From Pseudomonas nicosulfuronedens (GTDB taxonomy: Bacteria > Pseudomonadota > Gammaproteobacteria > Pseudomonadales > Pseudomonadaceae), in assembly GCF_005877905.1 (NCBI RefSeq), contig NZ_SWDV01000012.1, positions 62,001 to 126,000 on the forward strand: a stretch of 64,000 nt of DNA, given 5' to 3'. The notes under the pieces are model-generated. The model did no database searches. It was not told where the DNA came from and worked only from the letters and a program-made list of their open reading frames with translations. Below are positions 1 to 64,000 of the stretch, piece by piece. How positions within the stretch are numbered: position 1 is the stretch's first letter; the number at the start of each line of letters is the position of its first letter. The translations under genes and the position numbers were made by a program.

Positions 1-158
1 TTGCCGAGGAAGAAGGCCACCACCCCGACCTGCTGACCCAGTGGGGCAAGGTCACCGTCACCTGGTGGAGCCACGAACTGAAGGGCCTGCACCGCAACGA
101 CTTCATCATGGCCGCGCGCACCGACGAGCTGGCCGCGACAGCAGAGGGACGCAAATGA
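1..158 (+). CDS. phhB: Pterin-4a-carbinolamine dehydratase, C-terminal part (PhhB)
   Basis: This is the 3' end of a gene that begins before the window; about 51 residues are visible. The reading frame starts at base 3 with [11 protein letters not shown], which contains the E-x-x-x-H-H-P signature of pterin-4a-carbinolamine dehydratases, followed by the [14 protein letters not shown] segment typical of the family's last helix. The enzyme dehydrates 4a-hydroxytetrahydrobiopterin so that the pterin cofactor of phenylalanine hydroxylase (PhhA) is recycled. Its stop codon overlaps the start of the aminotransferase gene (ATGA at 155-158), so the two are translationally coupled, as in the phhABC operon of P. 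aeruginosa. phhA itself would lie just outside the window. The frame also reads through the window edge, so nothing suggests a broken gene. Confidence 0.93.
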
Positions 159-1351
159 GCCATTTCGCCAAGGTCACCCGCGTACCGGGCGACCCGATCC
201 TGGGCCTGCTCGAAGCCTACCGGGCGGACCCCAACCCCGCGCGGCTCGACCTTGGCGTGGGCGTCTACAAGGACGTCCAGGGCCTCACGCCGATCCCCCG
301 CGCGGTGAAGCTCGCCGAACAGCGCCTGGTCGATACCGAGACCACCAAGAGCTACGTCGGCAGCCACGGTGACGCGCTGTTTGCCGCGCGCCTGTGCGAG
401 CTGGTGCTGGGCGTCACCTCGCCCCTGTTGGCCGACTCCCGCGCCGATGCCACCCAGACACCCGGCGGCACTGGAGCGCTGCGCCTGGCGGCGGAGTTCA
501 TCGCCCACTGCCTGCCGGGCAAAAGCATCTGGCTGAGCGACCCGACCTGGCCGATCCACGAAACGCTGTTCGCCGCCGCCGGCGTGCCGATCAAGCACTA
601 CCCCTACGTCGGCGCGGACAACCGCCTCGACGCGGACGCCATGTTCGCCATGCTGGGGAAGATTCCCCAGGGCGACGTGGTGCTGCTGCACGCCTGCTGC
701 CACAACCCCACCGGCTTCGACCTGGATCATGACCAGTGGCAGCGCGTGCTGGAAATCGTCCGCCGCCGCGAACTGCTGCCGCTGCTGGACTTCGCCTACC
801 AGGGCCTGGGCGACGGGCTTGAAGAGGACGCCTACTCTGTGCGCCTGCTCGCCGAACGCCTGCCGGAGGTGCTGATCACCAGCTCCTGCTCGAAGAACTT
901 CGGCCTCTACCGCGACCGCGTCGGCGCGCTGATCGTCTGCGCCGAGAACGCCGACAAGCTCACCGACATCCGCAGCCAACTGGCGCTGTTTGCCCGCAAC
1001 CTGTGGTCCACCCCGCCGGCCCACGGCGCGGAAGTGGTCGCCACCATCCTCGGCGATCCGGAGCTGAAGAATCTCTGGCTGGACGAACTGGACGGCATGC
1101 GCGGGCGTATCGCCGACCTGCGCATCGGCCTGGTCGAGGCCCTGCGTCCCCATGGGCTGGCGGAGCGTTTCGCGCATATCGCCATCCAGCGCGGCATGTT
1201 CTCCTACACCGGCCTGCAGGCCGAGCAGGTGCGAATCCTGCGCGAGGAGCACAGCATCTACCTGGTGAGCAGCGGCCGCGCCAACATTGCCGGGCTCGAC
1301 GGCGAGCGCCTGGACCACCTGGCGGCGGCCATCGCCCGCGTCTGCCGCTGA
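155..1351 (+). CDS. phhC: Aromatic amino acid aminotransferase PhhC
   Basis: A 398-residue class I PLP-dependent aminotransferase, beginning [18 protein letters not shown]. The motif [15 protein letters not shown] holds the lysine that forms the Schiff base with PLP and matches the aspartate/tyrosine aminotransferase subgroup (AspC/TyrB type). It transaminates tyrosine and phenylalanine to their keto acids, the step after phenylalanine hydroxylation in the phh pathway. The ATG at 155 is chosen because it overlaps the phhB stop and because family members begin at this point; an upstream in-frame ATG at 41 lies inside phhB and can be ignored. A strong intrinsic terminator follows at 1371-1397, closing the operon. 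Confidence 0.93.
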
Positions 1352-1370
1352 CGACGATTTCTTCCCATTC

Positions 1371-1397
1371 GACCGGCCAGCGTGCCGGTCTTTTTTT
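1371..1397 (+). terminator. Rho-independent terminator of the phh operon
   Basis: GACCGGC and GCCGGTC form a 7-bp stem with a CAGCGT loop, followed directly by seven T residues. It lies 20 bases after the phhC stop. Confidence 0.85.
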
Positions 1398-1425
1398 GCC
1401 CGAAAATCGGGGGCCTTGCCTTACC

Positions 1426-1503
1426 TGTAGGAGCGAGCTTGCTCGCGAACAGTGTTTCCGGCCACTCGGAGTTGCGCGGTTCGCGAGCAAGCTCGCTCCT
1501 ACA
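1426..1503. repeat. REP doublet, family A (copy 1)
   Basis: Two 25-base arms, 1426-1450 and 1479-1503, are exact inverted copies of each other and each is itself partly palindromic (GCGAGCTTGCTCGC). This is the abundant Pseudomonas intergenic REP hairpin. Related copies in the window lie at 2592-2657, 8158-8229 and, in degenerate form, 28712-28778. Confidence 0.9.
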
Positions 1504-1523
1504 AAGCACCCATGCGACGTTGG

Positions 1524-2546
1524 TCAGTAATCGTCGCGCTTGCGGAACGCCCAGCGCCCGGCCAGGCCGGTGAAGCTGGCCACCAGTACCACCAGAATCC
1601 AGAAGCCTTCGGGGTCGCTGGAGAAGGGAATGCCGCCGACGTTCATGCCGAAGAAGCCGGCGATGATGTTGATCGGCAACGCCAACACCGTGACCACGGT
1701 GAGGGTGAACAACGTGCGGTTGCTCTGCTCGTTGATCTTCGCGGCGATCTCTTCCTGCAGCAGCTTGATGCGTTCGCCCAGCGCGGTGAGGTCGTTGATC
1801 ACCAGGGAAAACTCCTCGGTGGCCTCGCGCAGCACGCGCACATCGTCCTCGGTCAGCCACACCGGCGGGCGGTTGAGCAGGCGCATCAGCGAGCCCGGCT
1901 CCAGCGCCAGCAGGCGTTGCAGGCGCACCAGCACACGGCGCATGGCGCCCAGGTCGGCGCGGCTGGCGGAGAGGCGCGAGGACAGCAGCTGGTCCTCGAT
2001 GCGATCCACGCTGATGCTGGTCTCGCGGACGATGCGGGTGAGGATTTCGCCCTGATCGCGCAGCAGGTGGATCAGCAGCTCCAGTGGCGAGTTGAAGCGC
2101 TCGCCATGCTTCACCGAGGAGCGCAGCGTGTCCACCGAGCGCAGCGGCTGCGCGCGGGCGGTGACCAGCAGGCGACCACGGGCGCAGACCCAGAGGGTGG
2201 CGATGTCCGAGGACATGCGGCTACTGAAGTCGAATACCACGTCGTTGACCACCGCCAGCAGCGCGCCATCCACATGCTCGATGCGGGTGGAGCGCGAGCC
2301 TTCGCGCAGGGTCTCGAAGAAGTAGTCGGGCAGTTCGAGGTGCGACTTCATCCAGCGCTCGCAAGCCGCGTGCGCGAGGTTCAAATGCAGCCAGAGGAAT
2401 TCATCCGCCGCGCGTGGCTCCTGCAGGCGCTGCAGGGCAGTGGGCGAATCGATCTCGAGCCCCGGCTGGTCGGGGCGGAAGCTGAAGCCATAAAGCAGGC
2501 CGAACAGGTCGGAATCCTGATGGCTCTGGACGATGCTGTGGTTCAT
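1524..2546 (-). CDS. ZntB/CorA family divalent metal transporter
   Basis: A 340-residue protein starting MNHSIVQSHQDSDLFGLLYGF. A long cytoplasmic N-terminal domain rich in charged helices is followed by two C-terminal membrane helices. The GMNVGGIPF sequence between them is the GMN gate signature, with the VGGIP continuation typical of ZntB (zinc transport) rather than CorA magnesium channels. The protein ends with a short basic cytoplasmic tail (RWAFRKRDDY). The start is placed at 2546. The 27 residues that could be read upstream come from the neighbouring REP hairpin and are a common annotation trap. The gene stands alone between two REP doublets. Zinc as substrate is inferred from the motif; another divalent metal is possible. 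Confidence 0.88.
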   Translation of the reverse strand: MNHSIVQSHQDSDLFGLLYGFSFRPDQPGLEIDSPTALQRLQEPRAADEFLWLHLNLAHAACERWMKSHLELPDYFFETLREGSRSTRIEHVDGALLAVVNDVVFDFSSRMSSDIATLWVCARGRLLVTARAQPLRSVDTLRSSVKHGERFNSPLELLIHLLRDQGEILTRIVRETSISVDRIEDQLLSSRLSASRADLGAMRRVLVRLQRLLALEPGSLMRLLNRPPVWLTEDDVRVLREATEEFSLVINDLTALGERIKLLQEEIAAKINEQSNRTLFTLTVVTVLALPINIIAGFFGMNVGGIPFSSDPEGFWILVVLVASFTGLAGRWAFRKRDDY

Positions 2547-2591
2547 GGGGCTGCGGTTCTTGAGGCCGTAATGCGGGCTTGAAACCGGCCC

Positions 2592-2657
2592 TGTAGGAGC
2601 GAGCTTGCTCGCGAACCCGCACGGCACGGACTGTTCGCGAGCAAGCTCGCTCCTACG
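2592..2657. repeat. REP doublet, family A (copy 2)
   Basis: Arms 2592-2616 and 2633-2657 are inverted copies that differ only in the last base. The short 16-base loop would let the whole element fold into one long hairpin. It lies upstream of the ZntB-like gene. Confidence 0.9.
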
Positions 2658-2730
2658 AAGAGCAGATCACGCCCGCCCTCTGGTGTTATCAGAGGCCCAT
2701 GAACGACGAATGACAGCCATGTGACAGGCC

Positions 2731-3861
2731 TCAGCCAAACAGCGCCGCGACAGTGCGCTCGCCCAGCGCCGGACCGATGCTCATGCCCACGCCGGTATGC
2801 ATCAGCACGGCGGTGATGCCGTCGGCGGCCTGCAGTACCGAGAACGGCCCCGGTCCGCGCGAGCCGTAGACACCCTGCCAGCGCTCGACCACGTCGACAC
2901 GCATGCCCAGGGTGTCCTCGGCCAGCGCCAGCATCAAGCGGTCGACGAGCTCGGCATTGAACGGCGCCGCGTCGCTGCCGTAGTGGTGGGAGTCGCCGAT
3001 GATCAGCTCGCCATGGGGCGTCGGGCTGATCAGCAGGTGGATGCCCTGCTCTTCCAGCTCCGGCGTCTCGCGGCGGATCTGCTCGCGCACCGCCTCGGAC
3101 TCAGGCAGGTCGGAGAAGGCGCCGTAATGTACGCAGCTCAGGCCGGTGAGGATCGAATGGGCGAGACCGAAGTCGACCTGTGGGCGGGCGCGCAGCATCT
3201 GCAGGCGGCACACCTGCGGCTCCAGCGGCGCAATGACCTCGGCCAGCAGGGTCTGGTAGTCATGCCCGGAGCAGACGAGCACCTGCCCGGCGGTGAAGGT
3301 GCCTGCCGTCGTGCGCAGCACGCCGGTGTCGACGTCACGCACCAGGGTGGAGAAGTGGAACGCCACGCCGTACTCGCGGCGCAGGTAGTCGATCAGGCTC
3401 GGCAGCGCCTCGCGGGAATACAGTTGCTGGTCATCGAAGCCGAGCAACGCCGCGCGGTGGTGGCGGAAATGGCCCTGGTAGAGGTCGTTCAGTTCGCTGC
3501 CGCGCAGCAGGCCTACACGGTAGTCCAGCTCCCTGGCGCGCCCGGCGCAGAAGGCTTCCAGCAGATGCTCCTCGGCTTCGGTGCGGGCGAACAGCAGCGA
3601 GCCGTTGCGCCGCAGGGAGAACCCCGCGCCTTCCGCCCACTGCGCCCAGATCGGCCGGCTGGCGCGGGCCAGGTCCGACATCACGCCCGGCGGCTGGCCG
3701 GTGACCAGCGCCTGGCCGAAGTTGCGTACCGAAGCTCCCAGGGGTGTGGCGGTGCGCTCGAAGACGCGCACGGAGAGGCCGCGACGGGCAGCGGCGTAGG
3801 CGTGGGAAAGGCCGAGGATGCCGGCGCCGACGATGGCGACGTCGCAGTGAATCTGGGTCAT
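2731..3861 (-). CDS. FAD-dependent oxidoreductase of the phosphonate-associated (TIGR03364-like) group
   Basis: A 376-residue flavoprotein of the DAO/glycine oxidase fold. The N-terminal DVAIVGAGILGLSHAYAAARRG is the Rossmann motif that binds the FAD ADP moiety, and MHTGVGMSIGPALGERTVAALF near the end is the second FAD-contacting region. The ATG at 3861 puts this motif about eight residues from the N-terminus, as usual. It is the last gene of a minus-strand set with an aminoethylphosphonate-type ABC transporter and a LysR regulator. This family is known from genome neighbourhoods with phosphonate genes. Oxidative deamination of AEP or an N-methylated AEP to phosphonoacetaldehyde is a reasonable inference, but no phnX-like hydrolase is present nearby to finish such a pathway. 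Confidence 0.8.
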   Translation of the reverse strand: MTQIHCDVAIVGAGILGLSHAYAAARRGLSVRVFERTATPLGASVRNFGQALVTGQPPGVMSDLARASRPIWAQWAEGAGFSLRRNGSLLFARTEAEEHLLEAFCAGRARELDYRVGLLRGSELNDLYQGHFRHHRAALLGFDDQQLYSREALPSLIDYLRREYGVAFHFSTLVRDVDTGVLRTTAGTFTAGQVLVCSGHDYQTLLAEVIAPLEPQVCRLQMLRARPQVDFGLAHSILTGLSCVHYGAFSDLPESEAVREQIRRETPELEEQGIHLLISPTPHGELIIGDSHHYGSDAAPFNAELVDRLMLALAEDTLGMRVDVVERWQGVYGSRGPGPFSVLQAADGITAVLMHTGVGMSIGPALGERTVAALFG

Positions 3862-3886
3862 CAGGGTAAGTCCTGCGCGGTGAAGA

Positions 3887-4069
3887 GCCCCTCTCCCCAA
3901 CCCTCTCCCTGAAGGGAGAGGGGGCTGTTCGGTGTGCGGGTTCTGCCATGTGCGCCCAGGCGAACAACGGCAACGATATCAGGAGTGCAGCAGGATGAAC
4001 GCGGGATCACGCTCTGCTGCTGAGGGTTCCCTCTCCCTTCAGGGAGAGGGCTAGGGAGAGGGAGCCCCC
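3887..4069. repeat. Inverted pair of CCCTCTCCCT hairpin repeats
   Basis: Two copies of a purine/pyrimidine-skewed hairpin element, 3887-3925 and 4028-4069, face each other. Each contains CCCTCTCCCT followed by its own inverted copy AGGGAGAGGG. They sit between the binding-protein gene and the oxidoreductase gene and may act as a 3' stabilising structure for the transporter mRNA. They resemble a widespread Pseudomonas intergenic repeat family. Confidence 0.8.
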
Positions 4070-4079
4070 ACTCAGGCAA

Positions 4080-5105
4080 TTACTTCTGAGCGACTTTTTC
4101 CGACTTGCCGTCATAGCGCTTGCGCCACTCGGCGAGGATCTCGTCGCGGTTCTTCGAGGCCCAGGCGAAGTCGTTCTTGATCAGGCGCTGCTCGTAGTCG
4201 GCCGGCAGTTCGGTCTGCGGCTTGGCGATGCCCGGCTGGGCCAGCACGGCGAAGTTTTCCTTGTACAGCTCCATGGCTTTCGGGCTGGCAGAGAAGTCGG
4301 CGAGCTTCTTCGCGGCGGCTTCATGCTGGGTGCCTTTCACGATACCGGTGGCTTCGATTTCCCAGCCCAGGCCTTCCTTCGGCAGGACGATGTCCAGCGG
4401 TGCGCCCTGGCGCTTGAGCTGCACGGCCGGGTACTCAAAGGAGATGCCGATCGGGAACTCGCCGGCGGCGGCCAGCTTGCACGGCTTGGAGCCAGAGTGG
4501 ACGTACTGGCCGATGTTCTCGTGCAGGGCGTCCATGTAGGCCCAACCCTGCTTCTCGCCGAAGGTCTGCAGCCAGGCGGAGACGTCGAGGAAGCCGGTGC
4601 CCGAGGACGCCGGATTCGGCATGACGATCTTGCCCTTGTATTCCGGCTTGGTCAGGTCCTGCCAGCTCACTGGCTTCTCCAGGCCCAGCTTCTCGGCCTC
4701 GACGGTGTTGAAGCAGATGGTCGCGGCCCAGACGTCCATGCCGACCCACGCCGGCGGGTTAGCCGGGTCGCGGTAGTTCTTGCCGATGGCGTCCAGGTGC
4801 TTGGGCGCGTATTTCTCCAGCATGCCCTGCTGGTCGAGGATGGCCAGGCTGGAAGCAGCCAGGCCCCAGACGGCGTCGGCCTGCGGACGATCCTTCTCGG
4901 CCAGCAGCTTGGCGGTGACGATGCCGGTGGAATCACGCACCCACTTGATCTTGATGTCCGGGTTCTCGGCTTCGAAGGCCTGCTTGTAGGCGGTCAGCTG
5001 TTCCGGTTCCAGGGCGGTATAGACGGTCAGTTCGGTGTCGGCGGCGTGGACCTGGGCGGCGAAGCCGGCCACCACGGCGGCGGCGAGGGCAAGACGTTTG
5101 AACAT
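4080..5105 (-). CDS. phnS: Putative 2-aminoethylphosphonate ABC transporter, periplasmic binding protein
   Basis: A 341-residue periplasmic binding protein of the iron/spermidine/AEP type. The first 21 residues (MFKRLALAAAVVAGFAAQVHA) are a signal peptide cut before ADTELTVYTALEPE. The LTVYTALEPEQLTAYKQAFE start and the later VRDSTGIVTAKLLAEKD stretch are characteristic of the PhnS2 group, assigned to AEP uptake from its gene neighbourhoods. It lies 95 bases after the fused permease gene and completes the transporter. Substrate assignment rests on family and context; ferric iron binding proteins share the fold, but the iron-ligand tyrosine pair is not evident here. Confidence 0.85.
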   Translation of the reverse strand: MFKRLALAAAVVAGFAAQVHAADTELTVYTALEPEQLTAYKQAFEAENPDIKIKWVRDSTGIVTAKLLAEKDRPQADAVWGLAASSLAILDQQGMLEKYAPKHLDAIGKNYRDPANPPAWVGMDVWAATICFNTVEAEKLGLEKPVSWQDLTKPEYKGKIVMPNPASSGTGFLDVSAWLQTFGEKQGWAYMDALHENIGQYVHSGSKPCKLAAAGEFPIGISFEYPAVQLKRQGAPLDIVLPKEGLGWEIEATGIVKGTQHEAAAKKLADFSASPKAMELYKENFAVLAQPGIAKPQTELPADYEQRLIKNDFAWASKNRDEILAEWRKRYDGKSEKVAQK

Positions 5106-5200
5106 GTGGAGCTCCTTGGCAGTGTTGGTCTCCCGCTCGGGGCGGGTTTGTCAGGGGTTGAGCCCGGCAGGTAGACGCCGGGCGACAGCGTCCAGCGGTG

Positions 5201-6916
5201 TTACGGGTTCGCGCCCGTCCTCCAGGCCTGGGAACGGCGCAGCAGGCCGCGCGATGCGCCGGCCAGCAGCAACGACACAGCCGCGGAGGTGAGCAGGATC
5301 AGGGTCGACATGGCGGCGGCGCCGCCGACGTTGCCGGAGTCGTCCATGTTCAGCACGGCGACGGCGGCGAGGATGGTGTCCGGGTTGTAGAGGAAGATCG
5401 CCGCCGAGACCGTGGTCATCGCCGAGACGAACAGGTAGCGGGTGATGTCCAGCAGCGCCGGCAGGCAGATCGGCACCGTGACGCGCAGGTAATGGCGCCA
5501 TAGCGGCATCTTCAGCGACAGCGCGGCGGCCTCGAATTCGCCGTCGAGCTGGCGCAGCGCGGCGGTGGCGGTCATCTGCGCGGTGGTCAGGTAGTGGGCG
5601 ATGGTGCACACCACCAGCAGCGCCATGCTGCCGTAGAACACATGCAGCGGGTTGCCCGGCAGGTTGAAGAAGAACACGTAGCCCAGGCCCAGCACGAGAC
5701 CCGGCACGGCCATCGGCACAAAGCAGAGCATGCGCAGCAGTTGGCTCAGCCAGCGCTGCTCGCGGGTCTTCTCGATCAGGTAGGCGCCGGTGAAGATCAG
5801 CGCGCTGCCGATGATCGCAGTACAGGCGGCCATGGTCAGGCTGTTGCGGTAGGCCAGCCAACCGCCACCGGCAGTGGTGTTGAAGTCGTAGTGGTTCAGC
5901 GACAGCGAAAGGTTATAGGGCCAGAACTTCACCAGCGAGGAGTACACGGCCATGCCCAGCACGCCCAACAGCACCGCGCTGATCAGTACAACGATGGCGA
6001 GGAAGGCGGCATCGCGACGGCGCGAAGGCTTGGGATGGTAGACCTGTGCTCGGCCGCTCATGGCGTCGCCCTGGCGGCGGCGCAGCCAGGTGTCGACGGC
6101 GAAGCTGAGCAGCGCCGGCAGCAGCAGGATCATGCCGATCTGCGCGCCACGGCCGAACTGTTGCTGGCCAACCACCGCCTTGTAGGCTTCCAGTGCCAGC
6201 ACCTGATAGTCGCCGCCCACCACGACTGGCACGCCGAAGTCGGTGATGGTCAGGGTGAACACCAGGCAGAAGGCGGCGAACACACCCTGGCGCGAAGCCG
6301 GCCAGGTGATGCTGCGGAAGGCTTTCCACGGACCGGCGCCCATGCTGGAGGCAGCATCGAACAGGCGCGCATCAGCCAGCGACAGCGCCGAGAGCAGGAT
6401 CATCAGCGCATGGGGAAAGGTGTAGATCGCCTCGCCGAGGACGATGCCCCAGAAACCGTAGATGTTGTCGGACAGCAGGTGACGCAGCAGGCCCTGGTTG
6501 CCGAACAGGTAGATCAGCGCGATGCCCGGCAGCATCGACGGCGCCAGCAGCGGCAGCAGGGAAATCCCGCGCCACAGGCCCTTGGCCGGGATCAGCGTGC
6601 GTTGCAGCGCGTAGGCGAACAGATAGGCTGCCGGCACGACGATGCACGCGACGCTCACGGAAACCTTCAGGCTGTTGCCCAGCAGCCAGTGGAAGTTATC
6701 GCTGCGCAGCAACTCGCCCATGGCCGCCAGGCCGCCGCCCTGCCCTGCCTCGCCGCTGAAGCCGCGCCAGAAGATGGCCAGCAGCGGCATCAGCACCGCG
6801 AGGGTCAGCAGGAGCAGCAGCAGGTATTTGCCGCCACGGACGAACAGACGATCACCCAGATCGCCACGTACCTTGCCGGCGGACAGCGCCGAGCTGTGCT
6901 TCACCACGGCTTCCAT
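5201..6916 (-). CDS. phnU: Putative 2-aminoethylphosphonate ABC transporter, fused permease
   Basis: A 571-residue inner-membrane protein made of two fused permease halves, each with about six membrane helices. Each half carries an EAA-type coupling loop: ASSMGAGPWKAFRSITWP around residue 190 and AALSLKMPLWRHYLRVTVP around 470. This one-chain architecture is normal for the FbpB/PhnU2 group. The start at 6916 lies one base after the ATPase stop, so the two genes are coupled. With the ATPase upstream and the binding protein downstream it forms a complete importer. The assigned substrate, AEP, comes from family membership and the neighbouring oxidoreductase and LysR gene. Confidence 0.86.
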   Translation of the reverse strand: MEAVVKHSSALSAGKVRGDLGDRLFVRGGKYLLLLLLTLAVLMPLLAIFWRGFSGEAGQGGGLAAMGELLRSDNFHWLLGNSLKVSVSVACIVVPAAYLFAYALQRTLIPAKGLWRGISLLPLLAPSMLPGIALIYLFGNQGLLRHLLSDNIYGFWGIVLGEAIYTFPHALMILLSALSLADARLFDAASSMGAGPWKAFRSITWPASRQGVFAAFCLVFTLTITDFGVPVVVGGDYQVLALEAYKAVVGQQQFGRGAQIGMILLLPALLSFAVDTWLRRRQGDAMSGRAQVYHPKPSRRRDAAFLAIVVLISAVLLGVLGMAVYSSLVKFWPYNLSLSLNHYDFNTTAGGGWLAYRNSLTMAACTAIIGSALIFTGAYLIEKTREQRWLSQLLRMLCFVPMAVPGLVLGLGYVFFFNLPGNPLHVFYGSMALLVVCTIAHYLTTAQMTATAALRQLDGEFEAAALSLKMPLWRHYLRVTVPICLPALLDITRYLFVSAMTTVSAAIFLYNPDTILAAVAVLNMDDSGNVGGAAAMSTLILLTSAAVSLLLAGASRGLLRRSQAWRTGANP

Positions 6917-6917
6917 C

Positions 6918-7973
6918 TCAGGCGAACACCTGCAGGCTGCGCGGGGGCAGCGACACCCAGATGTCCGGCGTACCCAGGCGCGGCATGTCCTCCGGCGCCA
7001 GCTCCGCCAACAGCGCGTGGCCCGGCAGTTGCTCCAGCTCGAAGCTCATGCGGCAGCGGTTGCCCAGGAAGGTGATCTCGCGGATCTGCGCACGGAACAG
7101 GTTTTCCTGGTGTACGGCGGGGTTCACGCTGATCGCTTCCGGGCGGCAGAACAGGCGACCCGAGGCACTGGACGCCTGGCTCGGCAAGCGCAGGCTGAGG
7201 CTGCCGACGCGGGCGTGGCCATCGTTGCCGCGCTCGAAGGGCAACCAGTTGCCCTGGCCGACGAACTCGGCAACGAAGGGCGTGCTCGGGGTGCTGTAGA
7301 TCTCCTGGGCGGTGCCGTACTGCTCGATGCGCCCGTGGTTCATCACCGCGATGCGGTCGGCCATCAGCATGGCCTCGTCCTGGTTGTGGGTGACCATCAC
7401 GGTGGTGATGCCCAGGTTCTTCTGCAATTGACGCAACTCGCCACACAGGTGCTCGCGGACGCGCGCATCCAGCGCCGACATCGGCTCGTCGAGCAGCAGC
7501 AGCGACGGGCTTGGCGCCAGTGCGCGAGCCATGGCGACGCGCTGCTGCTGGCCGCCGGAGAGCTGGCCGGGGTACTTCTTCTCGCTGCCGGTCAGGCCGA
7601 CCAGCTCGAGCATCTCGGCGACGCGGCGGCGGGCTTCATCCTTGCTCGCGTTCGTGAGGCCGTAGGTGATGTTCTGCTCGACCGTGAGGTTGGGGAACAG
7701 CGCGTAGGACTGGAACAGGATGCCGTAGTCCCGCGCCTGCGGCGGCAGGTTCGAGACATCGCGCTGGCCCAGGTGCAGGGTACCGTCGTCCTGTTGCTCG
7801 AGACCGGCAATGCAGCGCAGCAGAGTGGTCTTGCCGCAACCCGACGGGCCGAGCAGGCAAACCAGCTCACCGGCCTTGACGTCCAGCGACACGCCGTCGA
7901 GGGCGACGAACTGGCCGAAGCGCTTGCGGATATGGCGCACGCTGAGCGGTGTGCCGGTGAGGGTGGGATGCAT
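6918..7973 (-). CDS. phnT: Putative 2-aminoethylphosphonate ABC transporter, ATP-binding subunit
   Basis: A 351-residue ABC ATPase beginning [20 protein letters not shown]. Walker A is GPSGCGKTT, the Q-loop follows near [13 protein letters not shown], the signature is [15 protein letters not shown], Walker B is LLLLDEP and the switch histidine lies in VTHNQDEA. About 110 extra C-terminal residues form a TOBE-type regulatory domain, as in MalK/PotA-like subunits. The ATG at 7973 is preferred over an upstream ATG at 8015 because the family begins here. It is the first transporter gene of the cluster. The 650-base region upstream holds its promoter, a dyad at 8109-8146 and several repeats. Confidence 0.87.
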
Positions 7974-8108
7974 GGCGGTACCTCGTCTTCTTGTGGTCCA
8001 CGCCGCGTGAGCCATGGCGTGAAGGAACGAGGTCCATGCTAGGGACGGATTGCGACGGCACTATTGCTAAAGGGCCAAGTGCGCCGATAGATCCATAGGC
8101 AGATTTGG

Positions 8109-8146
8109 GTATGGGGGCGAAAAAATTTGCGTAGATGGCCCCATAC
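8109..8146. promoter_or_regulatory. Dyad upstream of the phosphonate transporter, possible LysR operator
   Basis: GTATGGGG at 8109-8116 and CCCCATAC at 8139-8146 form a perfect 8-base dyad with a 22-base spacer, about 140 bases upstream of the ATPase start. Position and symmetry suit a regulator site for the adjacent LysR protein, but no binding data can be read from sequence. Confidence 0.35.
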
Positions 8147-8157
8147 TTGAGCCGACT

Positions 8158-8229
8158 TGTAGGAGCGAGCTTGCTCGCGAACCGCCGGGCACCGTGCCGT
8201 GCAGGTTCGCGAGCAAGCTCGCTCCTACA
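8158..8229. repeat. REP doublet, family A (copy 3)
   Basis: Arms 8158-8182 and 8205-8229 are exact inverted copies of the same 25-base unit found at 1426 and 2592, separated by 22 bases. Confidence 0.9.
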
Positions 8230-8303
8230 GGAAAGACAGGCTCCGGCTTATAGAAGACTTCCAGAGAAACAGCCGCACACTCCGGACCGCCCCGTTCAGG
8301 AGG

Positions 8304-8412
8304 CCTCGTTGAAGCGGAGTTTCAGGGGTTGAGCGGCATGGATGCCGCGAGAGCCGCGATGGGCCAGGGATGGCCCGTCGTGGCGTGCCCCTGAAACTTC
8401 GCTTCAGCGAGG
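8304..8412. repeat. Large inverted repeat
   Basis: The 25-base arms 8304-8328 and 8388-8412 are inverted copies with two differences (core GAAGCGGAGTTTCAGGGG versus CCCCTGAAACTTCGCTTC). The 59-base interior contains a smaller palindrome, GGGCCAGGGATGGCCC at 8361-8376, so the element could form a branched structure. Confidence 0.75.
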
Positions 8413-8624
8413 GTATTTTTCGCCTAGGCGAAAAACCGGATGACAGGGGCAAGACCTTTGCCTCCTTTGGGTCTTTCCAAAGGCGGTCGCCCGAGGGGGC
8501 GAAACAAGATCTCACCGCGCACGCCGAAGCGACGCTGAAATACAAAAGCCAAAGCAGGAAAGCCTGGGCATGCACCAGCTCTGCCAACGAATCGCGGGTA
8601 TGGCCTCCCCCCAGGAGCCAGCCT

Positions 8625-9476
8625 CTACGCCTGCGCCAACGCCAGAAACGCACTCGGCAACCGCGCCTGCCGCCGATCCTTCAGGCAATACAGGTACTCG
8701 TCGATCAGGCTCGCACCCTTGATCTCCAGTACGCACAACTGCGGGTTATCCGGCACTTCCTGGCGAGCGATGATGCTCACGCCGAGGTTGCGGATCACTG
8801 CCTCGCGGATCGATTCGCGGCTGCCGATTTCCAGCATCGAGGCCGGCGTCACCCCCGCCTGCTGCAACATCGCCTCGGTCAGCTGGCGGGTGGTCGAGCC
8901 CGCCTCGCGCATCAGCAGGCAATGGTTGCGCAAGTCGCCCAGGCTCACCGACTGCAGTGCCGCCAGCGGGTGACTGCGGTGCACCGCCAGCACCAGCGGA
9001 TCGCTCCCCAGCACCACACGGGTCAGGCGCGCATCATCCACCTGCTGCGAGGAGGCAGCCAGGTCGACCCGGCACTCGATCAGCGATTCAAGCACTTGCT
9101 GGGAGTTGCCGATCTCCACCGACACTTCGATCTGCGGGAAGCGCTCGCGGAAATTCTTGATCAGCCCGAGCACATAATAAGGAGAGGTGGCGCCGATGCG
9201 CAGGGCGCCCTGCATCTGCCCACAGTTGCGCAGGTAGAACTCGATGTCGGCTTCCTGCTGCAACAGCGCCTCGACCATCGGCAACAGGCGCGCGCCCTCA
9301 TCGCTCAGGGTCAGGCGACGGCCGCCTCGATAGAACAGCTCCACCGCGTACTGGCTTTCCAGGTTGCGGATCTGCGTGGTCACAGTGGGTTGGCTGAGAC
9401 CGAGCTTCTTCGCCGCCTGGGTGATGCTGCCCAGCTTCGCTACCCGGTAGAACGCCTTCAATTCCGCGCTCAGCAT
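8625..9476 (-). CDS. LysR-family regulator of the aminoethylphosphonate cluster
   Basis: A 283-residue LysR-type regulator. The winged helix-turn-helix covers roughly residues 5-62 (LKAFYRVAKLGSITQAAKKLGLSQ, then PTVTTQIRNLE), and the rest is a periplasmic-binding-protein-like effector domain. The start at 9476 gives the standard four residues before the HTH; longer readings reach into the low-complexity upstream region and are rejected. It lies upstream of, and on the same strand as, the AEP-type transporter, and the sequence fits the LysR subgroup known to accompany AEP genes. It probably activates the transporter in response to a phosphonate or a breakdown product. The divergent neighbour is wecB, separated by 254 bases. 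Confidence 0.82.
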   Translation of the reverse strand: MLSAELKAFYRVAKLGSITQAAKKLGLSQPTVTTQIRNLESQYAVELFYRGGRRLTLSDEGARLLPMVEALLQQEADIEFYLRNCGQMQGALRIGATSPYYVLGLIKNFRERFPQIEVSVEIGNSQQVLESLIECRVDLAASSQQVDDARLTRVVLGSDPLVLAVHRSHPLAALQSVSLGDLRNHCLLMREAGSTTRQLTEAMLQQAGVTPASMLEIGSRESIREAVIRNLGVSIIARQEVPDNPQLCVLEIKGASLIDEYLYCLKDRRQARLPSAFLALAQA

Positions 9477-9590
9477 CGACCGATCCGCCTTTTCGAAAAA
9501 TTCATCAACATTTTTTCTCGGCGCTGTCGGCAAACCGGCGCCAGCCCACTGGCGACGCGGCCTGCAGCCAGGCGACAAAACACTCTAAAA

Positions 9591-9626
9591 GGTCAATGTA
9601 CCTGACCTGTATCACTGGCAACACCA
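9591..9626. promoter_or_regulatory. Two dyads in the LysR-wecB divergent region
   Basis: GGTCAATGTACCTGACC (9591-9607) is a GGTCA-N7-TGACC dyad, followed at 9612-9626 by CTGG-N5-CCAG with flanking A/T symmetry. They lie 105-140 bases before the wecB start. They may be operators for the surface-glycan operon or for the LysR gene. No known consensus is matched with certainty. Confidence 0.3.
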
Positions 9627-9730
9627 GTTGTCGCTGGACAGCCCGGACTTGAGCGACTTTCATTGCCCTTGGAAAAATCCCACATGGAAACCGAAGGCGG
9701 CCTCACAAGGGCACGCCCAAGGAGCAATTG

Positions 9731-10885
9731 ATGAAGTACAAAGTCACCATGGTTTTCGGCACCCGTCCGGAAGCCATCAAGATGGCCCCGCTCGCCCGCG
9801 TTCTGCGCCGTACCCCGGAAATCGAGCTGCGCATCTGCTCCACCGGCCAGCATCGCGAGATGCTACAGCAAGTGCTGAACTCCTTCGAACTCGAGGTGGA
9901 CGAAGACCTCGACGTCATGACCCAGGGCCAGACGCTCAACAGCCTGGCCCTGCAGATGATGGGCAAGCTGGACGACAGCTACGACCGCCATCGCCCGGAT
10001 ATCGTGCTGGTCCACGGGGACACCACCACCAGCTTCATTGCCGCTCTCACCGCCTTCCACCGGCAGATCCCGGTGGGGCACGTCGAAGCAGGCCTGCGCA
10101 CCGGCAACATCCACCAGCCCTGGCCGGAAGAAGCCAACCGCCGCCTCACCGCGGTGATCGCCGACCTCCACTTCCCACCGACCAAGGCCTCGCGTGACAA
10201 CCTGCTGCGCGAAGGGGTGAACATCGACCAGATCGAAGTCACCGGCAACACGGTGATCGATGCCCTGCTGTGGATGCGCGAGCACCTGCACGAAACCAAC
10301 TGGACACCCGCTGCCGATTCCCCCCTGGCCAAGTTCACCGGGGACCGCCGCGTCGTGCTGATAACCGGCCACCGCCGGGAAAACTTCGGCAAGGGTTTCG
10401 AGCGCATCTGCCTGGCCCTGGCCGAGCTCGGCCAGCGCTTCCCCGACGTGGACTTCGTCTACCCGGTGCACCTCAACCCGCAGGTGCAGAACGCCGTCTA
10501 CGGCCTGCTCTCGGACAAGCCCAACATCCACCTGATCGCCCCGCAGGACTACCAGCACTTCGTCTGGCTGATGGACCGCGCGTACATCATCCTCACCGAC
10601 TCGGGCGGCATCCAGGAAGAAGCCCCGGCGCTGGGCAAACCGCTGCTGGTGCTGCGCCGCGTCACCGAGCGCCCCGCCGTGCTGGAAGGCGGCACCGTGG
10701 TGCTGGTGGGCACCAACACCGGCCGCATCGTCAGCGAAGCCAGCCACCTGCTGCGCGACGAGGAAGTCTACGAACAGATGAGCCGGGTCTTCAGCCCTTA
10801 TGGCGACGGCCACGCCAGCGAGAAGATCGTCGCCCGGCTGCTGTCCTGGTTCGGTGAATCACGCACGCCAAGCGAGTTCGAATGA
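9731..10885 (+). CDS. wecB: UDP-N-acetylglucosamine 2-epimerase (non-hydrolysing)
   Basis: A 384-residue cytoplasmic epimerase that interconverts UDP-GlcNAc and UDP-ManNAc. Visible family motifs are FGTRPEAIKMAPL at residues 9-21, HGDTTTSF at 95-102, HVEAGLRTG at 117-125, GHRRENFG at 213-220 and TDSGGIQEEAP at 289-299. The ATG at 9731 has AAGGAG seven bases upstream; the TTG just before it is ignored. The stop overlaps the nfrB start (ATGA, 10882-10885). This strongly suggests that its product sugar is dedicated to the NfrB synthase rather than to a general O-antigen or common-antigen pathway, whose other genes are absent here. E. coli WecB is likewise needed for the NfrA/NfrB glycan. Confidence 0.93.
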   Translation: MKYKVTMVFGTRPEAIKMAPLARVLRRTPEIELRICSTGQHREMLQQVLNSFELEVDEDLDVMTQGQTLNSLALQMMGKLDDSYDRHRPDIVLVHGDTTTSFIAALTAFHRQIPVGHVEAGLRTGNIHQPWPEEANRRLTAVIADLHFPPTKASRDNLLREGVNIDQIEVTGNTVIDALLWMREHLHETNWTPAADSPLAKFTGDRRVVLITGHRRENFGKGFERICLALAELGQRFPDVDFVYPVHLNPQVQNAVYGLLSDKPNIHLIAPQDYQHFVWLMDRAYIILTDSGGIQEEAPALGKPLLVLRRVTERPAVLEGGTVVLVGTNTGRIVSEASHLLRDEEVYEQMSRVFSPYGDGHASEKIVARLLSWFGESRTPSEFE

Positions 10886-13056
10886 GCCTCGAACTGGTCG
10901 ATATCCTCACTTACGTTCTCTATGCCCTGAAGTACCTGGCGATCATCCTGGCCGCGCTGATGTTCCTGCTCGGCCTGGATGACCTGTTCATCGACCTGGT
11001 GTACTGGGGCCGGGTGCTGGTGCGCCGCTTCCGCATCTACAACCGCTTCGACCGCGCCGACGAAGAGCGCCTCTTCGCTGCCCCGGAAAAGCCGCTGGCA
11101 ATCATGGTGCCGGCCTGGAACGAGGTCGGCGTGGTGGGCGAGATGGCTCGCCTGGCGGCTTCGACGCTGGACTACGAGAACTACCAGATATTCGTCGGCA
11201 CCTACCCCAACGACCCGCAGACCCAGGCGGACGTCGACGCGGTCTGCCTGCACTACCCCAACGTGCACAAGGTGGTCTGCGCGCGCCCCGGCCCCACCAG
11301 CAAGGCCGACTGCCTGAACAACATCATCGATGCCATCCTGCGTTTCGAGGCCGACGCCAAGATAGAGTTCGCAGGCTTCATCCTGCATGACGCCGAAGAC
11401 GTCATCTCGCCGCTGGAACTGCGCCTGTTCAACTACCTGCTACCGGCCAAGGACCTGATCCAGATCCCGGTCTACCCCTACGCTCCGGAATGGACCGGCT
11501 TCACCGCCGGCCACTACGTCGACGAGTTCGCCGAGAACCACGGCAAGGACGTCCCGGTGCGCGAGGCGCTGACCGGCCAGGTGCCCAGTGCCGGTGTCGG
11601 CACCTGCTTCAGCCGCCGCGCCATCGCCGCGCTGCTGGAAGACGGCGACGGCATCGCCTTCGATGTGCAGAGTCTTACCGAGGACTACGACATCGGCTTC
11701 CGCCTCAAGCAGAAGGGCATGAAGTGCATCTTCGCCCGCTACTCCATCACCGACCCGCAACTGGCGCTCAAGAGCACCTGGGTGCCGGGCATGGACCGGC
11801 GCTTCTCGCAGGTCATCTGTGTGCGCGAACACTTCCCGCGCACCTGGCAGCACGCCATCCGGCAGAAGTCGCGGTGGATCACCGGGATCGTCTTCCAGGG
11901 CACGCGCAACCTGGGCTGGAGCCGCAAGGGCATGCTCAACTACTTTCTCTGGCGCGACCGCCGGGGGCTGATCGCCTACCTGCTGAGCTTCCTGGTCAAC
12001 CTGCTGTTCCTGGTGCTGATCACCATGTGGCTGATCACCAGCCTGTCGCCCAACGCCTGGCGGTTCCCGTCGATCCTGGAAGGCAGCCAGTTGCTGGTGG
12101 TGCTGCTGTTCCTCAACGGCCTGATGCTGCTCAACCGGCTGTTCCAGCGCTTCTGGTTCGTCACCCGCTTCTACGGCATCTTCGAGGGGCTGCTGTCGGC
12201 GCCGCGGATGATGTGGAGCAACTTCGTCAACTTCTTCGCCAACCTGCGCGCGCTCAAGCAGGTAATGGAGATGGGCGACTCGCGCCGCGTGGCCTGGGAC
12301 AAGACCACCCACGAATTCCCCGCCCTCGCCGGCCCGCAGCGCACGCCGCTGGGCCAGCGCCTGAAGGAAAAGGGCCTGATCAGTGAAGAACAGCTGCAAT
12401 CGGCACTGACCAGCCCGGTTCGCCGCCGGCTGGGCCGCGAGTTACTGCTGCGCGAGCAGATCAACAGCACGCAACTGGTGGAAACCCTGGCCGAGGAACT
12501 GGGCGAGGAATGGGCGCCGCTCAATCCCTTCACCCTCGATCCGAAGCTGATCGCGGCGCTGCCGCGCAAGCTCGCGCTGCGCTACGCCGTGCTGCCGGTG
12601 GCTATCGAAGGCGACACCCTGGTGCTCGCCGGCGAGCAGCAGTTCAGCCAGGTATCCCTCGGCGCTATCAGCCGCCACCTCAAACGCCCCGTACGCAGCC
12701 AGCTCGCCCCACAGGGCCGCGTCACCCTCGGCCTGCGCCACTGGTATGGCGGCCGCCACCAGAGTGAAGAAACCCGCTTCATCCTCGACACGCTGCAAAG
12801 CCGGCAGGGCGATGAGGCGCTCATCGAGCGCATCTGCGGCCACCTGGTGATGTTCGGCACCCTGTTGCAGGTACGCGGGATGGTGCCTCCCAGCCTGTTC
12901 AACCAGGCGCTGATCGATTTCGATCCGGAGCAGGATTCGCTCGGCGAGCACCTGATCAAGCGCGGCATCATTACCCAACAGGTACTTGAGGAAGCGCTCA
13001 AGGAACAGGCCAATGAACAGCACGAGGCCTATCGCATCGCCCGGGAGGCCGTGTGA
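10882..13056 (+). CDS. nfrB: NfrB-like processive glycosyltransferase with C-terminal MshEN-like domain
   Basis: A 724-residue inner-membrane glycan synthase. An N-terminal helix (about 15-34) precedes a cytoplasmic GT-2 domain with HDAED at 169-173, TEDYD at 266-270 and QKSRW at 328-332; the last is the QxxRW signature of processive synthases such as BcsA and PgaC. Membrane helices follow at about 362-388 and 402-418. From about 488 the protein has two stretches of the MshEN type, LGQRLKEKGLISEEQLQSAL (489-509) with LGRELLLREQI, and LGEHLIKRGIITQQVLEEAL (687-706). MshEN domains can bind c-di-GMP. Length and layout fit E. coli NfrB (745 residues), required for phage N4 adsorption. It overlaps both neighbours by four bases. 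Confidence 0.9.
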   Translation: MSLELVDILTYVLYALKYLAIILAALMFLLGLDDLFIDLVYWGRVLVRRFRIYNRFDRADEERLFAAPEKPLAIMVPAWNEVGVVGEMARLAASTLDYENYQIFVGTYPNDPQTQADVDAVCLHYPNVHKVVCARPGPTSKADCLNNIIDAILRFEADAKIEFAGFILHDAEDVISPLELRLFNYLLPAKDLIQIPVYPYAPEWTGFTAGHYVDEFAENHGKDVPVREALTGQVPSAGVGTCFSRRAIAALLEDGDGIAFDVQSLTEDYDIGFRLKQKGMKCIFARYSITDPQLALKSTWVPGMDRRFSQVICVREHFPRTWQHAIRQKSRWITGIVFQGTRNLGWSRKGMLNYFLWRDRRGLIAYLLSFLVNLLFLVLITMWLITSLSPNAWRFPSILEGSQLLVVLLFLNGLMLLNRLFQRFWFVTRFYGIFEGLLSAPRMMWSNFVNFFANLRALKQVMEMGDSRRVAWDKTTHEFPALAGPQRTPLGQRLKEKGLISEEQLQSALTSPVRRRLGRELLLREQINSTQLVETLAEELGEEWAPLNPFTLDPKLIAALPRKLALRYAVLPVAIEGDTLVLAGEQQFSQVSLGAISRHLKRPVRSQLAPQGRVTLGLRHWYGGRHQSEETRFILDTLQSRQGDEALIERICGHLVMFGTLLQVRGMVPPSLFNQALIDFDPEQDSLGEHLIKRGIITQQVLEEALKEQANEQHEAYRIAREAV

Positions 13057-16000
13057 AACCGCAACAACCCCTGCTTTACGGCCTCATCCTGGCGAGCATC
13101 GCCGCCCCGCTCGCGCAGGCCGCCGATGACCAGCTCACGGAGTTCCAGCGCTTCCGCAGCTTCCCCTACCTCGACAAGGGCTACAAGGAAGCGAAGAAGA
13201 ACAACTGGGCGGAAGTCGAACGCCTGATGCGCCATCTGCTCGACCGTGTACCGAACAACACCGAGGCGCGCTCGCTGCTGATCCAGTCCCTGGCCAAGCA
13301 GCAGCGCTTCGCCGATGCGGAGAAGGAAGCCCAGGCACTGGCTGGCACCGAGGCCGGCGCCGAGGCATTGACCAATCTGCGCCTGGACCTGATCGAGAAC
13401 GGCCCACCGCCCGAAGCCCAGGTCAACCAGTGGCTGGCCCACGCCGATGCCAACGAGCGTGTACGTCTGTGGCAAGCCTATAGCCTCAAGCTCGGCCAGA
13501 CCCAGGGCGCGGCCAAGGCGCTGGAGTGGCTCGGTACCCTACCACCCGGTAGCGACGGCCGCGTGCTACGCGAGGCCCGGGCAAACTGGGCCGAACAACT
13601 GCGCGACTGGGACACCACCATCACCCAACTCGCCCCGCTGGCCGCTTCCCACCAACTCTCTGCCGACGACTGGCGGCGGCTGGCCAATGCCTACGCCCAG
13701 CGCCTGGAAGAAAAACCGCTGGAGCAACTGATCCAGCAAGCGCCGAATGCCGACTCGGCGCGCCAGGCACGGCTGGCGATCATCGACCGCGCCATTGCCG
13801 TCGAGCAGACCGACGTCGCCAAGCGCTGGCTGCTCACCCTGCCCGAGCAGGATCGCAACGACCCGAAACGCCAGGCGCAGCTGCTGGAGGTCGCCCGTGA
13901 CAGCAGTGACACGGCGCTGGTGGAAAGACTCAGCGACGCTCAGGACCGCCCCTGCCTGGAAACTACCGAGTGGCTGTCGCGCCATGACCAGGCGGCGGCG
14001 CTGGTGAAGCTGCAACAGTGCAAGCCCGCTGAAGATCCGAAGACCTGGCTGGTGCTGGCCCAGCGCCTGGACGCCACCGACCTGCTGGAAAACACCCGGC
14101 TGCCCGAACCCTGGGACACCGCTCGGCGCGACCAACTGGTGGACGCCTGGCGACGCCAGGGACGCACCGATCTGGCACTGGCCTGGCTATCGCGCCAACC
14201 ACAGACACCCGATACCGTGCGCCAGCGCGCCGAACTGCTGCAGGCCCGCGGCCGTACCGGCGAAGCCGCGGCACTGTGGGAGCAACGCTACCGCCAGACC
14301 GGCGACCTCAAGGCGTTGGACCAGGCCAGCTACCTCGCCCTCAACGCCGGGCGCACCGAACGCGCCAAGCAATTGCTCGAAAGCGCCTACGACCGCCGCG
14401 GCGGCAACCTGCCCCCTGCCCTGCTGCAGCGTCTCGCCAGTATTCACGCACGCAGTGACACCCCGCTGGATGTCGCCCGCATCGAATCGCTACTGCCCAA
14501 GGCTGACCCGGTCTCGCGCGGCTACCTGCTCGGCCGCCTGGCCGAGGCCGGGCGCTGCGATGCCCTGCAGCGCTACCTGAGCCCGAACTCCAACACCCCC
14601 GGTGAGCTGCGTGCCCTTGGTCGCTGCGCCATGCCCGCGCGGCCTGGCGAAGCGGTGGTCTACTACCAGGCCGCCATTGCCCACGGCGACCATGACAGCC
14701 AACTGCCGCTGGCCTATGCGCTGGAAGCCGCCGGTGACCCAGCCGGCGCGCTGCGCATCTTCAACGCCCTGCCCGCCAGCGAACTCAACGACAACGCTCG
14801 CCTCACTGCCAGCCGTGCCGCCCTGCTGACGGGCGACAACGCCACCGCCGAACGCTACTGGCAGCAGGCGAAGAAGGGCAGCGCGGACGACTGGGCACTG
14901 GGCGCCAACATTGCCGATGCCCGTGGCGACTATTCACTGGCCCTTACCCGGCACCGCGAGGCCCTGCAACACGAGCCCAACGGCCAGCACTTCTACAACG
15001 CCGCCGGTAGCGCCCAGAAAGCCGGCGACCAGCAGCAGAGCAAGCTCTGGCTGGCCGAAGCGGTACGCCGCGAGCCCAGCAACCCGCGGTTCCGCGCCGA
15101 CTACGGCATGCGCCTGGCCGGCACCGACACGCCGGAAGAACGGCGCACCGCGATTCCGTACCTGGAACGCGCCACCCGTGACTACCCCGAGGACTTCCGC
15201 CTGGGTGAAACCCTCGCCTGGCGTTATGACGAGGCCGAGGACAGCTTCGCCGCCCGCCGCGAGCTGCGTCGAGTGATCGACCTGGAACAGGAGCCGGTGG
15301 CAGCCGATGACGAGTACGGCAGCCTCGAAGCCCGCCGCTACCGCCAGCGCCGCGCGCACCAGACGCTGTCCCAGCGCGACAACCTGACCATCGCCAGCAC
15401 CTGGTCGCCCGCCGGTGTCACCACGGTGCCGATCCTCAATGGCGACAACCAGACCGGCAACCGCCGCCGCGCGCAATCGCAGAACCTGCAGACATTCATC
15501 TGGGACCACGCGCTGGGCGAGGAACCGACCCGCAACGGCAGCACCCTCTCGGTGTATGGCCGCGCGATCGCCGGCAACGAAGGGCGCAAGAACTACACCC
15601 AGACCCTCGCTGCCGGCTTCGGCCTGCGCTACAAGCCCTTCGGCGACTACAACCTCAACCTCTACAGCGAGCTGTACAAGCAGAACACCGTGAACGACGA
15701 CGTCGATCCTGACGACGCCTTCGAAGGTCTGCGCTGGCACGAGATCGGTACGCCGGAGAAGTTCGAGCGCTACATCCGCAAACGCGACAAGTACGGCCAG
15801 ACCTCCACCGACTTCCTGCTGCGCGCCACCGCCTCCTTCCTCGATCAGGGCGAGTACCGCAACGACTGGCGCGTGGACGAGAGCGACTGGGACGAGCGCT
15901 TCCTCTACACCGACTTCGCCTGGTGGACCCACGCTGGCGACCATCAGTGGGTCTCGCGCTACCAGCAGGGTCACGCCTGGAAGCTGCCGGTGGACTCGCC

Positions 16001-16235
16001 GCAGACGATCATGCCCTACGGCTTCGCTGAATTCTCCGCACAGGACCCGAGCAACGACTGGCGCCAGGACCTGCGCAGCGGCGTCGGCCTGCGCTGGCAG
16101 TACTGGTACGGTGAGGATCGCTACAACGCCTACCGCGCCCACGTCACCGTGCGCACCGAATACCAGTTGGGCATGGCAGGCAATCTCTATGAGAAGGCCA
16201 ACGGCTGGCTGGTGGGACTCGAGGTGAACTTCTGA
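13053..16235 (+). CDS. nfrA: NfrA-like outer-membrane glycan exporter, TPR plus beta-barrel
   Basis: A 1060-residue exported protein. Residues 1-23 are a signal peptide ending AQA before ADDQLTEFQ. The next roughly 750 residues are tetratricopeptide-like helical repeats (for example NNWAEVERLMRHLLDRVPNN and ADAEKEAQALAGTEAGAEAL). From about residue 790 the sequence alternates like a beta-barrel with many aromatic residues, and it ends VGLEVNF, with the terminal phenylalanine of outer-membrane proteins. This is the arrangement of NfrA, the phage N4 receptor, and parallels PgaA and BcsC. The start is GTG at 13053, overlapping the nfrB stop (GTGA). It probably forms the periplasmic scaffold and outer-membrane pore for the polymer made by NfrB. 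Confidence 0.9.
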   Translation: MKPQQPLLYGLILASIAAPLAQAADDQLTEFQRFRSFPYLDKGYKEAKKNNWAEVERLMRHLLDRVPNNTEARSLLIQSLAKQQRFADAEKEAQALAGTEAGAEALTNLRLDLIENGPPPEAQVNQWLAHADANERVRLWQAYSLKLGQTQGAAKALEWLGTLPPGSDGRVLREARANWAEQLRDWDTTITQLAPLAASHQLSADDWRRLANAYAQRLEEKPLEQLIQQAPNADSARQARLAIIDRAIAVEQTDVAKRWLLTLPEQDRNDPKRQAQLLEVARDSSDTALVERLSDAQDRPCLETTEWLSRHDQAAALVKLQQCKPAEDPKTWLVLAQRLDATDLLENTRLPEPWDTARRDQLVDAWRRQGRTDLALAWLSRQPQTPDTVRQRAELLQARGRTGEAAALWEQRYRQTGDLKALDQASYLALNAGRTERAKQLLESAYDRRGGNLPPALLQRLASIHARSDTPLDVARIESLLPKADPVSRGYLLGRLAEAGRCDALQRYLSPNSNTPGELRALGRCAMPARPGEAVVYYQAAIAHGDHDSQLPLAYALEAAGDPAGALRIFNALPASELNDNARLTASRAALLTGDNATAERYWQQAKKGSADDWALGANIADARGDYSLALTRHREALQHEPNGQHFYNAAGSAQKAGDQQQSKLWLAEAVRREPSNPRFRADYGMRLAGTDTPEERRTAIPYLERATRDYPEDFRLGETLAWRYDEAEDSFAARRELRRVIDLEQEPVAADDEYGSLEARRYRQRRAHQTLSQRDNLTIASTWSPAGVTTVPILNGDNQTGNRRRAQSQNLQTFIWDHALGEEPTRNGSTLSVYGRAIAGNEGRKNYTQTLAAGFGLRYKPFGDYNLNLYSELYKQNTVNDDVDPDDAFEGLRWHEIGTPEKFERYIRKRDKYGQTSTDFLLRATASFLDQGEYRNDWRVDESDWDERFLYTDFAWWTHAGDHQWVSRYQQGHAWKLPVDSPQTIMPYGFAEFSAQDPSNDWRQDLRSGVGLRWQYWYGEDRYNAYRAHVTVRTEYQLGMAGNLYEKANGWLVGLEVNF

Positions 16236-17110
16236 TGCGCCGCCTGATTTTCACCCTCGCCCTGCTCTTCTCTGCCGCTACCGCGCACGCCGATGATCGC
16301 CTGTTCTATCAGCCGCTCAATGTCGACTCCTCGCTGAGCGACGCGCAGTGGCAGCAGATCTGGCGAGCCAGCGCGGCCCAGGGCGCCAAGACCCTGATCG
16401 TGCAGTGGACCGCCTACGGCGACTCCGACTTCGGCGGAGCCAACGGCTGGCTCGCGCGCTCCCTGAAAAGCGCCCACGACAACGGCCTGCAATTGGTCCT
16501 CGGCCTGTACATGGACCCGGCCTACTACCAGCGCCAGGGCGAGCTGGACACCCCCGGCCTGGAAGCCTACTGGCAACATCAGCTCGGCCGCTCGCTGGCA
16601 CAGCAGCGGCAAGTGAGCGAGCAGTGGAAGCTGCCGGTCGCCGCCTGGTACCTGCCGATGGAACTGGACGACTGGCACTTCCAGGCCGTCGAACGCCGCC
16701 AGGCGCTGCAGCACCAGCTCAAGGACTTCGCCGGCCAGCTGAAGGCACCGCTGCAATTGAGCGCCTTCTCCGGCGGTAAACTGGCGCCGCAGGTGTACGG
16801 CAACTGGCTGGGACAGATCGCCGGGCTGGGTGTGCAGGTCTGGTGGCAGGATGGCGCCGGTACCGGCGCACTACCCGAGCGCGTGCGCCAGGCCTACGCC
16901 GCCGCCCTGCCCTGTCCGGTCGGTATCGTTCGCGAAGCCTTCCGTCAGACCAGCGCTGCCGGTCAGCCCTTCAGGGCCGAACCTGCCGCACCTTCGAGCG
17001 TCTCCACGGGCTGTCACACCAGCGCCGTCTTCGAGGTCCGTTATCGCCCCTGGGGCAAACTCCTGCTGGATAACCAGCAGTCGCACGCCGGCAGCGCCCT
17101 GCACCCTTGA
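16235..17110 (+). CDS. DUF4434 secreted protein of the Nfr cluster
   Basis: A 291-residue secreted protein with signal peptide MRRLIFTLALLFSAATAHA, cut before DDRLFYQPL. The body resembles the DUF4434 family, a TIM-barrel glycoside-hydrolase-like fold: KTLIVQWTAYGDSDF suggests a first strand, LVLGLYMDPAYYQ another, and AWYLPMELDDWHF contains acidic residues at the place where glycosidases keep catalytic carboxylates. The ATG overlaps the nfrA stop by one base (TGATG), so it belongs to the operon. A periplasmic role in trimming or degrading the glycan is inferred from fold and position; no activity is known to me. E. coli has a gene of uncertain function (ybcH) beside nfrA that may be its counterpart. 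Confidence 0.8.
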   Translation: MRRLIFTLALLFSAATAHADDRLFYQPLNVDSSLSDAQWQQIWRASAAQGAKTLIVQWTAYGDSDFGGANGWLARSLKSAHDNGLQLVLGLYMDPAYYQRQGELDTPGLEAYWQHQLGRSLAQQRQVSEQWKLPVAAWYLPMELDDWHFQAVERRQALQHQLKDFAGQLKAPLQLSAFSGGKLAPQVYGNWLGQIAGLGVQVWWQDGAGTGALPERVRQAYAAALPCPVGIVREAFRQTSAAGQPFRAEPAAPSSVSTGCHTSAVFEVRYRPWGKLLLDNQQSHAGSALHP

Positions 17111-17165
17111 GACCGGCCCCCGCGCGCAACCTGTCCGGCGCCGCGCGGGGGCAAGTGAGTTCGTC

Positions 17166-17171
17166 TATGCT
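17166..17171 (+). promoter_or_regulatory. Possible -10 element before the diguanylate cyclase gene
   Basis: TATGCT lies 36 bases before the ATG. Just upstream is a strong GC hairpin (GCCCCCGCGCG with CGCGCGGGGGC, about 17116-17152) that has no T run. The cyclase could therefore have its own promoter as well as read-through from wecB-nfrBA. Confidence 0.3.
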
Positions 17172-17206
17172 CGCGCGAGCGATCCCGCACTCGTACAGGA
17201 CCGTTC

Positions 17207-18274
17207 ATGTTCAAGACCATCGAATCGGAAGTCGTGAAACAGCACGTTTCACCTGAACTGCGCGCCGAGTTCCTGCAACATGATTTCGAGCGGCTAAAAG
17301 GCTTCAGCCTGCTGGTATTCGGCATCAGCATCGGTATCTGGCTTCTCTTCGACCTGATCGTCAGCTTCCAGACCGGCCAGGGTTTCAGCTACATCTCGCT
17401 ACTGTTCCTCGCCGCCTTCCTCGTCCTCTTCGCCCTCACTGCCGCCGCCCGCCGCGCCCTGCACTTCTACCTGATCAACTTTGCCTTTGTCGTGACTTTT
17501 GCCTGGGGAGCCCGCCTGCTGATCGAGGGCATACCCAGCGACGTCCGCCAGGCCTGGCTGGTGATCTGCGCCTCCACCGTGCTTTACAGCGCGACGGTAT
17601 TGCCGCTGAACCGCCCGGCCTTCTTCGCGGTATTGCTCGTCACCTGGGTGCTGCTCAACCCGTTCCTGGGCAACGTGCCCGAGTTCAATGTGCGGCACAG
17701 CATGCTGATCTGCTATCCGGTCTTCATCAGCGCGCTCACGGTGTACATCTTCCACCACCTCAGCCAGGCCAAGCTGCACAACTACGCCATGGCCCGTCTG
17801 CTGCTGGACCAGGCCTACATCGATACCCTCACCGGTATTCCCAACCGCCGCTCATTCATGGCCCGGGTGGGCAAGCGCCTGGAAGAAGACGGCGAGCAAC
17901 GCTACCTGGCGATGATCGACATCGACCATTTCAAACGGGTCAACGACACCTACGGCCACGACATCGGCGACGAAGTACTGACCCGTGTCGCGCTGGCGAT
18001 CAAGCATCAAATGGGTGACTTCGAATTCGCCCGGCTGGGCGGCGAGGAGTTCGGCCTGTACCTCTGGGGCCTGAATGCCGACCAGGCGCAGGCGCGGCTC
18101 GAGCAATTGCGCCAGGCCACCGCAGACTTGCCCGGCCACCCCAACGTCACCATCAGCCTGGGCCTCGCCCACCTGAGCCTGGAGGGCAGTCTCAGCGAAG
18201 CGTTGATCAAGGCTGACAAGGCGCTCTACAGCTCCAAGCACAATGGCCGCAATCGAACGACCTATTCGCCCTGA
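17207..18274 (+). CDS. Membrane diguanylate cyclase (GGDEF), Nfr cluster
   Basis: A 355-residue protein with a six-helix N-terminal membrane region (about residues 32-185) and a C-terminal GGDEF domain. The catalytic signature is GGEEF at 278-282, preceded by DTLTGIPNRRSFM at 206-218 and MIDIDHFKRVNDTYGHDIGDEVL, so the cyclase should be active. The inhibitory I-site RxxD, expected nine to six residues before GGEEF, is absent (M and F occupy the key places), so it probably lacks product feedback. It follows the DUF4434 gene by 96 bases on the same strand, before a terminator at 18283. Local supply of c-di-GMP to NfrB is the natural inference, paralleling the dedicated cyclase described for E. 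coli NfrB. Confidence 0.88.
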   Translation: MFKTIESEVVKQHVSPELRAEFLQHDFERLKGFSLLVFGISIGIWLLFDLIVSFQTGQGFSYISLLFLAAFLVLFALTAAARRALHFYLINFAFVVTFAWGARLLIEGIPSDVRQAWLVICASTVLYSATVLPLNRPAFFAVLLVTWVLLNPFLGNVPEFNVRHSMLICYPVFISALTVYIFHHLSQAKLHNYAMARLLLDQAYIDTLTGIPNRRSFMARVGKRLEEDGEQRYLAMIDIDHFKRVNDTYGHDIGDEVLTRVALAIKHQMGDFEFARLGGEEFGLYLWGLNADQAQARLEQLRQATADLPGHPNVTISLGLAHLSLEGSLSEALIKADKALYSSKHNGRNRTTYSP

Positions 18275-18282
18275 GTAGAACG

Positions 18283-18309
18283 AAAAAGGCCCGCATAGGC
18301 GGGCCTTTT
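18283..18309 (+). terminator. Terminator after the Nfr cluster
   Basis: AAAAAGGCCCGC and GCGGGCCTTTT form a strong hairpin with an ATAG loop, ending in a T tract just after the cyclase stop. It also closes the cluster against the convergent tRNA gene. Confidence 0.85.
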
Positions 18310-18314
18310 CATAC

Positions 18315-18391
18315 TGGTGTCCCGGAGAGGGGTCGAACCTCCAACCTTCCCCTTAGGAGGGGGACGCTCTATCCAATTGAGCTACCGGGAC
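18315..18391 (-). tRNA. tRNA-Arg (anticodon CCT)
   Basis: The minus strand folds as a 77-base tRNA: acceptor GTCCCGG/CCGGGAC, D-arm GCTC-AATTGGATA-GAGC, anticodon arm TCCCC-CTCCTAA-GGGGA, T-arm with TTCGACC, and an encoded CCA at 18315-18317. The anticodon CCT reads the rare arginine codon AGG. Confidence 0.93.
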
Positions 18392-18483
18392 AATCGGGTC
18401 GGCATGTTAACCACCGACAAGCGATTTGTCATGCCGCCGCCACCGACGCGGTCCATAATTTCGCCGTCAGCCGGAGAAACGCC

Positions 18484-18960
18484 ATGATCACAGACGACGG
18501 TGCCCTGCCCGATTCCCCTTTCGCCACCTTCGATGTGCGCGTCGCCACGGCAGACGATGCGGCGGCCCTGGCTCCGCTGCTGCAGCAACTGGGCACGCGT
18601 GACCCGCTGCCCGACACGGCGTTGCTCGCCCTCGCCCTGAGCGATCAGCAACCTTCGCGGGTGACGCTGATCGCCGAGCGCGATGGAGCCTTGCTTGGCA
18701 CCTGCACGTTGCACCTGATCGAACACATCGCCCACGGTTTCGCCCGCTCGGCGATCCTCGAGGACATGGTGGTGGACAGCCGCGCACGAGGCCAAGGCAT
18801 CGGCCAGGCGCTGATCGGCCGGGCCGTGGAATGGGCGCGGGATTGGAAGTGCTACAAGCTGGCCCTCTCCAGCCACCAGGACCGGGAAATGGCGCACCGC
18901 TTCTATGCGGCGATGGGCTTCGCGCCCCACGGTGTCAGCCTCTCACTGAACCTGGACTGA
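18484..18960 (+). CDS. GNAT acetyltransferase, PhnO-like
   Basis: A 158-residue GNAT-fold acyltransferase. The acetyl-CoA-binding segment is VVDSRARGQGIGQALIGRAVEWA (motif A, R-x-x-G-x-G), and the final strand pair is REMAHRFYAAMGF. By eye it resembles E. coli PhnO, an aminoalkylphosphonate N-acetyltransferase, in the pattern LHL-x-x-H-x-x-H before the acidic strand, the ARG loop and the AHRFY segment. The ATG at 18484 is preceded by GGAG. It converges on phnN and the two 3' ends overlap by 26 bases. A phosphonate role is supported by that neighbour but is an inference; many GNAT proteins acetylate other amines or protein termini. Confidence 0.7.
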   Translation: MITDDGALPDSPFATFDVRVATADDAAALAPLLQQLGTRDPLPDTALLALALSDQQPSRVTLIAERDGALLGTCTLHLIEHIAHGFARSAILEDMVVDSRARGQGIGQALIGRAVEWARDWKCYKLALSSHQDREMAHRFYAAMGFAPHGVSLSLNLD

Positions 18961-19528
18961 CCTCAGCTGGCGCCTGGGCATCCGGGGGAGCGAGCAGGTC
19001 CAGCAGATGACCGACCGTTACCTCCAGGGACACCGAGTTATCCAGCTCCACCAACGGCCCCGGCAGGCCATCGGCGAAGTGCGCATTGCGCGCCAGGCGC
19101 TCCTCGATTTCCGCCAGCGTCTCCCGTCCGCGCTTGAGCAGGCGTTGACGCAACACCTCGGAGTCGACCTTCAGCAGCACGGCGATCAACTGCGGATAAC
19201 GGCGACGAGCCTCGGGCAGGTACTTGCGCGAACCATTGACCAGTACGTCATGGCCGGCGGCCAGCCAGTCATCGATTTCGCGGGGAATGCCATAGTGCAG
19301 GCCATTGGCGCGCCAACTCATGGCGAACGCACCGGAGCGCTCCAGTTCGGTGAACTCGTCGACGCTCACCGAGTGAGCTTCTTCACCATGCGCCTCGGCG
19401 GAACGGGTGATGACGCGCCGGACGATCCGGCAATCCATCGCGGCCAGCGGAACGCTGGCGGCCTGCAACACGCTGTCCTTGCCAGAGCCCGAAGGGCCCA
19501 TCAGGAAAATCAGTCTGCCTGGGGTCAT
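18935..19528 (-). CDS. phnN: Ribose 1,5-bisphosphate phosphokinase PhnN
   Basis: A 197-residue guanylate-kinase-like P-loop enzyme beginning MTPGRLIFLMGPSGSGKDSVL. The GPSGSGKDS loop and the later RRVITRSAEAHGEEAHSV segment are typical of PhnN, which phosphorylates ribose 1,5-bisphosphate to PRPP, the last step of the C-P lyase pathway. In P. aeruginosa phnN is at the end of the large phn operon next to amrZ. Here amrZ is still the neighbour but phnC-phnM are absent from the 485 bases between them. The gene looks intact. It may therefore serve a C-P lyase encoded elsewhere or an alternative PRPP route. Confidence 0.88.
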   Translation of the reverse strand: MTPGRLIFLMGPSGSGKDSVLQAASVPLAAMDCRIVRRVITRSAEAHGEEAHSVSVDEFTELERSGAFAMSWRANGLHYGIPREIDDWLAAGHDVLVNGSRKYLPEARRRYPQLIAVLLKVDSEVLRQRLLKRGRETLAEIEERLARNAHFADGLPGPLVELDNSVSLEVTVGHLLDLLAPPDAQAPAEVSPGSVRG

Positions 19529-20013
19529 GAGACTCTCGGTGCGCCGGCGGCTCGGCGCTACTTCAATTCTGATCCGCGGGGCGGATAATACTCCGAGCCT
19601 TGTGCGATATCAGTGAAAACACAATATCAACGGCCGCCGACCCGGCTTTCCCTGACTCACCATCGGGCGCTGTGCCATCATGGCTATCCGCGACGAAGTG
19701 CTCTCATCAGACTGCCCAACGGCAGACAGGCTCACGGCACATATCGACTACGCTGACGGATATGGGCAAATCGCCAGCTTTCCCTTTAACTCCCATCCAA
19801 AGAAGGGTCTGCCTAGGCGGTCTCATTTCGGACGATTGGTGCTGGCATTTAGCCTTCACCCGAGACACAATATGCCGAAGGTTTGACGTCAAGTTATTGG
19901 ATATTTTTCAAAAGCTTTGACGACGCGCTGAACGGCCACTGGAAATCGCTGTCAAAGGGCCTGAACGAACGCTGACCCATGGCATCGGCCTCCCTGACTT
20001 ACAGGTTTAAAGT
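19529..20013. other. Intergenic region between phnN and amrZ
   Basis: The 485 bases have no convincing gene. The stretch 19600-19930 is visibly richer in A and T than the flanks, and two overlapping short frames (19600-19920 and 19680-19886) lack ribosome sites and family features. The region must contain the promoter of amrZ and probably of phnN. I found no clear AlgU-type (GAACTT-N16-TCTGA) promoter of the kind known for amrZ in P. aeruginosa. Confidence 0.6.
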
Positions 20014-20346
20014 ATGCGCCCATTGAAACAGGCAACCCCCACCTACTCCAGCCGTACCGCTGACAAGTTCGTCGTACGTCTGCCCGAAGGCATGCGTGAG
20101 CGTATCGCCGACGTCGCTCGCAGCCACCACCGCAGCATGAACTCCGAGATCATTGCGCGTCTCGAACAGAGCCTGCTGCAGGAAGGTGCCCTGCAGGACA
20201 ACCTGGGCATCCGCCTGGACAGCCCGGAACTCAGCCTGCACGAGCGCGAACTGCTGCAGCGCTTCCGCCAGCTGACCCATCGTCAGCAGAATGCGCTGAT
20301 CGCCCTGATCGCGCACGATGCCGAGATGGCACAGAACGACGCCTGA
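20014..20346 (+). CDS. amrZ: AmrZ, ribbon-helix-helix transcription factor
   Basis: A 110-residue Arc/MetJ-class regulator. The sequence [19 protein letters not shown] followed by [20 protein letters not shown] and [15 protein letters not shown] is almost that of P. aeruginosa AmrZ. Its flexible N-terminus precedes the DNA-contacting beta strand (KFVVRL), two helices follow, and a C-terminal tetramerisation region comes after residue 65. AmrZ controls alginate, motility and, in several pseudomonads, c-di-GMP enzymes and exopolysaccharide genes. It lies about 1.7 kb from the diguanylate cyclase of the Nfr cluster, so cross-regulation is worth considering. A terminator follows at 20368. Confidence 0.95.
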
Positions 20347-20367
20347 TTCGTTCGCGACACCCGAAAC

Positions 20368-20390
20368 AGCCGGCCTCGAGCCGGCTTTTT
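20368..20390 (+). terminator. Terminator of amrZ
   Basis: AGCCGGC-CTCGA-GCCGGCT hairpin followed by TTTT, about 20 bases after the amrZ stop. Confidence 0.85.
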
Positions 20391-20429
20391 CATGCCCGCG
20401 ATTTACCGGCGCCATGCAATGGCAGACAC

Positions 20430-20457
20430 AAAAAAGCCGCCTCGCGGGCGGCCTTTT
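20430..20457 (-). terminator. Terminator of mgtE
   Basis: GCCGCC and GGGCGGC pair around a short loop and are flanked by A and T runs, so the hairpin can stop transcription from the left or from mgtE on the right. Confidence 0.8.
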
Positions 20458-20471
20458 CGGCGGAGCTGGCG

Positions 20472-21914
20472 CTACATCAGGAACAGCGTAGCCAGTCCGA
20501 GGAAGATGAAGAATCCGCCACTGTCGGTCATGGCGGTAATCATCACGCTGGAGCCCATGGCCGGGTCGCGCCCCAGGCGCAACAGTGTCATCGGGATCAG
20601 CACGCCCATCAGCGCAGCGAGCAGCAGGTTCAGCGTCATGGCGCCAGTCATGACCGCGCCCAGCTCCCAGTTGCCGTACAGGTAGAAGGCGACCAGGCCG
20701 ATCACCCCGCCCCATACCAGGCCGTTCACCAACGCCACGCCCAGCTCCTTGCGCAGCAGGCGGTTGGCACTGCTGGTCTGGATCTGGTCCAGGGCCATGG
20801 CGCGGACAATCATGGTGATGGTCTGGTTGCCGGAGTTGCCGCCAATACCGGCGACGATGGGCATCAGTGCAGCCAGCGCCACCAGCTTCTCGATGGAACC
20901 TTCGAACAGGCCGATCACCCGTGAGGCGATGAAGGCGGTGACCAGGTTGGTGGCCAGCCAGGCCCAGCGGTTGCCGACCGACTTCCAGACCGAGGCGAAG
21001 ATGTCTTCCTCTTCGCGCAGACCGGCCATGTTCAGGACTTCGCTTTCGCTTTCCTCACGGATCAGGTCGACCATCTCGTCGATGGTCAGACGGCCAATGA
21101 GCTTGCCGTTCTTGTCCACTACAGGGGCAGAAATCAGGTCGTAACGCTCGAACGCCTGAGCGGCGTCGTAGCCATCCTCGTCAGGCGTGAAAGTCACCGG
21201 GTCGGTGGCCATGACCTCGGCCACGTCCTTGTCCGGGTCGTTCACCAGCAGCCGCTTGATCGGCAGCACACCCTTGAGCACGCCGTCGTAGTCGACGACG
21301 AAGAGCTTGTCGGTGTGGCCCGGCAGTTCCTTCAGGCGACGCAGGTAGCGCAGCACCACTTCCAGGCTGACGTCATCGCGGATGGTGACCATCTCGAAGT
21401 CCATCAGCGCACCGACCTGGTCTTCCTCGTAGGAGAGCGCCGAGCGCACACGCTCGCGCTGCTGCTGATCGAGGCTTTCCATCAACTCGTGGACCACATC
21501 GCGCGGCAGTTCCGGCGCGAGGTCCGCGAGTTCGTCGGCGTCCATGTCCCTGGCCGCGGCGAGGATCTCGTGATCGTCCATGTCGGCGATCAGGGTCTCC
21601 CGCACGGAGTCGGACACTTCGAGGAGGATGTCGCCGTCGCGCTCGGCCTTGACCAACTGCCAGACCGTCAGGCGGTCGTCCAGTGGAAGGGACTCGAGGA
21701 TGTGGGCGATGTCGGCCGGGTGCAGCTCTTCCAGTTTGCGCTGGAGTTCCGCCAGGTTCTGGCGGTGCACGAGGTTTTCGACGAGGTCTTGATGCTGGCC
21801 TTCCTGACGGTGCGTCAGGTCTTCCATCAGCTTGTGCTTGTGCAGCAGGTCGACCACCTGGTTCAGGCGGTCCTGCAGGCTTTCCTGCGGCTTCTTGGCT
21901 TCTACTTCGGTCAT
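20472..21914 (-). CDS. mgtE: Magnesium transporter MgtE
   Basis: A 480-residue Mg2+ channel starting MTEVEAKKPQESLQDRLNQVV. The order of domains is normal: a cytoplasmic N domain (about 30-160), a tandem CBS pair (about 160-285, including TDPVTFTPDEDGYDAAQAF), a plug helix, and five membrane helices with the pore-lining sequences MPIVAGIGGNSGNQTITMIV and ALMGVLIPMTLLRLG. The ATG at 21914 has GGAG six bases upstream, preferred over an ATG four codons earlier. In P. aeruginosa MgtE also influences virulence gene expression through the Gac/Rsm route. The 322 bases upstream hold its leader, but I recognise no known magnesium riboswitch there. Confidence 0.95.
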   Translation of the reverse strand: MTEVEAKKPQESLQDRLNQVVDLLHKHKLMEDLTHRQEGQHQDLVENLVHRQNLAELQRKLEELHPADIAHILESLPLDDRLTVWQLVKAERDGDILLEVSDSVRETLIADMDDHEILAAARDMDADELADLAPELPRDVVHELMESLDQQQRERVRSALSYEEDQVGALMDFEMVTIRDDVSLEVVLRYLRRLKELPGHTDKLFVVDYDGVLKGVLPIKRLLVNDPDKDVAEVMATDPVTFTPDEDGYDAAQAFERYDLISAPVVDKNGKLIGRLTIDEMVDLIREESESEVLNMAGLREEEDIFASVWKSVGNRWAWLATNLVTAFIASRVIGLFEGSIEKLVALAALMPIVAGIGGNSGNQTITMIVRAMALDQIQTSSANRLLRKELGVALVNGLVWGGVIGLVAFYLYGNWELGAVMTGAMTLNLLLAALMGVLIPMTLLRLGRDPAMGSSVMITAMTDSGGFFIFLGLATLFLM

Positions 21915-22236
21915 AGCACGCTCCACCCCCAGTGGCAGAACGGGCCAGAGGGGATCAATACATCAGGTCGTGTGTACGCAATCGGGGTTCTGAGTAACTA
22001 CTGGGTAAGTCCATGGTGGTGTCCCATGCGCCCATCGAGGGCAGATGCGGGAAATGATAACACTCCGGGGTGTAATAGGCGTTACAAAATGGCGGCCAGA
22101 ACAATCGCTTGCGGGCGAAAGTTCACTGGCGAATCACTGCCCGGTTCGACGCCCGAAAGCTCCCACAGGACACCCGGCCCCGACTGACAATTTCCACTCC
22201 TAGGCTGCAGGCAGGCCCGCCATCACGGAGGAAACC
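21915..22236. other. Divergent promoter region, mgtE and DUF4124 gene
   Basis: A 322-base gene-free stretch between divergent genes. It contains a small palindrome ACACTCCGGGGTGT near 22061 and no repeats of the other families. No riboswitch class is recognisable. It must carry both promoters. Confidence 0.5.
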
Positions 22237-22761
22237 ATGCGCCTGCCTGCCCTGCTCTGCTCACTCCTGATTCCACTCGTACCGACCAGCGAGGCGGCCT
22301 CGGTGTTTCGCTGCACTGCGGCCGACGGCAGCGTGCTGTTCAGTCAGTATGGCTGCCCGGTGGAGCGGCAGCAGGAAATCCAGGAGGCGAACAACCCCAC
22401 ACCCGGCAGCGGCGAGCCGGTGCCAATGGCAAACCCGCAAGAGCCTGCCCTTCAGAAGCCTGTAGCGCGCAGCAGGGGCCAGAGCAAGGAGACCGAGCAC
22501 GAGTCAGTTGTGGTTGTCGGCGAACAGCAGAATGGCTGCGGCAACCGCGTTACGGGCAACACACGGCGCAAGGCGATCATCGAGGGGCGCGTGAGGACGG
22601 GAATGACGCGTCGCGACGTGGAAAGCGCCCTGGGGAGGCCAGACAGGGTCAGCCAGCACAACGAGACGTTGCGCTATCACTACGAAGCGGGCAAGAAACA
22701 GGGCGCACGCACCGTAACCTTCGACGAAGACGGTTGCGTGATGGGTAAGGCGAAACGCTGA
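22237..22761 (+). CDS. DUF4124 protein with BamE/OmlA-like tail, secreted
   Basis: A 174-residue exported protein of unknown function. The signal peptide MRLPALLCSLLIPLVPTSEA is cut before ASVFRC. The DUF4124 motif follows (VFRCTAADGSVLFSQYGCP, with its two conserved cysteines). A proline- and glutamine-rich linker leads to RTGMTRRDVESALGRPDRV, similar to the repeated unit of SmpA/OmlA/BamE proteins, and two more cysteines (NGC, DGC) lie in the second half, so disulphides are likely. ATG at 22237 has GGAGG eight bases upstream. It may act in envelope maintenance; no function is known to me. Confidence 0.8.
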   Translation: MRLPALLCSLLIPLVPTSEAASVFRCTAADGSVLFSQYGCPVERQQEIQEANNPTPGSGEPVPMANPQEPALQKPVARSRGQSKETEHESVVVVGEQQNGCGNRVTGNTRRKAIIEGRVRTGMTRRDVESALGRPDRVSQHNETLRYHYEAGKKQGARTVTFDEDGCVMGKAKR

Positions 22762-22790
22762 GCGCACAGACCACGTTTTCGAAGGCAAAG

Positions 22791-22820
22791 AAAAAGGGCC
22801 TGCATTTCTGCAGGCCCTTT
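22791..22820 (+). terminator. Terminator after the DUF4124 gene
   Basis: AAAGGGCCTGCA and TGCAGGCCCTTT form a perfect hairpin with a TTTC loop. It can also terminate transcription of the tRNA on the opposite strand. Confidence 0.85.
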
Positions 22821-22826
22821 CGTATA

Positions 22827-22903
22827 TGGCGCACTCAGGAGGATTCGAACCTCCGACCGCTCGGTTCGTAGCCGAGTACTCTATCCAGCTGAGCTATGAG
22901 TGC
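22827..22903 (-). tRNA. tRNA-Arg (anticodon ACG)
   Basis: The minus strand gives acceptor GCACTCA/TGAGTGC with G discriminator and encoded CCA at 22827-22829, D-arm GCTCAGCTGGATAGAGT, anticodon arm CTCGG-CTACGAA-CCGAG and T-loop TTCGAATC. ACG (A34 becoming inosine) reads CGU/CGC/CGA. It is the usual neighbour of rsmA in Pseudomonas. Confidence 0.95.
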
Positions 22904-23010
22904 GCTGATGAGGGCGCAAATTCTAGAGCGATTCTTCTGACCTGTCAACAAGATTTTTCAATCTTTTCAGTCACTTACGTAACCGGACAACTCATCGCAC
23001 CAGGAGATGC

Positions 23011-23103
<93 letters not shown>

Positions 23104-23173
23104 GCAACACGGGGCGCATGATATCCATGTTTTCCCCGTTTGCAAAGGAAATTTTAGAAAAATTTTAGAAAAA

Positions 23174-23359
23174 TTAATGGTTTGGTTCTTGGTCTTTCTC
23201 TTTCTGGATGCGCTGGTAGATTTCCTCACGGTGCACGGCGACTTCCTTCGGAGCATTCACACCGATGCGCACCTGATTTCCTTTGACGCCCAGCACAGTC
23301 ACGGTGACGTCATCACCGACCATCAGGGTCTCTCCGACCCGGCGAGTCAGAATCAGCAT
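23174..23359 (-). CDS. rsmA: RsmA/CsrA post-transcriptional regulator
   Basis: A 61-residue RNA-binding protein, [18 protein letters not shown] through to EKDQEPNH, which looks the same as P. aeruginosa RsmA. The beta1 strand LTRRVGE and the [12 protein letters not shown] helix carry the known RNA contacts (R44 is within VHREE). RsmA dimers bind A(N)GGA hairpins at ribosome sites and control exopolysaccharides, motility and virulence. The ATG at 23359 is preceded by AAGGAGAAAGGA; a longer upstream reading is not supported. It lies between lysC and the tRNA genes, the normal order. Confidence 0.97.
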
Positions 23360-23506
23360 TCCTTTCTCCTTACGTGTTACGGGATAAGCAGTCTGCAAAA
23401 AAAGAAATGGTGGCAGATTCGTATAGATCAAGTGCACGAATCCTTCACCCAAGTATTGACCAGTCCTGCCGGAAAGAAAGTTCCTGACAGCCGGTCAAAA
23501 ACGACA

Positions 23507-23532
23507 AAAGGCGCGGGTTAGCCGCGCCTTTC
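23507..23532 (-). terminator. Terminator of lysC
   Basis: AAAGGCGCGG and CCGCGCCTTT form a perfect 10-bp hairpin just past the lysC stop, with a T-rich stretch on the minus strand after it. Confidence 0.8.
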
Positions 23533-23546
23533 GATTATTGCTCCCC

Positions 23547-24782
23547 TTACTCGCCCTGTCGGGCCGGGGCGTCGAGTTCAAAAGCGGTGTGCAGGGCACG
23601 GACCGCCAGCTCGAGGTACTTCTCTTCGATAACCACGGACACCTTGATTTCCGAGGTGGAGATCATCTGGATGTTGATGGTCTCCTTGGCCAGGGCTTCG
23701 AACATGCGGCTGGCAACACCGGCGTGGGAGCGCATGCCGACGCCGACGATGGAAACCTTGGCGATGTTGGTGTCGCCTGTCGCTTCGCGCGCACCGATGG
23801 TGGTGGCAGTCTGCTTGAGGATTTCCAGGGCGGCCTGGTAGTCGTTGCGGTGCACGGTGAAGGTGAAGTCGGTGGTGTTATCGTGCGCGACGTTCTGCAC
23901 GATCATGTCGACTTCTACATTGGCGGCACTGATCGGGCCGAGAATCTTGAAAGCAACGCCGGGGGTATCCGGTACGCCACGGATGGTCAGCTTGGCTTCG
24001 TCGCGGTTGAAGGCGATGCCGGAGATGATCGGCTGTTCCATGGATTCCTCTTCATCAAGGGTAATGAGGGTGCCCGGACCCTCCTGGAAGCTGTGCAGCA
24101 CGCGCAGCGGGACGTTGTACTTGCCGGCGAATTCCACCGAACGGATCTGCAGCACCTTGGAGCCGAGGCTGGCCATTTCCAGCATCTCTTCGAAGGTGAT
24201 CTTGTCCAGGCGACGAGCCTGCGGCACGACGCGGGGGTCGGTGGTGTAGACGCCATCGACATCGGTGTAGATCTGGCACTCATCGGCCTTCAGTGCCGCC
24301 GCCAGGGCTACGCCGGTGGTATCGGAACCGCCACGACCGAGGGTGGTGATGTTGCCCTGCTCGTCCACACCCTGGAAGCCAGCGACCACGACTACGCGGC
24401 CGGCTTTCAGATCTGCGCGAATGTTCGCATCGTCGATGCTCAGGATACGCGCCTTGGTGTGGGAACTGTCGGTCAGGATGCGGACCTGGTTACCGGTGTA
24501 GGAAACCGCCGGCACGCCACGTTTCATCAGCGCCATGCTCAGCAGGGCGATGGTTACCTGCTCGCCAGTGGAGACCATCACGTCCAGCTCGCGCGGAATC
24601 GGCTGGTCCATGATCTGTTTCGCCAGACCAATCAGGCGGTTGGTCTCGCCGCTCATGGCGGATACCACCACGACGATGTCGTCGCCCGCCTCACGGAATT
24701 TCTTCACCTTCTCGGCTACCTGCTCGATTCTCTCGACGGTGCCGACGGAGGTCCCTCCAAACTTCTGTACGATCAAAGCCAT
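23547..24782 (-). CDS. lysC: Aspartate kinase
   Basis: A 411-residue aspartokinase that phosphorylates aspartate, the entry to lysine, threonine, methionine and diaminopimelate synthesis. The N-terminus MALIVQKFGGTSVGTVERI holds the KFGGTS nucleotide motif. GRGGSDTTGVALAAALKAD and QIYTDVDGVYTTDPR are the catalytic regions, and two ACT domains from about residue 265 give feedback control (GVPDTPGVAFKILGPISAANV is the first). Related lysC genes contain an internal start for a separate ACT-only subunit; a methionine lies in a suitable place (SMEQPIISGIAF), so this may apply here. It lies 101 bases after alaS on the same strand. Confidence 0.97.
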   Translation of the reverse strand: MALIVQKFGGTSVGTVERIEQVAEKVKKFREAGDDIVVVVSAMSGETNRLIGLAKQIMDQPIPRELDVMVSTGEQVTIALLSMALMKRGVPAVSYTGNQVRILTDSSHTKARILSIDDANIRADLKAGRVVVVAGFQGVDEQGNITTLGRGGSDTTGVALAAALKADECQIYTDVDGVYTTDPRVVPQARRLDKITFEEMLEMASLGSKVLQIRSVEFAGKYNVPLRVLHSFQEGPGTLITLDEEESMEQPIISGIAFNRDEAKLTIRGVPDTPGVAFKILGPISAANVEVDMIVQNVAHDNTTDFTFTVHRNDYQAALEILKQTATTIGAREATGDTNIAKVSIVGVGMRSHAGVASRMFEALAKETINIQMISTSEIKVSVVIEEKYLELAVRALHTAFELDAPARQGE

Positions 24783-24883
24783 TTCAAAAGCCGCCTGATT
24801 CCTGAAGGGCGCCCATTAAACATGCATCACCGCATGCTGCCAAGGCCCGCCGGACGCGCTGCGGGCCCCGTATTTCAGGGCCT

Positions 24884-27508
24884 TTAGAGGCCCTGTTCGA
24901 CAAACTTGACTGCCAGCGCCAGAGCTTCGTCCAGCTTGCCGGCATCGACGCCACCACCCTGGGCCATGTCCGGACGACCACCGCCCTTCCCGCCCACGGC
25001 CGCAGCGGCCTGCTTCATCAGATCGCCAGCTTTCAGCTTGGCGGTCAGGTCCTGGGTCACGCCGGCCACCAGCACGACCTTCTCTTCGAACACACCGCCC
25101 AGCAGGATCACGCCGCTGCCCAGCTTGTTCTTCAGCTGGTCGACCAGCGCCAGCAGCGCCTTGCCGTCCAGACCGTCAAGACGCGAGGACAGCACCTTCA
25201 CGCCGCCAACGTCGACAGCAGAACCCGCCAGATCGTCGCCGGCCGCGCTGGCAGCCTTGGCCTTGAGCTGTTCCAGCTCTTTTTCCAGCTGACGGTTGCG
25301 CTCGATCAGGCCGGAGAGCTTGTCCAGCAAGTTGTCACGACTGCCCTTGACCAGGCCGGCCGCTTCCTTGAGCTGCTCTTCGGCACCATTGAGATAGGCC
25401 AGCGCAGCGCCGCCGGTGACCGCTTCGATACGGCGCACGCCGGAAGCCACACCACCTTCGCTGGTGATCTTGAACAGGCCGATGTCGCCGGTGCGGGACA
25501 CGTGGGTACCGCCGCACAGTTCGACGGAGAAGCTGCCACCCATGCTCAGCACACGCACCTGGTCACCGTACTTCTCGCCGAACAGCGCCATGGCGCCCTT
25601 GTTCTTGGCGGACTCGATGTCGGTCTCTTCGGTCTCGACCTCAGAGTTCTTGCGGATTTCGCTGTTGACGATGTCTTCCAGCTGCTTCAGCTGCTCGGGC
25701 TTGATCGCCTCGAAGTGGCTGAAGTCGAAGCGCAGGCGTTGGCTATCGACCAGCGAGCCCTTCTGCTGGACGTGCTCGCCCAGTACCTGGCGCAGCGCGG
25801 CGTGCAGCAGGTGGGTCGCGGAGTGGTTCAGCGCGGTGGCCTGGCGCACGGAGGCATCGACTTCGGCTTTGACAGCCGCACCGACACTCAGGCTGCCCTG
25901 GGCAACCACACCGTGATGCAGGTGCGCGCCGCCAGCCTTGGTGGTATCGCGAACGTCGAAGCGCACGCCGGCACCCTGCAGGTAACCACTGTCGCCGACC
26001 TGGCCACCCGACTCGGCGTAGAACGGAGTCTGGTCGAGGACGACCACGCCCTCCTCGCCTTCGCCCAGTTGCTCGACGGCCTTGCCGTCCTTGAACAGTG
26101 CGATGATCTGGCCAGCACCGGAAACACCCTGATAGCCGAGGAAGCGGGTATCGCCGTCGACTTTCACCAGGCTGTTGTAGTCCATGCCGAAGGCGCTGGC
26201 GGAGCGGGCGCGCTCGCGCTGGGCTTCCATCTCGCGCTCGAAGCCTTCCTCATCAAGGGTCAGGCTGCGCTCGCGGGCGATGTCGTTGGTCAGGTCGACC
26301 GGGAAGCCGTAGGTGTCGTACAGCTTGAACACCACGTTGCCGGGGATGACGCTGCCCTTGAGCTCGGACAGGTCCTGCTCGAGGATCTTCAGGCCCTGCT
26401 CCAGGGTCTTGGCGAACTGCTCTTCCTCGGTCTTCAGCACGCGTTCGATGTGCGCCTGCTGTTGCTTGAGCTCGGGGAAGGCTTCGCCCATCTCGCCAAC
26501 CAGCGCGGCCACGATCTTGTGGAAGAAGGTACCCTTGGCGCCCAGCTTGTTACCGTGGCGGCAAGCGCGACGGATGATGCGGCGCAGCACGTAGCCACGG
26601 CCTTCGTTGGACGGCAGCACGCCGTCGGCAATGAGGAAGCCGCAGGAACGGATGTGGTCGGCGACCACTTTCAGCGACGGCGCGTCGTCATTGGCGCAGC
26701 CGATGGCGTCGGCCGAAGCCTTCAGCAGGCTCTGGAACAGGTCGATCTCGTAGTTCGAGTGGACGTGCTGCAGCACGGCGCTGATGCGCTCAAGGCCCAT
26801 GCCGGTGTCCACGCTCGGCGCCGGCAGCGCGTGCATGACGCCGTCAGCGGTGCGGTTGAACTGCATGAAGACGTTGTTCCAGATCTCGATGTAGCGATCG
26901 CCGTCTTCTTCCGGCGAACCGGGCGGGCCGCCCCAGATGTCGGCGCCGTGGTCGAAGAAGATCTCGGTGCACGGGCCGCACGGACCGGTGTCGCCCATCG
27001 CCCAGAAGTTGTCCGAAGCGTAGGGAGCGCCCTTGTTGTCGCCGATGCGGACCATGCGCTCGGCCGGAATGCCGACCTCTTTGGTCCAAATGTCGTAGGC
27101 CTCGTCATCGGTGGCGTAGACGGTGACCCAGAGCTTGTCCTTGGGCAGGTTCAGCCATTTGTCCGAGGTGAGGAATTCCCAGGCGTAGGTAATGGCGTCG
27201 CGCTTGAAATAGTCGCCAAAGCTGAAGTTGCCCAGCATTTCGAAGAAGGTGTGGTGGCGCGCGGTGTAACCGACGTTTTCCAGGTCGTTGTGCTTGCCGC
27301 CGGCACGCACGCACTTCTGGCTGGTGGTAGCGCGGGTATAGGCGCGCTTTTCCAGACCCAGGAAGCAGTCCTTGAACTGGTTCATACCTGCGTTGGTGAA
27401 CAGCAGGGTCGGGTCGTTCGCGGGGATCAGCGAACTGGACGCTACACGGGTGTGCCCCTTCTCTTCGAAGAAGCGGAGGAAGGCTTCACGGATTTCAGCG
27501 CTTTTCAT
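24884..27508 (-). CDS. alaS: Alanyl-tRNA synthetase
   Basis: An 874-residue class II synthetase starting [20 protein letters not shown]. The catalytic core includes [17 protein letters not shown] and [12 protein letters not shown] (motif 3). The editing domain holds the zinc-binding HSATHLLH and [13 protein letters not shown] motifs, and the C-terminal domain ends with the glycine-rich [15 protein letters not shown] stretch. The ATG at 27508 matches the family start; an upstream ATG is ignored. Length is standard. It probably heads the alaS-lysC-rsmA transcription group, as in other pseudomonads. Confidence 0.98.
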
Positions 27509-27629
27509 AGGTTCTTCCACGGAAAAATGCGGCCACGAATCGCCGGCAAAGGGCCGCATTATATCGGCCCCGCATCAAGGTTGTAGTGTCTTTGCGCGAT
27601 AGTTAACCCCTATCGCGCAATAATTTCTG

Positions 27630-28634
27630 TCAGGAACGACGAAAGGCGGCAAAAGCTTCGACGATACGCAGGATATCGGCGCTTTTTACATCAAGGTGGG
27701 TGACCAGGCGCAGGCGCGCCGCCGGGCTGACACGAATGCCCCACTCGGCCAGGTGCGCACCCAGCGCACCGGCCTGCTCGCCGATGCCGACGTAGACCAT
27801 GTTGGTCTGCACCGGCTCGATGGCGAAGCCCAGTTCAGCTAGGCCACGGCCCAGCGCTTCGGCATTGGCGTGGTCTTCGGCCAGGCGCTCGACCTGGTGA
27901 TCCAGCGCATACAGCGCCGCTGCCGCGAGGCCGCCGGCCTGGCGCATGCCGCCGCCGACCATCTTGCGCAGACGGCGCGCACGACCGATCAGCTCGGCAT
28001 CGCCGCAGAGCACCGAACCCACCGGCGCGCCGAGACCCTTGGACAGGCACACCGAGACGGAATCGAAGTGGCGCGTGATCTCGCGAGCATCCACGCCCAG
28101 CTTCACCGCTGCGTTGTACAGCCGCGCGCCGTCCAGGTGCAGCGCCAGCCCACGACGGCGGGTCATCTCGCGGGCAGCAGCGAGATAGGCCTGCGGCAGG
28201 ACCTTGCCCTGCATGGTGTTTTCCAGCGCCAGCAGGCGGGTACGGGCGAAGTGGAAGTCATCCTGCTTGATCGCCGCCTCGACCCTGGCAAGGTCCAGCG
28301 AGCCATCGGCTTCGCCATCGATGGGCTGCGGCTGGATCGAGCCCAGCACAGCGGCGCCGCCGCCCTCATATTTATAGGTGTGCGCCTGCTGGCCGACGAT
28401 GTACTCGTCGCCCCGGCCACAATGGGCCATCAGGCCAAGCAGGTTGCTCATGGTGCCGGTGGGCACGAACAGAGCGGCGGCAAAGCCCAGGCGCTCGGCC
28501 AGGGTCGCTTCCAGGCGGTTCACCGTCGGGTCTTCGCCGTAGACGTCATCACCCAGCTCAGCCCGCGCCATCGCCTCACGCATGCCGGCGGTGGGCAGGG
28601 TCACGGTGTCGCTGCGAAGGTCGATGATGGACAT
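27630..28634 (-). CDS. ltaE: Low-specificity L-threonine aldolase
   Basis: A 334-residue fold-type I PLP enzyme that cleaves L-threonine or allo-threonine to glycine and acetaldehyde. It begins MSIIDLRSDTVTLPTAGMREAMA, the hallmark RSDTVT motif of threonine aldolases. HLDGARLYNAAVKLG holds the aspartate that contacts the PLP nitrogen, and SVCLSKGLGAPVGSVL contains the PLP lysine. It lies between the ast operon and alaS in the same order as in P. aeruginosa. Confidence 0.93.
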   Translation of the reverse strand: MSIIDLRSDTVTLPTAGMREAMARAELGDDVYGEDPTVNRLEATLAERLGFAAALFVPTGTMSNLLGLMAHCGRGDEYIVGQQAHTYKYEGGGAAVLGSIQPQPIDGEADGSLDLARVEAAIKQDDFHFARTRLLALENTMQGKVLPQAYLAAAREMTRRRGLALHLDGARLYNAAVKLGVDAREITRHFDSVSVCLSKGLGAPVGSVLCGDAELIGRARRLRKMVGGGMRQAGGLAAAALYALDHQVERLAEDHANAEALGRGLAELGFAIEPVQTNMVYVGIGEQAGALGAHLAEWGIRVSPAARLRLVTHLDVKSADILRIVEAFAAFRRS

Positions 28635-28711
28635 GGCAAGGCTCCTCGGGCATCAGGTGGAAAGGGCCCGATGCTAAGCGCTCGCCGGAGGCGGAACAAG
28701 GGTGGAGTGGC

Positions 28712-28778
28712 TGTAGGAGCGAGCTTGCTCGCGAACACATTTTTCCGGCGACTTCAGTCTCGGGGGTTCGCGAGCAAG
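28712..28778. repeat. REP doublet, family A, degenerate copy 4
   Basis: The left arm 28712-28736 is a perfect family A unit, but the right arm keeps only GTTCGCGAGCAAG (28766-28778). It then changes to GGCTAGGCGCCCCTCGG, followed by TCCTGC, so the outer part of the arm is replaced and lengthened. It separates the threonine aldolase gene from astE. Confidence 0.75.
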
Positions 28779-28817
28779 GGCTAGGCGCCCCTCGGTCCTG
28801 CGAGAAGCAGAGTGCGG

Positions 28818-29810
28818 TCAGAGTTCGGTGGGCACCACGAGGATGCCGGCGCGCAAGCCGTTCTTCACCCGCGGATTGGGGAAGATGATCCGCGCGCCCC
28901 GCTCTTCCACGATCCAGCGGGTACCGCCGATGTCCTCAGCGAGCAGGAAGCCGTGGTCCAGTTCGGTGAAGTTGTCCACCGCGTCGTCCAGGTGCAGGCG
29001 GAAGTGGTCGCTGTGCTTGATCACTTCGCGGGAGACCGCAAACAGCTGCAGCCCGTCAATCTGCGCGCCATCCGCCTCCTGACCACTGATCACGCCCTGC
29101 AGCATGGCCTCCAGACGATCCAGGTTCACCGCCTGGTTCTGCCCGAACGGCCGGGCCTTGCCCAACTCCAGGGTGAACGCCTCGGCGCCGAGCTGGCTGT
29201 AGGTGTAAGCGCTGAAAGTGATACCCGGCTTGCTTTGCAGCAGCACCGCATCGATGCCGGCGCTGCGCAGGCGCGCCAGTTCCTCGCGGGAATGCTCGCG
29301 TCCGCTGGCCCAGGGGTACAGCGCGAACTGCTCGATCTTCGAGCCACGGATGGCAGTGTGCAGGTCGTAGTGCAGACGTGGGCGGCCCTCACGGGCAAAG
29401 AATGCAGCGGCCAGGCGCTCCAGTTCCGACGCCCGCAGGGCCTCGTTGCCGCTGCCCTCCTCGTGGCGACCACAGAACAGGCGGTTGATGTCCTGTTCCA
29501 GGTAACGCTCGCCACGGCGCATGGCCTCGGGGTTGCCGAGCAGGAACAGCACCCGCGACGCCGGCTTCAGCTCACCACGGGCGATGCCGTGTACCAGCCG
29601 GTCGAGCAGTTCGATGGGGGCCGTCTCGTTGCCGTGGATACCTGCCGAGAGCAGCAGGTCACGGCCATTGTCGCGCGCCACCGGCGGGGTGACTTCGAGG
29701 GCGCCTTCAGCCAGCCAGTGCAGACGGGTGCCGTCCGCGGTGAGCTGAATCTTTTCCGTCGGCTCACGGCCGGCGAGGGTCAGTTCGAGCAGTTTGCCCA
29801 GAGCTAGCAT
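28818..29810 (-). CDS. astE: Succinylglutamate desuccinylase
   Basis: A 330-residue zinc carboxypeptidase-like enzyme that releases glutamate and succinate in the last step of the arginine succinyltransferase pathway. The zinc motif is [19 protein letters not shown] (H and E ligands), and [20 protein letters not shown] supplies the third histidine. [13 protein letters not shown] contains the catalytic glutamate. It is the last ast gene, 50 bases after the small His-tailed protein. Also called aruE in P. aeruginosa. Confidence 0.95.
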
Positions 29811-29860
29811 GCGGACGCCTCCATCATTCCCCGTGGCCGGAGCGGCCGCGGACTCCGCGA

Positions 29861-30142
29861 TCAGTGGTGATGGTCACATCCACAGTCTGGACCATGTTCG
29901 TGGACTTCGGCGGCTTCCAGCTCAAGGCTCAGGCCCAACTGGTTCACTGCCTGCGGGCGCACCACCAGCAGCGGGATCTCGGCATCGTCCTCATGGGAGT
30001 CGGCGTAGATCACCAGGCCGCCCTTGCCGTCGGCTTCCAGCCAAAGTTCCCGCCCTTCCAGGCGGATGGCCAGGCGTGCGGTGTGGGTCTCGCGGCGCTC
30101 GCCCTTGTTGTCTTCGAGAATCAGCGGGAGGCTTTCGGTCAT
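29861..30142 (-). CDS. Small conserved protein with His/Cys tail in the ast operon
   Basis: A 93-residue protein of unknown function, [17 protein letters not shown] onwards. The body looks like a small beta-rich fold ([26 protein letters not shown]). The end, [14 protein letters not shown], has five histidines and two cysteines in the last 14 residues and could bind a metal ion. It sits between astB and astE, nine bases after astB, and P. aeruginosa has a gene at the same place. A helper role for the zinc enzyme AstE would suit the tail but is only a guess. Confidence 0.75.
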
Positions 30143-30151
30143 GTCAGTTAC

Positions 30152-31497
30152 TCAAATCTGCTGGAAGGGGTAAACCGAGCCCAGTTTAAGGATCTGGCTC
30201 AATTCATCCAACGCCGTCCGGCACTCGACCAGCAGTTGCGGGTCAGCCAGGTCGGACTCGGCCAGGCGATCGCGGTAGTGCTTGTCGACCCAGGTGACCA
30301 GGGTGTCGTGCAGGGTCGGGGTCATGATCACGCCCGGGTTGACCGCCGCCTGCTCGGCATCGTTCAGTGCCACGCGCAGGCGCAGGCAGGCGGGACCGCC
30401 GCCGTTCTGCATGCTCTGCTTGAGGTCGAACACCTTCACCTCGCGGATCGGGCCGTCCTCGGCAGTCAGTCGCGACAGATAGTTCCATACGCGCTCGTTC
30501 TTGCGGCACTCCTCCGGAACGATCAGCAGCATGTTGCCGTCGGCACGGGTGAGCAGCTGGCTGTTGAACAGGTAGGACTTCACCGCGTCCTCGACGGTGA
30601 CCTGGTCACGCGGCACGCACACGGCGCGGAAGCGGCCGCCACGACGGCCCAGCTTGTCGTGCAGCTCGGCGAGCACCCGCTCGGTGTCGAGGAAGGCGTC
30701 TTCGTGGTGGAACAGCACTTCGCCGTTGCCGACCGCGATGACGTCGTTGTGGAACACGCCCTGGTCGATCACCGCCGGGTTCTGCTGGGCGTAGACCACG
30801 CCGTCATCGCTCAGGCCGTGCAGGCGGGCGACCGCCTGGCAGGCTTCCAGGGTCTGCCGCGCCGGGTAGCGCTGCGGTGCGGGGAAGCGACTGTCGAAGG
30901 CGCTGCGACCGAACACGAAGAACTCGACGCCGGTTTCGCCGTAGGACTTGCAGAAGCGCGTATGGTTGGCCGCACCCTCGTCGCCGAACTGGGCGACCGC
31001 CGGCAGAGCGGCGTGGTGGGCGAAGTGTTTCTCGTCGTTGAACATCGCCGCGAGGATACGACTGGTCTGCGGATGTTCGATGGAGCGGTGGAACTTGCAG
31101 TTCAGGTTGGCGGCGGTGAAGTGCACACGGCCATCGGCGGTGTCGGCACCGGGGCTGACGGTCGCGGCGTTGGCCGTCCACATGCAGGACGCCGAGCTGA
31201 CGGCAGCGAGCAGCGGCATGGCCTCTTTCGCCGCCTTGGCGATCACCTCGGCATCGCTGCCGGAGAAGCCCAGGGCACGCAACGAGGCCACCGCCGGACG
31301 CTCCTGCGGGGCGAATACGCCCTGCTTGAAGCCCATCTCCATCAGTGCCTTCATCTTCGACAGGCCCTGCTTCGCCGCTTCGCGCGGGTTGGACGCCGCC
31401 TGGCTGTTGCTCTGCGAGGCCACGTTGCCGTAGGACAGGCCGCCGTAGTTGTGCGTCGGTCCGACCAGGCCGTCAAAGTTCATTTCATAGGCGGTCA

Positions 31498-31498
<1 letters not shown>
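30152..31498 (-). CDS. astB: N-succinylarginine dihydrolase
   Basis: A 448-residue amidinotransferase-fold hydrolase that converts N2-succinylarginine to succinylornithine, CO2 and ammonia. It begins [20 protein letters not shown], the typical AstB start. [21 protein letters not shown] carries the catalytic histidine and [13 protein letters not shown] the nucleophilic cysteine. The ATG at 31498 overlaps the astD stop (ATGA), so the GTG one codon upstream is not needed. Also called aruB. Confidence 0.96.
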
Positions 31499-34009
<2,511 letters not shown>

Positions 34010-34020
34010 GCTCTCTCCCC

Positions 34021-35037
34021 TCAGATCGCAACCAGGCGCACGCTGGCGCCCTCGCCGATGCCCAGGGCTTCGGCGGTTTCCTGGTTCAGGGTGACGGGCT
34101 TGCCCGGTACCCAATCGAGTTCGGCGACGACGGCGCGGAAATCCTGCAGTTGGCCATTGGTGACCAGATAGCCACGATTGCCCTTGCCACCCTCACCAAT
34201 GCGCACCGGCACCTGCCGACTTTGTGCGATGGAGCGGATGCTGCTGGTGCGCGCATGCAGCGCGGGGCCGCCGTCGAAAATATCGACGTAGTTGTCGGAC
34301 TCGAAGCCGTCGCGCATCAGGATGTCGAAGGTGATCTGCGCACGCGGGTGAACCTGGCCCATGGCTTCCTGGGCGTCGTCCGGCAGCAGCGGCACGTAGA
34401 TCGGGTAGTGCGGCATCAGTTCGGCGAGGAAGGTACGGCTCTTCAGCCCGGACAGCTTCTCGGCCTCGGTGTAGTCCAGGTCGAAGAAGTTGCGCCCGAT
34501 GGCGTTCCAGAACGGCGACTGGCCCTGATCGTCGCTGTAGCCGACGATCTCCACGACCACCGCGTCGGCGAAGCGCTCCGGATGGCTGGCCATGAACAGC
34601 AGGCGGCCACGGGAGTTGAGCTCGGCGATCGGCGTATTCACCAGATCGCGCTCGACGTAGAAGCTGGTCAGCAGGCTGTTGCCGGTGAGGTCATGGCACA
34701 GCGAGAGAACGTGAATCTTGTTGTGGATCTTCAGCTCGCGGGAGGCGTGCACGAAGGTCTCGTTGCGGAAGCTGTAGAACGGCTCGGAGAAGCCGGCCGA
34801 GGCAACGATGGCCGAGCAGCCGACCAGGCGACCGGTCTCGCTGTCTTCGAGCACGAAGAAGTAGCTCTCCTCACCGTTGAAGCTCACTTCGGCGGTGAAC
34901 GAGGCTTCCGAGGCCAGGATTTTCTCGCGCAGACGTTCCGCGTCGTCCGGCAGCGACGTGACGCCGACCGGGCTGTCCGCGGCGAGACGCTGCACTTGCT
35001 GCAGGTCGGCCACTTGGGCGGGGCGCATCACCAGCAT
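34021..35037 (-). CDS. aruF: Arginine/ornithine N-succinyltransferase, alpha subunit
   Basis: A 338-residue AstA-family protein starting MLVMRPAQVADLQQVQRLAAD, paralogous to the beta subunit downstream. It shares GQSPFWNAIGRNFFDLDY with it and the DIFDGGPALHA motif near the end (DIFDAGPAIEA in the beta subunit). It catalyses the first step of the pathway, giving N2-succinylarginine. It is separated from astC by 165 bases. Confidence 0.94.
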   Translation of the reverse strand: MLVMRPAQVADLQQVQRLAADSPVGVTSLPDDAERLREKILASEASFTAEVSFNGEESYFFVLEDSETGRLVGCSAIVASAGFSEPFYSFRNETFVHASRELKIHNKIHVLSLCHDLTGNSLLTSFYVERDLVNTPIAELNSRGRLLFMASHPERFADAVVVEIVGYSDDQGQSPFWNAIGRNFFDLDYTEAEKLSGLKSRTFLAELMPHYPIYVPLLPDDAQEAMGQVHPRAQITFDILMRDGFESDNYVDIFDGGPALHARTSSIRSIAQSRQVPVRIGEGGKGNRGYLVTNGQLQDFRAVVAELDWVPGKPVTLNQETAEALGIGEGASVRLVAI

Positions 35038-35202
35038 GGCGTCACTCCTCTAACCAGACAAAATTGTGATTCTTGGTTGATGAATCATGGGCGCGACACG
35101 GCCCGTGCCGCGCTCATCAGGGCATTCGAAAGCACCAGCCGGAACGATCCGGCCGGTTGAGCGGCGAGGCGCGGGCCCCGCCGGTTCAGCGTAGCCGGGT
35201 GA

Positions 35203-36450
<1,248 letters not shown>

Positions 36451-36491
36451 CTATCGATGAATGGATTGTAGGGACGAACAGCGGGCCGTCA

Positions 36492-36558
36492 TTGTCGCCA
36501 TGCGACAACTTGTTATAGCGCCAACCCGCGAATTGCCGAGGCTTACGGAAATGCGACA
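36492..36558 (-). promoter_or_regulatory. Candidate ArgR half-sites upstream of astC
   Basis: On the minus strand TGTCGCATTTCCGTAA (from 36558) and TGTCGCATGGCGACAA (from 36507) both match the Pseudomonas ArgR half-site TGTCGC-N8-AA exactly. A weaker TGGCGC lies between them at 36523. The second site is also a palindrome. Spacing between the two perfect half-sites is 51 bases, wider than a simple tandem, so only part of this may be the working operator. Confidence 0.6.
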
Positions 36559-36682
36559 GAAAGCGTCGGGAAGGCGCAGTGTAAGGCCTGTGGCTTGCTG
36601 CGGGTACAAGCGACCGTGGAATTTGTTCGCTCAGCGAATGATCGAAATGGGTATAAGACGAGAGAGGCTTTTCATCCGGATC

Positions 36683-36838
36683 GTAGGATGGCGTGGAGCG
36701 CAGCGATACCCATGCTGCCAGCGCACCGGGGCAATAGGGCCCGGACGAACGGTTACGCGTTGAGCTTCAAGCTCGTAAAGAGGATGGCGTCTGAAGCCAG
36801 TCTATCGATGGGTATCGCTTCGCTCCACGCCATCCTAC
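36683..36838. repeat. Family B hairpin repeat (copy 1)
   Basis: The 31-base arms 36683-36713 and 36808-36838 are inverted copies (GTAGGATGGCGTGGAGCG... and its complement) with one or two differences, spaced by 94 bases. Similar elements lie at 42640-42721 and 51614-51758. The repeat may also end the argR transcript. Confidence 0.85.
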
Positions 36839-36850
36839 AAAAGCGCGGGC

Positions 36851-37834
36851 TCAGCCGCGCTCGGTAACCACCGGGGCTGCTTCGGCGGCACTCTGGCCGC
36901 GGCGCTGGTTGCGATCTTCGCGCGGGGTCACGCCGAAGAAGTTGCGGTAGGCGCTGGAGAAGTGCGGGCCGCTGGAGAAGCCGCAGGACAGGCCGATCTG
37001 GATGATCGACTTGCTGGTCTGCATGAGCATCTGCCGCGCGCGGTTCAGGCGCAGTTCCAGGTAGTACTGGCTGGGCACGCGGGTCAGGTATTGCTTGAAG
37101 ATGCGCTCCAGCTGGCGGCGCGAGACGCACACGTGCTGGGCGATCTCGTCGGTGGTCAGAGGCTCCTCGATGTTCGCCTCCATCAGCAGCACCGCCTGGG
37201 TGAGCTTCGGATGACTGGAGCCGAGGCGGTTCTTCAGCGGAATGCGCTGGCGTTCCGAGCCTTCACGGATGCGCTCCACCACCAGCTCTTCGGAAACCGC
37301 GCCCGCCAGTTCCGCCCCATGGTCGCGGGACAGCACGGCCAGCAGCAGGTCGAGCACCGCCATGCCTCCGCAGGCGCTGAGGCGGTCACGGTCCCACTCG
37401 AACAGGTGGTTGGTGGCGATGACCTTGGGGTAACGCTCGGTGAAGTCATCGTGCCAGCGCCAGTGCACGGCGGCGCGGTAGCCGTCGAGCAGGCCCAGTT
37501 GCGCCAGCGGATAGATACCGGCGGATAGCGCACCGATGCTCACACCGCTGCGCGACAGCTGCTTGAGTATGGCGGCCAGTGGCGCGGAGACCGTCTGCGG
37601 AATCTCGTCGGCGACCAGGAAGATGCGCTGGCATTGCTCCAGCACGCCGTTCCAGGCTTGCCCCGGCAGGCGCCAGCCATCGGCTTCGGCTACCGTTTCG
37701 GCGCTCATGAACACCGGTTCGTAGAGCGCTTCGGGGTGCAGCCGGCGGGCGACCCGCAGGGCCTCCTCGGCCAGACCGAGGGTCAGCGCCCGCGTGTGCG
37801 GCCAGAGGAGAAATCCGATGCGTTGTGCGGTCAT
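36851..37834 (-). CDS. argR: ArgR, AraC-family arginine-responsive regulator
   Basis: A 327-residue regulator starting MTAQRIGFLLWPHTRALTLGL. The first 200 residues have a DJ-1/glutamine-amidotransferase-like fold (SIGALSAGIYPLAQLGLLDG); the rest is an AraC/XylS DNA-binding domain with two helix-turn-helix units (LTTDEIAQHVCVSRRQLERIF and SIIQIGLSCGFSSGPHFSSAYR). This is the Pseudomonas ArgR, unrelated to E. coli ArgR; it activates aot and ast genes and represses some biosynthetic genes in response to arginine. It is the last gene of the aot operon, 34 bases after aotP, so it is probably autoregulated. Confidence 0.95.
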   Translation of the reverse strand: MTAQRIGFLLWPHTRALTLGLAEEALRVARRLHPEALYEPVFMSAETVAEADGWRLPGQAWNGVLEQCQRIFLVADEIPQTVSAPLAAILKQLSRSGVSIGALSAGIYPLAQLGLLDGYRAAVHWRWHDDFTERYPKVIATNHLFEWDRDRLSACGGMAVLDLLLAVLSRDHGAELAGAVSEELVVERIREGSERQRIPLKNRLGSSHPKLTQAVLLMEANIEEPLTTDEIAQHVCVSRRQLERIFKQYLTRVPSQYYLELRLNRARQMLMQTSKSIIQIGLSCGFSSGPHFSSAYRNFFGVTPREDRNQRRGQSAAEAAPVVTERG

Positions 37835-37868
37835 GCGGCTAGGTCACCAGGCGACTGTAACGGACAGC

Positions 37869-38633
<765 letters not shown>

Positions 38634-38650
38634 GGTGTCGGTTCTCGAAT

Positions 38651-39763
38651 TCAGTCGTTGATCAGCCGGCCCTTGCGGAACGGCTCACGCCCGGCCACCT
38701 TGGCCAGCCAAAGCCCCGGCTGGGCGTAGCGCCCACGCTCGATGGCGAACAGCACGCCGGAAGTGCCGGCGCGAACGGTGCTGACCTGGTCGTTCAGCGG
38801 ATCGACCACTTCGAACAGTGCGTCGCCCTTCTCCACCCACTCCCCCGCCTTGCGCAGGAAACTCACCACGCCCACGTGGGGTGCGTAGAGGTATTCGGTG
38901 CCTTCGAAAGGCATGCCTTCGCAGCATTCAGCCGGGGCTGCCGGCCACTCGCCAGCGATCAGGCCCTGCTCGGCGAGGAAGCCGAGGATGGCTTCGGCAT
39001 TGGCCTGCCCCTGGTCGACGCGGGTATCACCCACGCCACCCAGCTCGACGGTAGTCGCCAGGCACGCCAGCGGAATCGCCGCCTGCGGGAAGGCCTGCGC
39101 CAGGCGCAGCCAGGGCAACGAGCAGGATTCGTCGAAGGAGCTACCGCCGGAGTCTTCGGCAAGCAGCGCGACACCCGCCTTCAGGCGTGCAGCCAGGGAC
39201 TTCCAGCGCGGCCAGTGCTGCGGGATCGCGTAGACATGGATGGCGGCATCGAAGTCGCAATGCAGGTCGAGCACCACCTCGGCGTCGCAGGCGTGACGCA
39301 ACAGGATGCGCTGCATGCCCTGCAGCTCGGACGAAGCCGGCGGCAGCGCATCGAGGCCATCACGCATGGCCTGGCGGATCAGCTCTACGTTGGCGGTTTC
39401 ATCGGCGCCCAGCCTGTCGCCGACACGCTCGGCAACCAGCGCGCTCAGCTCAACGAAATCGCGGTTGAAGTTTTTTCCGCTGCCGAACTCGAAACGACCC
39501 AGATGGCTGGCCTGCAGGGTCTGGCCCAGGCCGATGGGATTGGCCACTGGCACCAGTTCGACGACGCAGTTCAGTTGCCCGCGCGACTCAAGGTCAGCCA
39601 GCCGCTGCTTGAGCTCCCAGGCGGTGCGCATGCCCGGCAGCTCGTCAGCGTGCAGGCTGGACTGGATGTAGACCTTGCGCGGACCCTTGCCGTAGCGGAA
39701 TACGCTCAGGCGGCGCTCGCTACCCAGGCTGCTCCACGGCAGCAGATGATCGATACGTTCCAC
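38651..39763 (-). CDS. aotO: AotO, succinylglutamate desuccinylase/aspartoacylase family protein
   Basis: A 370-residue zinc-hydrolase family member encoded inside the importer operon. QSSLHADELPGMRTAWELKQ carries the H-x-x-E zinc pair, and VVLDLHCDFDAAIHVY the later histidine. In P. aeruginosa aotO is cotranscribed with the transporter but is reported not to be needed for arginine or ornithine uptake, and its substrate is unknown. The conserved zinc ligands indicate an active enzyme, perhaps acting on an acylated amino acid. Confidence 0.9.
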   Translation of the reverse strand: MERIDHLLPWSSLGSERRLSVFRYGKGPRKVYIQSSLHADELPGMRTAWELKQRLADLESRGQLNCVVELVPVANPIGLGQTLQASHLGRFEFGSGKNFNRDFVELSALVAERVGDRLGADETANVELIRQAMRDGLDALPPASSELQGMQRILLRHACDAEVVLDLHCDFDAAIHVYAIPQHWPRWKSLAARLKAGVALLAEDSGGSSFDESCSLPWLRLAQAFPQAAIPLACLATTVELGGVGDTRVDQGQANAEAILGFLAEQGLIAGEWPAAPAECCEGMPFEGTEYLYAPHVGVVSFLRKAGEWVEKGDALFEVVDPLNDQVSTVRAGTSGVLFAIERGRYAQPGLWLAKVAGREPFRKGRLIND

Positions 39764-39773
39764 GGTGTATTCC

Positions 39774-40472
39774 TCAGTGCTTGCGCGGCGCGAGATAGGC
39801 CAGCCAGCGGCGTTCGGCCAGCTTGAACAGGCGCACCAGGGTGAAGGTCATGATCAGGTAGAAGATGCCGGCAGTGATGAAAGCCTCGAACGGCAGGTAG
39901 TACTGCGAGTACACGGTGCGCGCGGCGCCGGTGATGTCCACCAGGGTCACGATGGACGCCAGGCTGGTGGTCTGCAGCATCATGATCACTTCGTTGCTGT
40001 ATTGCGGCAGCGCGCGGCGCAGGGCCGAGGGCAGCAGGATGCGGCGGTACATCTTCAGGCGCGACATGCCCATGGCCTTGGCCGCTTCGATCTCGCCATG
40101 CGGAGTGGCGCGGATGCTGCCGGCGAGAATTTCGGCGGTGTAGGCGCTGGTGTTGATGGCAAACGCGGCGCAGGCACAGAAGGTGGCGTTGGACAGCCAC
40201 GGCCAGAAGACGCTTTCACGTACCACTTCAAACTGGGCCAGGCCGTAGTAGATGAGAAACAGCTGCACCAGCATCGGGGTGCCGCGGATGACATAGGTGT
40301 AGAGCCAGGCCGGCAGGTTCACCGCAGGGTTCTTGGAGCAGCGCATCAGCGCCAGCGGCACGGCCGCCAGCAAGCCGAAGAACAGCGAGATCGCCAGCAG
40401 CTTGAGGGTCACCAGCAGGCCGCTGAAGTAGAGCGGCAGGCTGTCCCAGATGACGGAGAAGTCAAAAATCAT
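39774..40472 (-). CDS. aotM: Arginine/ornithine ABC transporter permease AotM
   Basis: A 232-residue inner-membrane permease of the HisM type with five predicted membrane helices. The coupling loop is EIEAAKAMGMSRLKMYRRILLP. It pairs with AotQ to form the channel. The gene lies between aotQ (16 bases) and aotO (10 bases). Confidence 0.94.
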   Translation of the reverse strand: MIFDFSVIWDSLPLYFSGLLVTLKLLAISLFFGLLAAVPLALMRCSKNPAVNLPAWLYTYVIRGTPMLVQLFLIYYGLAQFEVVRESVFWPWLSNATFCACAAFAINTSAYTAEILAGSIRATPHGEIEAAKAMGMSRLKMYRRILLPSALRRALPQYSNEVIMMLQTTSLASIVTLVDITGAARTVYSQYYLPFEAFITAGIFYLIMTFTLVRLFKLAERRWLAYLAPRKH

Positions 40473-40488
40473 GATCAGGCTCCCGGTC

Positions 40489-41178
40489 TCAAAGCTCGGC
40501 GACTTTCACGCCGACCGAATAGCGGCGTTCGAGCAGGCGCAGCAGCACCAGGGAGACGCTGGTAACTACCAGGTACAGCGCCGCCACGGCAAGGAAATAG
40601 GTGAAGGGTTCGCGGGTGGCGTCCGAGGCCTGCTTGGCCTTGAACATCATGTCCTGCAGGCCGACCACGGAAATCAGCGCAGTGGCCTTGACCAGCACCA
40701 GCCAGTTGTTGGTGAAGCCAGGAATGGCCAGGCGGATCATCTGCGGCACCTGGATGCGGAAGAACACCTGAAGCGGGCTCATGCCATAGGCGAAGCCGGC
40801 CTCGCCCTGCCCTTTCGGGATGGCCATGAAGGCGCCACGGAAGGTCTCGGACAGGTAGGCGCCAAAGATGAAGCCCAGGGTTCCGACGCCGGAAGCGAAG
40901 GGGTTGAGGTCGATGTAGTCGTCATAGCCAACCATGGGTGCGATCCAGTTCACCGCGGCCTGGCCGCCGTAGAAGATCAGCAGGATCAGCACCAGGTCCG
41001 GTACGCCACGGATCACGGTGGCATAGAGGTCGCCGCACCAGGCCAGCCATTTCACCGGCGACAGGCGGATGGCCGCGCCGAGCAGGCCCAGCACGATCGC
41101 CAGGGCCATCGATAGCAGGGACAGCTGAAGCGTCAGCCAGGCACCATCGACGATGGTGGCTCCATAGCCATTGAGCAT
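40489..41178 (-). CDS. aotQ: Arginine/ornithine ABC transporter permease AotQ
   Basis: A 229-residue HisQ-type permease beginning MLNGYGATIVDGAWLTLQLSL. The coupling loop reads GEAGFAYGMSPLQVFFRIQVP. The start at 41178 is chosen because family members start MLxGYG; a longer 5' reading enters the intercistronic hairpin zone. It follows aotJ by 140 bases, a gap with a terminator-like hairpin that probably lowers expression of membrane subunits relative to the binding protein. Confidence 0.93.
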   Translation of the reverse strand: MLNGYGATIVDGAWLTLQLSLLSMALAIVLGLLGAAIRLSPVKWLAWCGDLYATVIRGVPDLVLILLIFYGGQAAVNWIAPMVGYDDYIDLNPFASGVGTLGFIFGAYLSETFRGAFMAIPKGQGEAGFAYGMSPLQVFFRIQVPQMIRLAIPGFTNNWLVLVKATALISVVGLQDMMFKAKQASDATREPFTYFLAVAALYLVVTSVSLVLLRLLERRYSVGVKVAEL

Positions 41179-41259
41179 AATTTCGTACCTCGTGAAGCCG
41201 GACGTCGCCCGCAACGACACGGACGCTCAGGGCGAGCGCGACTGCAGGCTCACCCCCAA

Positions 41260-41307
41260 TAAAAAAGTGGCACAAACTTCAGGATCAGGCCTGGGTCTGT
41301 GCCACTT
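41260..41307 (-). terminator. Intercistronic attenuating hairpin aotJ-aotQ
   Basis: On the minus strand AGTGGCACAGAC and GTTTGTGCCACT pair (one wobble) and are followed directly by six T residues. It is a partial terminator between the binding protein gene and the permease genes. Confidence 0.75.
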
Positions 41308-41318
41308 CTGGACGTGGA

Positions 41319-42098
41319 TCAGTTCTCGCCGTAGACGTCGAACTTGAAGTACTTGTCCTGCACTGCCTTGTACTTGCCGTTGGCACGGATGCCGGCGATG
41401 GCCGTGTTGAATTTCTCGACCAGGGCGGTATCACCCTTGCGCACGGCGATACCGGCGCCACCACCGAAGTACTTCGGATCGTTGTATTCCGGGCCTACGA
41501 AGGCGTAGCCCTTGCCGGCGTCGGTTTTCAGGAAACCGTCGTCGAGGTTGACCGAGTCGGCCATGGTCGCATCGATGCGGCCGGAGACCAGGTCCATGTT
41601 GGCTTCGTTCTGGGAGTTGTAGCGCACCACTTCGATGCCGGCCGGGGCCAGGACGTCGGTGGCGTAGCGATCATGGGTGGAAGCGCGCAGCACACCGACC
41701 TTCTTGCCCTTCAGGTCGGCCAGCGGATCGTTCAGGGTCACGCCTTCCTTCATCACGAAGCGCGCGGGGGTGTGGTAGTACTTGTTGGTGAAGTCGACGG
41801 ACTTCTTGCGCTCATCGGTGATGGTCATGGACGAGAGGATGGCGTCGATCTTGCGCACCTTCAGTGCCGGGATCAGGCCGTCGAACTCCTGCTCGACCCA
41901 GGTACATTTGACCTTCATTTCTTCGCACAGGGCGTTGCCGATATCCACGTCGAAACCGGCGAGCTTGCCGTCGGGAGTCTTGAAGGAGAAAGGCGGGTAA
42001 CCGGCTTCGATACCGATGCGGACCGGCTTGTCGTCAGCGTGGGCAACCAGGGAAAGCGCGGACAGGGCCAGCGCACCGAGAAGTGCAAACTTCTTCAT
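41319..42098 (-). CDS. aotJ: Arginine/ornithine-binding periplasmic protein AotJ
   Basis: A 259-residue solute-binding protein with signal peptide [21 protein letters not shown], cut before [16 protein letters not shown]. The [21 protein letters not shown] and [15 protein letters not shown] segments are typical of the lysine/arginine/ornithine-binding family. First gene of aotJQMOP-argR. The ATG at 42098 has AAGGAG seven bases upstream. An ArgR-type half-site lies about 180 bases upstream. Confidence 0.95.
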
Positions 42099-42267
42099 CA
42101 GTAACTCCTTCGAGGGTAGGTCTTCGATTGGCAGGAGAAAGGGGTTGGCCCAGGCTGCCCGTGCAGAAGTGAAGGTTATTGTTCGTCTGCGCATTGCCGG
42201 CGCGATTCTTGTGAAAAGCGCGCCTACCGGGGTGAGCGGCATTCTAGCGACAGCCCCGGAGCGGATA

Positions 42268-42283
42268 TTTCTTCAATGCGACA
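42268..42283 (-). promoter_or_regulatory. Candidate ArgR half-site upstream of aotJ
   Basis: On the minus strand TGTCGCATTGAAGAAA fits TGTCGC-N8-AA exactly. A second TGTCGC occurs 31 bases downstream (42252) without the AA. It lies about 170-185 bases before the aotJ start, as expected if the promoter is between. Confidence 0.6.
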
Positions 42284-42537
42284 AGTAATTATAGAAGCGC
42301 CGGAGACAGGGCCCCGGCGGCTTGACGGCGCGGATTTTACGTGATTCGAAAGCGGGTAGTAAAACCCTAATTACTAGCAGTAATCGAGCCAAAACTATCA
42401 AGCCCCAGGCTTGGCGCGGGGTGCGCGATATTGCCTTATTCCACACCGACAGAAAAGACGCACCAATGACGTGCGAAATGTTTCCTGACGCCTCATTTTG
42501 TCGCAGGAAAATGTTACCAGTGGGCAGGAAGGACACT

Positions 42538-42570
42538 GTAGGGCGGATAACCCGGAACGGGTTATCCGCC
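42538..42570. repeat. Family C palindrome
   Basis: GTAGGGCGGATAACCC and GGGTTATCCGCC pair around a short loop; GCGCGTTATGCGCCC follows about 25 bases later. Similar GGCGGATAAC palindromes are common between Pseudomonas genes. Confidence 0.7.
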
Positions 42571-42639
42571 GATACCCCGCCGACGGATAAGGCGCGTTAT
42601 GCGCCCTGTGAGCTATCGCCCTCCGCGGAAAGCGAACTC

Positions 42640-42721
42640 GTAGGATGGGTGGAGCTTGCGATACCCATGCTGTCGATGCGTACGGAATTGATGGGTATCG
42701 CTGCGCTCCACGCCATCCTAC
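42640..42721. repeat. Family B hairpin repeat (copy 2)
   Basis: The arms 42640-42669 and 42691-42721 are inverted copies of the GTAGGATGG...GATACCCAT unit with a few differences, spaced by about 21 bases. Confidence 0.85.
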
Positions 42722-42780
42722 ATTCGTGCTCCACGAGAGCTTCAGCGCAGGCAGGCGCCCGGCATAAAAGCGCAGGAATG

Positions 42781-42810
42781 AAAAACGCCCCGGCAAGCGG
42801 GGCGTTTTTT
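42781..42810 (-). terminator. Terminator of acsA
   Basis: AAAAAACGCCCCG-CTTGC-CGGGGCGTTTTT on the minus strand is a perfect strong hairpin with A and T flanks, 14 bases after the acsA stop. Confidence 0.9.
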
Positions 42811-42823
42811 GTGGGACGACGGA

Positions 42824-44779
42824 TCAGGCCGCGCGCATGGCCTGGTGCGTGTCGATCAGGTGCTGCACGACGCCCGGATCGGCCAGGGTGGAGATATCCC
42901 CCAGGGTGTCGTACTCGGCCGTGGCGATCTTGCGCAGGATGCGGCGCATGATCTTGCCCGAACGGGTCTTCGGCAGGCCGGGTGCCCACTGGATCACATC
43001 CGGGGTGGCGATCGGGCCAATTTCCTTGCGCACCCAGGCTCGCAGCTCCTGGCGCAGTTGCTCGTTGGTTTCCTCACCGGCATTCAGGGTGACGTAGACA
43101 TAGATGCCCTGCCCCTTGATGTCGTGCGGCACGCCAACCACTGCGGCCTCGGCCACTTTCGGGTGGGCGACCAGGGCGCTCTCGATCTCGGCGGTGCCCA
43201 TGCGGTGACCGGAGACGTTGAGCACGTCATCGACGCGGCCGGTGATCCAGTAGTAGCCGTCCTCATCGCGACGGGCACCGTCGCCAGTGAAGTACATGCC
43301 CTTGAAGGTCTTGAAGTAGGTGTCCACGTAACGGTCGTGGTCGCCGTACAGGGTGCGCGCCTGGCCCGGCCAGGAATCGAGGATCACCAGGTTGCCCTCG
43401 GTGGCCCCTTCCAGGATGTTGCCCAGGTTGTCCACCAGCGCCGGCACCACGCCGAAGAACGGCTTGGCGGCGGAGCCCGGCTTCAGACCGTGGGCGCCCG
43501 GCAGCGGGGTCATCAGGCAGGCGCCGGTTTCGGTCTGCCACCAGGTGTCGACGATCGGGCAGCGCGACTGGCCGACGGTCTCGTAGTACCACTGCCAGGC
43601 TTCCGGGTTGATCGGCTCGCCGACCGAGCCCAGCAGGCGCAGGCTGGAGCCGTCGGCGCCTTCGACCGCCGCCTTGCCCTCGGCCATCATGGCGCGGATG
43701 GCGGTCGGGGCGGTGTAGAGAATGTTGACCTTGTGCTTGTCGACGATCTTGGCGACGCGGGAGATGTCCGGATAGTTCGGCACGCCCTCGAACAGCACCG
43801 TGGTCGCGCCATTGGCCAGCGGGCCGTAGACCACATAGGTGTGACCGGTGACCCAGCCGATGTCGGCGGTGCACCAGAAGACTTCGCCCGGACGGTAGTC
43901 GAATACGCGCTCATGGGTCAGCGAGGCGTAGACCAGGTAGCCGCCGGTGGTGTGCAGCACGCCCTTGGGTTTGCCGGTGGAGCCGGAGGTGTAGAGGATG
44001 AACAGCGGGTCCTCGGCGCCCATTTCCTTCGGTGCGCAGGTGGAACCGGCGACCTTCATCAGGTCCTCGAACCACACGTCGCGGTGCTGGTTCCACTTGA
44101 TGGGCGAACCAGTGCGCTTGCAGACGATGATCTTCTGCACGCTGTTGGTTTCCGGGTTGGTCAGCGCGTCGTCGACGTTGGCCTTGAGCGGCGTCTTCTT
44201 GCCGCCACGCAGACCTTCGTCAGCGGTGATCACCACCTTGGAGCGGCAGTCGATGATGCGGCCGGCCAGGGCTTCGGGTGAGAAGCCACCGAACACCACG
44301 GAATGGATCGCACCGATGCGGGCGCAGGCCAGCATGGCGACCACGGCTTCCGGGATCATCGGCATGTAGATGGTCACCACGTCGCCACGGTGCACGTCCT
44401 GGCCACGCAGGGCGTTGGCGAACTTGCAGACCTGCTCGTGCAGCTCGCGGTAGGTGATTTCCTTGTGCTCGGAAGGATCGTCACCTTCCCAGATGATGGC
44501 GAGCTGGTCGCCGCGCTCGGCCAGGTGGCGGTCGAGGCAGTTGTAGGAGAGGTTCAGGGTGCCGTCTGCGAACCACTTGATGTCCACGTGGTGGTCATCG
44601 AAGGAGGTCTGCTTGACCTTGGTGAACGGCTTGATCCAGTCGATGCGCTGGGCCTGTTCGCGCCAGAAGCCGTCGGGATTGACCACCGACTGCTGGTACA
44701 GCTTCTTGTAGGTGGCCTCGTCGGTCAGAGTGGTCGCGGCCACTTCGGGACGCACGGGGTACACGGATGCCGCTGTCAT
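42824..44779 (-). CDS. acsA: Acetyl-CoA synthetase
   Basis: A 651-residue AMP-forming acetate:CoA ligase. [19 protein letters not shown] is the AMP-binding motif, [10 protein letters not shown] lies in the acetate pocket, the hinge is [20 protein letters not shown], and [14 protein letters not shown] near the C-terminus contains the catalytic lysine regulated by acetylation in this family. Length and order of motifs are standard. It stands alone; in P. aeruginosa acsA also lies between the aot operon and the dctQM-like TRAP genes. Confidence 0.97.
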
Positions 44780-44941
44780 GGCGTTTTACCTCGGTGAAGA
44801 GTGTTGTTTTTGTTGCCATCAGTTGTAACGGCGACACCCTTCCCCGAACCATACGACCATGGTCTTACCAATCCTTAGTCGTAGTGATGAGCCCCATAAG
44901 CCGTTGTTTTGGCAACAGGCTCATGGGGCCGCGACAACCTG

Positions 44942-46222
44942 TCACATGCCAATGGCGTGGGGCAGCGCCAGCGAGATGTAGGGCACGTAGGTCACCAGGA
45001 TCAGGAACAGCAGCAGGATCATCAGCCACGGTAGCGCCGCGCGGATGGTCGCCCCCAGCGGCAGGCCGGTGACCGCCGAGGTGACGAACAGGTTGAGCCC
45101 CACCGGTGGGTGTACCAGGCCGATCTCCATGTTCACCACCATGACGATCCCCAGGTGAATCGGATCGATCCCCAGGCGCATGGCGATGGGGAAGAAGATC
45201 GGCGCGAGGATCAGCACGATGGCCGACGGCTCCATGAAGCTGCCTGCCACCAGCAGCACGATGTTGACCATCAGCAGGAAGCCGATCGGCGTCAGCCCCT
45301 CCTGCATCACCCACTCGGTGATCTGTTGGGGAATCTGCTCGGTGGTCAGCACGTGGGCGAAGAGCATGGCGTTGGCGATGATGAACATCAGCATGATGCT
45401 CAGTCGCCCGGACTCCACCAGCACCTTGGGACAGTCGCGCAGGCGCATGTCCTTGTAGACGAACAGCGCGACGAAGGCCGAGTAGACCGCCGCCACCGCT
45501 GCCGCCTCGGTGGGGGTGAACAGGCCGGAGTAGATGCCGCCAAGGATGATCACCAGCAGCAACAGCCCCCAACCCGCGCGACGTGCAGCGGACAGCCATT
45601 CGCGCAGGCTGGCGCGCGGTTGCGCCGGCAGCTTCTTCACCCGGGCGACGATGTAGATCACCACCATCAGGATCACGCCCAGCAGCAGGCCCGGCACCAC
45701 GCCGGCGACGAACAGCTTGCCCACCGAGGTCTCGGTGGCGGCGGAGTACACGACCATGACGATCGACGGCGGGATGAGGATGCCCAGGGTCCCGGCGTTG
45801 CAGATGATCCCGGCGCCGAACTCACGCGGGTAGCCCGAGCGCACCATGCCGGCCACGGCAATGGAACCCACGGCTGCCACGGTCGCCGGCGAGGAACCGG
45901 ACAGCGCGGCGAACAGCATGCACGCCAGCACCGCCGCGATCGCCAGGCCGCCACGGATGTGGCCGACGCAGGCGTTGGCGAAGTCGATCAGCCGTCGGGC
46001 CACGCCGCCGGTGGTCATGAACGCGCCGGATAGCAGGAAGAACGGGATCGCCAACAGCGTGTAGGCCTCGGACGTCTCGAACAGCTTGATCGCCAGCGAG
46101 CGCACCGAGTCCGGGCTGAACAGCAGGATCGTCAGCGCGCCGGACAGGCCCAGGGAAATCGCGATGGGCACGCCGATGAACATGAAGACGAACAGCAGGA
46201 GGAACAGGATCATCACGGTCAT
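44942..46222 (-). CDS. dctM: TRAP transporter large permease DctM
   Basis: A 426-residue protein with about 12 membrane helices, starting MTVMILFLLLFVFMFIGVPI. GSSPATVAAVGSIAVAGMVRSGY and TLGILIPPSIVMVVY are conserved DctM loops, and EIGLVHPPVGLNLFVTSAV a conserved helix. It is the sodium-coupled transport subunit of a tripartite ATP-independent transporter. The start overlaps the dctQ stop by four bases. It is annotated as a C4-dicarboxylate system in P. aeruginosa, but the true substrate cannot be read from sequence. Confidence 0.92.
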   Translation of the reverse strand: MTVMILFLLLFVFMFIGVPIAISLGLSGALTILLFSPDSVRSLAIKLFETSEAYTLLAIPFFLLSGAFMTTGGVARRLIDFANACVGHIRGGLAIAAVLACMLFAALSGSSPATVAAVGSIAVAGMVRSGYPREFGAGIICNAGTLGILIPPSIVMVVYSAATETSVGKLFVAGVVPGLLLGVILMVVIYIVARVKKLPAQPRASLREWLSAARRAGWGLLLLVIILGGIYSGLFTPTEAAAVAAVYSAFVALFVYKDMRLRDCPKVLVESGRLSIMLMFIIANAMLFAHVLTTEQIPQQITEWVMQEGLTPIGFLLMVNIVLLVAGSFMEPSAIVLILAPIFFPIAMRLGIDPIHLGIVMVVNMEIGLVHPPVGLNLFVTSAVTGLPLGATIRAALPWLMILLLFLILVTYVPYISLALPHAIGM

Positions 46223-46857
46223 GGACGATTCTCCGCGGCTTCTTCGCCGGCCAGCTTCGAGGCTTCCGCGGCCTCGTCGGCAAGGCCCAGGCCGAGCTGG
46301 CGGCCGCGCAACAGGTTGACGAGGATTTCCAGGTAACGCAGGAGCACCAGGCCGAAACCGATGGGCACGATCACCGCGATGTAGGCCTGGAGGATGCAGA
46401 AGTGGTCGAGGTCCTCGGCGCCGATGCCGGCAATGAACAGGGTCTTCACCCAGTCGAAACTGGCGACCATGAACAGCCCGGCGTAGCCCAGGCAGCAGAG
46501 GCAGGCGAGCACGCCAATGAATCGCTGGACCGGGCGCGGCGCCAGCTTCACCAGCGCGTCCACCCCCAGGTGGCCGGCGGTACGCACGCCATAGGCGATG
46601 CCGAAGAAGATCAGCCAGCCGAACAGCGCCTTGGTCAGCGCATTGCTCCAGGACATGTCCTGGGCGATGCCGAGGATTGCGTCGCCGATGGCGTAGAACG
46701 GCCCCTGCTGCGACGGCAGGCGGTCGCCCAGGTCATAGAACAGGGTGAAGACGTTGGTCATCACCACGTAGACGAAAGTCACCAGCGTCATCGCCGCCAG
46801 CAGGAAGGCGATGGCGCCCTCCTCGAAGTGGTTCCAGGCGCGCACGAGTCGGTTCAT
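46219..46857 (-). CDS. dctQ: TRAP transporter small permease DctQ
   Basis: A 212-residue membrane protein starting MNRLVRAWNHFEEGAIAFLLAAM, with four membrane helices. It has the usual DctQ features E-E near the first helix and GVRTAGHLGVDAL in the middle, and ends in a cytoplasmic acidic tail (EAAEASKLAGEEAAENRP). The start at 46857 has GGAG eight bases upstream. It links the binding protein and DctM. Confidence 0.9.
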   Translation of the reverse strand: MNRLVRAWNHFEEGAIAFLLAAMTLVTFVYVVMTNVFTLFYDLGDRLPSQQGPFYAIGDAILGIAQDMSWSNALTKALFGWLIFFGIAYGVRTAGHLGVDALVKLAPRPVQRFIGVLACLCCLGYAGLFMVASFDWVKTLFIAGIGAEDLDHFCILQAYIAVIVPIGFGLVLLRYLEILVNLLRGRQLGLGLADEAAEASKLAGEEAAENRP

Positions 46858-46902
46858 GGAAAAGGCTCCAGAAAGCCCCGCCATCCGGCGGGGCCGGACG
46901 GA

Positions 46903-48132
<1,230 letters not shown>

Positions 48133-48153
48133 TCACTGCTACGTAGCGGCGAC

Positions 48154-49101
48154 TCAGGCCGGCACCCGCGTGCGGTGCTCGAGCATCATCCGCTCGTGCT
48201 CTTCGAGCATGCCGGGCACGCAGTCGCGGAGAAACTCCACCCAGGTGCGGATTTTCGCGTCGAGGTACTGGCGCGACGGATACAGCGCATAGACATTGAG
48301 GTGGAACAGGCTGTAGTCCGGCAGCACGCGCACCAGGCTGCCATCCTTCAGACCCTGCACGGCGGAGTACACCGGCAGCGCACCGATACCCATGCCGGCG
48401 CGCACGGCCTCGGTCATGGCGTCGGCGGTATTGACCTGGAAATGGGTGTGGTTGATGCCGACCATTTCCTGGCCATCAGGGCCGTCGAACAGCCACTTGT
48501 CCAGCGACATCACCGAGTTCACCAAGCGCAGGCAACGGTGCTCGGTCAACTCGCCCAGCTTCTTCGGCATGCCATGCCGCGCCACGTAGTCGGGCGATGC
48601 GCAAAGCACGCTGTAGGTCTTGCCGATGCGCTTGGAAACGAAGCCCGAATCCGGCAGCTCCTGGGCGATGACCACGGAGATGTCGTAGCCCTCGTCGAGG
48701 ATGTCGGTGATGCGGTTGGCCAGGGTCAGGTCGAAGGTGACCTCCGGGTAGATTTCGCAGTACTGCGAAATCGCGCGGATCAGGTAATGCTGACCGATAC
48801 CGGTCATGGCATGCACCTTCACCTTGCCGTGGGGCCGGGCGTGGGCGTCGCCCGCCTCGGCCTCGGCTTCCTCGATGTAGCCGAGGATCTGCTGGCAGCG
48901 CAGCAAGTAGCGCTGGCCGGCTTCGGTGAGGGCGATGCGGCGGGTGGTGCGATGTAGCAGGCGGGTGCGCAGGTGCGCTTCGAGCTTGGCCACCGTCCGC
49001 GAGACGTAGGCGGTGGTGAGGTCCATGCGCTGGGCGGCGGCGGTGAAGCTGCCGGTCTCGGCGACACAGACGAAAGCACGCATGTTGTGCAGCAGGTCCA
49101 T
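48154..49101 (-). CDS. LysR-family transcriptional regulator
   Basis: A 315-residue LysR regulator. The helix-turn-helix is in MRAFVCVAETGSFTAAAQRM followed by DLTTAYVSRTVAKLEAHL; the rest is the ligand-binding domain (KVKVHAMTGIGQHYLIRAIS begins it). The ATG at 49101 has GGAG five bases upstream, so the in-frame ATG just before it is less likely. It is divergent from the FUSC gene across 347 bases containing a strong dyad (49223-49249), the usual layout for a LysR protein that controls its neighbour, as AaeR does with the aae efflux genes. It could instead act on the dct genes downstream. Confidence 0.85.
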   Translation of the reverse strand: MDLLHNMRAFVCVAETGSFTAAAQRMDLTTAYVSRTVAKLEAHLRTRLLHRTTRRIALTEAGQRYLLRCQQILGYIEEAEAEAGDAHARPHGKVKVHAMTGIGQHYLIRAISQYCEIYPEVTFDLTLANRITDILDEGYDISVVIAQELPDSGFVSKRIGKTYSVLCASPDYVARHGMPKKLGELTEHRCLRLVNSVMSLDKWLFDGPDGQEMVGINHTHFQVNTADAMTEAVRAGMGIGALPVYSAVQGLKDGSLVRVLPDYSLFHLNVYALYPSRQYLDAKIRTWVEFLRDCVPGMLEEHERMMLEHRTRVPA

Positions 49102-49448
49102 CATTTCTCCTGAGAGCCTGTCCACGCCACGGCGGGCGGCCTCTGCAACGGCGCTCGAACGAGCAACGCCTTGTTACAGATTCATGACAGGCGGCGAATT
49201 GTCGCATACCTGTCGCGACGGGATTATTGTCCTTTCAGGCAACAATAATTCATCCAACCGTCAGCTTATCCTGCCCCCCGGCGCACTTCTAGAATCGCCC
49301 TCCCCAACGCGGCCCGCCGCGACACCCCAGGATTCGCACCCGTGCTCCGCCTTTCGTGCAACGTGCTGCCACCCCTTCGCTCCGCCTTAGAACTACAGGG
49401 TCATCAAAACCCGCCCCAGCCCGATCACCGCCTGCCGAGATAAGCCCG
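49102..49448. promoter_or_regulatory. Divergent LysR-FUSC control region
   Basis: A 347-base gene-free region. It holds the perfect dyad ATTATTGT-N11-ACAATAAT at 49223-49249 (T-N11-A type, the LysR-box pattern). No repeat element is present. Confidence 0.55.
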
Positions 49449-51596
49449 ATGAGCAGTCTGTCCGTGCGCCTGCCCAAGGCCGCCGCGGTGCGCTTCGCCC
49501 TGTCCGACTGGGCGCACACCGACGGCGTCACCTGGATGTTCATCCTCAAGACGCTGATCACCGCCTTCACCGCCCTGTGGCTGGCCTACCGCCTGGAACT
49601 GCCGCAGCCCAACACCGTGCTGGTGAGCGCCTTCATCGTGCTACAGCCGCAGAGCGGCCAGGTATTGGCAAAGAGTTTCTACCGCATCCTCGGTACCCTC
49701 GCCGGGCTCACGGTGATGGTCACCTTCATCGCCCTGTTCGCCCAGGAGCGGGTGCTGTTCCTGCTCTGCGTGGCGATCTGGGTCGGGCTGTGCACAGCCG
49801 GCGCGGCGCGCTACCGGGACTTCCGTGCATACGCCTGCCTGCTCGCCGGCTACACCGCGGTGATGATCGGCATCCCCGCCACCCTGCACCCCGAAGGCGC
49901 CTTCATGCAGGCGCTGTGGCGGGTGATCGAGATCACCCTGGGGATTCTCTGCACCGGCGTGGTCAGCGCCATCGTCCTGCCGCAAACCAGCACCGCCGCC
50001 CTGCGCAACGCGCTGAACACCCGCTTCGGCGACTTCGCCGGCCTGGCCAGCGCCGGTCTCGACGGCACCTTGGACCGTGAGCGCTTCGAACAGGCCAGCG
50101 CGCGCATCGCCGCCGAAGTGGTGGGGCTGGAAAGCCTGCGCAACGTCACCGCCTTCGAAGACCCGCACATGCGCCTGCGCAGCGGCCGCCTGGCACGCCT
50201 GAACAGCGAGTTCATGCAACTGACCACGCGCTTCCATGCCCTGCAACGCCTGCTCGACCGGCTGCGCGAGCGTCAGGCCAGCAACGTACTCGAAGTGCTG
50301 ATGCCATGCCTGATCGACGTCAGCGAATTGCTCGCCAGCTGGCATGGCCGCCCTCTGAGCGAGGCGGACGCGGAGCGCCTGAGCGTGCAACTGGAACTTT
50401 GCAAACACCACCTGATGCCGCGTATCCGCGAAGCTCGCGCCAGTCTCGGCCACACTTGCCCGCGCGAGGCAGATCAACTGGATTTCGAGACCGCCGCCGA
50501 GCTGTTGTTCCGCTTCGTCGATGACATGCACAACTACGCCCAGACCCACGCCTCGCTGGCTGCGCACAAGCACGAACGCGAGCAGTGGAAGGAGCGCTTC
50601 ACGCCCAAGGCAAATGCGCTCGCCGCCGCAGTCGCGGGCTTCCGTTGTGCGCTGCTGGTGATCGTCGGCGGGGTGTTCTGGATCGAGACCTCTTGGCTCA
50701 GCGGCGCGACCTTCGCGCTGACCTCGGTGCTGATCGCCGCGCTCTCCTCCGCTTCGCCCAATCCCAAGCGCCTGTCGCTGCAACTGACGCTCGGCACGCT
50801 GCTCGGCGCGACGCTGGGCTTCATCCTGACCTTCCGCGTGCTCCCGCACATCGATGGCTTCCCGCTGCTGTGCTTCGTGCTCGCGCCGGTGTTCGCTCTC
50901 GGCGCCTTCCTGATTACCCGGCCCAAATGGAGCGGTTATGGCGTCGGCCTGCTGGTGTGGTTCTGTATTGCCTCGCTACCGGCCAACCTCGCGCGCTACG
51001 ATGCCTACACCTTCATCAACGAATACCTGGCGATGCTGCTGTCCATGGGCATGGCGGTGGTCGCGGCGATCGTCATACTGCCGCCGAACCGGCCCTGGTT
51101 GTGGGAACGCCTGGAGGCCGAATTGCGCCTGCGCGTGGTGCGGGTGATCAGCGATCCGCTGAAGGGTCTGTCATCGAACTTCGAAAGCGGCACGCGCGAC
51201 CTGCTGAACCAGGCCTACGGGTTATCCACAGGCCGTCCGGACGTGCAGCGCCGGCTGCTGCGCTGGACCTTCCAGGTACAGGAGATCGGCCTGTCGATCA
51301 TCGAGTTGCGCCGCGAACAGGAAGCCCTGCCGAAGGAGCCCTGGTACGCCGAGCGCATGCCCTGGCGCCGGGCCATTCGCGCGCTGGGCCGGGCGCTGAT
51401 CCGGCTGTTCATCCAGCCCAGCGAGAGCAACCGCCAGCGCGCCCTGGCGGCGGTGGAACACGCCATCCACGCCACGCGTACCACGGACGACCGGCGCCCG
51501 CCGCACTTCGATTCCTCGCCCCTGCGCCGGGTGTGCAGCTACCTGCATTTCATCCGCACTTCGCTGCTCGATCCGCAGTCGCCGCTGCGCGACTGA
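49449..51596 (+). CDS. FUSC-family (YccS/AaeB-like) aromatic acid efflux protein
   Basis: A 715-residue inner-membrane protein starting MSSLSVRLPKAAAVRFALSD. It is built as two similar blocks of about five to six membrane helices (about residues 25-180 and 380-535), each followed by a large cytoplasmic helical domain. This is the architecture of the fusaric acid resistance family (FUSC), which exports aromatic carboxylic acids together with an HlyD-type partner. No partner gene follows, unlike in aaeBA operons. The divergent LysR gene is a likely regulator. Substrate is not predictable. Confidence 0.83.
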   Translation: MSSLSVRLPKAAAVRFALSDWAHTDGVTWMFILKTLITAFTALWLAYRLELPQPNTVLVSAFIVLQPQSGQVLAKSFYRILGTLAGLTVMVTFIALFAQERVLFLLCVAIWVGLCTAGAARYRDFRAYACLLAGYTAVMIGIPATLHPEGAFMQALWRVIEITLGILCTGVVSAIVLPQTSTAALRNALNTRFGDFAGLASAGLDGTLDRERFEQASARIAAEVVGLESLRNVTAFEDPHMRLRSGRLARLNSEFMQLTTRFHALQRLLDRLRERQASNVLEVLMPCLIDVSELLASWHGRPLSEADAERLSVQLELCKHHLMPRIREARASLGHTCPREADQLDFETAAELLFRFVDDMHNYAQTHASLAAHKHEREQWKERFTPKANALAAAVAGFRCALLVIVGGVFWIETSWLSGATFALTSVLIAALSSASPNPKRLSLQLTLGTLLGATLGFILTFRVLPHIDGFPLLCFVLAPVFALGAFLITRPKWSGYGVGLLVWFCIASLPANLARYDAYTFINEYLAMLLSMGMAVVAAIVILPPNRPWLWERLEAELRLRVVRVISDPLKGLSSNFESGTRDLLNQAYGLSTGRPDVQRRLLRWTFQVQEIGLSIIELRREQEALPKEPWYAERMPWRRAIRALGRALIRLFIQPSESNRQRALAAVEHAIHATRTTDDRRPPHFDSSPLRRVCSYLHFIRTSLLDPQSPLRD

Positions 51597-52020
51597 AGAC
51601 GGGCCGGCTCTGCGTAGGATGGGTGGAGCGAAGCGATACCCATCAACGCCACTCGCATCAATCCCGACAAACCGTCCGCTGTCCCAGCTCGATTCGCAGC
51701 CCCATTGCGAAGAGCACCGGGTGATCGATGGGTATCGCTTCGCTCCACACCATCCTACCGGTGAGTCCTGTGACAGTCCGCCGCAAGACCAGCCCTGAAA
51801 CCCGCGTCACATCTGGATTGTTGCCTCTGAGTACGAAGTCTTGTTGGCGCCTGGATATATGACTCAGGTCAGGCAAATTCTATTATTTCCGTGCTGTTAC
51901 AGCGCGCGCCGCAACACCACCCAAGACCCGTAATCATTCCCCAACGCTTCCCGATGCAGCCATGCGCTGAACGTCACGGACCCGTCACGTCCGGACTCCG
52001 GGAACAAGGCAGGTAAATTC
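51597..52020. other. Intergenic region with family B repeat
   Basis: The 424 bases between the FUSC and DUF2790 genes contain a family B hairpin (51614-51758) and then 260 bases with no recognised element. This includes an A/T-rich patch near 51875-51895 that may be the promoter of the small secreted protein. Confidence 0.55.
51614..51758. repeat. Family B hairpin repeat (copy 3)
   Basis: The arms 51614-51643 and about 51728-51758 are inverted copies of the GTAGGATGGGTGGAGCG unit, nearly identical to those at 36683 and 42640, with an 84-base spacer. Confidence 0.85.
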
Positions 52021-52284
52021 ATGAAAGCTGTAGTCATCCTGGCCATGCTGGGCTTCTCTTCGCTCGCCCTCGCCGAGCAGGTGAACGCCGCCGACCAGGC
52101 GCCAAGCGCGGCCGTGGAGCAGTACACCTACGACATGAAAATGGACGTCGCCCACGTCATCTCGACCACCGACGTATCCAACGAGTGCGGCATCGTGCCG
52201 GCACGCATGACCTACGAAGACTCTCAGGGTCAGCGCCACACCGTCGAATACCAGGTGTGGGGCAACGGCTGCTCCGGCGGCTAA
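52021..52284 (+). CDS. DUF2790 small secreted protein
   Basis: An 87-residue exported protein. The first 18-24 residues (MKAVVILAMLGFSSLALA) are a signal peptide. The mature part YTYDMKMDVAHVISTTDVSNECG, then PARMTYEDSQG and HTVEYQVWGNGC, matches the DUF2790 family, small Pseudomonas periplasmic proteins with one conserved cysteine pair. Members are often multi-copy and some respond to copper or stress, but no function is established. It stands alone. No strong ribosome site other than a weak GGCAGG is seen. Confidence 0.8.
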   Translation: MKAVVILAMLGFSSLALAEQVNAADQAPSAAVEQYTYDMKMDVAHVISTTDVSNECGIVPARMTYEDSQGQRHTVEYQVWGNGCSGG

Positions 52285-52343
52285 GCAACTTGCGCAGTGC
52301 CGCCGCGGCCCACGCAGCCCCGGCGGCAATGCCAACCCTCTTC

Positions 52344-53639
52344 CTACGGCTGCAGCGCCGCCTTCGCGATATTGCGACTGTGCGCGCCGAAATGCCGGAT
52401 CAATTGCAGAATCTGCTCATCCAACGCCTCATCGTGGCGGAACGGCTCCGGTGAATTCCCCGCACTGAAATCCCCCGCCGGCGCCTTCTCGTTCTCCAGC
52501 CAATGGCCAATCGCCGCTTCGAATGCCGCTGCATGGGCATGGGATTCGCTCGCCACCACCTCGCGCAGATACTCGGTCGAGTACGGTGGATAAGTGCCAT
52601 CCGTGCTGACATCCGCATAGGCCGCCAGCAACGGCGACTGCCCGCCCAGGCGCAGCGTCTCGCGCAGCCAGTCCACCTGATATCGCTCCACACCGGTATG
52701 ACGGTCCGCCACGCGCTGGATCGCCGCCTGCTTGTCGGCATCGAAGCCGGCCATGGACTTGCCCGCCGTCCACAGCATGCTGGCGGTGGTCTCACCCGGC
52801 AGCGGTGTCGAGTGGTACGGCTGGGTCATGTCCTGGATGTAGTGCATGGCCCAGCCGAGAAAACGGTAACCCCAGTACGGATGGCCTTTCTCGAAGGCGA
52901 AGCGTGCCAGGCCGTAGAACTGATAGGCGCGCCACTCCGGCCAGTTGCGCTCCAGGTACGGCGCGCCGGTGAAGATGATCGCATCCTCGTGGTAGAAGCC
53001 CATGTGGAACGGCGCCTGGGAGCTGAACTCGTAGCGCGGGTCGCCGAACGGCTGGGTGCCGAAGCCATAGCGCTGGCCGGCTTCGCCGGGATTGTCGCTG
53101 AACAGGTTGATGTCGTGGCCGAAGTCCGGCTCATCGGCTGCGCTGGCCAGCACGTCCAGCGCGGGAATCTTCTCCCCGGCCTGAAGCTGCACGAAACGCC
53201 ATTGGTTCCAACCGGAGAGGTTGCGGAACACCAGCACGTCCGCTGGCTGCAGTGCGGCATGATTCGGCAGTTCACCGCCGGGCGGCGGCTGCACGGCGGT
53301 GGCCAGCTTGATCTCGGGGTTCAGGCGCAGTGCCATGAGGAAGGCCTTGCGCGGATCTTCGCGGCCATCCTCGCTCAGGCGCAGGTCATCCGGGCGCGGC
53401 GGGTACTGGCGGAAGTGTTCGCGGGCATAGGCTTCCTGCTCGTCCAGCAGCTTCACCAGGCCGGCGCGCTGCTGGGTGATGAAGCTTTCCAGCGGCTCCA
53501 CCTCGACTTCCGGCGCCTGGGCGACGGCGGGCAATTGCTGCAGGGCGATGTAGCTGCCCAGGGTGTGATTGGACCAGGCCCAGAGGCTTTGCGGCAGGAC
53601 CAGCAGGCCCGCCAGCAGGCAGGTGGAAAGTCGCTTCAT
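52344..53639 (-). CDS. Secreted zinc phospholipase C / S1-P1 nuclease-like protein
   Basis: A 431-residue exported protein. The signal peptide MKRLSTCLLAGLLVLPQSLWA ends exactly before W22, and zinc phospholipases C and P1 nucleases use an N-terminal Trp as a zinc ligand. Further candidate ligands have the right spacing: H25, D172/H175, H266-x3-D270-x5-H276 in HYIQDMTQPYH, and H314-x3-E318 in RHTGVE. This set matches the three-zinc site of the superfamily (H-x3-D-x5-H then H-x3-E). Extra segments between ligands make it longer than the Bacillus enzymes. Substrate (phospholipid or nucleic acid) is unknown. It is a single gene, divergent from the MFS gene. Confidence 0.75.
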   Translation of the reverse strand: MKRLSTCLLAGLLVLPQSLWAWSNHTLGSYIALQQLPAVAQAPEVEVEPLESFITQQRAGLVKLLDEQEAYAREHFRQYPPRPDDLRLSEDGREDPRKAFLMALRLNPEIKLATAVQPPPGGELPNHAALQPADVLVFRNLSGWNQWRFVQLQAGEKIPALDVLASAADEPDFGHDINLFSDNPGEAGQRYGFGTQPFGDPRYEFSSQAPFHMGFYHEDAIIFTGAPYLERNWPEWRAYQFYGLARFAFEKGHPYWGYRFLGWAMHYIQDMTQPYHSTPLPGETTASMLWTAGKSMAGFDADKQAAIQRVADRHTGVERYQVDWLRETLRLGGQSPLLAAYADVSTDGTYPPYSTEYLREVVASESHAHAAAFEAAIGHWLENEKAPAGDFSAGNSPEPFRHDEALDEQILQLIRHFGAHSRNIAKAALQP

Positions 53640-53876
53640 CGGCTCTTCGCTCTTATTTGCCAGTGCAGTTATTTGCCAGTGCAATGCGGAAAATTCCGAC
53701 GCAGCCTAACAACACAAAGCTCTGCGGGCACTGTCGAAGCTTGCCAGCGCGAGTCACCGATAACGCCACGGCTGACCATCATCAATGGCGCGAACGGCCT
53801 CAGCCACTACACTTGCCCGGCATGGAAAGGCCCCGGCGGCGCGTACCTGCCGGTCACTCGAAATAAGGGCGTCCCC

Positions 53877-55541
53877 ATGCTGCAGTCCGTTTCACCCAAG
53901 CAAGACCTCCCCCTCAAGCCCGATCCTGCCGAATCCCGCAGCGGCGTCCTCGCCCCCTTCAGCATCGCCGCGTTCCGCATCATCTGGATCTGCAACCTGT
54001 TCGCCAATCTGGGCACCTGGGCGCAATCGGTTGCCGCCGCCTGGGTGGTCACCGAAGCCCATGCCAGCCCGCTGATGGTGGCGATGATCCAGGTCGCCTC
54101 GGCGCTGCCGCTGGTGCTGCTGTCGATCATGTCTGGCGTGCTGGCCGACAACCACGACCGACGCAAGATCATGCTGGTGGGCCTGACCGTGGAGCTTTCC
54201 GGCGCGGCGTTGGTGACGGTGCTGGCGTTCATGGGCTACCTCGACCCGCTGATGCTGATCGTGTCGATCCTCTGGCTGTCGCTGGGCAGCTCGATCACCA
54301 TCCCCGCCTGGCAGGCGGCGGTGAACGAGCAGGTACCGCCACGCATGCTCGGCGATGCGGTGCTGCTCAACAGCGTCAACTACAACGTCGCCCGCGCCGT
54401 CGGCCCGGCCATCGGCGGTCTGCTGCTCTCGGCCACCGGCGCCTCCTGGGTATTCCTGTTCAACTGCATCTGCTACGCCTCGCTGATCTGGGCGATCTGG
54501 CAATGGCGCCGCGACGTGCCCAAGCGCACCCTGCCGCCGGAGCACATCTTCGAGGGCGTGATCGCCGCGCTGCGCTTCACCCAGTACTCCAGCGTCACCC
54601 GCCTGGTGATGCTGCGTTCGGCAGTCTTCGGCCTGTCGGCAAGCGCCATCTGGGCCCTGCTGCCGCTGCTGGCACACCGCAACCCGGACGGCAGCGCCTC
54701 GGTGTACGGCTACATGCTCGGCGCCCTGGGCCTGGGCGCCATCGTCGCCAGTACCGTGGTGAGCAAGGCGCGGCAGTGGCTGGGCAGCAGCCGGCTGATC
54801 AGCTTCGCCGCCGCCACGCTCGCCGTGGTCATGCTCATCCTGGGCTGGGTCGACAATCTCTGGGTGATCTTCCCCGCCCTGGTACTGGGCGGTGCCTGCT
54901 GGATCGCAGCGGTGGCTACCTACAACTCGGCGGTGCAGATTCTGGTACCCGACTGGGTCAAGGCGCGCGCCCTGGCGCTGTACCAGACAGCCATCTACGG
55001 CGGTCTGGCGGCGGGCTCTTTCCTCTGGGGCCATTTCGCCGAAACCATGGGCGTGCAAGGCGCATTGATCGCCGCTGGCTGTCTGCTGCTGATCTCCGTG
55101 GCCCTGCTCTACAACTCGCGCCTGCCGGAGCTGAACTCCGCCAGCATCGCCCGCGCACCGGGCGGTATGCCGGGGCAACCGACCTTCGTGTTCAATCCCG
55201 AGCGCGGCTCGGTACTGGTCTCCATCGAGTACCGGATTCCCGCCGAGCGCACGCGCGATTTCGTCCGCGCCGCCAAGCCGTTGCGCCGCCTGCGCCTGCG
55301 CAACGGCGCGGAACGCTGGGCGCTGTATCGCGACGTGAGCAACCCGGAAATCTGGCAGGAGCTGTTCCTGGTGGACAACTGGATCGGCCACCTGCGCATG
55401 CTCGATCGCCTTACCCTCGAGGACAAGACCATCATCGACAACGTCACCAGCCTGCACGACGGTGACGCGCCGCCGGTGATCCGGCACGGGGTGAGTTACG
55501 AGTCTGGCAGTTACGAGGCACCGCCGGAGACGCTGGGCTAG
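53877..55541 (+). CDS. MFS exporter with C-terminal soluble domain (MFS_3 type)
   Basis: A 554-residue transporter starting MLQSVSPKQDLPLKPDPAES. Residues about 25-415 form the major facilitator core (12 helices; SGVLADNHDRRKIMLVG is motif A between helices 2 and 3). The last 120 residues, beginning GSVLVSIEYRIPAERTRDF, look like a ferredoxin-like dimeric alpha/beta-barrel domain typical of the MFS_3 'transmembrane secretion effector' family. The frame stays open for 1.3 kb upstream over the opposite gene, but the true start is placed at 53877 because the conserved sequence begins there. Substrate is unknown; relatives export siderophores or drugs. Confidence 0.85.
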   Translation: MLQSVSPKQDLPLKPDPAESRSGVLAPFSIAAFRIIWICNLFANLGTWAQSVAAAWVVTEAHASPLMVAMIQVASALPLVLLSIMSGVLADNHDRRKIMLVGLTVELSGAALVTVLAFMGYLDPLMLIVSILWLSLGSSITIPAWQAAVNEQVPPRMLGDAVLLNSVNYNVARAVGPAIGGLLLSATGASWVFLFNCICYASLIWAIWQWRRDVPKRTLPPEHIFEGVIAALRFTQYSSVTRLVMLRSAVFGLSASAIWALLPLLAHRNPDGSASVYGYMLGALGLGAIVASTVVSKARQWLGSSRLISFAAATLAVVMLILGWVDNLWVIFPALVLGGACWIAAVATYNSAVQILVPDWVKARALALYQTAIYGGLAAGSFLWGHFAETMGVQGALIAAGCLLLISVALLYNSRLPELNSASIARAPGGMPGQPTFVFNPERGSVLVSIEYRIPAERTRDFVRAAKPLRRLRLRNGAERWALYRDVSNPEIWQELFLVDNWIGHLRMLDRLTLEDKTIIDNVTSLHDGDAPPVIRHGVSYESGSYEAPPETLG

Positions 55542-55553
55542 CGAAGCAGAAAC

Positions 55554-55583
55554 AAAAACGCCTCCCGGTCAGGGGAGGCGTTT
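55554..55583. terminator. Bidirectional terminator, MFS gene and helicase
   Basis: AAAAACGCCTCCC and GGGGAGGCGTTT pair around GGTCA, between convergent genes. Confidence 0.85.
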
Positions 55584-55600
55584 CAGGAGACGCGAGAGCG

Positions 55601-56923
55601 TTACTCCGCTGCCGGCTTCTTGCGCTTGAGCGGCGCCAGGCCATCCTGGCTCACGACCTTCGACGGGCCGGACTTCGGCTTCGCAGCGGGTTTCTTCTTC
55701 GCCGGCGCCTTGCCGCCGGACTTCTTCGCATCGTCCTTTTTCTTCTTGGTACCGGCGGCCTTGCCCGACGCCTTGACCTTCTTCGGCCCCTTGTACGAGC
55801 CCTTCAGCTCCTTGATGGTACGCAGCTCGAAGCGCAGCTTGAGGTAGCGCTCGATGCTCGACATCAGGTTCCAGTCGCCATGGCCCACCAGCGAAATCGC
55901 GGTGCCGGCGGCGCCCGCGCGGCCGGTGCGGCCGATCCGGTGTACGTACTCGTCACCACGACGGGGAATGTCGAAGTTGATCACCAGATCCAGGCCGTCG
56001 ACATCCAGGCCGCGGGCAGCCACGTCGGTAGCGACGAGGATCTTCACCGCGCCCTGCTTCAGCCGCTCGATGGCCAGCTTGCGGTCCTTCTGGTCCTTCT
56101 CGCCATGCAGCACGAAGACCTTGTGGCCGGCGGCGATCAGGCGACCGGTCAGGCGGTCCGCGGCTACGCGGGTATTGGTGAAGACGATGGCCTTTTCATA
56201 GGTCTCGTTGGTCAGCAGCCACTGCAGCAGCTGTTCCTTATGGCCGACGTGGTCGGTCAGGATCACCTGCTGACTGACATCTTCGTTCAGCTCGCTGACG
56301 CGGTTGAGTTGCAGGTTCTCCGGCTCGCGCAGGACCTTCTCGACCATCTCGTGCAGGCCGCTGCCGCTGGTGGCGGAAAACAGCAGGGTCTGGCGCTCGG
56401 CCGGGCACTGTGCGGCGAGCTTGAGCACGTCCTCGGAGAAGCCCATGTCGAGCATGCGGTCGGCTTCGTCGAGGATCAGTACTTCGACGTCACCCAGCGG
56501 CAGGTTGCCGGCGTTGAACTGCTCGTTCAGGCGGCCGGGCGTGCCAATGATGATTTCCGGATTCTTGCGCAGGCGCGCGCCCTGCACCTTGAAGTCCTCG
56601 CCACCGGTGATCAGGCAGGCCTTGATGAAAGTGAACTGGGCGAAGCGCTCCACTTCCTTGAGGGTCTGCTGGGCCAGCTCGCGGGTCGGCAGCAGGATCA
56701 GCGCGCGGGCGCCGCTCTTGGGCTTCTCCTCGGTGAGCAGGCGATGCAGCAGCGGCAGCACGAAGGCCGCGGTCTTGCCGCTGCCGGTCTGCGCCGTCAC
56801 CCGCAGGTCGCGTCCCTCCAGGGCCTTCGGAATGGCCGCGGCCTGGACCGGGGTCGGCTCGGTGAAGGACAACGAATCGAGCGCCTTGAGCAGGCGTTCG
56901 TGCAGGGCGAATTGGGAGAACAA
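55601..56923 (-). CDS. DEAD-box ATP-dependent RNA helicase
   Basis: A 440-residue helicase. It has the Q motif (FTEPTPVQAAAIP), motif I AQTGSGKT, Ib TPGRL, II LILDEADRML, III SATSGS, and VI HRIGRTGRAG. The C-terminal 75 residues are lysine/alanine-rich (KKKKDDAKKSGGKAPAKKKP), a basic RNA-binding tail. The start is taken as TTG at 56923 (reading MFSQFALHERLLKALDS) with GAGG six bases upstream, which agrees with related proteins; an ATG at 56962 would add 13 unlike residues. It is of the SrmB/RhlE kind; its role is probably ribosome assembly or cold growth. Confidence 0.9.
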   Translation of the reverse strand: MFSQFALHERLLKALDSLSFTEPTPVQAAAIPKALEGRDLRVTAQTGSGKTAAFVLPLLHRLLTEEKPKSGARALILLPTRELAQQTLKEVERFAQFTFIKACLITGGEDFKVQGARLRKNPEIIIGTPGRLNEQFNAGNLPLGDVEVLILDEADRMLDMGFSEDVLKLAAQCPAERQTLLFSATSGSGLHEMVEKVLREPENLQLNRVSELNEDVSQQVILTDHVGHKEQLLQWLLTNETYEKAIVFTNTRVAADRLTGRLIAAGHKVFVLHGEKDQKDRKLAIERLKQGAVKILVATDVAARGLDVDGLDLVINFDIPRRGDEYVHRIGRTGRAGAAGTAISLVGHGDWNLMSSIERYLKLRFELRTIKELKGSYKGPKKVKASGKAAGTKKKKDDAKKSGGKAPAKKKPAAKPKSGPSKVVSQDGLAPLKRKKPAAE

Positions 56924-57109
56924 GGCAGACCTCGATATCACGTAAAGACCAAATAGCTGCATAGCTTAATGTTTGCCGAGCCGGCGCGCTGGAAATATTG
57001 CCGGCGAGCCTTGCAGGCGACTTGCCGCGTCAATAACCCGACAAACGTTGCGGCGCCCGGCGAAAGGCAATGCCATGCTCTGATATGCCTGGGAAAAAGG
57101 AGAATACAG

Positions 57110-57655
57110 GTGCCATCGACTCTCATTTACTACGTCGCAGCCAGCCTCGACGGCTACATCGCCCGCCCGGACGGCAGCGTCGACTGGCTCGAAGGCTACG
57201 GCAACGAACACGACGACCATGGCTACGCCGCCTTTTACGCCAGCATCGACGGCCTGCTCATGGGTCGCGCCACTTACCTGTTCTGCCTGAATCAGGACGA
57301 CTGGCCCTACCCGGACAAGCCCGCGCTAGTCATGACCCGTTCCAACCACCTGCCCCACGCCGCACCGCAGGTCGAACTGGAGCACTACACGCCGGTGGAC
57401 GCGCTCGCCTCGCTGGAGGCACGTGGCTGCCAGCGCATCTGGCTGGTAGGCGGCGGCAGCCTGGCGGGTAATTTCCTCGCCGCAGGCTTGCTCGACGAAG
57501 TGATCGTCAGCATCATTCCGCACCTGCTCGGCGCTGGCATCCCCCTGTTCAGCATCGGACTCGAGCAACGCCTGCAGCTGCTGGAGCAGCGCAGCTTCCC
57601 CAGCGGCATCGTGCAGATGCGCTACCAGGTTCTGAAGGAAACGCCCTCGCCATGA
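57110..57655 (+). CDS. Dihydrofolate reductase / RibD C-terminal family protein
   Basis: A 181-residue protein of the DHFR-like fold used by the RibD reductase domain. It begins VPSTLIYYVAASLDGYIARPDGSVDWL (first residue read as Met); SLDGYIA and the later GCQRIWLVGGGSLAGNFLAAG are family hallmarks, the second binding NADPH. The GTG at 57110 has AAGGAG eight bases upstream and is chosen over an ATG at 56969. It overlaps the NUDIX gene by four bases. The substrate is unknown; such proteins are common stand-alone reductases. Confidence 0.87.
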   Translation: MPSTLIYYVAASLDGYIARPDGSVDWLEGYGNEHDDHGYAAFYASIDGLLMGRATYLFCLNQDDWPYPDKPALVMTRSNHLPHAAPQVELEHYTPVDALASLEARGCQRIWLVGGGSLAGNFLAAGLLDEVIVSIIPHLLGAGIPLFSIGLEQRLQLLEQRSFPSGIVQMRYQVLKETPSP

Positions 57656-58056
57656 CCACCACCATTCGTATCGCCGCCGCCTGCCTGCTGGATGAAGCCG
57701 GACGGCTGCTGCTGGTGCGAAAGCGTGGCACCCTGGCTTTCATGCTGCCCGGTGGCAAGCACGAGTCCGGCGAGACGTCCATCCAGGCCCTGCTGCGCGA
57801 ATTGGGCGAAGAACTCGACCTGCACCTGGCGACCTCCGCGCTGACGCCGCTCGGCCACTTCCAGGCCGACGCCGCCAACGAACCGGACATGCGTGTGGAT
57901 GCCCACGTCTACGTCGCCACCCTGCCCCACGCCGTCCAGCCCGCCGCCGAGCTGGAAGAGCTCGCCTGGCTGGACCCCGCCGGTGACTACCCGCACAACC
58001 TCGCCCCGCTGCTGCGCGAGCAGGTTCTTCCCGCTCTGCTTGCCCATCTGGACTGA
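57652..58056 (+). CDS. NUDIX hydrolase
   Basis: A 134-residue NUDIX pyrophosphohydrolase, MTTTIRIAAACLLDEAGRLL onwards. The box GGKHESGETSIQALLREL, continuing GEEL, fits G-x5-E-x7-R-E-x2-E-E. These enzymes cleave nucleoside diphosphate derivatives. The ATG overlaps the reductase stop (ATGA), so the two are coupled and may act on a common nucleotide-type compound. Confidence 0.88.
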   Translation: MTTTIRIAAACLLDEAGRLLLVRKRGTLAFMLPGGKHESGETSIQALLRELGEELDLHLATSALTPLGHFQADAANEPDMRVDAHVYVATLPHAVQPAAELEELAWLDPAGDYPHNLAPLLREQVLPALLAHLD

Positions 58057-58399
58057 TTCGTTCAGTTCAAATACCTGCATTTCGTCGGGTTTTTCCTTAA
58101 GAACTCCTTTCGCCCTGGCTTTTCGCCAGCAATTTGCGCGTGGCTTTCGCCTGCGCCGAAACCCCCGGTTTATAGGGCTTCCGGCTATAAGGTCAGGCCG
58201 TGACTGATGCGTCTGAACACATGTCACGCTGCGTCCTGCAAGTCACAGGGGAGTTGTCAGAATCGACAGACGGTACGAACTGTCATGAAAAGTCGTTCAG
58301 AATGCGTGGAATTTTTGAGCGGACCAAAGGAAACCACGCCGACAACAAGGGCGATCCAGCGGAGTCTGGGCGATATCAACCAGCAAGAAGACATGCCGA
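58057..58399. other. Gene-free region before the NlpC/P60 gene
   Basis: In these 343 bases there is a weak inverted repeat (TATAGGGCTTCCGGCTATA near 58172-58190) and a TGTCAG/CTGTCA pair near 58255-58285. Short frames are not convincing. The promoter of the NlpC/P60 gene must lie here. Confidence 0.5.
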
Positions 58400-59005
58400 A
58401 TGCGAAGTACCCTTTTGACATGCCTTTCCATAGGCTTGGCGACTTTTTTAGCCGCCACTGAGGCAACCGCCTCCTCCAAGATCACGCGTTCCTATCAACC
58501 CGCACCGGTTGATCTCCGTGTCCCGGTCCAGGGTAGTGCCCTGCTGACCTTCAACGCCAAGCCGGTCAAGCCGACCAAGAGCGAGGCGCACCAGGTGACC
58601 CAGCGTGCCTACAGCATGATCGGTACGCCTTACCGCTGGGGTGGCACTTCGCCCAAGCGTGGCTTCGATTGCAGCGGCCTGGTGAACTACGTGTTCCAGA
58701 ACGTCGATGAAGTCGACCTGCCGCGTACCGCGCAGCAGATGTACAGCATGCGCGGCAACTCGAAAGTGGCGCGCGGTGACCTGCAGCCCGGCGACCTGGT
58801 GTTCTTCCGCATCCACAACCGCCGCAATGTCGACCACGTGGGCATCTACGTCGGCGATAACCAGTTCGTCCACGCGCCGCGCCGCGGCCAGAAGGTACGA
58901 GTCTCCGACCTTGGTGGCGACTACTGGAAAAAGCATTACACCGCTGCCCGTCGCATCCTGCCGGAAACCCTGGCCAAAGCTGACGTTGGCGGTCGCTTCG
59001 ACTGA
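58400..59005 (+). CDS. NlpC/P60 peptidoglycan endopeptidase
   Basis: A 201-residue exported hydrolase. Signal peptide MRSTLLTCLSIGLATFLAATEATA is cut before SSKITRSY. The NlpC/P60 domain (about residues 65-185) has the catalytic cysteine in RGFDCSGLVNYVF, histidine in VDHVGIYVGD and a polar third residue in NQFVHAPRRG. Such enzymes cut D-Glu-DAP cross-links or tails in the murein peptide, like Spr/MepS. A single gene with no obvious partner. Confidence 0.9.
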   Translation: MRSTLLTCLSIGLATFLAATEATASSKITRSYQPAPVDLRVPVQGSALLTFNAKPVKPTKSEAHQVTQRAYSMIGTPYRWGGTSPKRGFDCSGLVNYVFQNVDEVDLPRTAQQMYSMRGNSKVARGDLQPGDLVFFRIHNRRNVDHVGIYVGDNQFVHAPRRGQKVRVSDLGGDYWKKHYTAARRILPETLAKADVGGRFD

Positions 59006-59062
59006 CGCTGAGCGCTCTCCCCTCTCGGGAGAGCGCCTGTCCCTTGTCCTTCTTCCCTTCGC

Positions 59063-59959
59063 TTACAGACCGCGACGCGCCTGTCGGCGCAGCAGTCGCG
59101 CACTATCCCAACCGGTCAGCAGCACGGCAATCCAGATCGGCCCGTAGGTCCAGATCTGCGCCGGATTGAACGCCTCGCCCAGGAACAGCACGGCGATGGC
59201 GAAAAGCAGCACCGGCTCGACATAGCTCAGAATCCCGAACAGCCCCATCGGCAGCAGCCGGCTGGCCGCCATCATCGCGCCGAACGCCAACGCGCTGATC
59301 AGCCCCAGCAGCGGCAGCAATGCCCACAGGCGCGGCACCTCCTCCAGCACCTTGCCGCTATCGGTTATCCACAGGGTCGCGAGAGCGAACGGCAGCAGCA
59401 CGATCATCTCGAAGACAAAGCCCGACAGCGAATCCACCGCCATCTTGCGGCGCAACATGAAGTACGGCGGATAACCCAGCGCAGTGATCAGGGTGAACCA
59501 GGAGAACGCGCGCGTAAGCCACAGCTCGTGCAGTACGCCGGCCAGCGCGAAAGCAACGGCGATGCCCTGCAACGTAGTCAAGCGCTCGCCATAGAACACT
59601 CGGCCGCAGAGCACCATGGTCAGGGGCAGCAGGAAGTAGCCCAGCGACAACTCCAGCGTGCGCCCAACCATGGGCGCCCAGATGAATACCCCCCACTGGA
59701 TCAGCATCATCGCCGCCGTCAGCGGGAAGCACGCCAGCAGCCATGGCTCGCGCAGCAGCCGCCGCCCCGCATCGCGCAGCACGCCACCCTGACGGGTGAA
59801 CAGCACCAGCAGCAGGACCATGGGAATCGACCAGACTACCCGGTGTGCGATCACCTGGATGCTGGTCAGCGGCTCCAGCGAGTGGATGTAACCCGGCAAG
59901 GTCACGAACAGCACGGAAGACGCCAGGGACAGCGCTACACCACGTCCGGAGATGTTCAT
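59063..59959 (-). CDS. rarD: EamA-family permease RarD
   Basis: A 298-residue membrane protein of the drug/metabolite transporter superfamily, starting MNISGRGVALSLASSVLFVT. With ten helices (two EamA halves), IQVIAHRVVWSIPMVLLLV and GFVFEMIVLLPFALATLWI resemble RarD. RarD function is uncertain (named for a chloramphenicol-sensitive phenotype). The ATG at 59959 overlaps the stop of the upstream EamA gene by four bases, so the two form an operon. Confidence 0.85.
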   Translation of the reverse strand: MNISGRGVALSLASSVLFVTLPGYIHSLEPLTSIQVIAHRVVWSIPMVLLLVLFTRQGGVLRDAGRRLLREPWLLACFPLTAAMMLIQWGVFIWAPMVGRTLELSLGYFLLPLTMVLCGRVFYGERLTTLQGIAVAFALAGVLHELWLTRAFSWFTLITALGYPPYFMLRRKMAVDSLSGFVFEMIVLLPFALATLWITDSGKVLEEVPRLWALLPLLGLISALAFGAMMAASRLLPMGLFGILSYVEPVLLFAIAVLFLGEAFNPAQIWTYGPIWIAVLLTGWDSARLLRRQARRGL

Positions 59960-60825
59960 GCGAAGCGCTCCCGCTGACGACGCAGGCCGAAACGATTGAC
60001 GCCCAGCGACGCCACGATCACCGCACCACCCAGCGCCAACCGCGGCAAGTCGGCAGCCTCGTTCCAGATCAGCAGGTTGATCAGCAGGCCCACCGGCACG
60101 TGCAGGTTGTTCATTACCGCCAGGGTGCCGGCATCCACCATCGTGCCGCCCTTGTTCCACCAGAACTGCCCCAGTGCGGTGGCCAGCAGGCCCATCCACA
60201 CCAGCACGCCCCACTGCAGGTCGGTGGTTGGCAGCTTCTGCGGATTGCCGAACAGCAGCCAGCCCGGCAGCGCGATCAGCAGTGCGCCAACGAAGAAGTA
60301 GCCGAAGCGGCGGTATTGCGGGATATCCGAGGGATAGCGCTGCACCAGGTGCTTGTAGAACACCTGCCCCGCCGCGAAGGTCGCGTTGGCCAGTTGCAGC
60401 AGCAGGAAGCCCTGGATGTAGTCGCCGCTGACGCCGTCATAACGAATGATCCCTGCGCCCAGCACCGCAACGGCGGCAGCCAGCAGCGCCCAGGCGTTGA
60501 AGCGGCGGTTCAGCGCATCATCGATGAGCGCCACGTGCAGCGGCGTCAGCACGGTGAACAGCAGCACTTCCGGCACCGTCAGCACGCGGAAGCTCTGGTA
60601 GAGACAGACGTAGGTAATGCCGAATTGCAGCGCGCCGGCCAGCATCACGCCGGCGATGAAGCGCGGCTCGACGCCGCGCCAGCGGGTCAGCGGCAGGAAC
60701 ACCAGGCCGGCCAGCACCACGCGGGTCAGCACGGCGAAATAGCTGTCGACCTGCCCGGCGAGGTACTCGCCGATCAGGCTGAAGGAGAACGCCCAGAGGA
60801 CGGTGACGAAAAGCAGGTAAGGCAT
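59956..60825 (-). CDS. EamA-family transporter
   Basis: A 289-residue DMT-superfamily permease beginning MPYLLFVTVLWAFSFSLIGEY, with ten membrane helices in two repeats. PEVLLFTVLTPLHVALIDDAL and WWNKGGTMVDAGTLAVMNNLH are conserved in the 'carboxylate/amino acid/amine' exporter subgroup. It is the first gene of a two-gene operon with rarD. Substrate is unknown. Confidence 0.85.
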   Translation of the reverse strand: MPYLLFVTVLWAFSFSLIGEYLAGQVDSYFAVLTRVVLAGLVFLPLTRWRGVEPRFIAGVMLAGALQFGITYVCLYQSFRVLTVPEVLLFTVLTPLHVALIDDALNRRFNAWALLAAAVAVLGAGIIRYDGVSGDYIQGFLLLQLANATFAAGQVFYKHLVQRYPSDIPQYRRFGYFFVGALLIALPGWLLFGNPQKLPTTDLQWGVLVWMGLLATALGQFWWNKGGTMVDAGTLAVMNNLHVPVGLLINLLIWNEAADLPRLALGGAVIVASLGVNRFGLRRQRERFA

Positions 60826-60917
60826 GGAAAAGGCGACCGGAACGGGGCAGGCAACATAGCGTCAGTCTCAGCGTAGGAAAAGCGCTGCGCGCCCGCGCCC
60901 TGCGAAAGGCAGAAACG

Positions 60918-60945
60918 AAAAAGGGCGACCGAAGTCGCCCTTTTC
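60918..60945 (-). terminator. Terminator of rpsA
   Basis: AAAAGGGCGAC-CGAA-GTCGCCCTTTT hairpin, 20 bases after the rpsA stop. Confidence 0.88.
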
Positions 60946-60965
60946 CTTGGATGGTAAATCAGGGA

Positions 60966-62648
60966 TTAGCCCTGGTTCTCCATCTGAGCACGGATCAGAT
61001 CACCGATGGTGGTCGGACCAGTCGCTTCTACGTCTTGCTTGTGACGCAGTTCTTTCATCGCATCTTTCTCGTCATCAACGTCTTTCGACTTGATGGAGAG
61101 GGAGATGACGCGGCTCTTACGGTCGATGCTGATGATCTTGGCTTCGACTTCTTCGCCTTCTTTCAGAACGTTGCGAGCGTCTTCAACGCGGTCACGGCTG
61201 ATTTCGGAGGCTTTCAGAACGCCTTCGATTTCGCCACCCAGGCTGATGACAGCGCCTTTGGCGTCAACTTCCTTCACGGTACCGCGAACGATGGTGCCTT
61301 TCTCGTTGAGCGAGGCGTAGTTGGAGAACGGATCGTCTTCCAGCTGCTTGATACCCAGGGAGATGCGCTCACGCTCCGGATCAACGGAGAGGATGACGGT
61401 TTCCAGCTCGTCGCCCTTCTTGAAGCGGCGAACGGCTTCTTCGCCAACTTCGTTCCAGGAGATGTCGGACAGGTGAACCAGACCGTCGATGCCGCCTTCC
61501 AGGCCGATGAAGATACCGAAATCGGTGATCGACTTGATGGTGCCGGAGATCTTGTCGCCCTTGTTGAAGCGGCCAGAGAAGTCTTCCCACGGGTTGGACT
61601 TGCACTGCTTGATGCCCAGGGAGATACGACGACGCTCTTCGTCGATGTCCAGAACCTGAACTTCCACTTCGTCGCCAACCTGAACGACTTTCGACGGGTG
61701 GATGTTCTTGTTGGTCCAGTCCATTTCGGAGACGTGTACCAGGCCTTCCACGCCCTCTTCCAGCTCGGCGAAGCAGCCGTAGTCGGTGAGGTTGGTGACG
61801 CGCGCGGTCACGCGGGTGCCTTCCGGGTAACGGGCTTTGATGGCAACCCATGGGTCTTCGCCCAGTTGCTTCAGGCCCAGGGATACGCGGTTGCGCTCGC
61901 GGTCGAACTTCAGAACCTTGACATCGATCTCGTCGCCAACGTTGACGATTTCCGACGGATGCTTGATACGCTTCCAGGCCATGTCGGTGATGTGCAGCAG
62001 ACCATCGACGCCGCCCAGGTCAACGAACGCACCGTAGTCGGTGAGGTTCTTGACGATACCTTTGACCTGCTGGCCTTCCTGCAGGGATTCCAGCAGAGCT
62101 TCGCGCTCGGCGCTGTTCTCTGCTTCCAGCACGCTGCGGCGGGAAACGACAACGTTGTTGCGCTTCTGGTCCAGCTTGATGACCTTGAACTCGAGCTCTT
62201 TGCCTTCCAAGTGAGTGGTGTCACGCACCGGACGCACGTCGACCAGCGAACCCGGCAGGAACGCGCGGATGCCGTTGACGTCGACGGTGAAGCCACCCTT
62301 GACCTTGCCGTTGATGACGCCTTTGACCACTTCGTCGGCAGAGAAAGCAGCTTCCAGAACGATCCAGCTCTCGGCACGCTTGGCTTTTTCGCGGGACAGC
62401 TTGGTTTCACCAAAGCCGTCTTCTACCGCGTCCAGCGCAACGTGGACTTCGTCACCCACATTGATGGTCAGCTCGCCCTGTTCGTTGTAGAACTGCTCGA
62501 CCGGGATGACGCCCTCGGATTTCAGACCGGCATGGACGGTGACCCAGTCACCATCGATGTCGACCACGATGCCGGTGATGATCGCACCCGGCTGCATGTC
62601 GAGGGATTTCAGACTTTCTTCAAAGAGTTCTGCGAAGCTTTCGCTCAT
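60966..62648 (-). CDS. rpsA: 30S ribosomal protein S1
   Basis: A 560-residue protein starting [20 protein letters not shown]. It carries six S1 RNA-binding repeats; examples are [41 protein letters not shown] and [21 protein letters not shown]. It delivers mRNA to the 30S subunit and is usually autoregulated at its own leader. Codon use differs from its neighbours (more uniform, typical of highly expressed genes). The ATG at 62648 is the standard start. Confidence 0.98.
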
Positions 62649-63044
62649 GTCTATACCTGTAGTCAAAGGCTTGTAAGCCCGATTCCGCGCCACCAGCGAA
62701 CACGGTCAAGTGATGAAAAAGAAGCCAGCAGGATCAAGACTGGTATCCTGCCGGCCCCCTGTTGCACCCGCGAAAGCGGATGCTCCACATTCAGATTTTA
62801 AGGGAACGTTTCGCTCAATATGGGCGAAACCCTCCCGATACAAGGTCTGGAATGGTAGCAATGGATACCGATTGCGTCAATCGGCGCCCCTGCTTTCCAA
62901 TGCCCTTCGCGACGCCAGCCTCGTTCCTTTATTTTCGCCCAGCCTCGGAAATTGGGAGAGCCGCCCGTCAGTTCCCTCCTGCGGACATTCTTACCCGAAA
63001 AGAAAAAGCCCCGGCCATGCCGGGGCTTTTCGATTCCCGATCGA
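62649..63044. other. rpsA leader and cmk-rpsA spacer
   Basis: The 396 bases between cmk and rpsA contain the cmk terminator (63003-63030) and the promoter and untranslated leader of rpsA. S1 autoregulation normally acts on such a leader, but I cannot define its structure by eye. No gene is visible. Confidence 0.55.
63003..63030 (-). terminator. Terminator of cmk
   Basis: AAAAGCCCCGGC-ATG-GCCGGGGCTTTTT on the minus strand is a strong hairpin with a T run. Confidence 0.88.
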
Positions 63045-63734
63045 CTAGTCGGCCAGACCCAGGCGCGAAACCTCGGCGAGAATGCTGTCCACCACTTCGT
63101 CGATGCTCATCGAGGTAGAGTCCACCAGGATGGCACCTTCGGCGGGTTTGAGCGGGGCGACCGCACGCTGGCTGTCGCGCTCGTCGCGGGCGCTGATTTC
63201 TTCGGCCAGTTGCGCCTGGTCGCTGTCGATACCCTTGCCCTTGAGCTGCAGGTAGCGCCGACGGGCGCGCTCCTCGGCGGAAGCGGTGAGGAATATCTTC
63301 AGCGGAGCACTGGGGAAGACCACTGTACCCATGTCACGACCGTCGGCCACCAGGCCCGGCGCTTCGAGGAAGGCGCGCTGGCGCTGCAGCAGCGCATCGC
63401 GGACCGCCGGCAGCGCGGCGACTTGCGAGGCGCCGGCACCCACCTGTTCGGTGCGGATGACGTCAGTGACGTCTTCGCCTTCAAGGATGATGTGCTGGCC
63501 CTGCCCGCCCTTGGCGTGGGTGAACTGTACGTCCAGGTGCGCCGCCAGGACCTTGAGGGCTTCCTCGTTGGTCAGGTCGATGCCGTGGTTACCGGCAGCG
63601 AACGCCAGCAGGCGATACAGCGCACCGGAGTCCAGCAGGTTCCAGCCCAGGCGCTTGGCCAGCAGACCGGCAACGGTGCCTTTGCCTGAGCCACTGGGGC
63701 CATCGATGGCGAGGACCGGCCATTCGCCGTTCAT
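63045..63734 (-). CDS. cmk: Cytidylate kinase
   Basis: A 229-residue nucleoside monophosphate kinase, [20 protein letters not shown] onwards; the P-loop is [31 protein letters not shown] and [17 protein letters not shown] are the CMP-binding and LID segments. It phosphorylates CMP and dCMP. The ATG overlaps the aroA stop by one base (TGATG type, 63734), and it lies upstream of rpsA, an order conserved in many gammaproteobacteria. Confidence 0.97.
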
Positions 63735-64000
63735 CAGTTCTTCTCCTCGGCGACGCGAATGCCAGCGCCGGACGCGAGCCCGAGGAAGTTCGGGAAGGAC
63801 GTCGCAACGTTGGCGCAGTCGTGGATACGGATCGGCGCGCCCGCACGCAGGGAAGCCACGCTGAAGGACATGGCGATACGATGGTCGCCGTGGCTCCAGA
63901 CTTCGCCGCCGCCATAGCTGCCACCATCAATGATGATGCCGTCCGGGGTCGGCTCGCACTTCACGCCCAGGGCCAGTAGACCATCGGCCATGACCTGGAT
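63734..64000 (-). CDS. aroA: 3-phosphoshikimate 1-carboxyvinyltransferase, C-terminal part
   Basis: The 3' end of a gene that begins beyond the right edge; 88 residues can be read, ending [25 protein letters not shown] and [20 protein letters not shown] are the conserved EPSP synthase C-terminal segments (the DHRIAMS motif). In Pseudomonas this enzyme is normally fused to prephenate dehydrogenase; the fusion part would lie outside the window. Confidence 0.92.

Follow-up and report, generated by a model that had tools for sequence, protein, structure and literature searches.

The block of five genes at positions 9731-18274 of the window, by which we mean the whole 64,000-nucleotide stretch of Pseudomonas nicosulfuronedens DNA that was analysed, raises the question of which pathway it encodes, how far it is self-sufficient and whether its product could serve as a phage receptor. 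A sequence-only reading had described the block as wecB-nfrB-nfrA-DUF4434-GGDEF, coding for a c-di-GMP-linked surface glycan. We confirmed the five genes with their coordinates and common + strand, the successive overlaps, which are 4, 4 and 1 bases long, and the 96-base gap ahead of the GGDEF gene (Table 1). The parts claimed for it, namely an epimerase, a GT-2 synthase with HDAED, TED and QxxRW motifs and an MshEN tail, an NfrA ending in F and a GGEEF protein, were also recovered by motifs and models. On one side of the locus are 2-aminoethylphosphonate transport genes and their LysR regulator (2734-9476), and on the other is phnN (18935-19528).

Table 1. Features of the nfr locus, in positions of the window
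Feature	Position	Strand	Details
Inverted repeat AGGTCA-N7-TGACCT, candidate operator	9590-9608	.	upstream of wecB
Candidate sigma-70-like promoter TGGACA-N17-TTTCAT	9635-9663	+	conserved upstream of wecB
wecB (nfrC), UDP-GlcNAc 2-epimerase	9731-10885	+	ATG, 384 aa; TIGR00236 472 bits (cut-off 210); PF02350 384 bits
nfrB, GT-2 synthase with C-terminal MshEN c-di-GMP domain	10882-13056	+	724 aa; NF008411 equivalog 1227 bits (cut-off 1170)
nfrA, TPR and outer-membrane barrel exporter	13053-16235	+	GTG, 1060 aa; PF13283 NfrA_C 89 bits (cut-off 25); TPR_19
ybcH, DUF4434 protein, probably periplasmic	16235-17110	+	291 aa; NF007404 363 bits (cut-off 344); PF14488 68 bits
Probable membrane diguanylate cyclase, GGEEF, without RxxD I-site	17207-18274	+	355 aa; PF00990 116 bits (cut-off 24)
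tRNA-Arg(CCT), conserved right border, outside the pathway	18315-18391	-	ARAGORN

Assignment to the nfr pathway

The components of the E. coli NGR system were each compared with the window. WecB as the UDP-ManNAc source (TIGR00236) and YbcH (NF007404) both scored above the cut-offs of their models, and so did NfrB. The features of an NGR synthase, that is, a GT-2 domain with DxD, TED and QxxRW followed by a C-terminal MshEN domain, were found in NfrB by profiles and residue mapping, the motifs reading HDAED, TED and QKSRW and the MshEN domain scoring 42 bits with PF05157 (cut-off 23) and 53 bits with NF053729 (cut-off 38). In an alignment, the protein was 53% identical to NfrB of the E. coli isolate Ec-U14-2, and the equivalents of D169, D267, W330, L490, G491 and L537, which were probed by mutation in E. 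coli K-12 NfrB (PMC8669469), were all identical in the window. NfrA is the single weak assignment among the five genes: its NfrA_C match (PF13283), the mark of the NGR exporter, was above the Pfam cut-off and its C-terminal residue is F, but its score of 1038 bits with the NCBIfam equivalog NF007302 was under the cut-off of 1223. The wecB gene of the operon was the sole wecB homologue found in the genome at E<=0.001.

We conclude that the locus is very probably a Pseudomonas nfr (NGR-type) exopolysaccharide operon, since the WecB, NfrB and YbcH models and the NfrA_C and MshEN domains all pass their cut-offs, the mutation-tested NfrB residues are identical, the five-gene order is kept across Pseudomonas (see below) and the same gene association has already been described for pseudomonads (PMC8669469). 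The NfrA score under its equivalog cut-off and the loose pairing of cyclase and NfrB weigh against it. In the proposed pathway, WecB would make UDP-ManNAc in the cytosol, and NfrB, an inner-membrane processive GT-2 activated by c-di-GMP on its MshEN domain, would build the polymer and pass it on. YbcH would act as a periplasmic accessory or processing protein, NfrA would export the chain across the outer membrane through its TPR and barrel parts, and the downstream cyclase would supply c-di-GMP, probably locally, in a DgcJ-like role with a different N-terminal part. The window itself provides the gene content and order, the kept active and binding residues, the single wecB and a conserved candidate promoter, while the ManNAc polymer, its activation by c-di-GMP, its export and its local control are carried over by analogy from work on E. 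coli.

A different polymer, such as GlcNAc or a modified ManNAc, could be made instead, with a likeness to E. coli NGR that is mechanistic only. The identity of just 53% to E. coli NfrB would allow this, and the composition of NGR is itself a postulate in its source paper (PMC8669472), but we consider it improbable in view of the linkage of wecB in all 15 nfr-positive genomes of the genus and its presence elsewhere in 10 of 10 genomes where it is unlinked.

The sequence-only reading was therefore right to place the locus in the NfrA/NfrB glycan pathway, complete with an epimerase and a cyclase of its own, yet this had already been published (PMC8669469, section 11). Junkermeier and Hengge reported in 2021 that organisms without another WecB homologue have one joined to nfrB, as in Pseudomonas soli SJ10, that most pseudomonads have a GGDEF protein linked to the nfr operon and that a cyclase gene lies directly 3' of nfrBA-ybcH in some Pseudomonas, which they took as a hint of a specific role (PMC8669469); in the same year, Sellner et al. 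described a clustered nfrA-nfrB-wecB in Achromobacter (PMC8669472). The five-gene association is thus not new, and together with the E. coli nfrBA-ybcH operon these clusters make the compact locus a known arrangement. The statement that the genes are scattered in E. coli held for wecB and dgcJ, which are located apart, but failed for the other three, as nfrB-nfrA-ybcH form one operon there, which rules out a scattering of all five.

E. coli NGR and the window have in common an NfrB with GT-2 and MshEN parts and identical key residues, NfrA, YbcH, WecB and a cyclase; they differ in that E. coli has wecB in the ECA operon and dgcJ as a separate gene, whereas all five genes stand together in the window. 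The E. coli nfrBA-ybcH genes are also near a tRNA-Arg gene (L063:12877-12953), with envY in between, and the window locus likewise lies near tRNA-Arg. The gene association matches that given in the text of PMC8669469 for operons of the P. soli SJ10 type, and the five-gene order of P. soli LMG 27941 (L119) is identical to that of the window, but the neighbourhood between 2-aminoethylphosphonate transport genes with LysR and tRNA-Arg(CCT) is unlike that of the P. soli-type operons. The Achromobacter nfr cluster (PMC8669472) and the Acinetobacter PGR locus (PMC12507263) share with the window an NfrB-like synthase and a WecB homologue, and a role of the surface glycan in phage adsorption was proposed for the former and shown with mutants for the latter. 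Unlike the window, both are described as carrying an extra BcsB homologue and the Achromobacter cluster also O-acetyltransferase homologues (PMC8669472, PMC12507263); Acinetobacter PgrA is reported to be without a GGDEF motif (PMC12507263), whereas the window cyclase has GGEEF.

Conservation and control region

Whether the five-gene order recurs as a unit in other genomes had been left by the sequence-only reading as a check, and we found the block in 15 of 25 genomes of the genus and in 58 of 80 named loci (the best 80 of 153 NfrB relatives, 8 of them shared with the genus set), so the order is not due to chance. The genus set included the window's own genome, and NfrB was counted at E<=1e-50. 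In all 15 positive genomes, wecB, nfrA, ybcH and the cyclase adjoined NfrB in an identical order, bounded by the LysR gene and tRNA-Arg(CCT), and the overlaps in the 14 relatives of the window were 1-4, 4 and 1 bases with a gap of 30-105 bases. Across the family, including these 25 genomes, 47 of 298 had an NfrB match at E<=1e-100 with 38-100% identity, indicating that the locus is patchy.

The 8 shared loci among the best 80 of 153 were L072-L077, L115 and L149, and some of the 80 stop at contig ends. The 58 five-gene loci included that of P. soli (L119) and also four with a partial best single match, for wecB in L108 (10%) and L130 (36%) and for nfrA in L085 (46%) and L096 (63%). Among the other loci, no cyclase was seen in 11, no linked wecB in 9 and neither in one (L125), and the last (L145) had just a weak GGDEF match on the opposite strand. 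Within the same best 80 of 153, strains named P. nitroreducens, P. pseudonitroreducens and Pseudomonas sp. 21, CAN1 and PDM18 had an NfrB with 94-97% identity to that of the window, which probably places the organism in the P. nitroreducens group.

A second NfrB-like family with ~40% identity was found in some Pseudomonas genomes (L153, L154, L155), where the fetched stretches of 4.6-5.0 kb gave no match to wecB, nfrA, ybcH or the cyclase. We also used ice-nucleation-positive genomes as a proxy for P. syringae. Among 398 genomes searched, 7 were above the ice-nucleation family cut-off; of these 7, one had an 80% NfrB relative with wecB and part of nfrA in a 5.2 kb stretch (L152), three had only ~40% relatives, with no other nfr-locus gene matched in stretches of 4.6-5.0 kb, and three had none.

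Two elements were found upstream of wecB. The GTCA-N7-TGAC core of the inverted repeat was present at 15 of 15 nfr-positive sites of the genus and at none of the four nfr-negative sites that keep the LysR gene. This absence, with a degenerate remnant seen in the alignment of one of the four (G014), speaks against a repeat that merely serves the LysR neighbour, and it is possible that LysR acts on nfr. The repeat occurred in 8 of the 80 named loci (best 80 of 153), all of them genomes of the genus set, and it was not enriched genome-wide (11 places, compared with 20 for the reversed control), which rules it out as the mark of a wider regulon. A further A+T-rich copy (L070) stands where no recognisably related gene was found. 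A FleQ-type site, in the pattern that we assume for it, was dropped because the spacing of the repeat is off by one base.

The promoter form GGACA-N17-TTTCAT was likewise found at all 15 nfr-positive sites and at none of the 4 nfr-negative ones that keep LysR, and in 13 of the 80 named loci (best 80 of 153). A relaxed form, GGACA-N17-TT[TG][TC]AT, picked after some of the loci had been viewed, was present in 54 and absent from 26 of these 80; with spacers of 14, 15, 16, 18, 19 or 20 it gave no match, and 200 single-base shuffles gave a mean of 0.01. The 54 loci are related and therefore do not count as 54 independent cases. A consensus scan of the window for promoters did not list the TGGACA-N17-TTTCAT candidate. 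We interpret the candidate as a promoter of housekeeping type, from which transcription would start near 9670. The window contained no exact match to the FliA-type consensus, which we took in the form presumed to be standard. By contrast, E. coli nfr is FliA-controlled (PMC8669469).

The cyclase, locus loss and probable allele exchange

The last gene of the block probably encodes a diguanylate cyclase, judging from a GG(D/E)EF site within a GGDEF domain (PF00990, 116 bits) that reads GGEEF invariantly in 12 aligned orthologues. The position usually occupied by the RxxD inhibitory site, whose motif and spacing we took in their usual form, reads MGDF in the window cyclase, and none of the 17 cyclase proteins compared has RxxD there. 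The first half of the protein looks, by eye only, like a membrane-helix bundle. E. coli NGR uses DgcJ, but an orthologue of DgcJ was ruled out for the window (NF040885, 85 bits, with the cut-off at 500), and instead of a DgcJ-type periplasmic dCache domain only GGDEF was above the Pfam cut-off.

How tightly the operon depends on its own epimerase and cyclase was evaluated with the loci that lack one of them. All 10 genomes without linked wecB among the best 80 of 153 loci have a wecB elsewhere with 54-55% identity, in line with the published rule on linked WecB (PMC8669469). The same 80 included 13 loci without a cyclase on the right strand, and 12 of these genomes were searched (L144 left out): no cyclase orthologue was found at E<=1e-45 in 10 of the 12, and the other two were L122, where the locus stops at the contig end, and L145. 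From this difference, the epimerase seems obligatory and the cyclase looks like a usual yet dispensable partner. A seemingly broken cyclase piece was seen after ybcH in L091. The idea of a self-sufficient module accordingly stands for the epimerase, as the sole wecB homologue of the genome, and is weak for the cyclase.

Four genomes of the genus have the same flanks without the operon (G018, G003, G014 and G022; loci L056, L060, L055 and L054, respectively). No nfr gene was matched between the flanks at E<=1e-8 in G018 and G003, a wecB fragment remains in G014, and an intact cyclase stands alone in G022. In G017 (L053:4335-6617), wecB is followed by the cyclase near a contig end, and the genome has no NfrB at E<=1e-50. 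In G012 (L040:1405-10653), ~9 kb of extra DNA separates the cyclase from tRNA-Arg(CCT), and the tRNA end is partly duplicated next to the cyclase, which resembles the insertion of an element at the tRNA gene. The cyclase kept in G022 after nfr loss and the 10 genomes without an orthologue indicate that the pairing of cyclase and NfrB is loose.

The cyclase also differs from the rest of the operon in its relationships. Among the window, G015, G006 and G012, the cyclases share 96-98% identity, but they are only 70-75% identical to those of seven close relatives, compared with 94-98% for NfrB. At the DNA level, the window and G015 are 62-91% identical to G016 between ~17101 and 18300 and 76-97% identical outside, with the dip starting near 17001. 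A joined tree of the other four proteins placed these four genomes inside a nine-genome group (support 100/100) that excludes G023 and G020, whereas in the cyclase tree G023 and G020 group with the other five (96/97) and the four stand outside; each data set rejected the group of the other (AU p 0.016 and 0.019), the groups having been named after the trees were seen. Given the identity contrast, the DNA dip and the conflicting trees, a probable exchange of the cyclase allele is the simplest reading.

The cyclase could then be a passenger, or a general cyclase beside the nfr operon, with NfrB responding to the general pool of c-di-GMP. The gap that takes the place of an overlap before the gene, nfr without an orthologue in 10 of 12 genomes, the lone cyclase of G022, the wecB-cyclase pair without nfrB in G017 and an allele apparently exchanged separately from the other operon genes would all fit such a passenger. 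However, the gene lies on the same strand directly after ybcH both in all 15 nfr-positive genomes of the genus and in 67 of the 80 named loci (best 80 of 153) whether wecB is linked or not, an orthologue at E<=1e-60 was confined to 2 of the 10 genomes of the genus that lack nfrB, and E. coli NfrB contacts its cognate cyclase (PMC8669469). We therefore regard a passenger as rather unlikely and keep to a cyclase that would probably serve NfrB locally. A hairpin in the ybcH-cyclase gap was given no weight as a sign of uncoupling, as its folding was just modestly better than that of shuffles (z -1.89), 8 of 200 of which did equally well.

Phages with gp65-like proteins

The sequence-only reading had further suggested a receptor for N4-like phages of Pseudomonas. 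We searched 50,697 phage records with the N4 tail sheath gp65, which is said to recognise NfrA (PMC12892993). The full-length protein matched 118 records, 13 of them named Pseudomonas. Its first 427 residues matched 57, including 8 named Pseudomonas that represent six phages (inbricus, Arace01, Ppu-503, PspYZU01, Pavpe01 and Lebethron). For inbricus (Schitoviridae), the identity to N4 gp65 was 63% over these 427 residues and 54% over the whole. Residues 428-1059 matched 103 records and, among the matches listed, added uligo and Ulitu01 over 43% of the part, while the last 323 residues matched 36 records, with inbricus only among Pseudomonas. In sum, gp65-like proteins are present in at least 8 Pseudomonas phages. 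With N4 gp66, the only Pseudomonas phage matched was inbricus, in 2 records and over 47% of the gp66 length.

Hosts were named for 11 of the 13 Pseudomonas gp65 records as P. syringae, P. taiwanensis or Pseudomonas sp., and none of these 11 named P. aeruginosa. The P. aeruginosa N4-like phage DEV, which is present in the phage collection, was not among the 57 matches to the first 427 residues; its reported receptors are LPS and LptD (PMC12892993), and that of Ab09, another N4-like phage of P. aeruginosa, is LPS (PMC6467409). In Acinetobacter, an analogous locus is needed by phage StAb3, which infected 31 of 39 isolates, the locus being missing or disrupted in the other 8 (PMC12507263). On the basis of the gp65 distribution, these receptors and the StAb3 analogy, it is plausible that gp65-bearing phages of Pseudomonas use the locus product as a receptor; for the N4-like phages of P. 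aeruginosa, such a role is unsupported. The resemblance to gp65 may also reflect structure alone. Among the open-licence papers listed, we found no publication on nfr as a phage receptor in Pseudomonas.

Residues 428-1059 of gp65 (L062:5016-6911) were ~24-25% identical to tail proteins of E. coli phages of ~142-150 kb, some of which are annotated as tail carbohydrate esterase. We take these phage records to be of the Vequintavirinae type. Vequintavirinae also depend on NGR (Sellner et al., PMC8669472), and this part of gp65 may therefore be a shared glycan-recognition part.

One could go further and suppose both that the nfr glycan and NfrA form a receptor pair for varied gp65-bearing Pseudomonas phages, namely the six phages above with gp65 parts in uligo and Ulitu01, and that phage pressure accounts for the locus having been cleanly lost several times and for the exchange of its cyclase allele; we consider this combined proposal doubtful.

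The locus is a real, ordinary member of a published system. The new details added here are a candidate promoter, losses that follow a modular pattern, a probable exchange of the cyclase allele and a list of Pseudomonas phages with gp65-like proteins, which support a receptor role in an indirect way only. The locus represents a further Pseudomonas group in which the NGR pathway stays compact, accompanied by the enzyme for its precursor and, as a rule, by a cyclase. Should the polymer act as a phage receptor in Pseudomonas, the presence or absence of the locus would predict susceptibility to gp65-bearing phages, as with StAb3.
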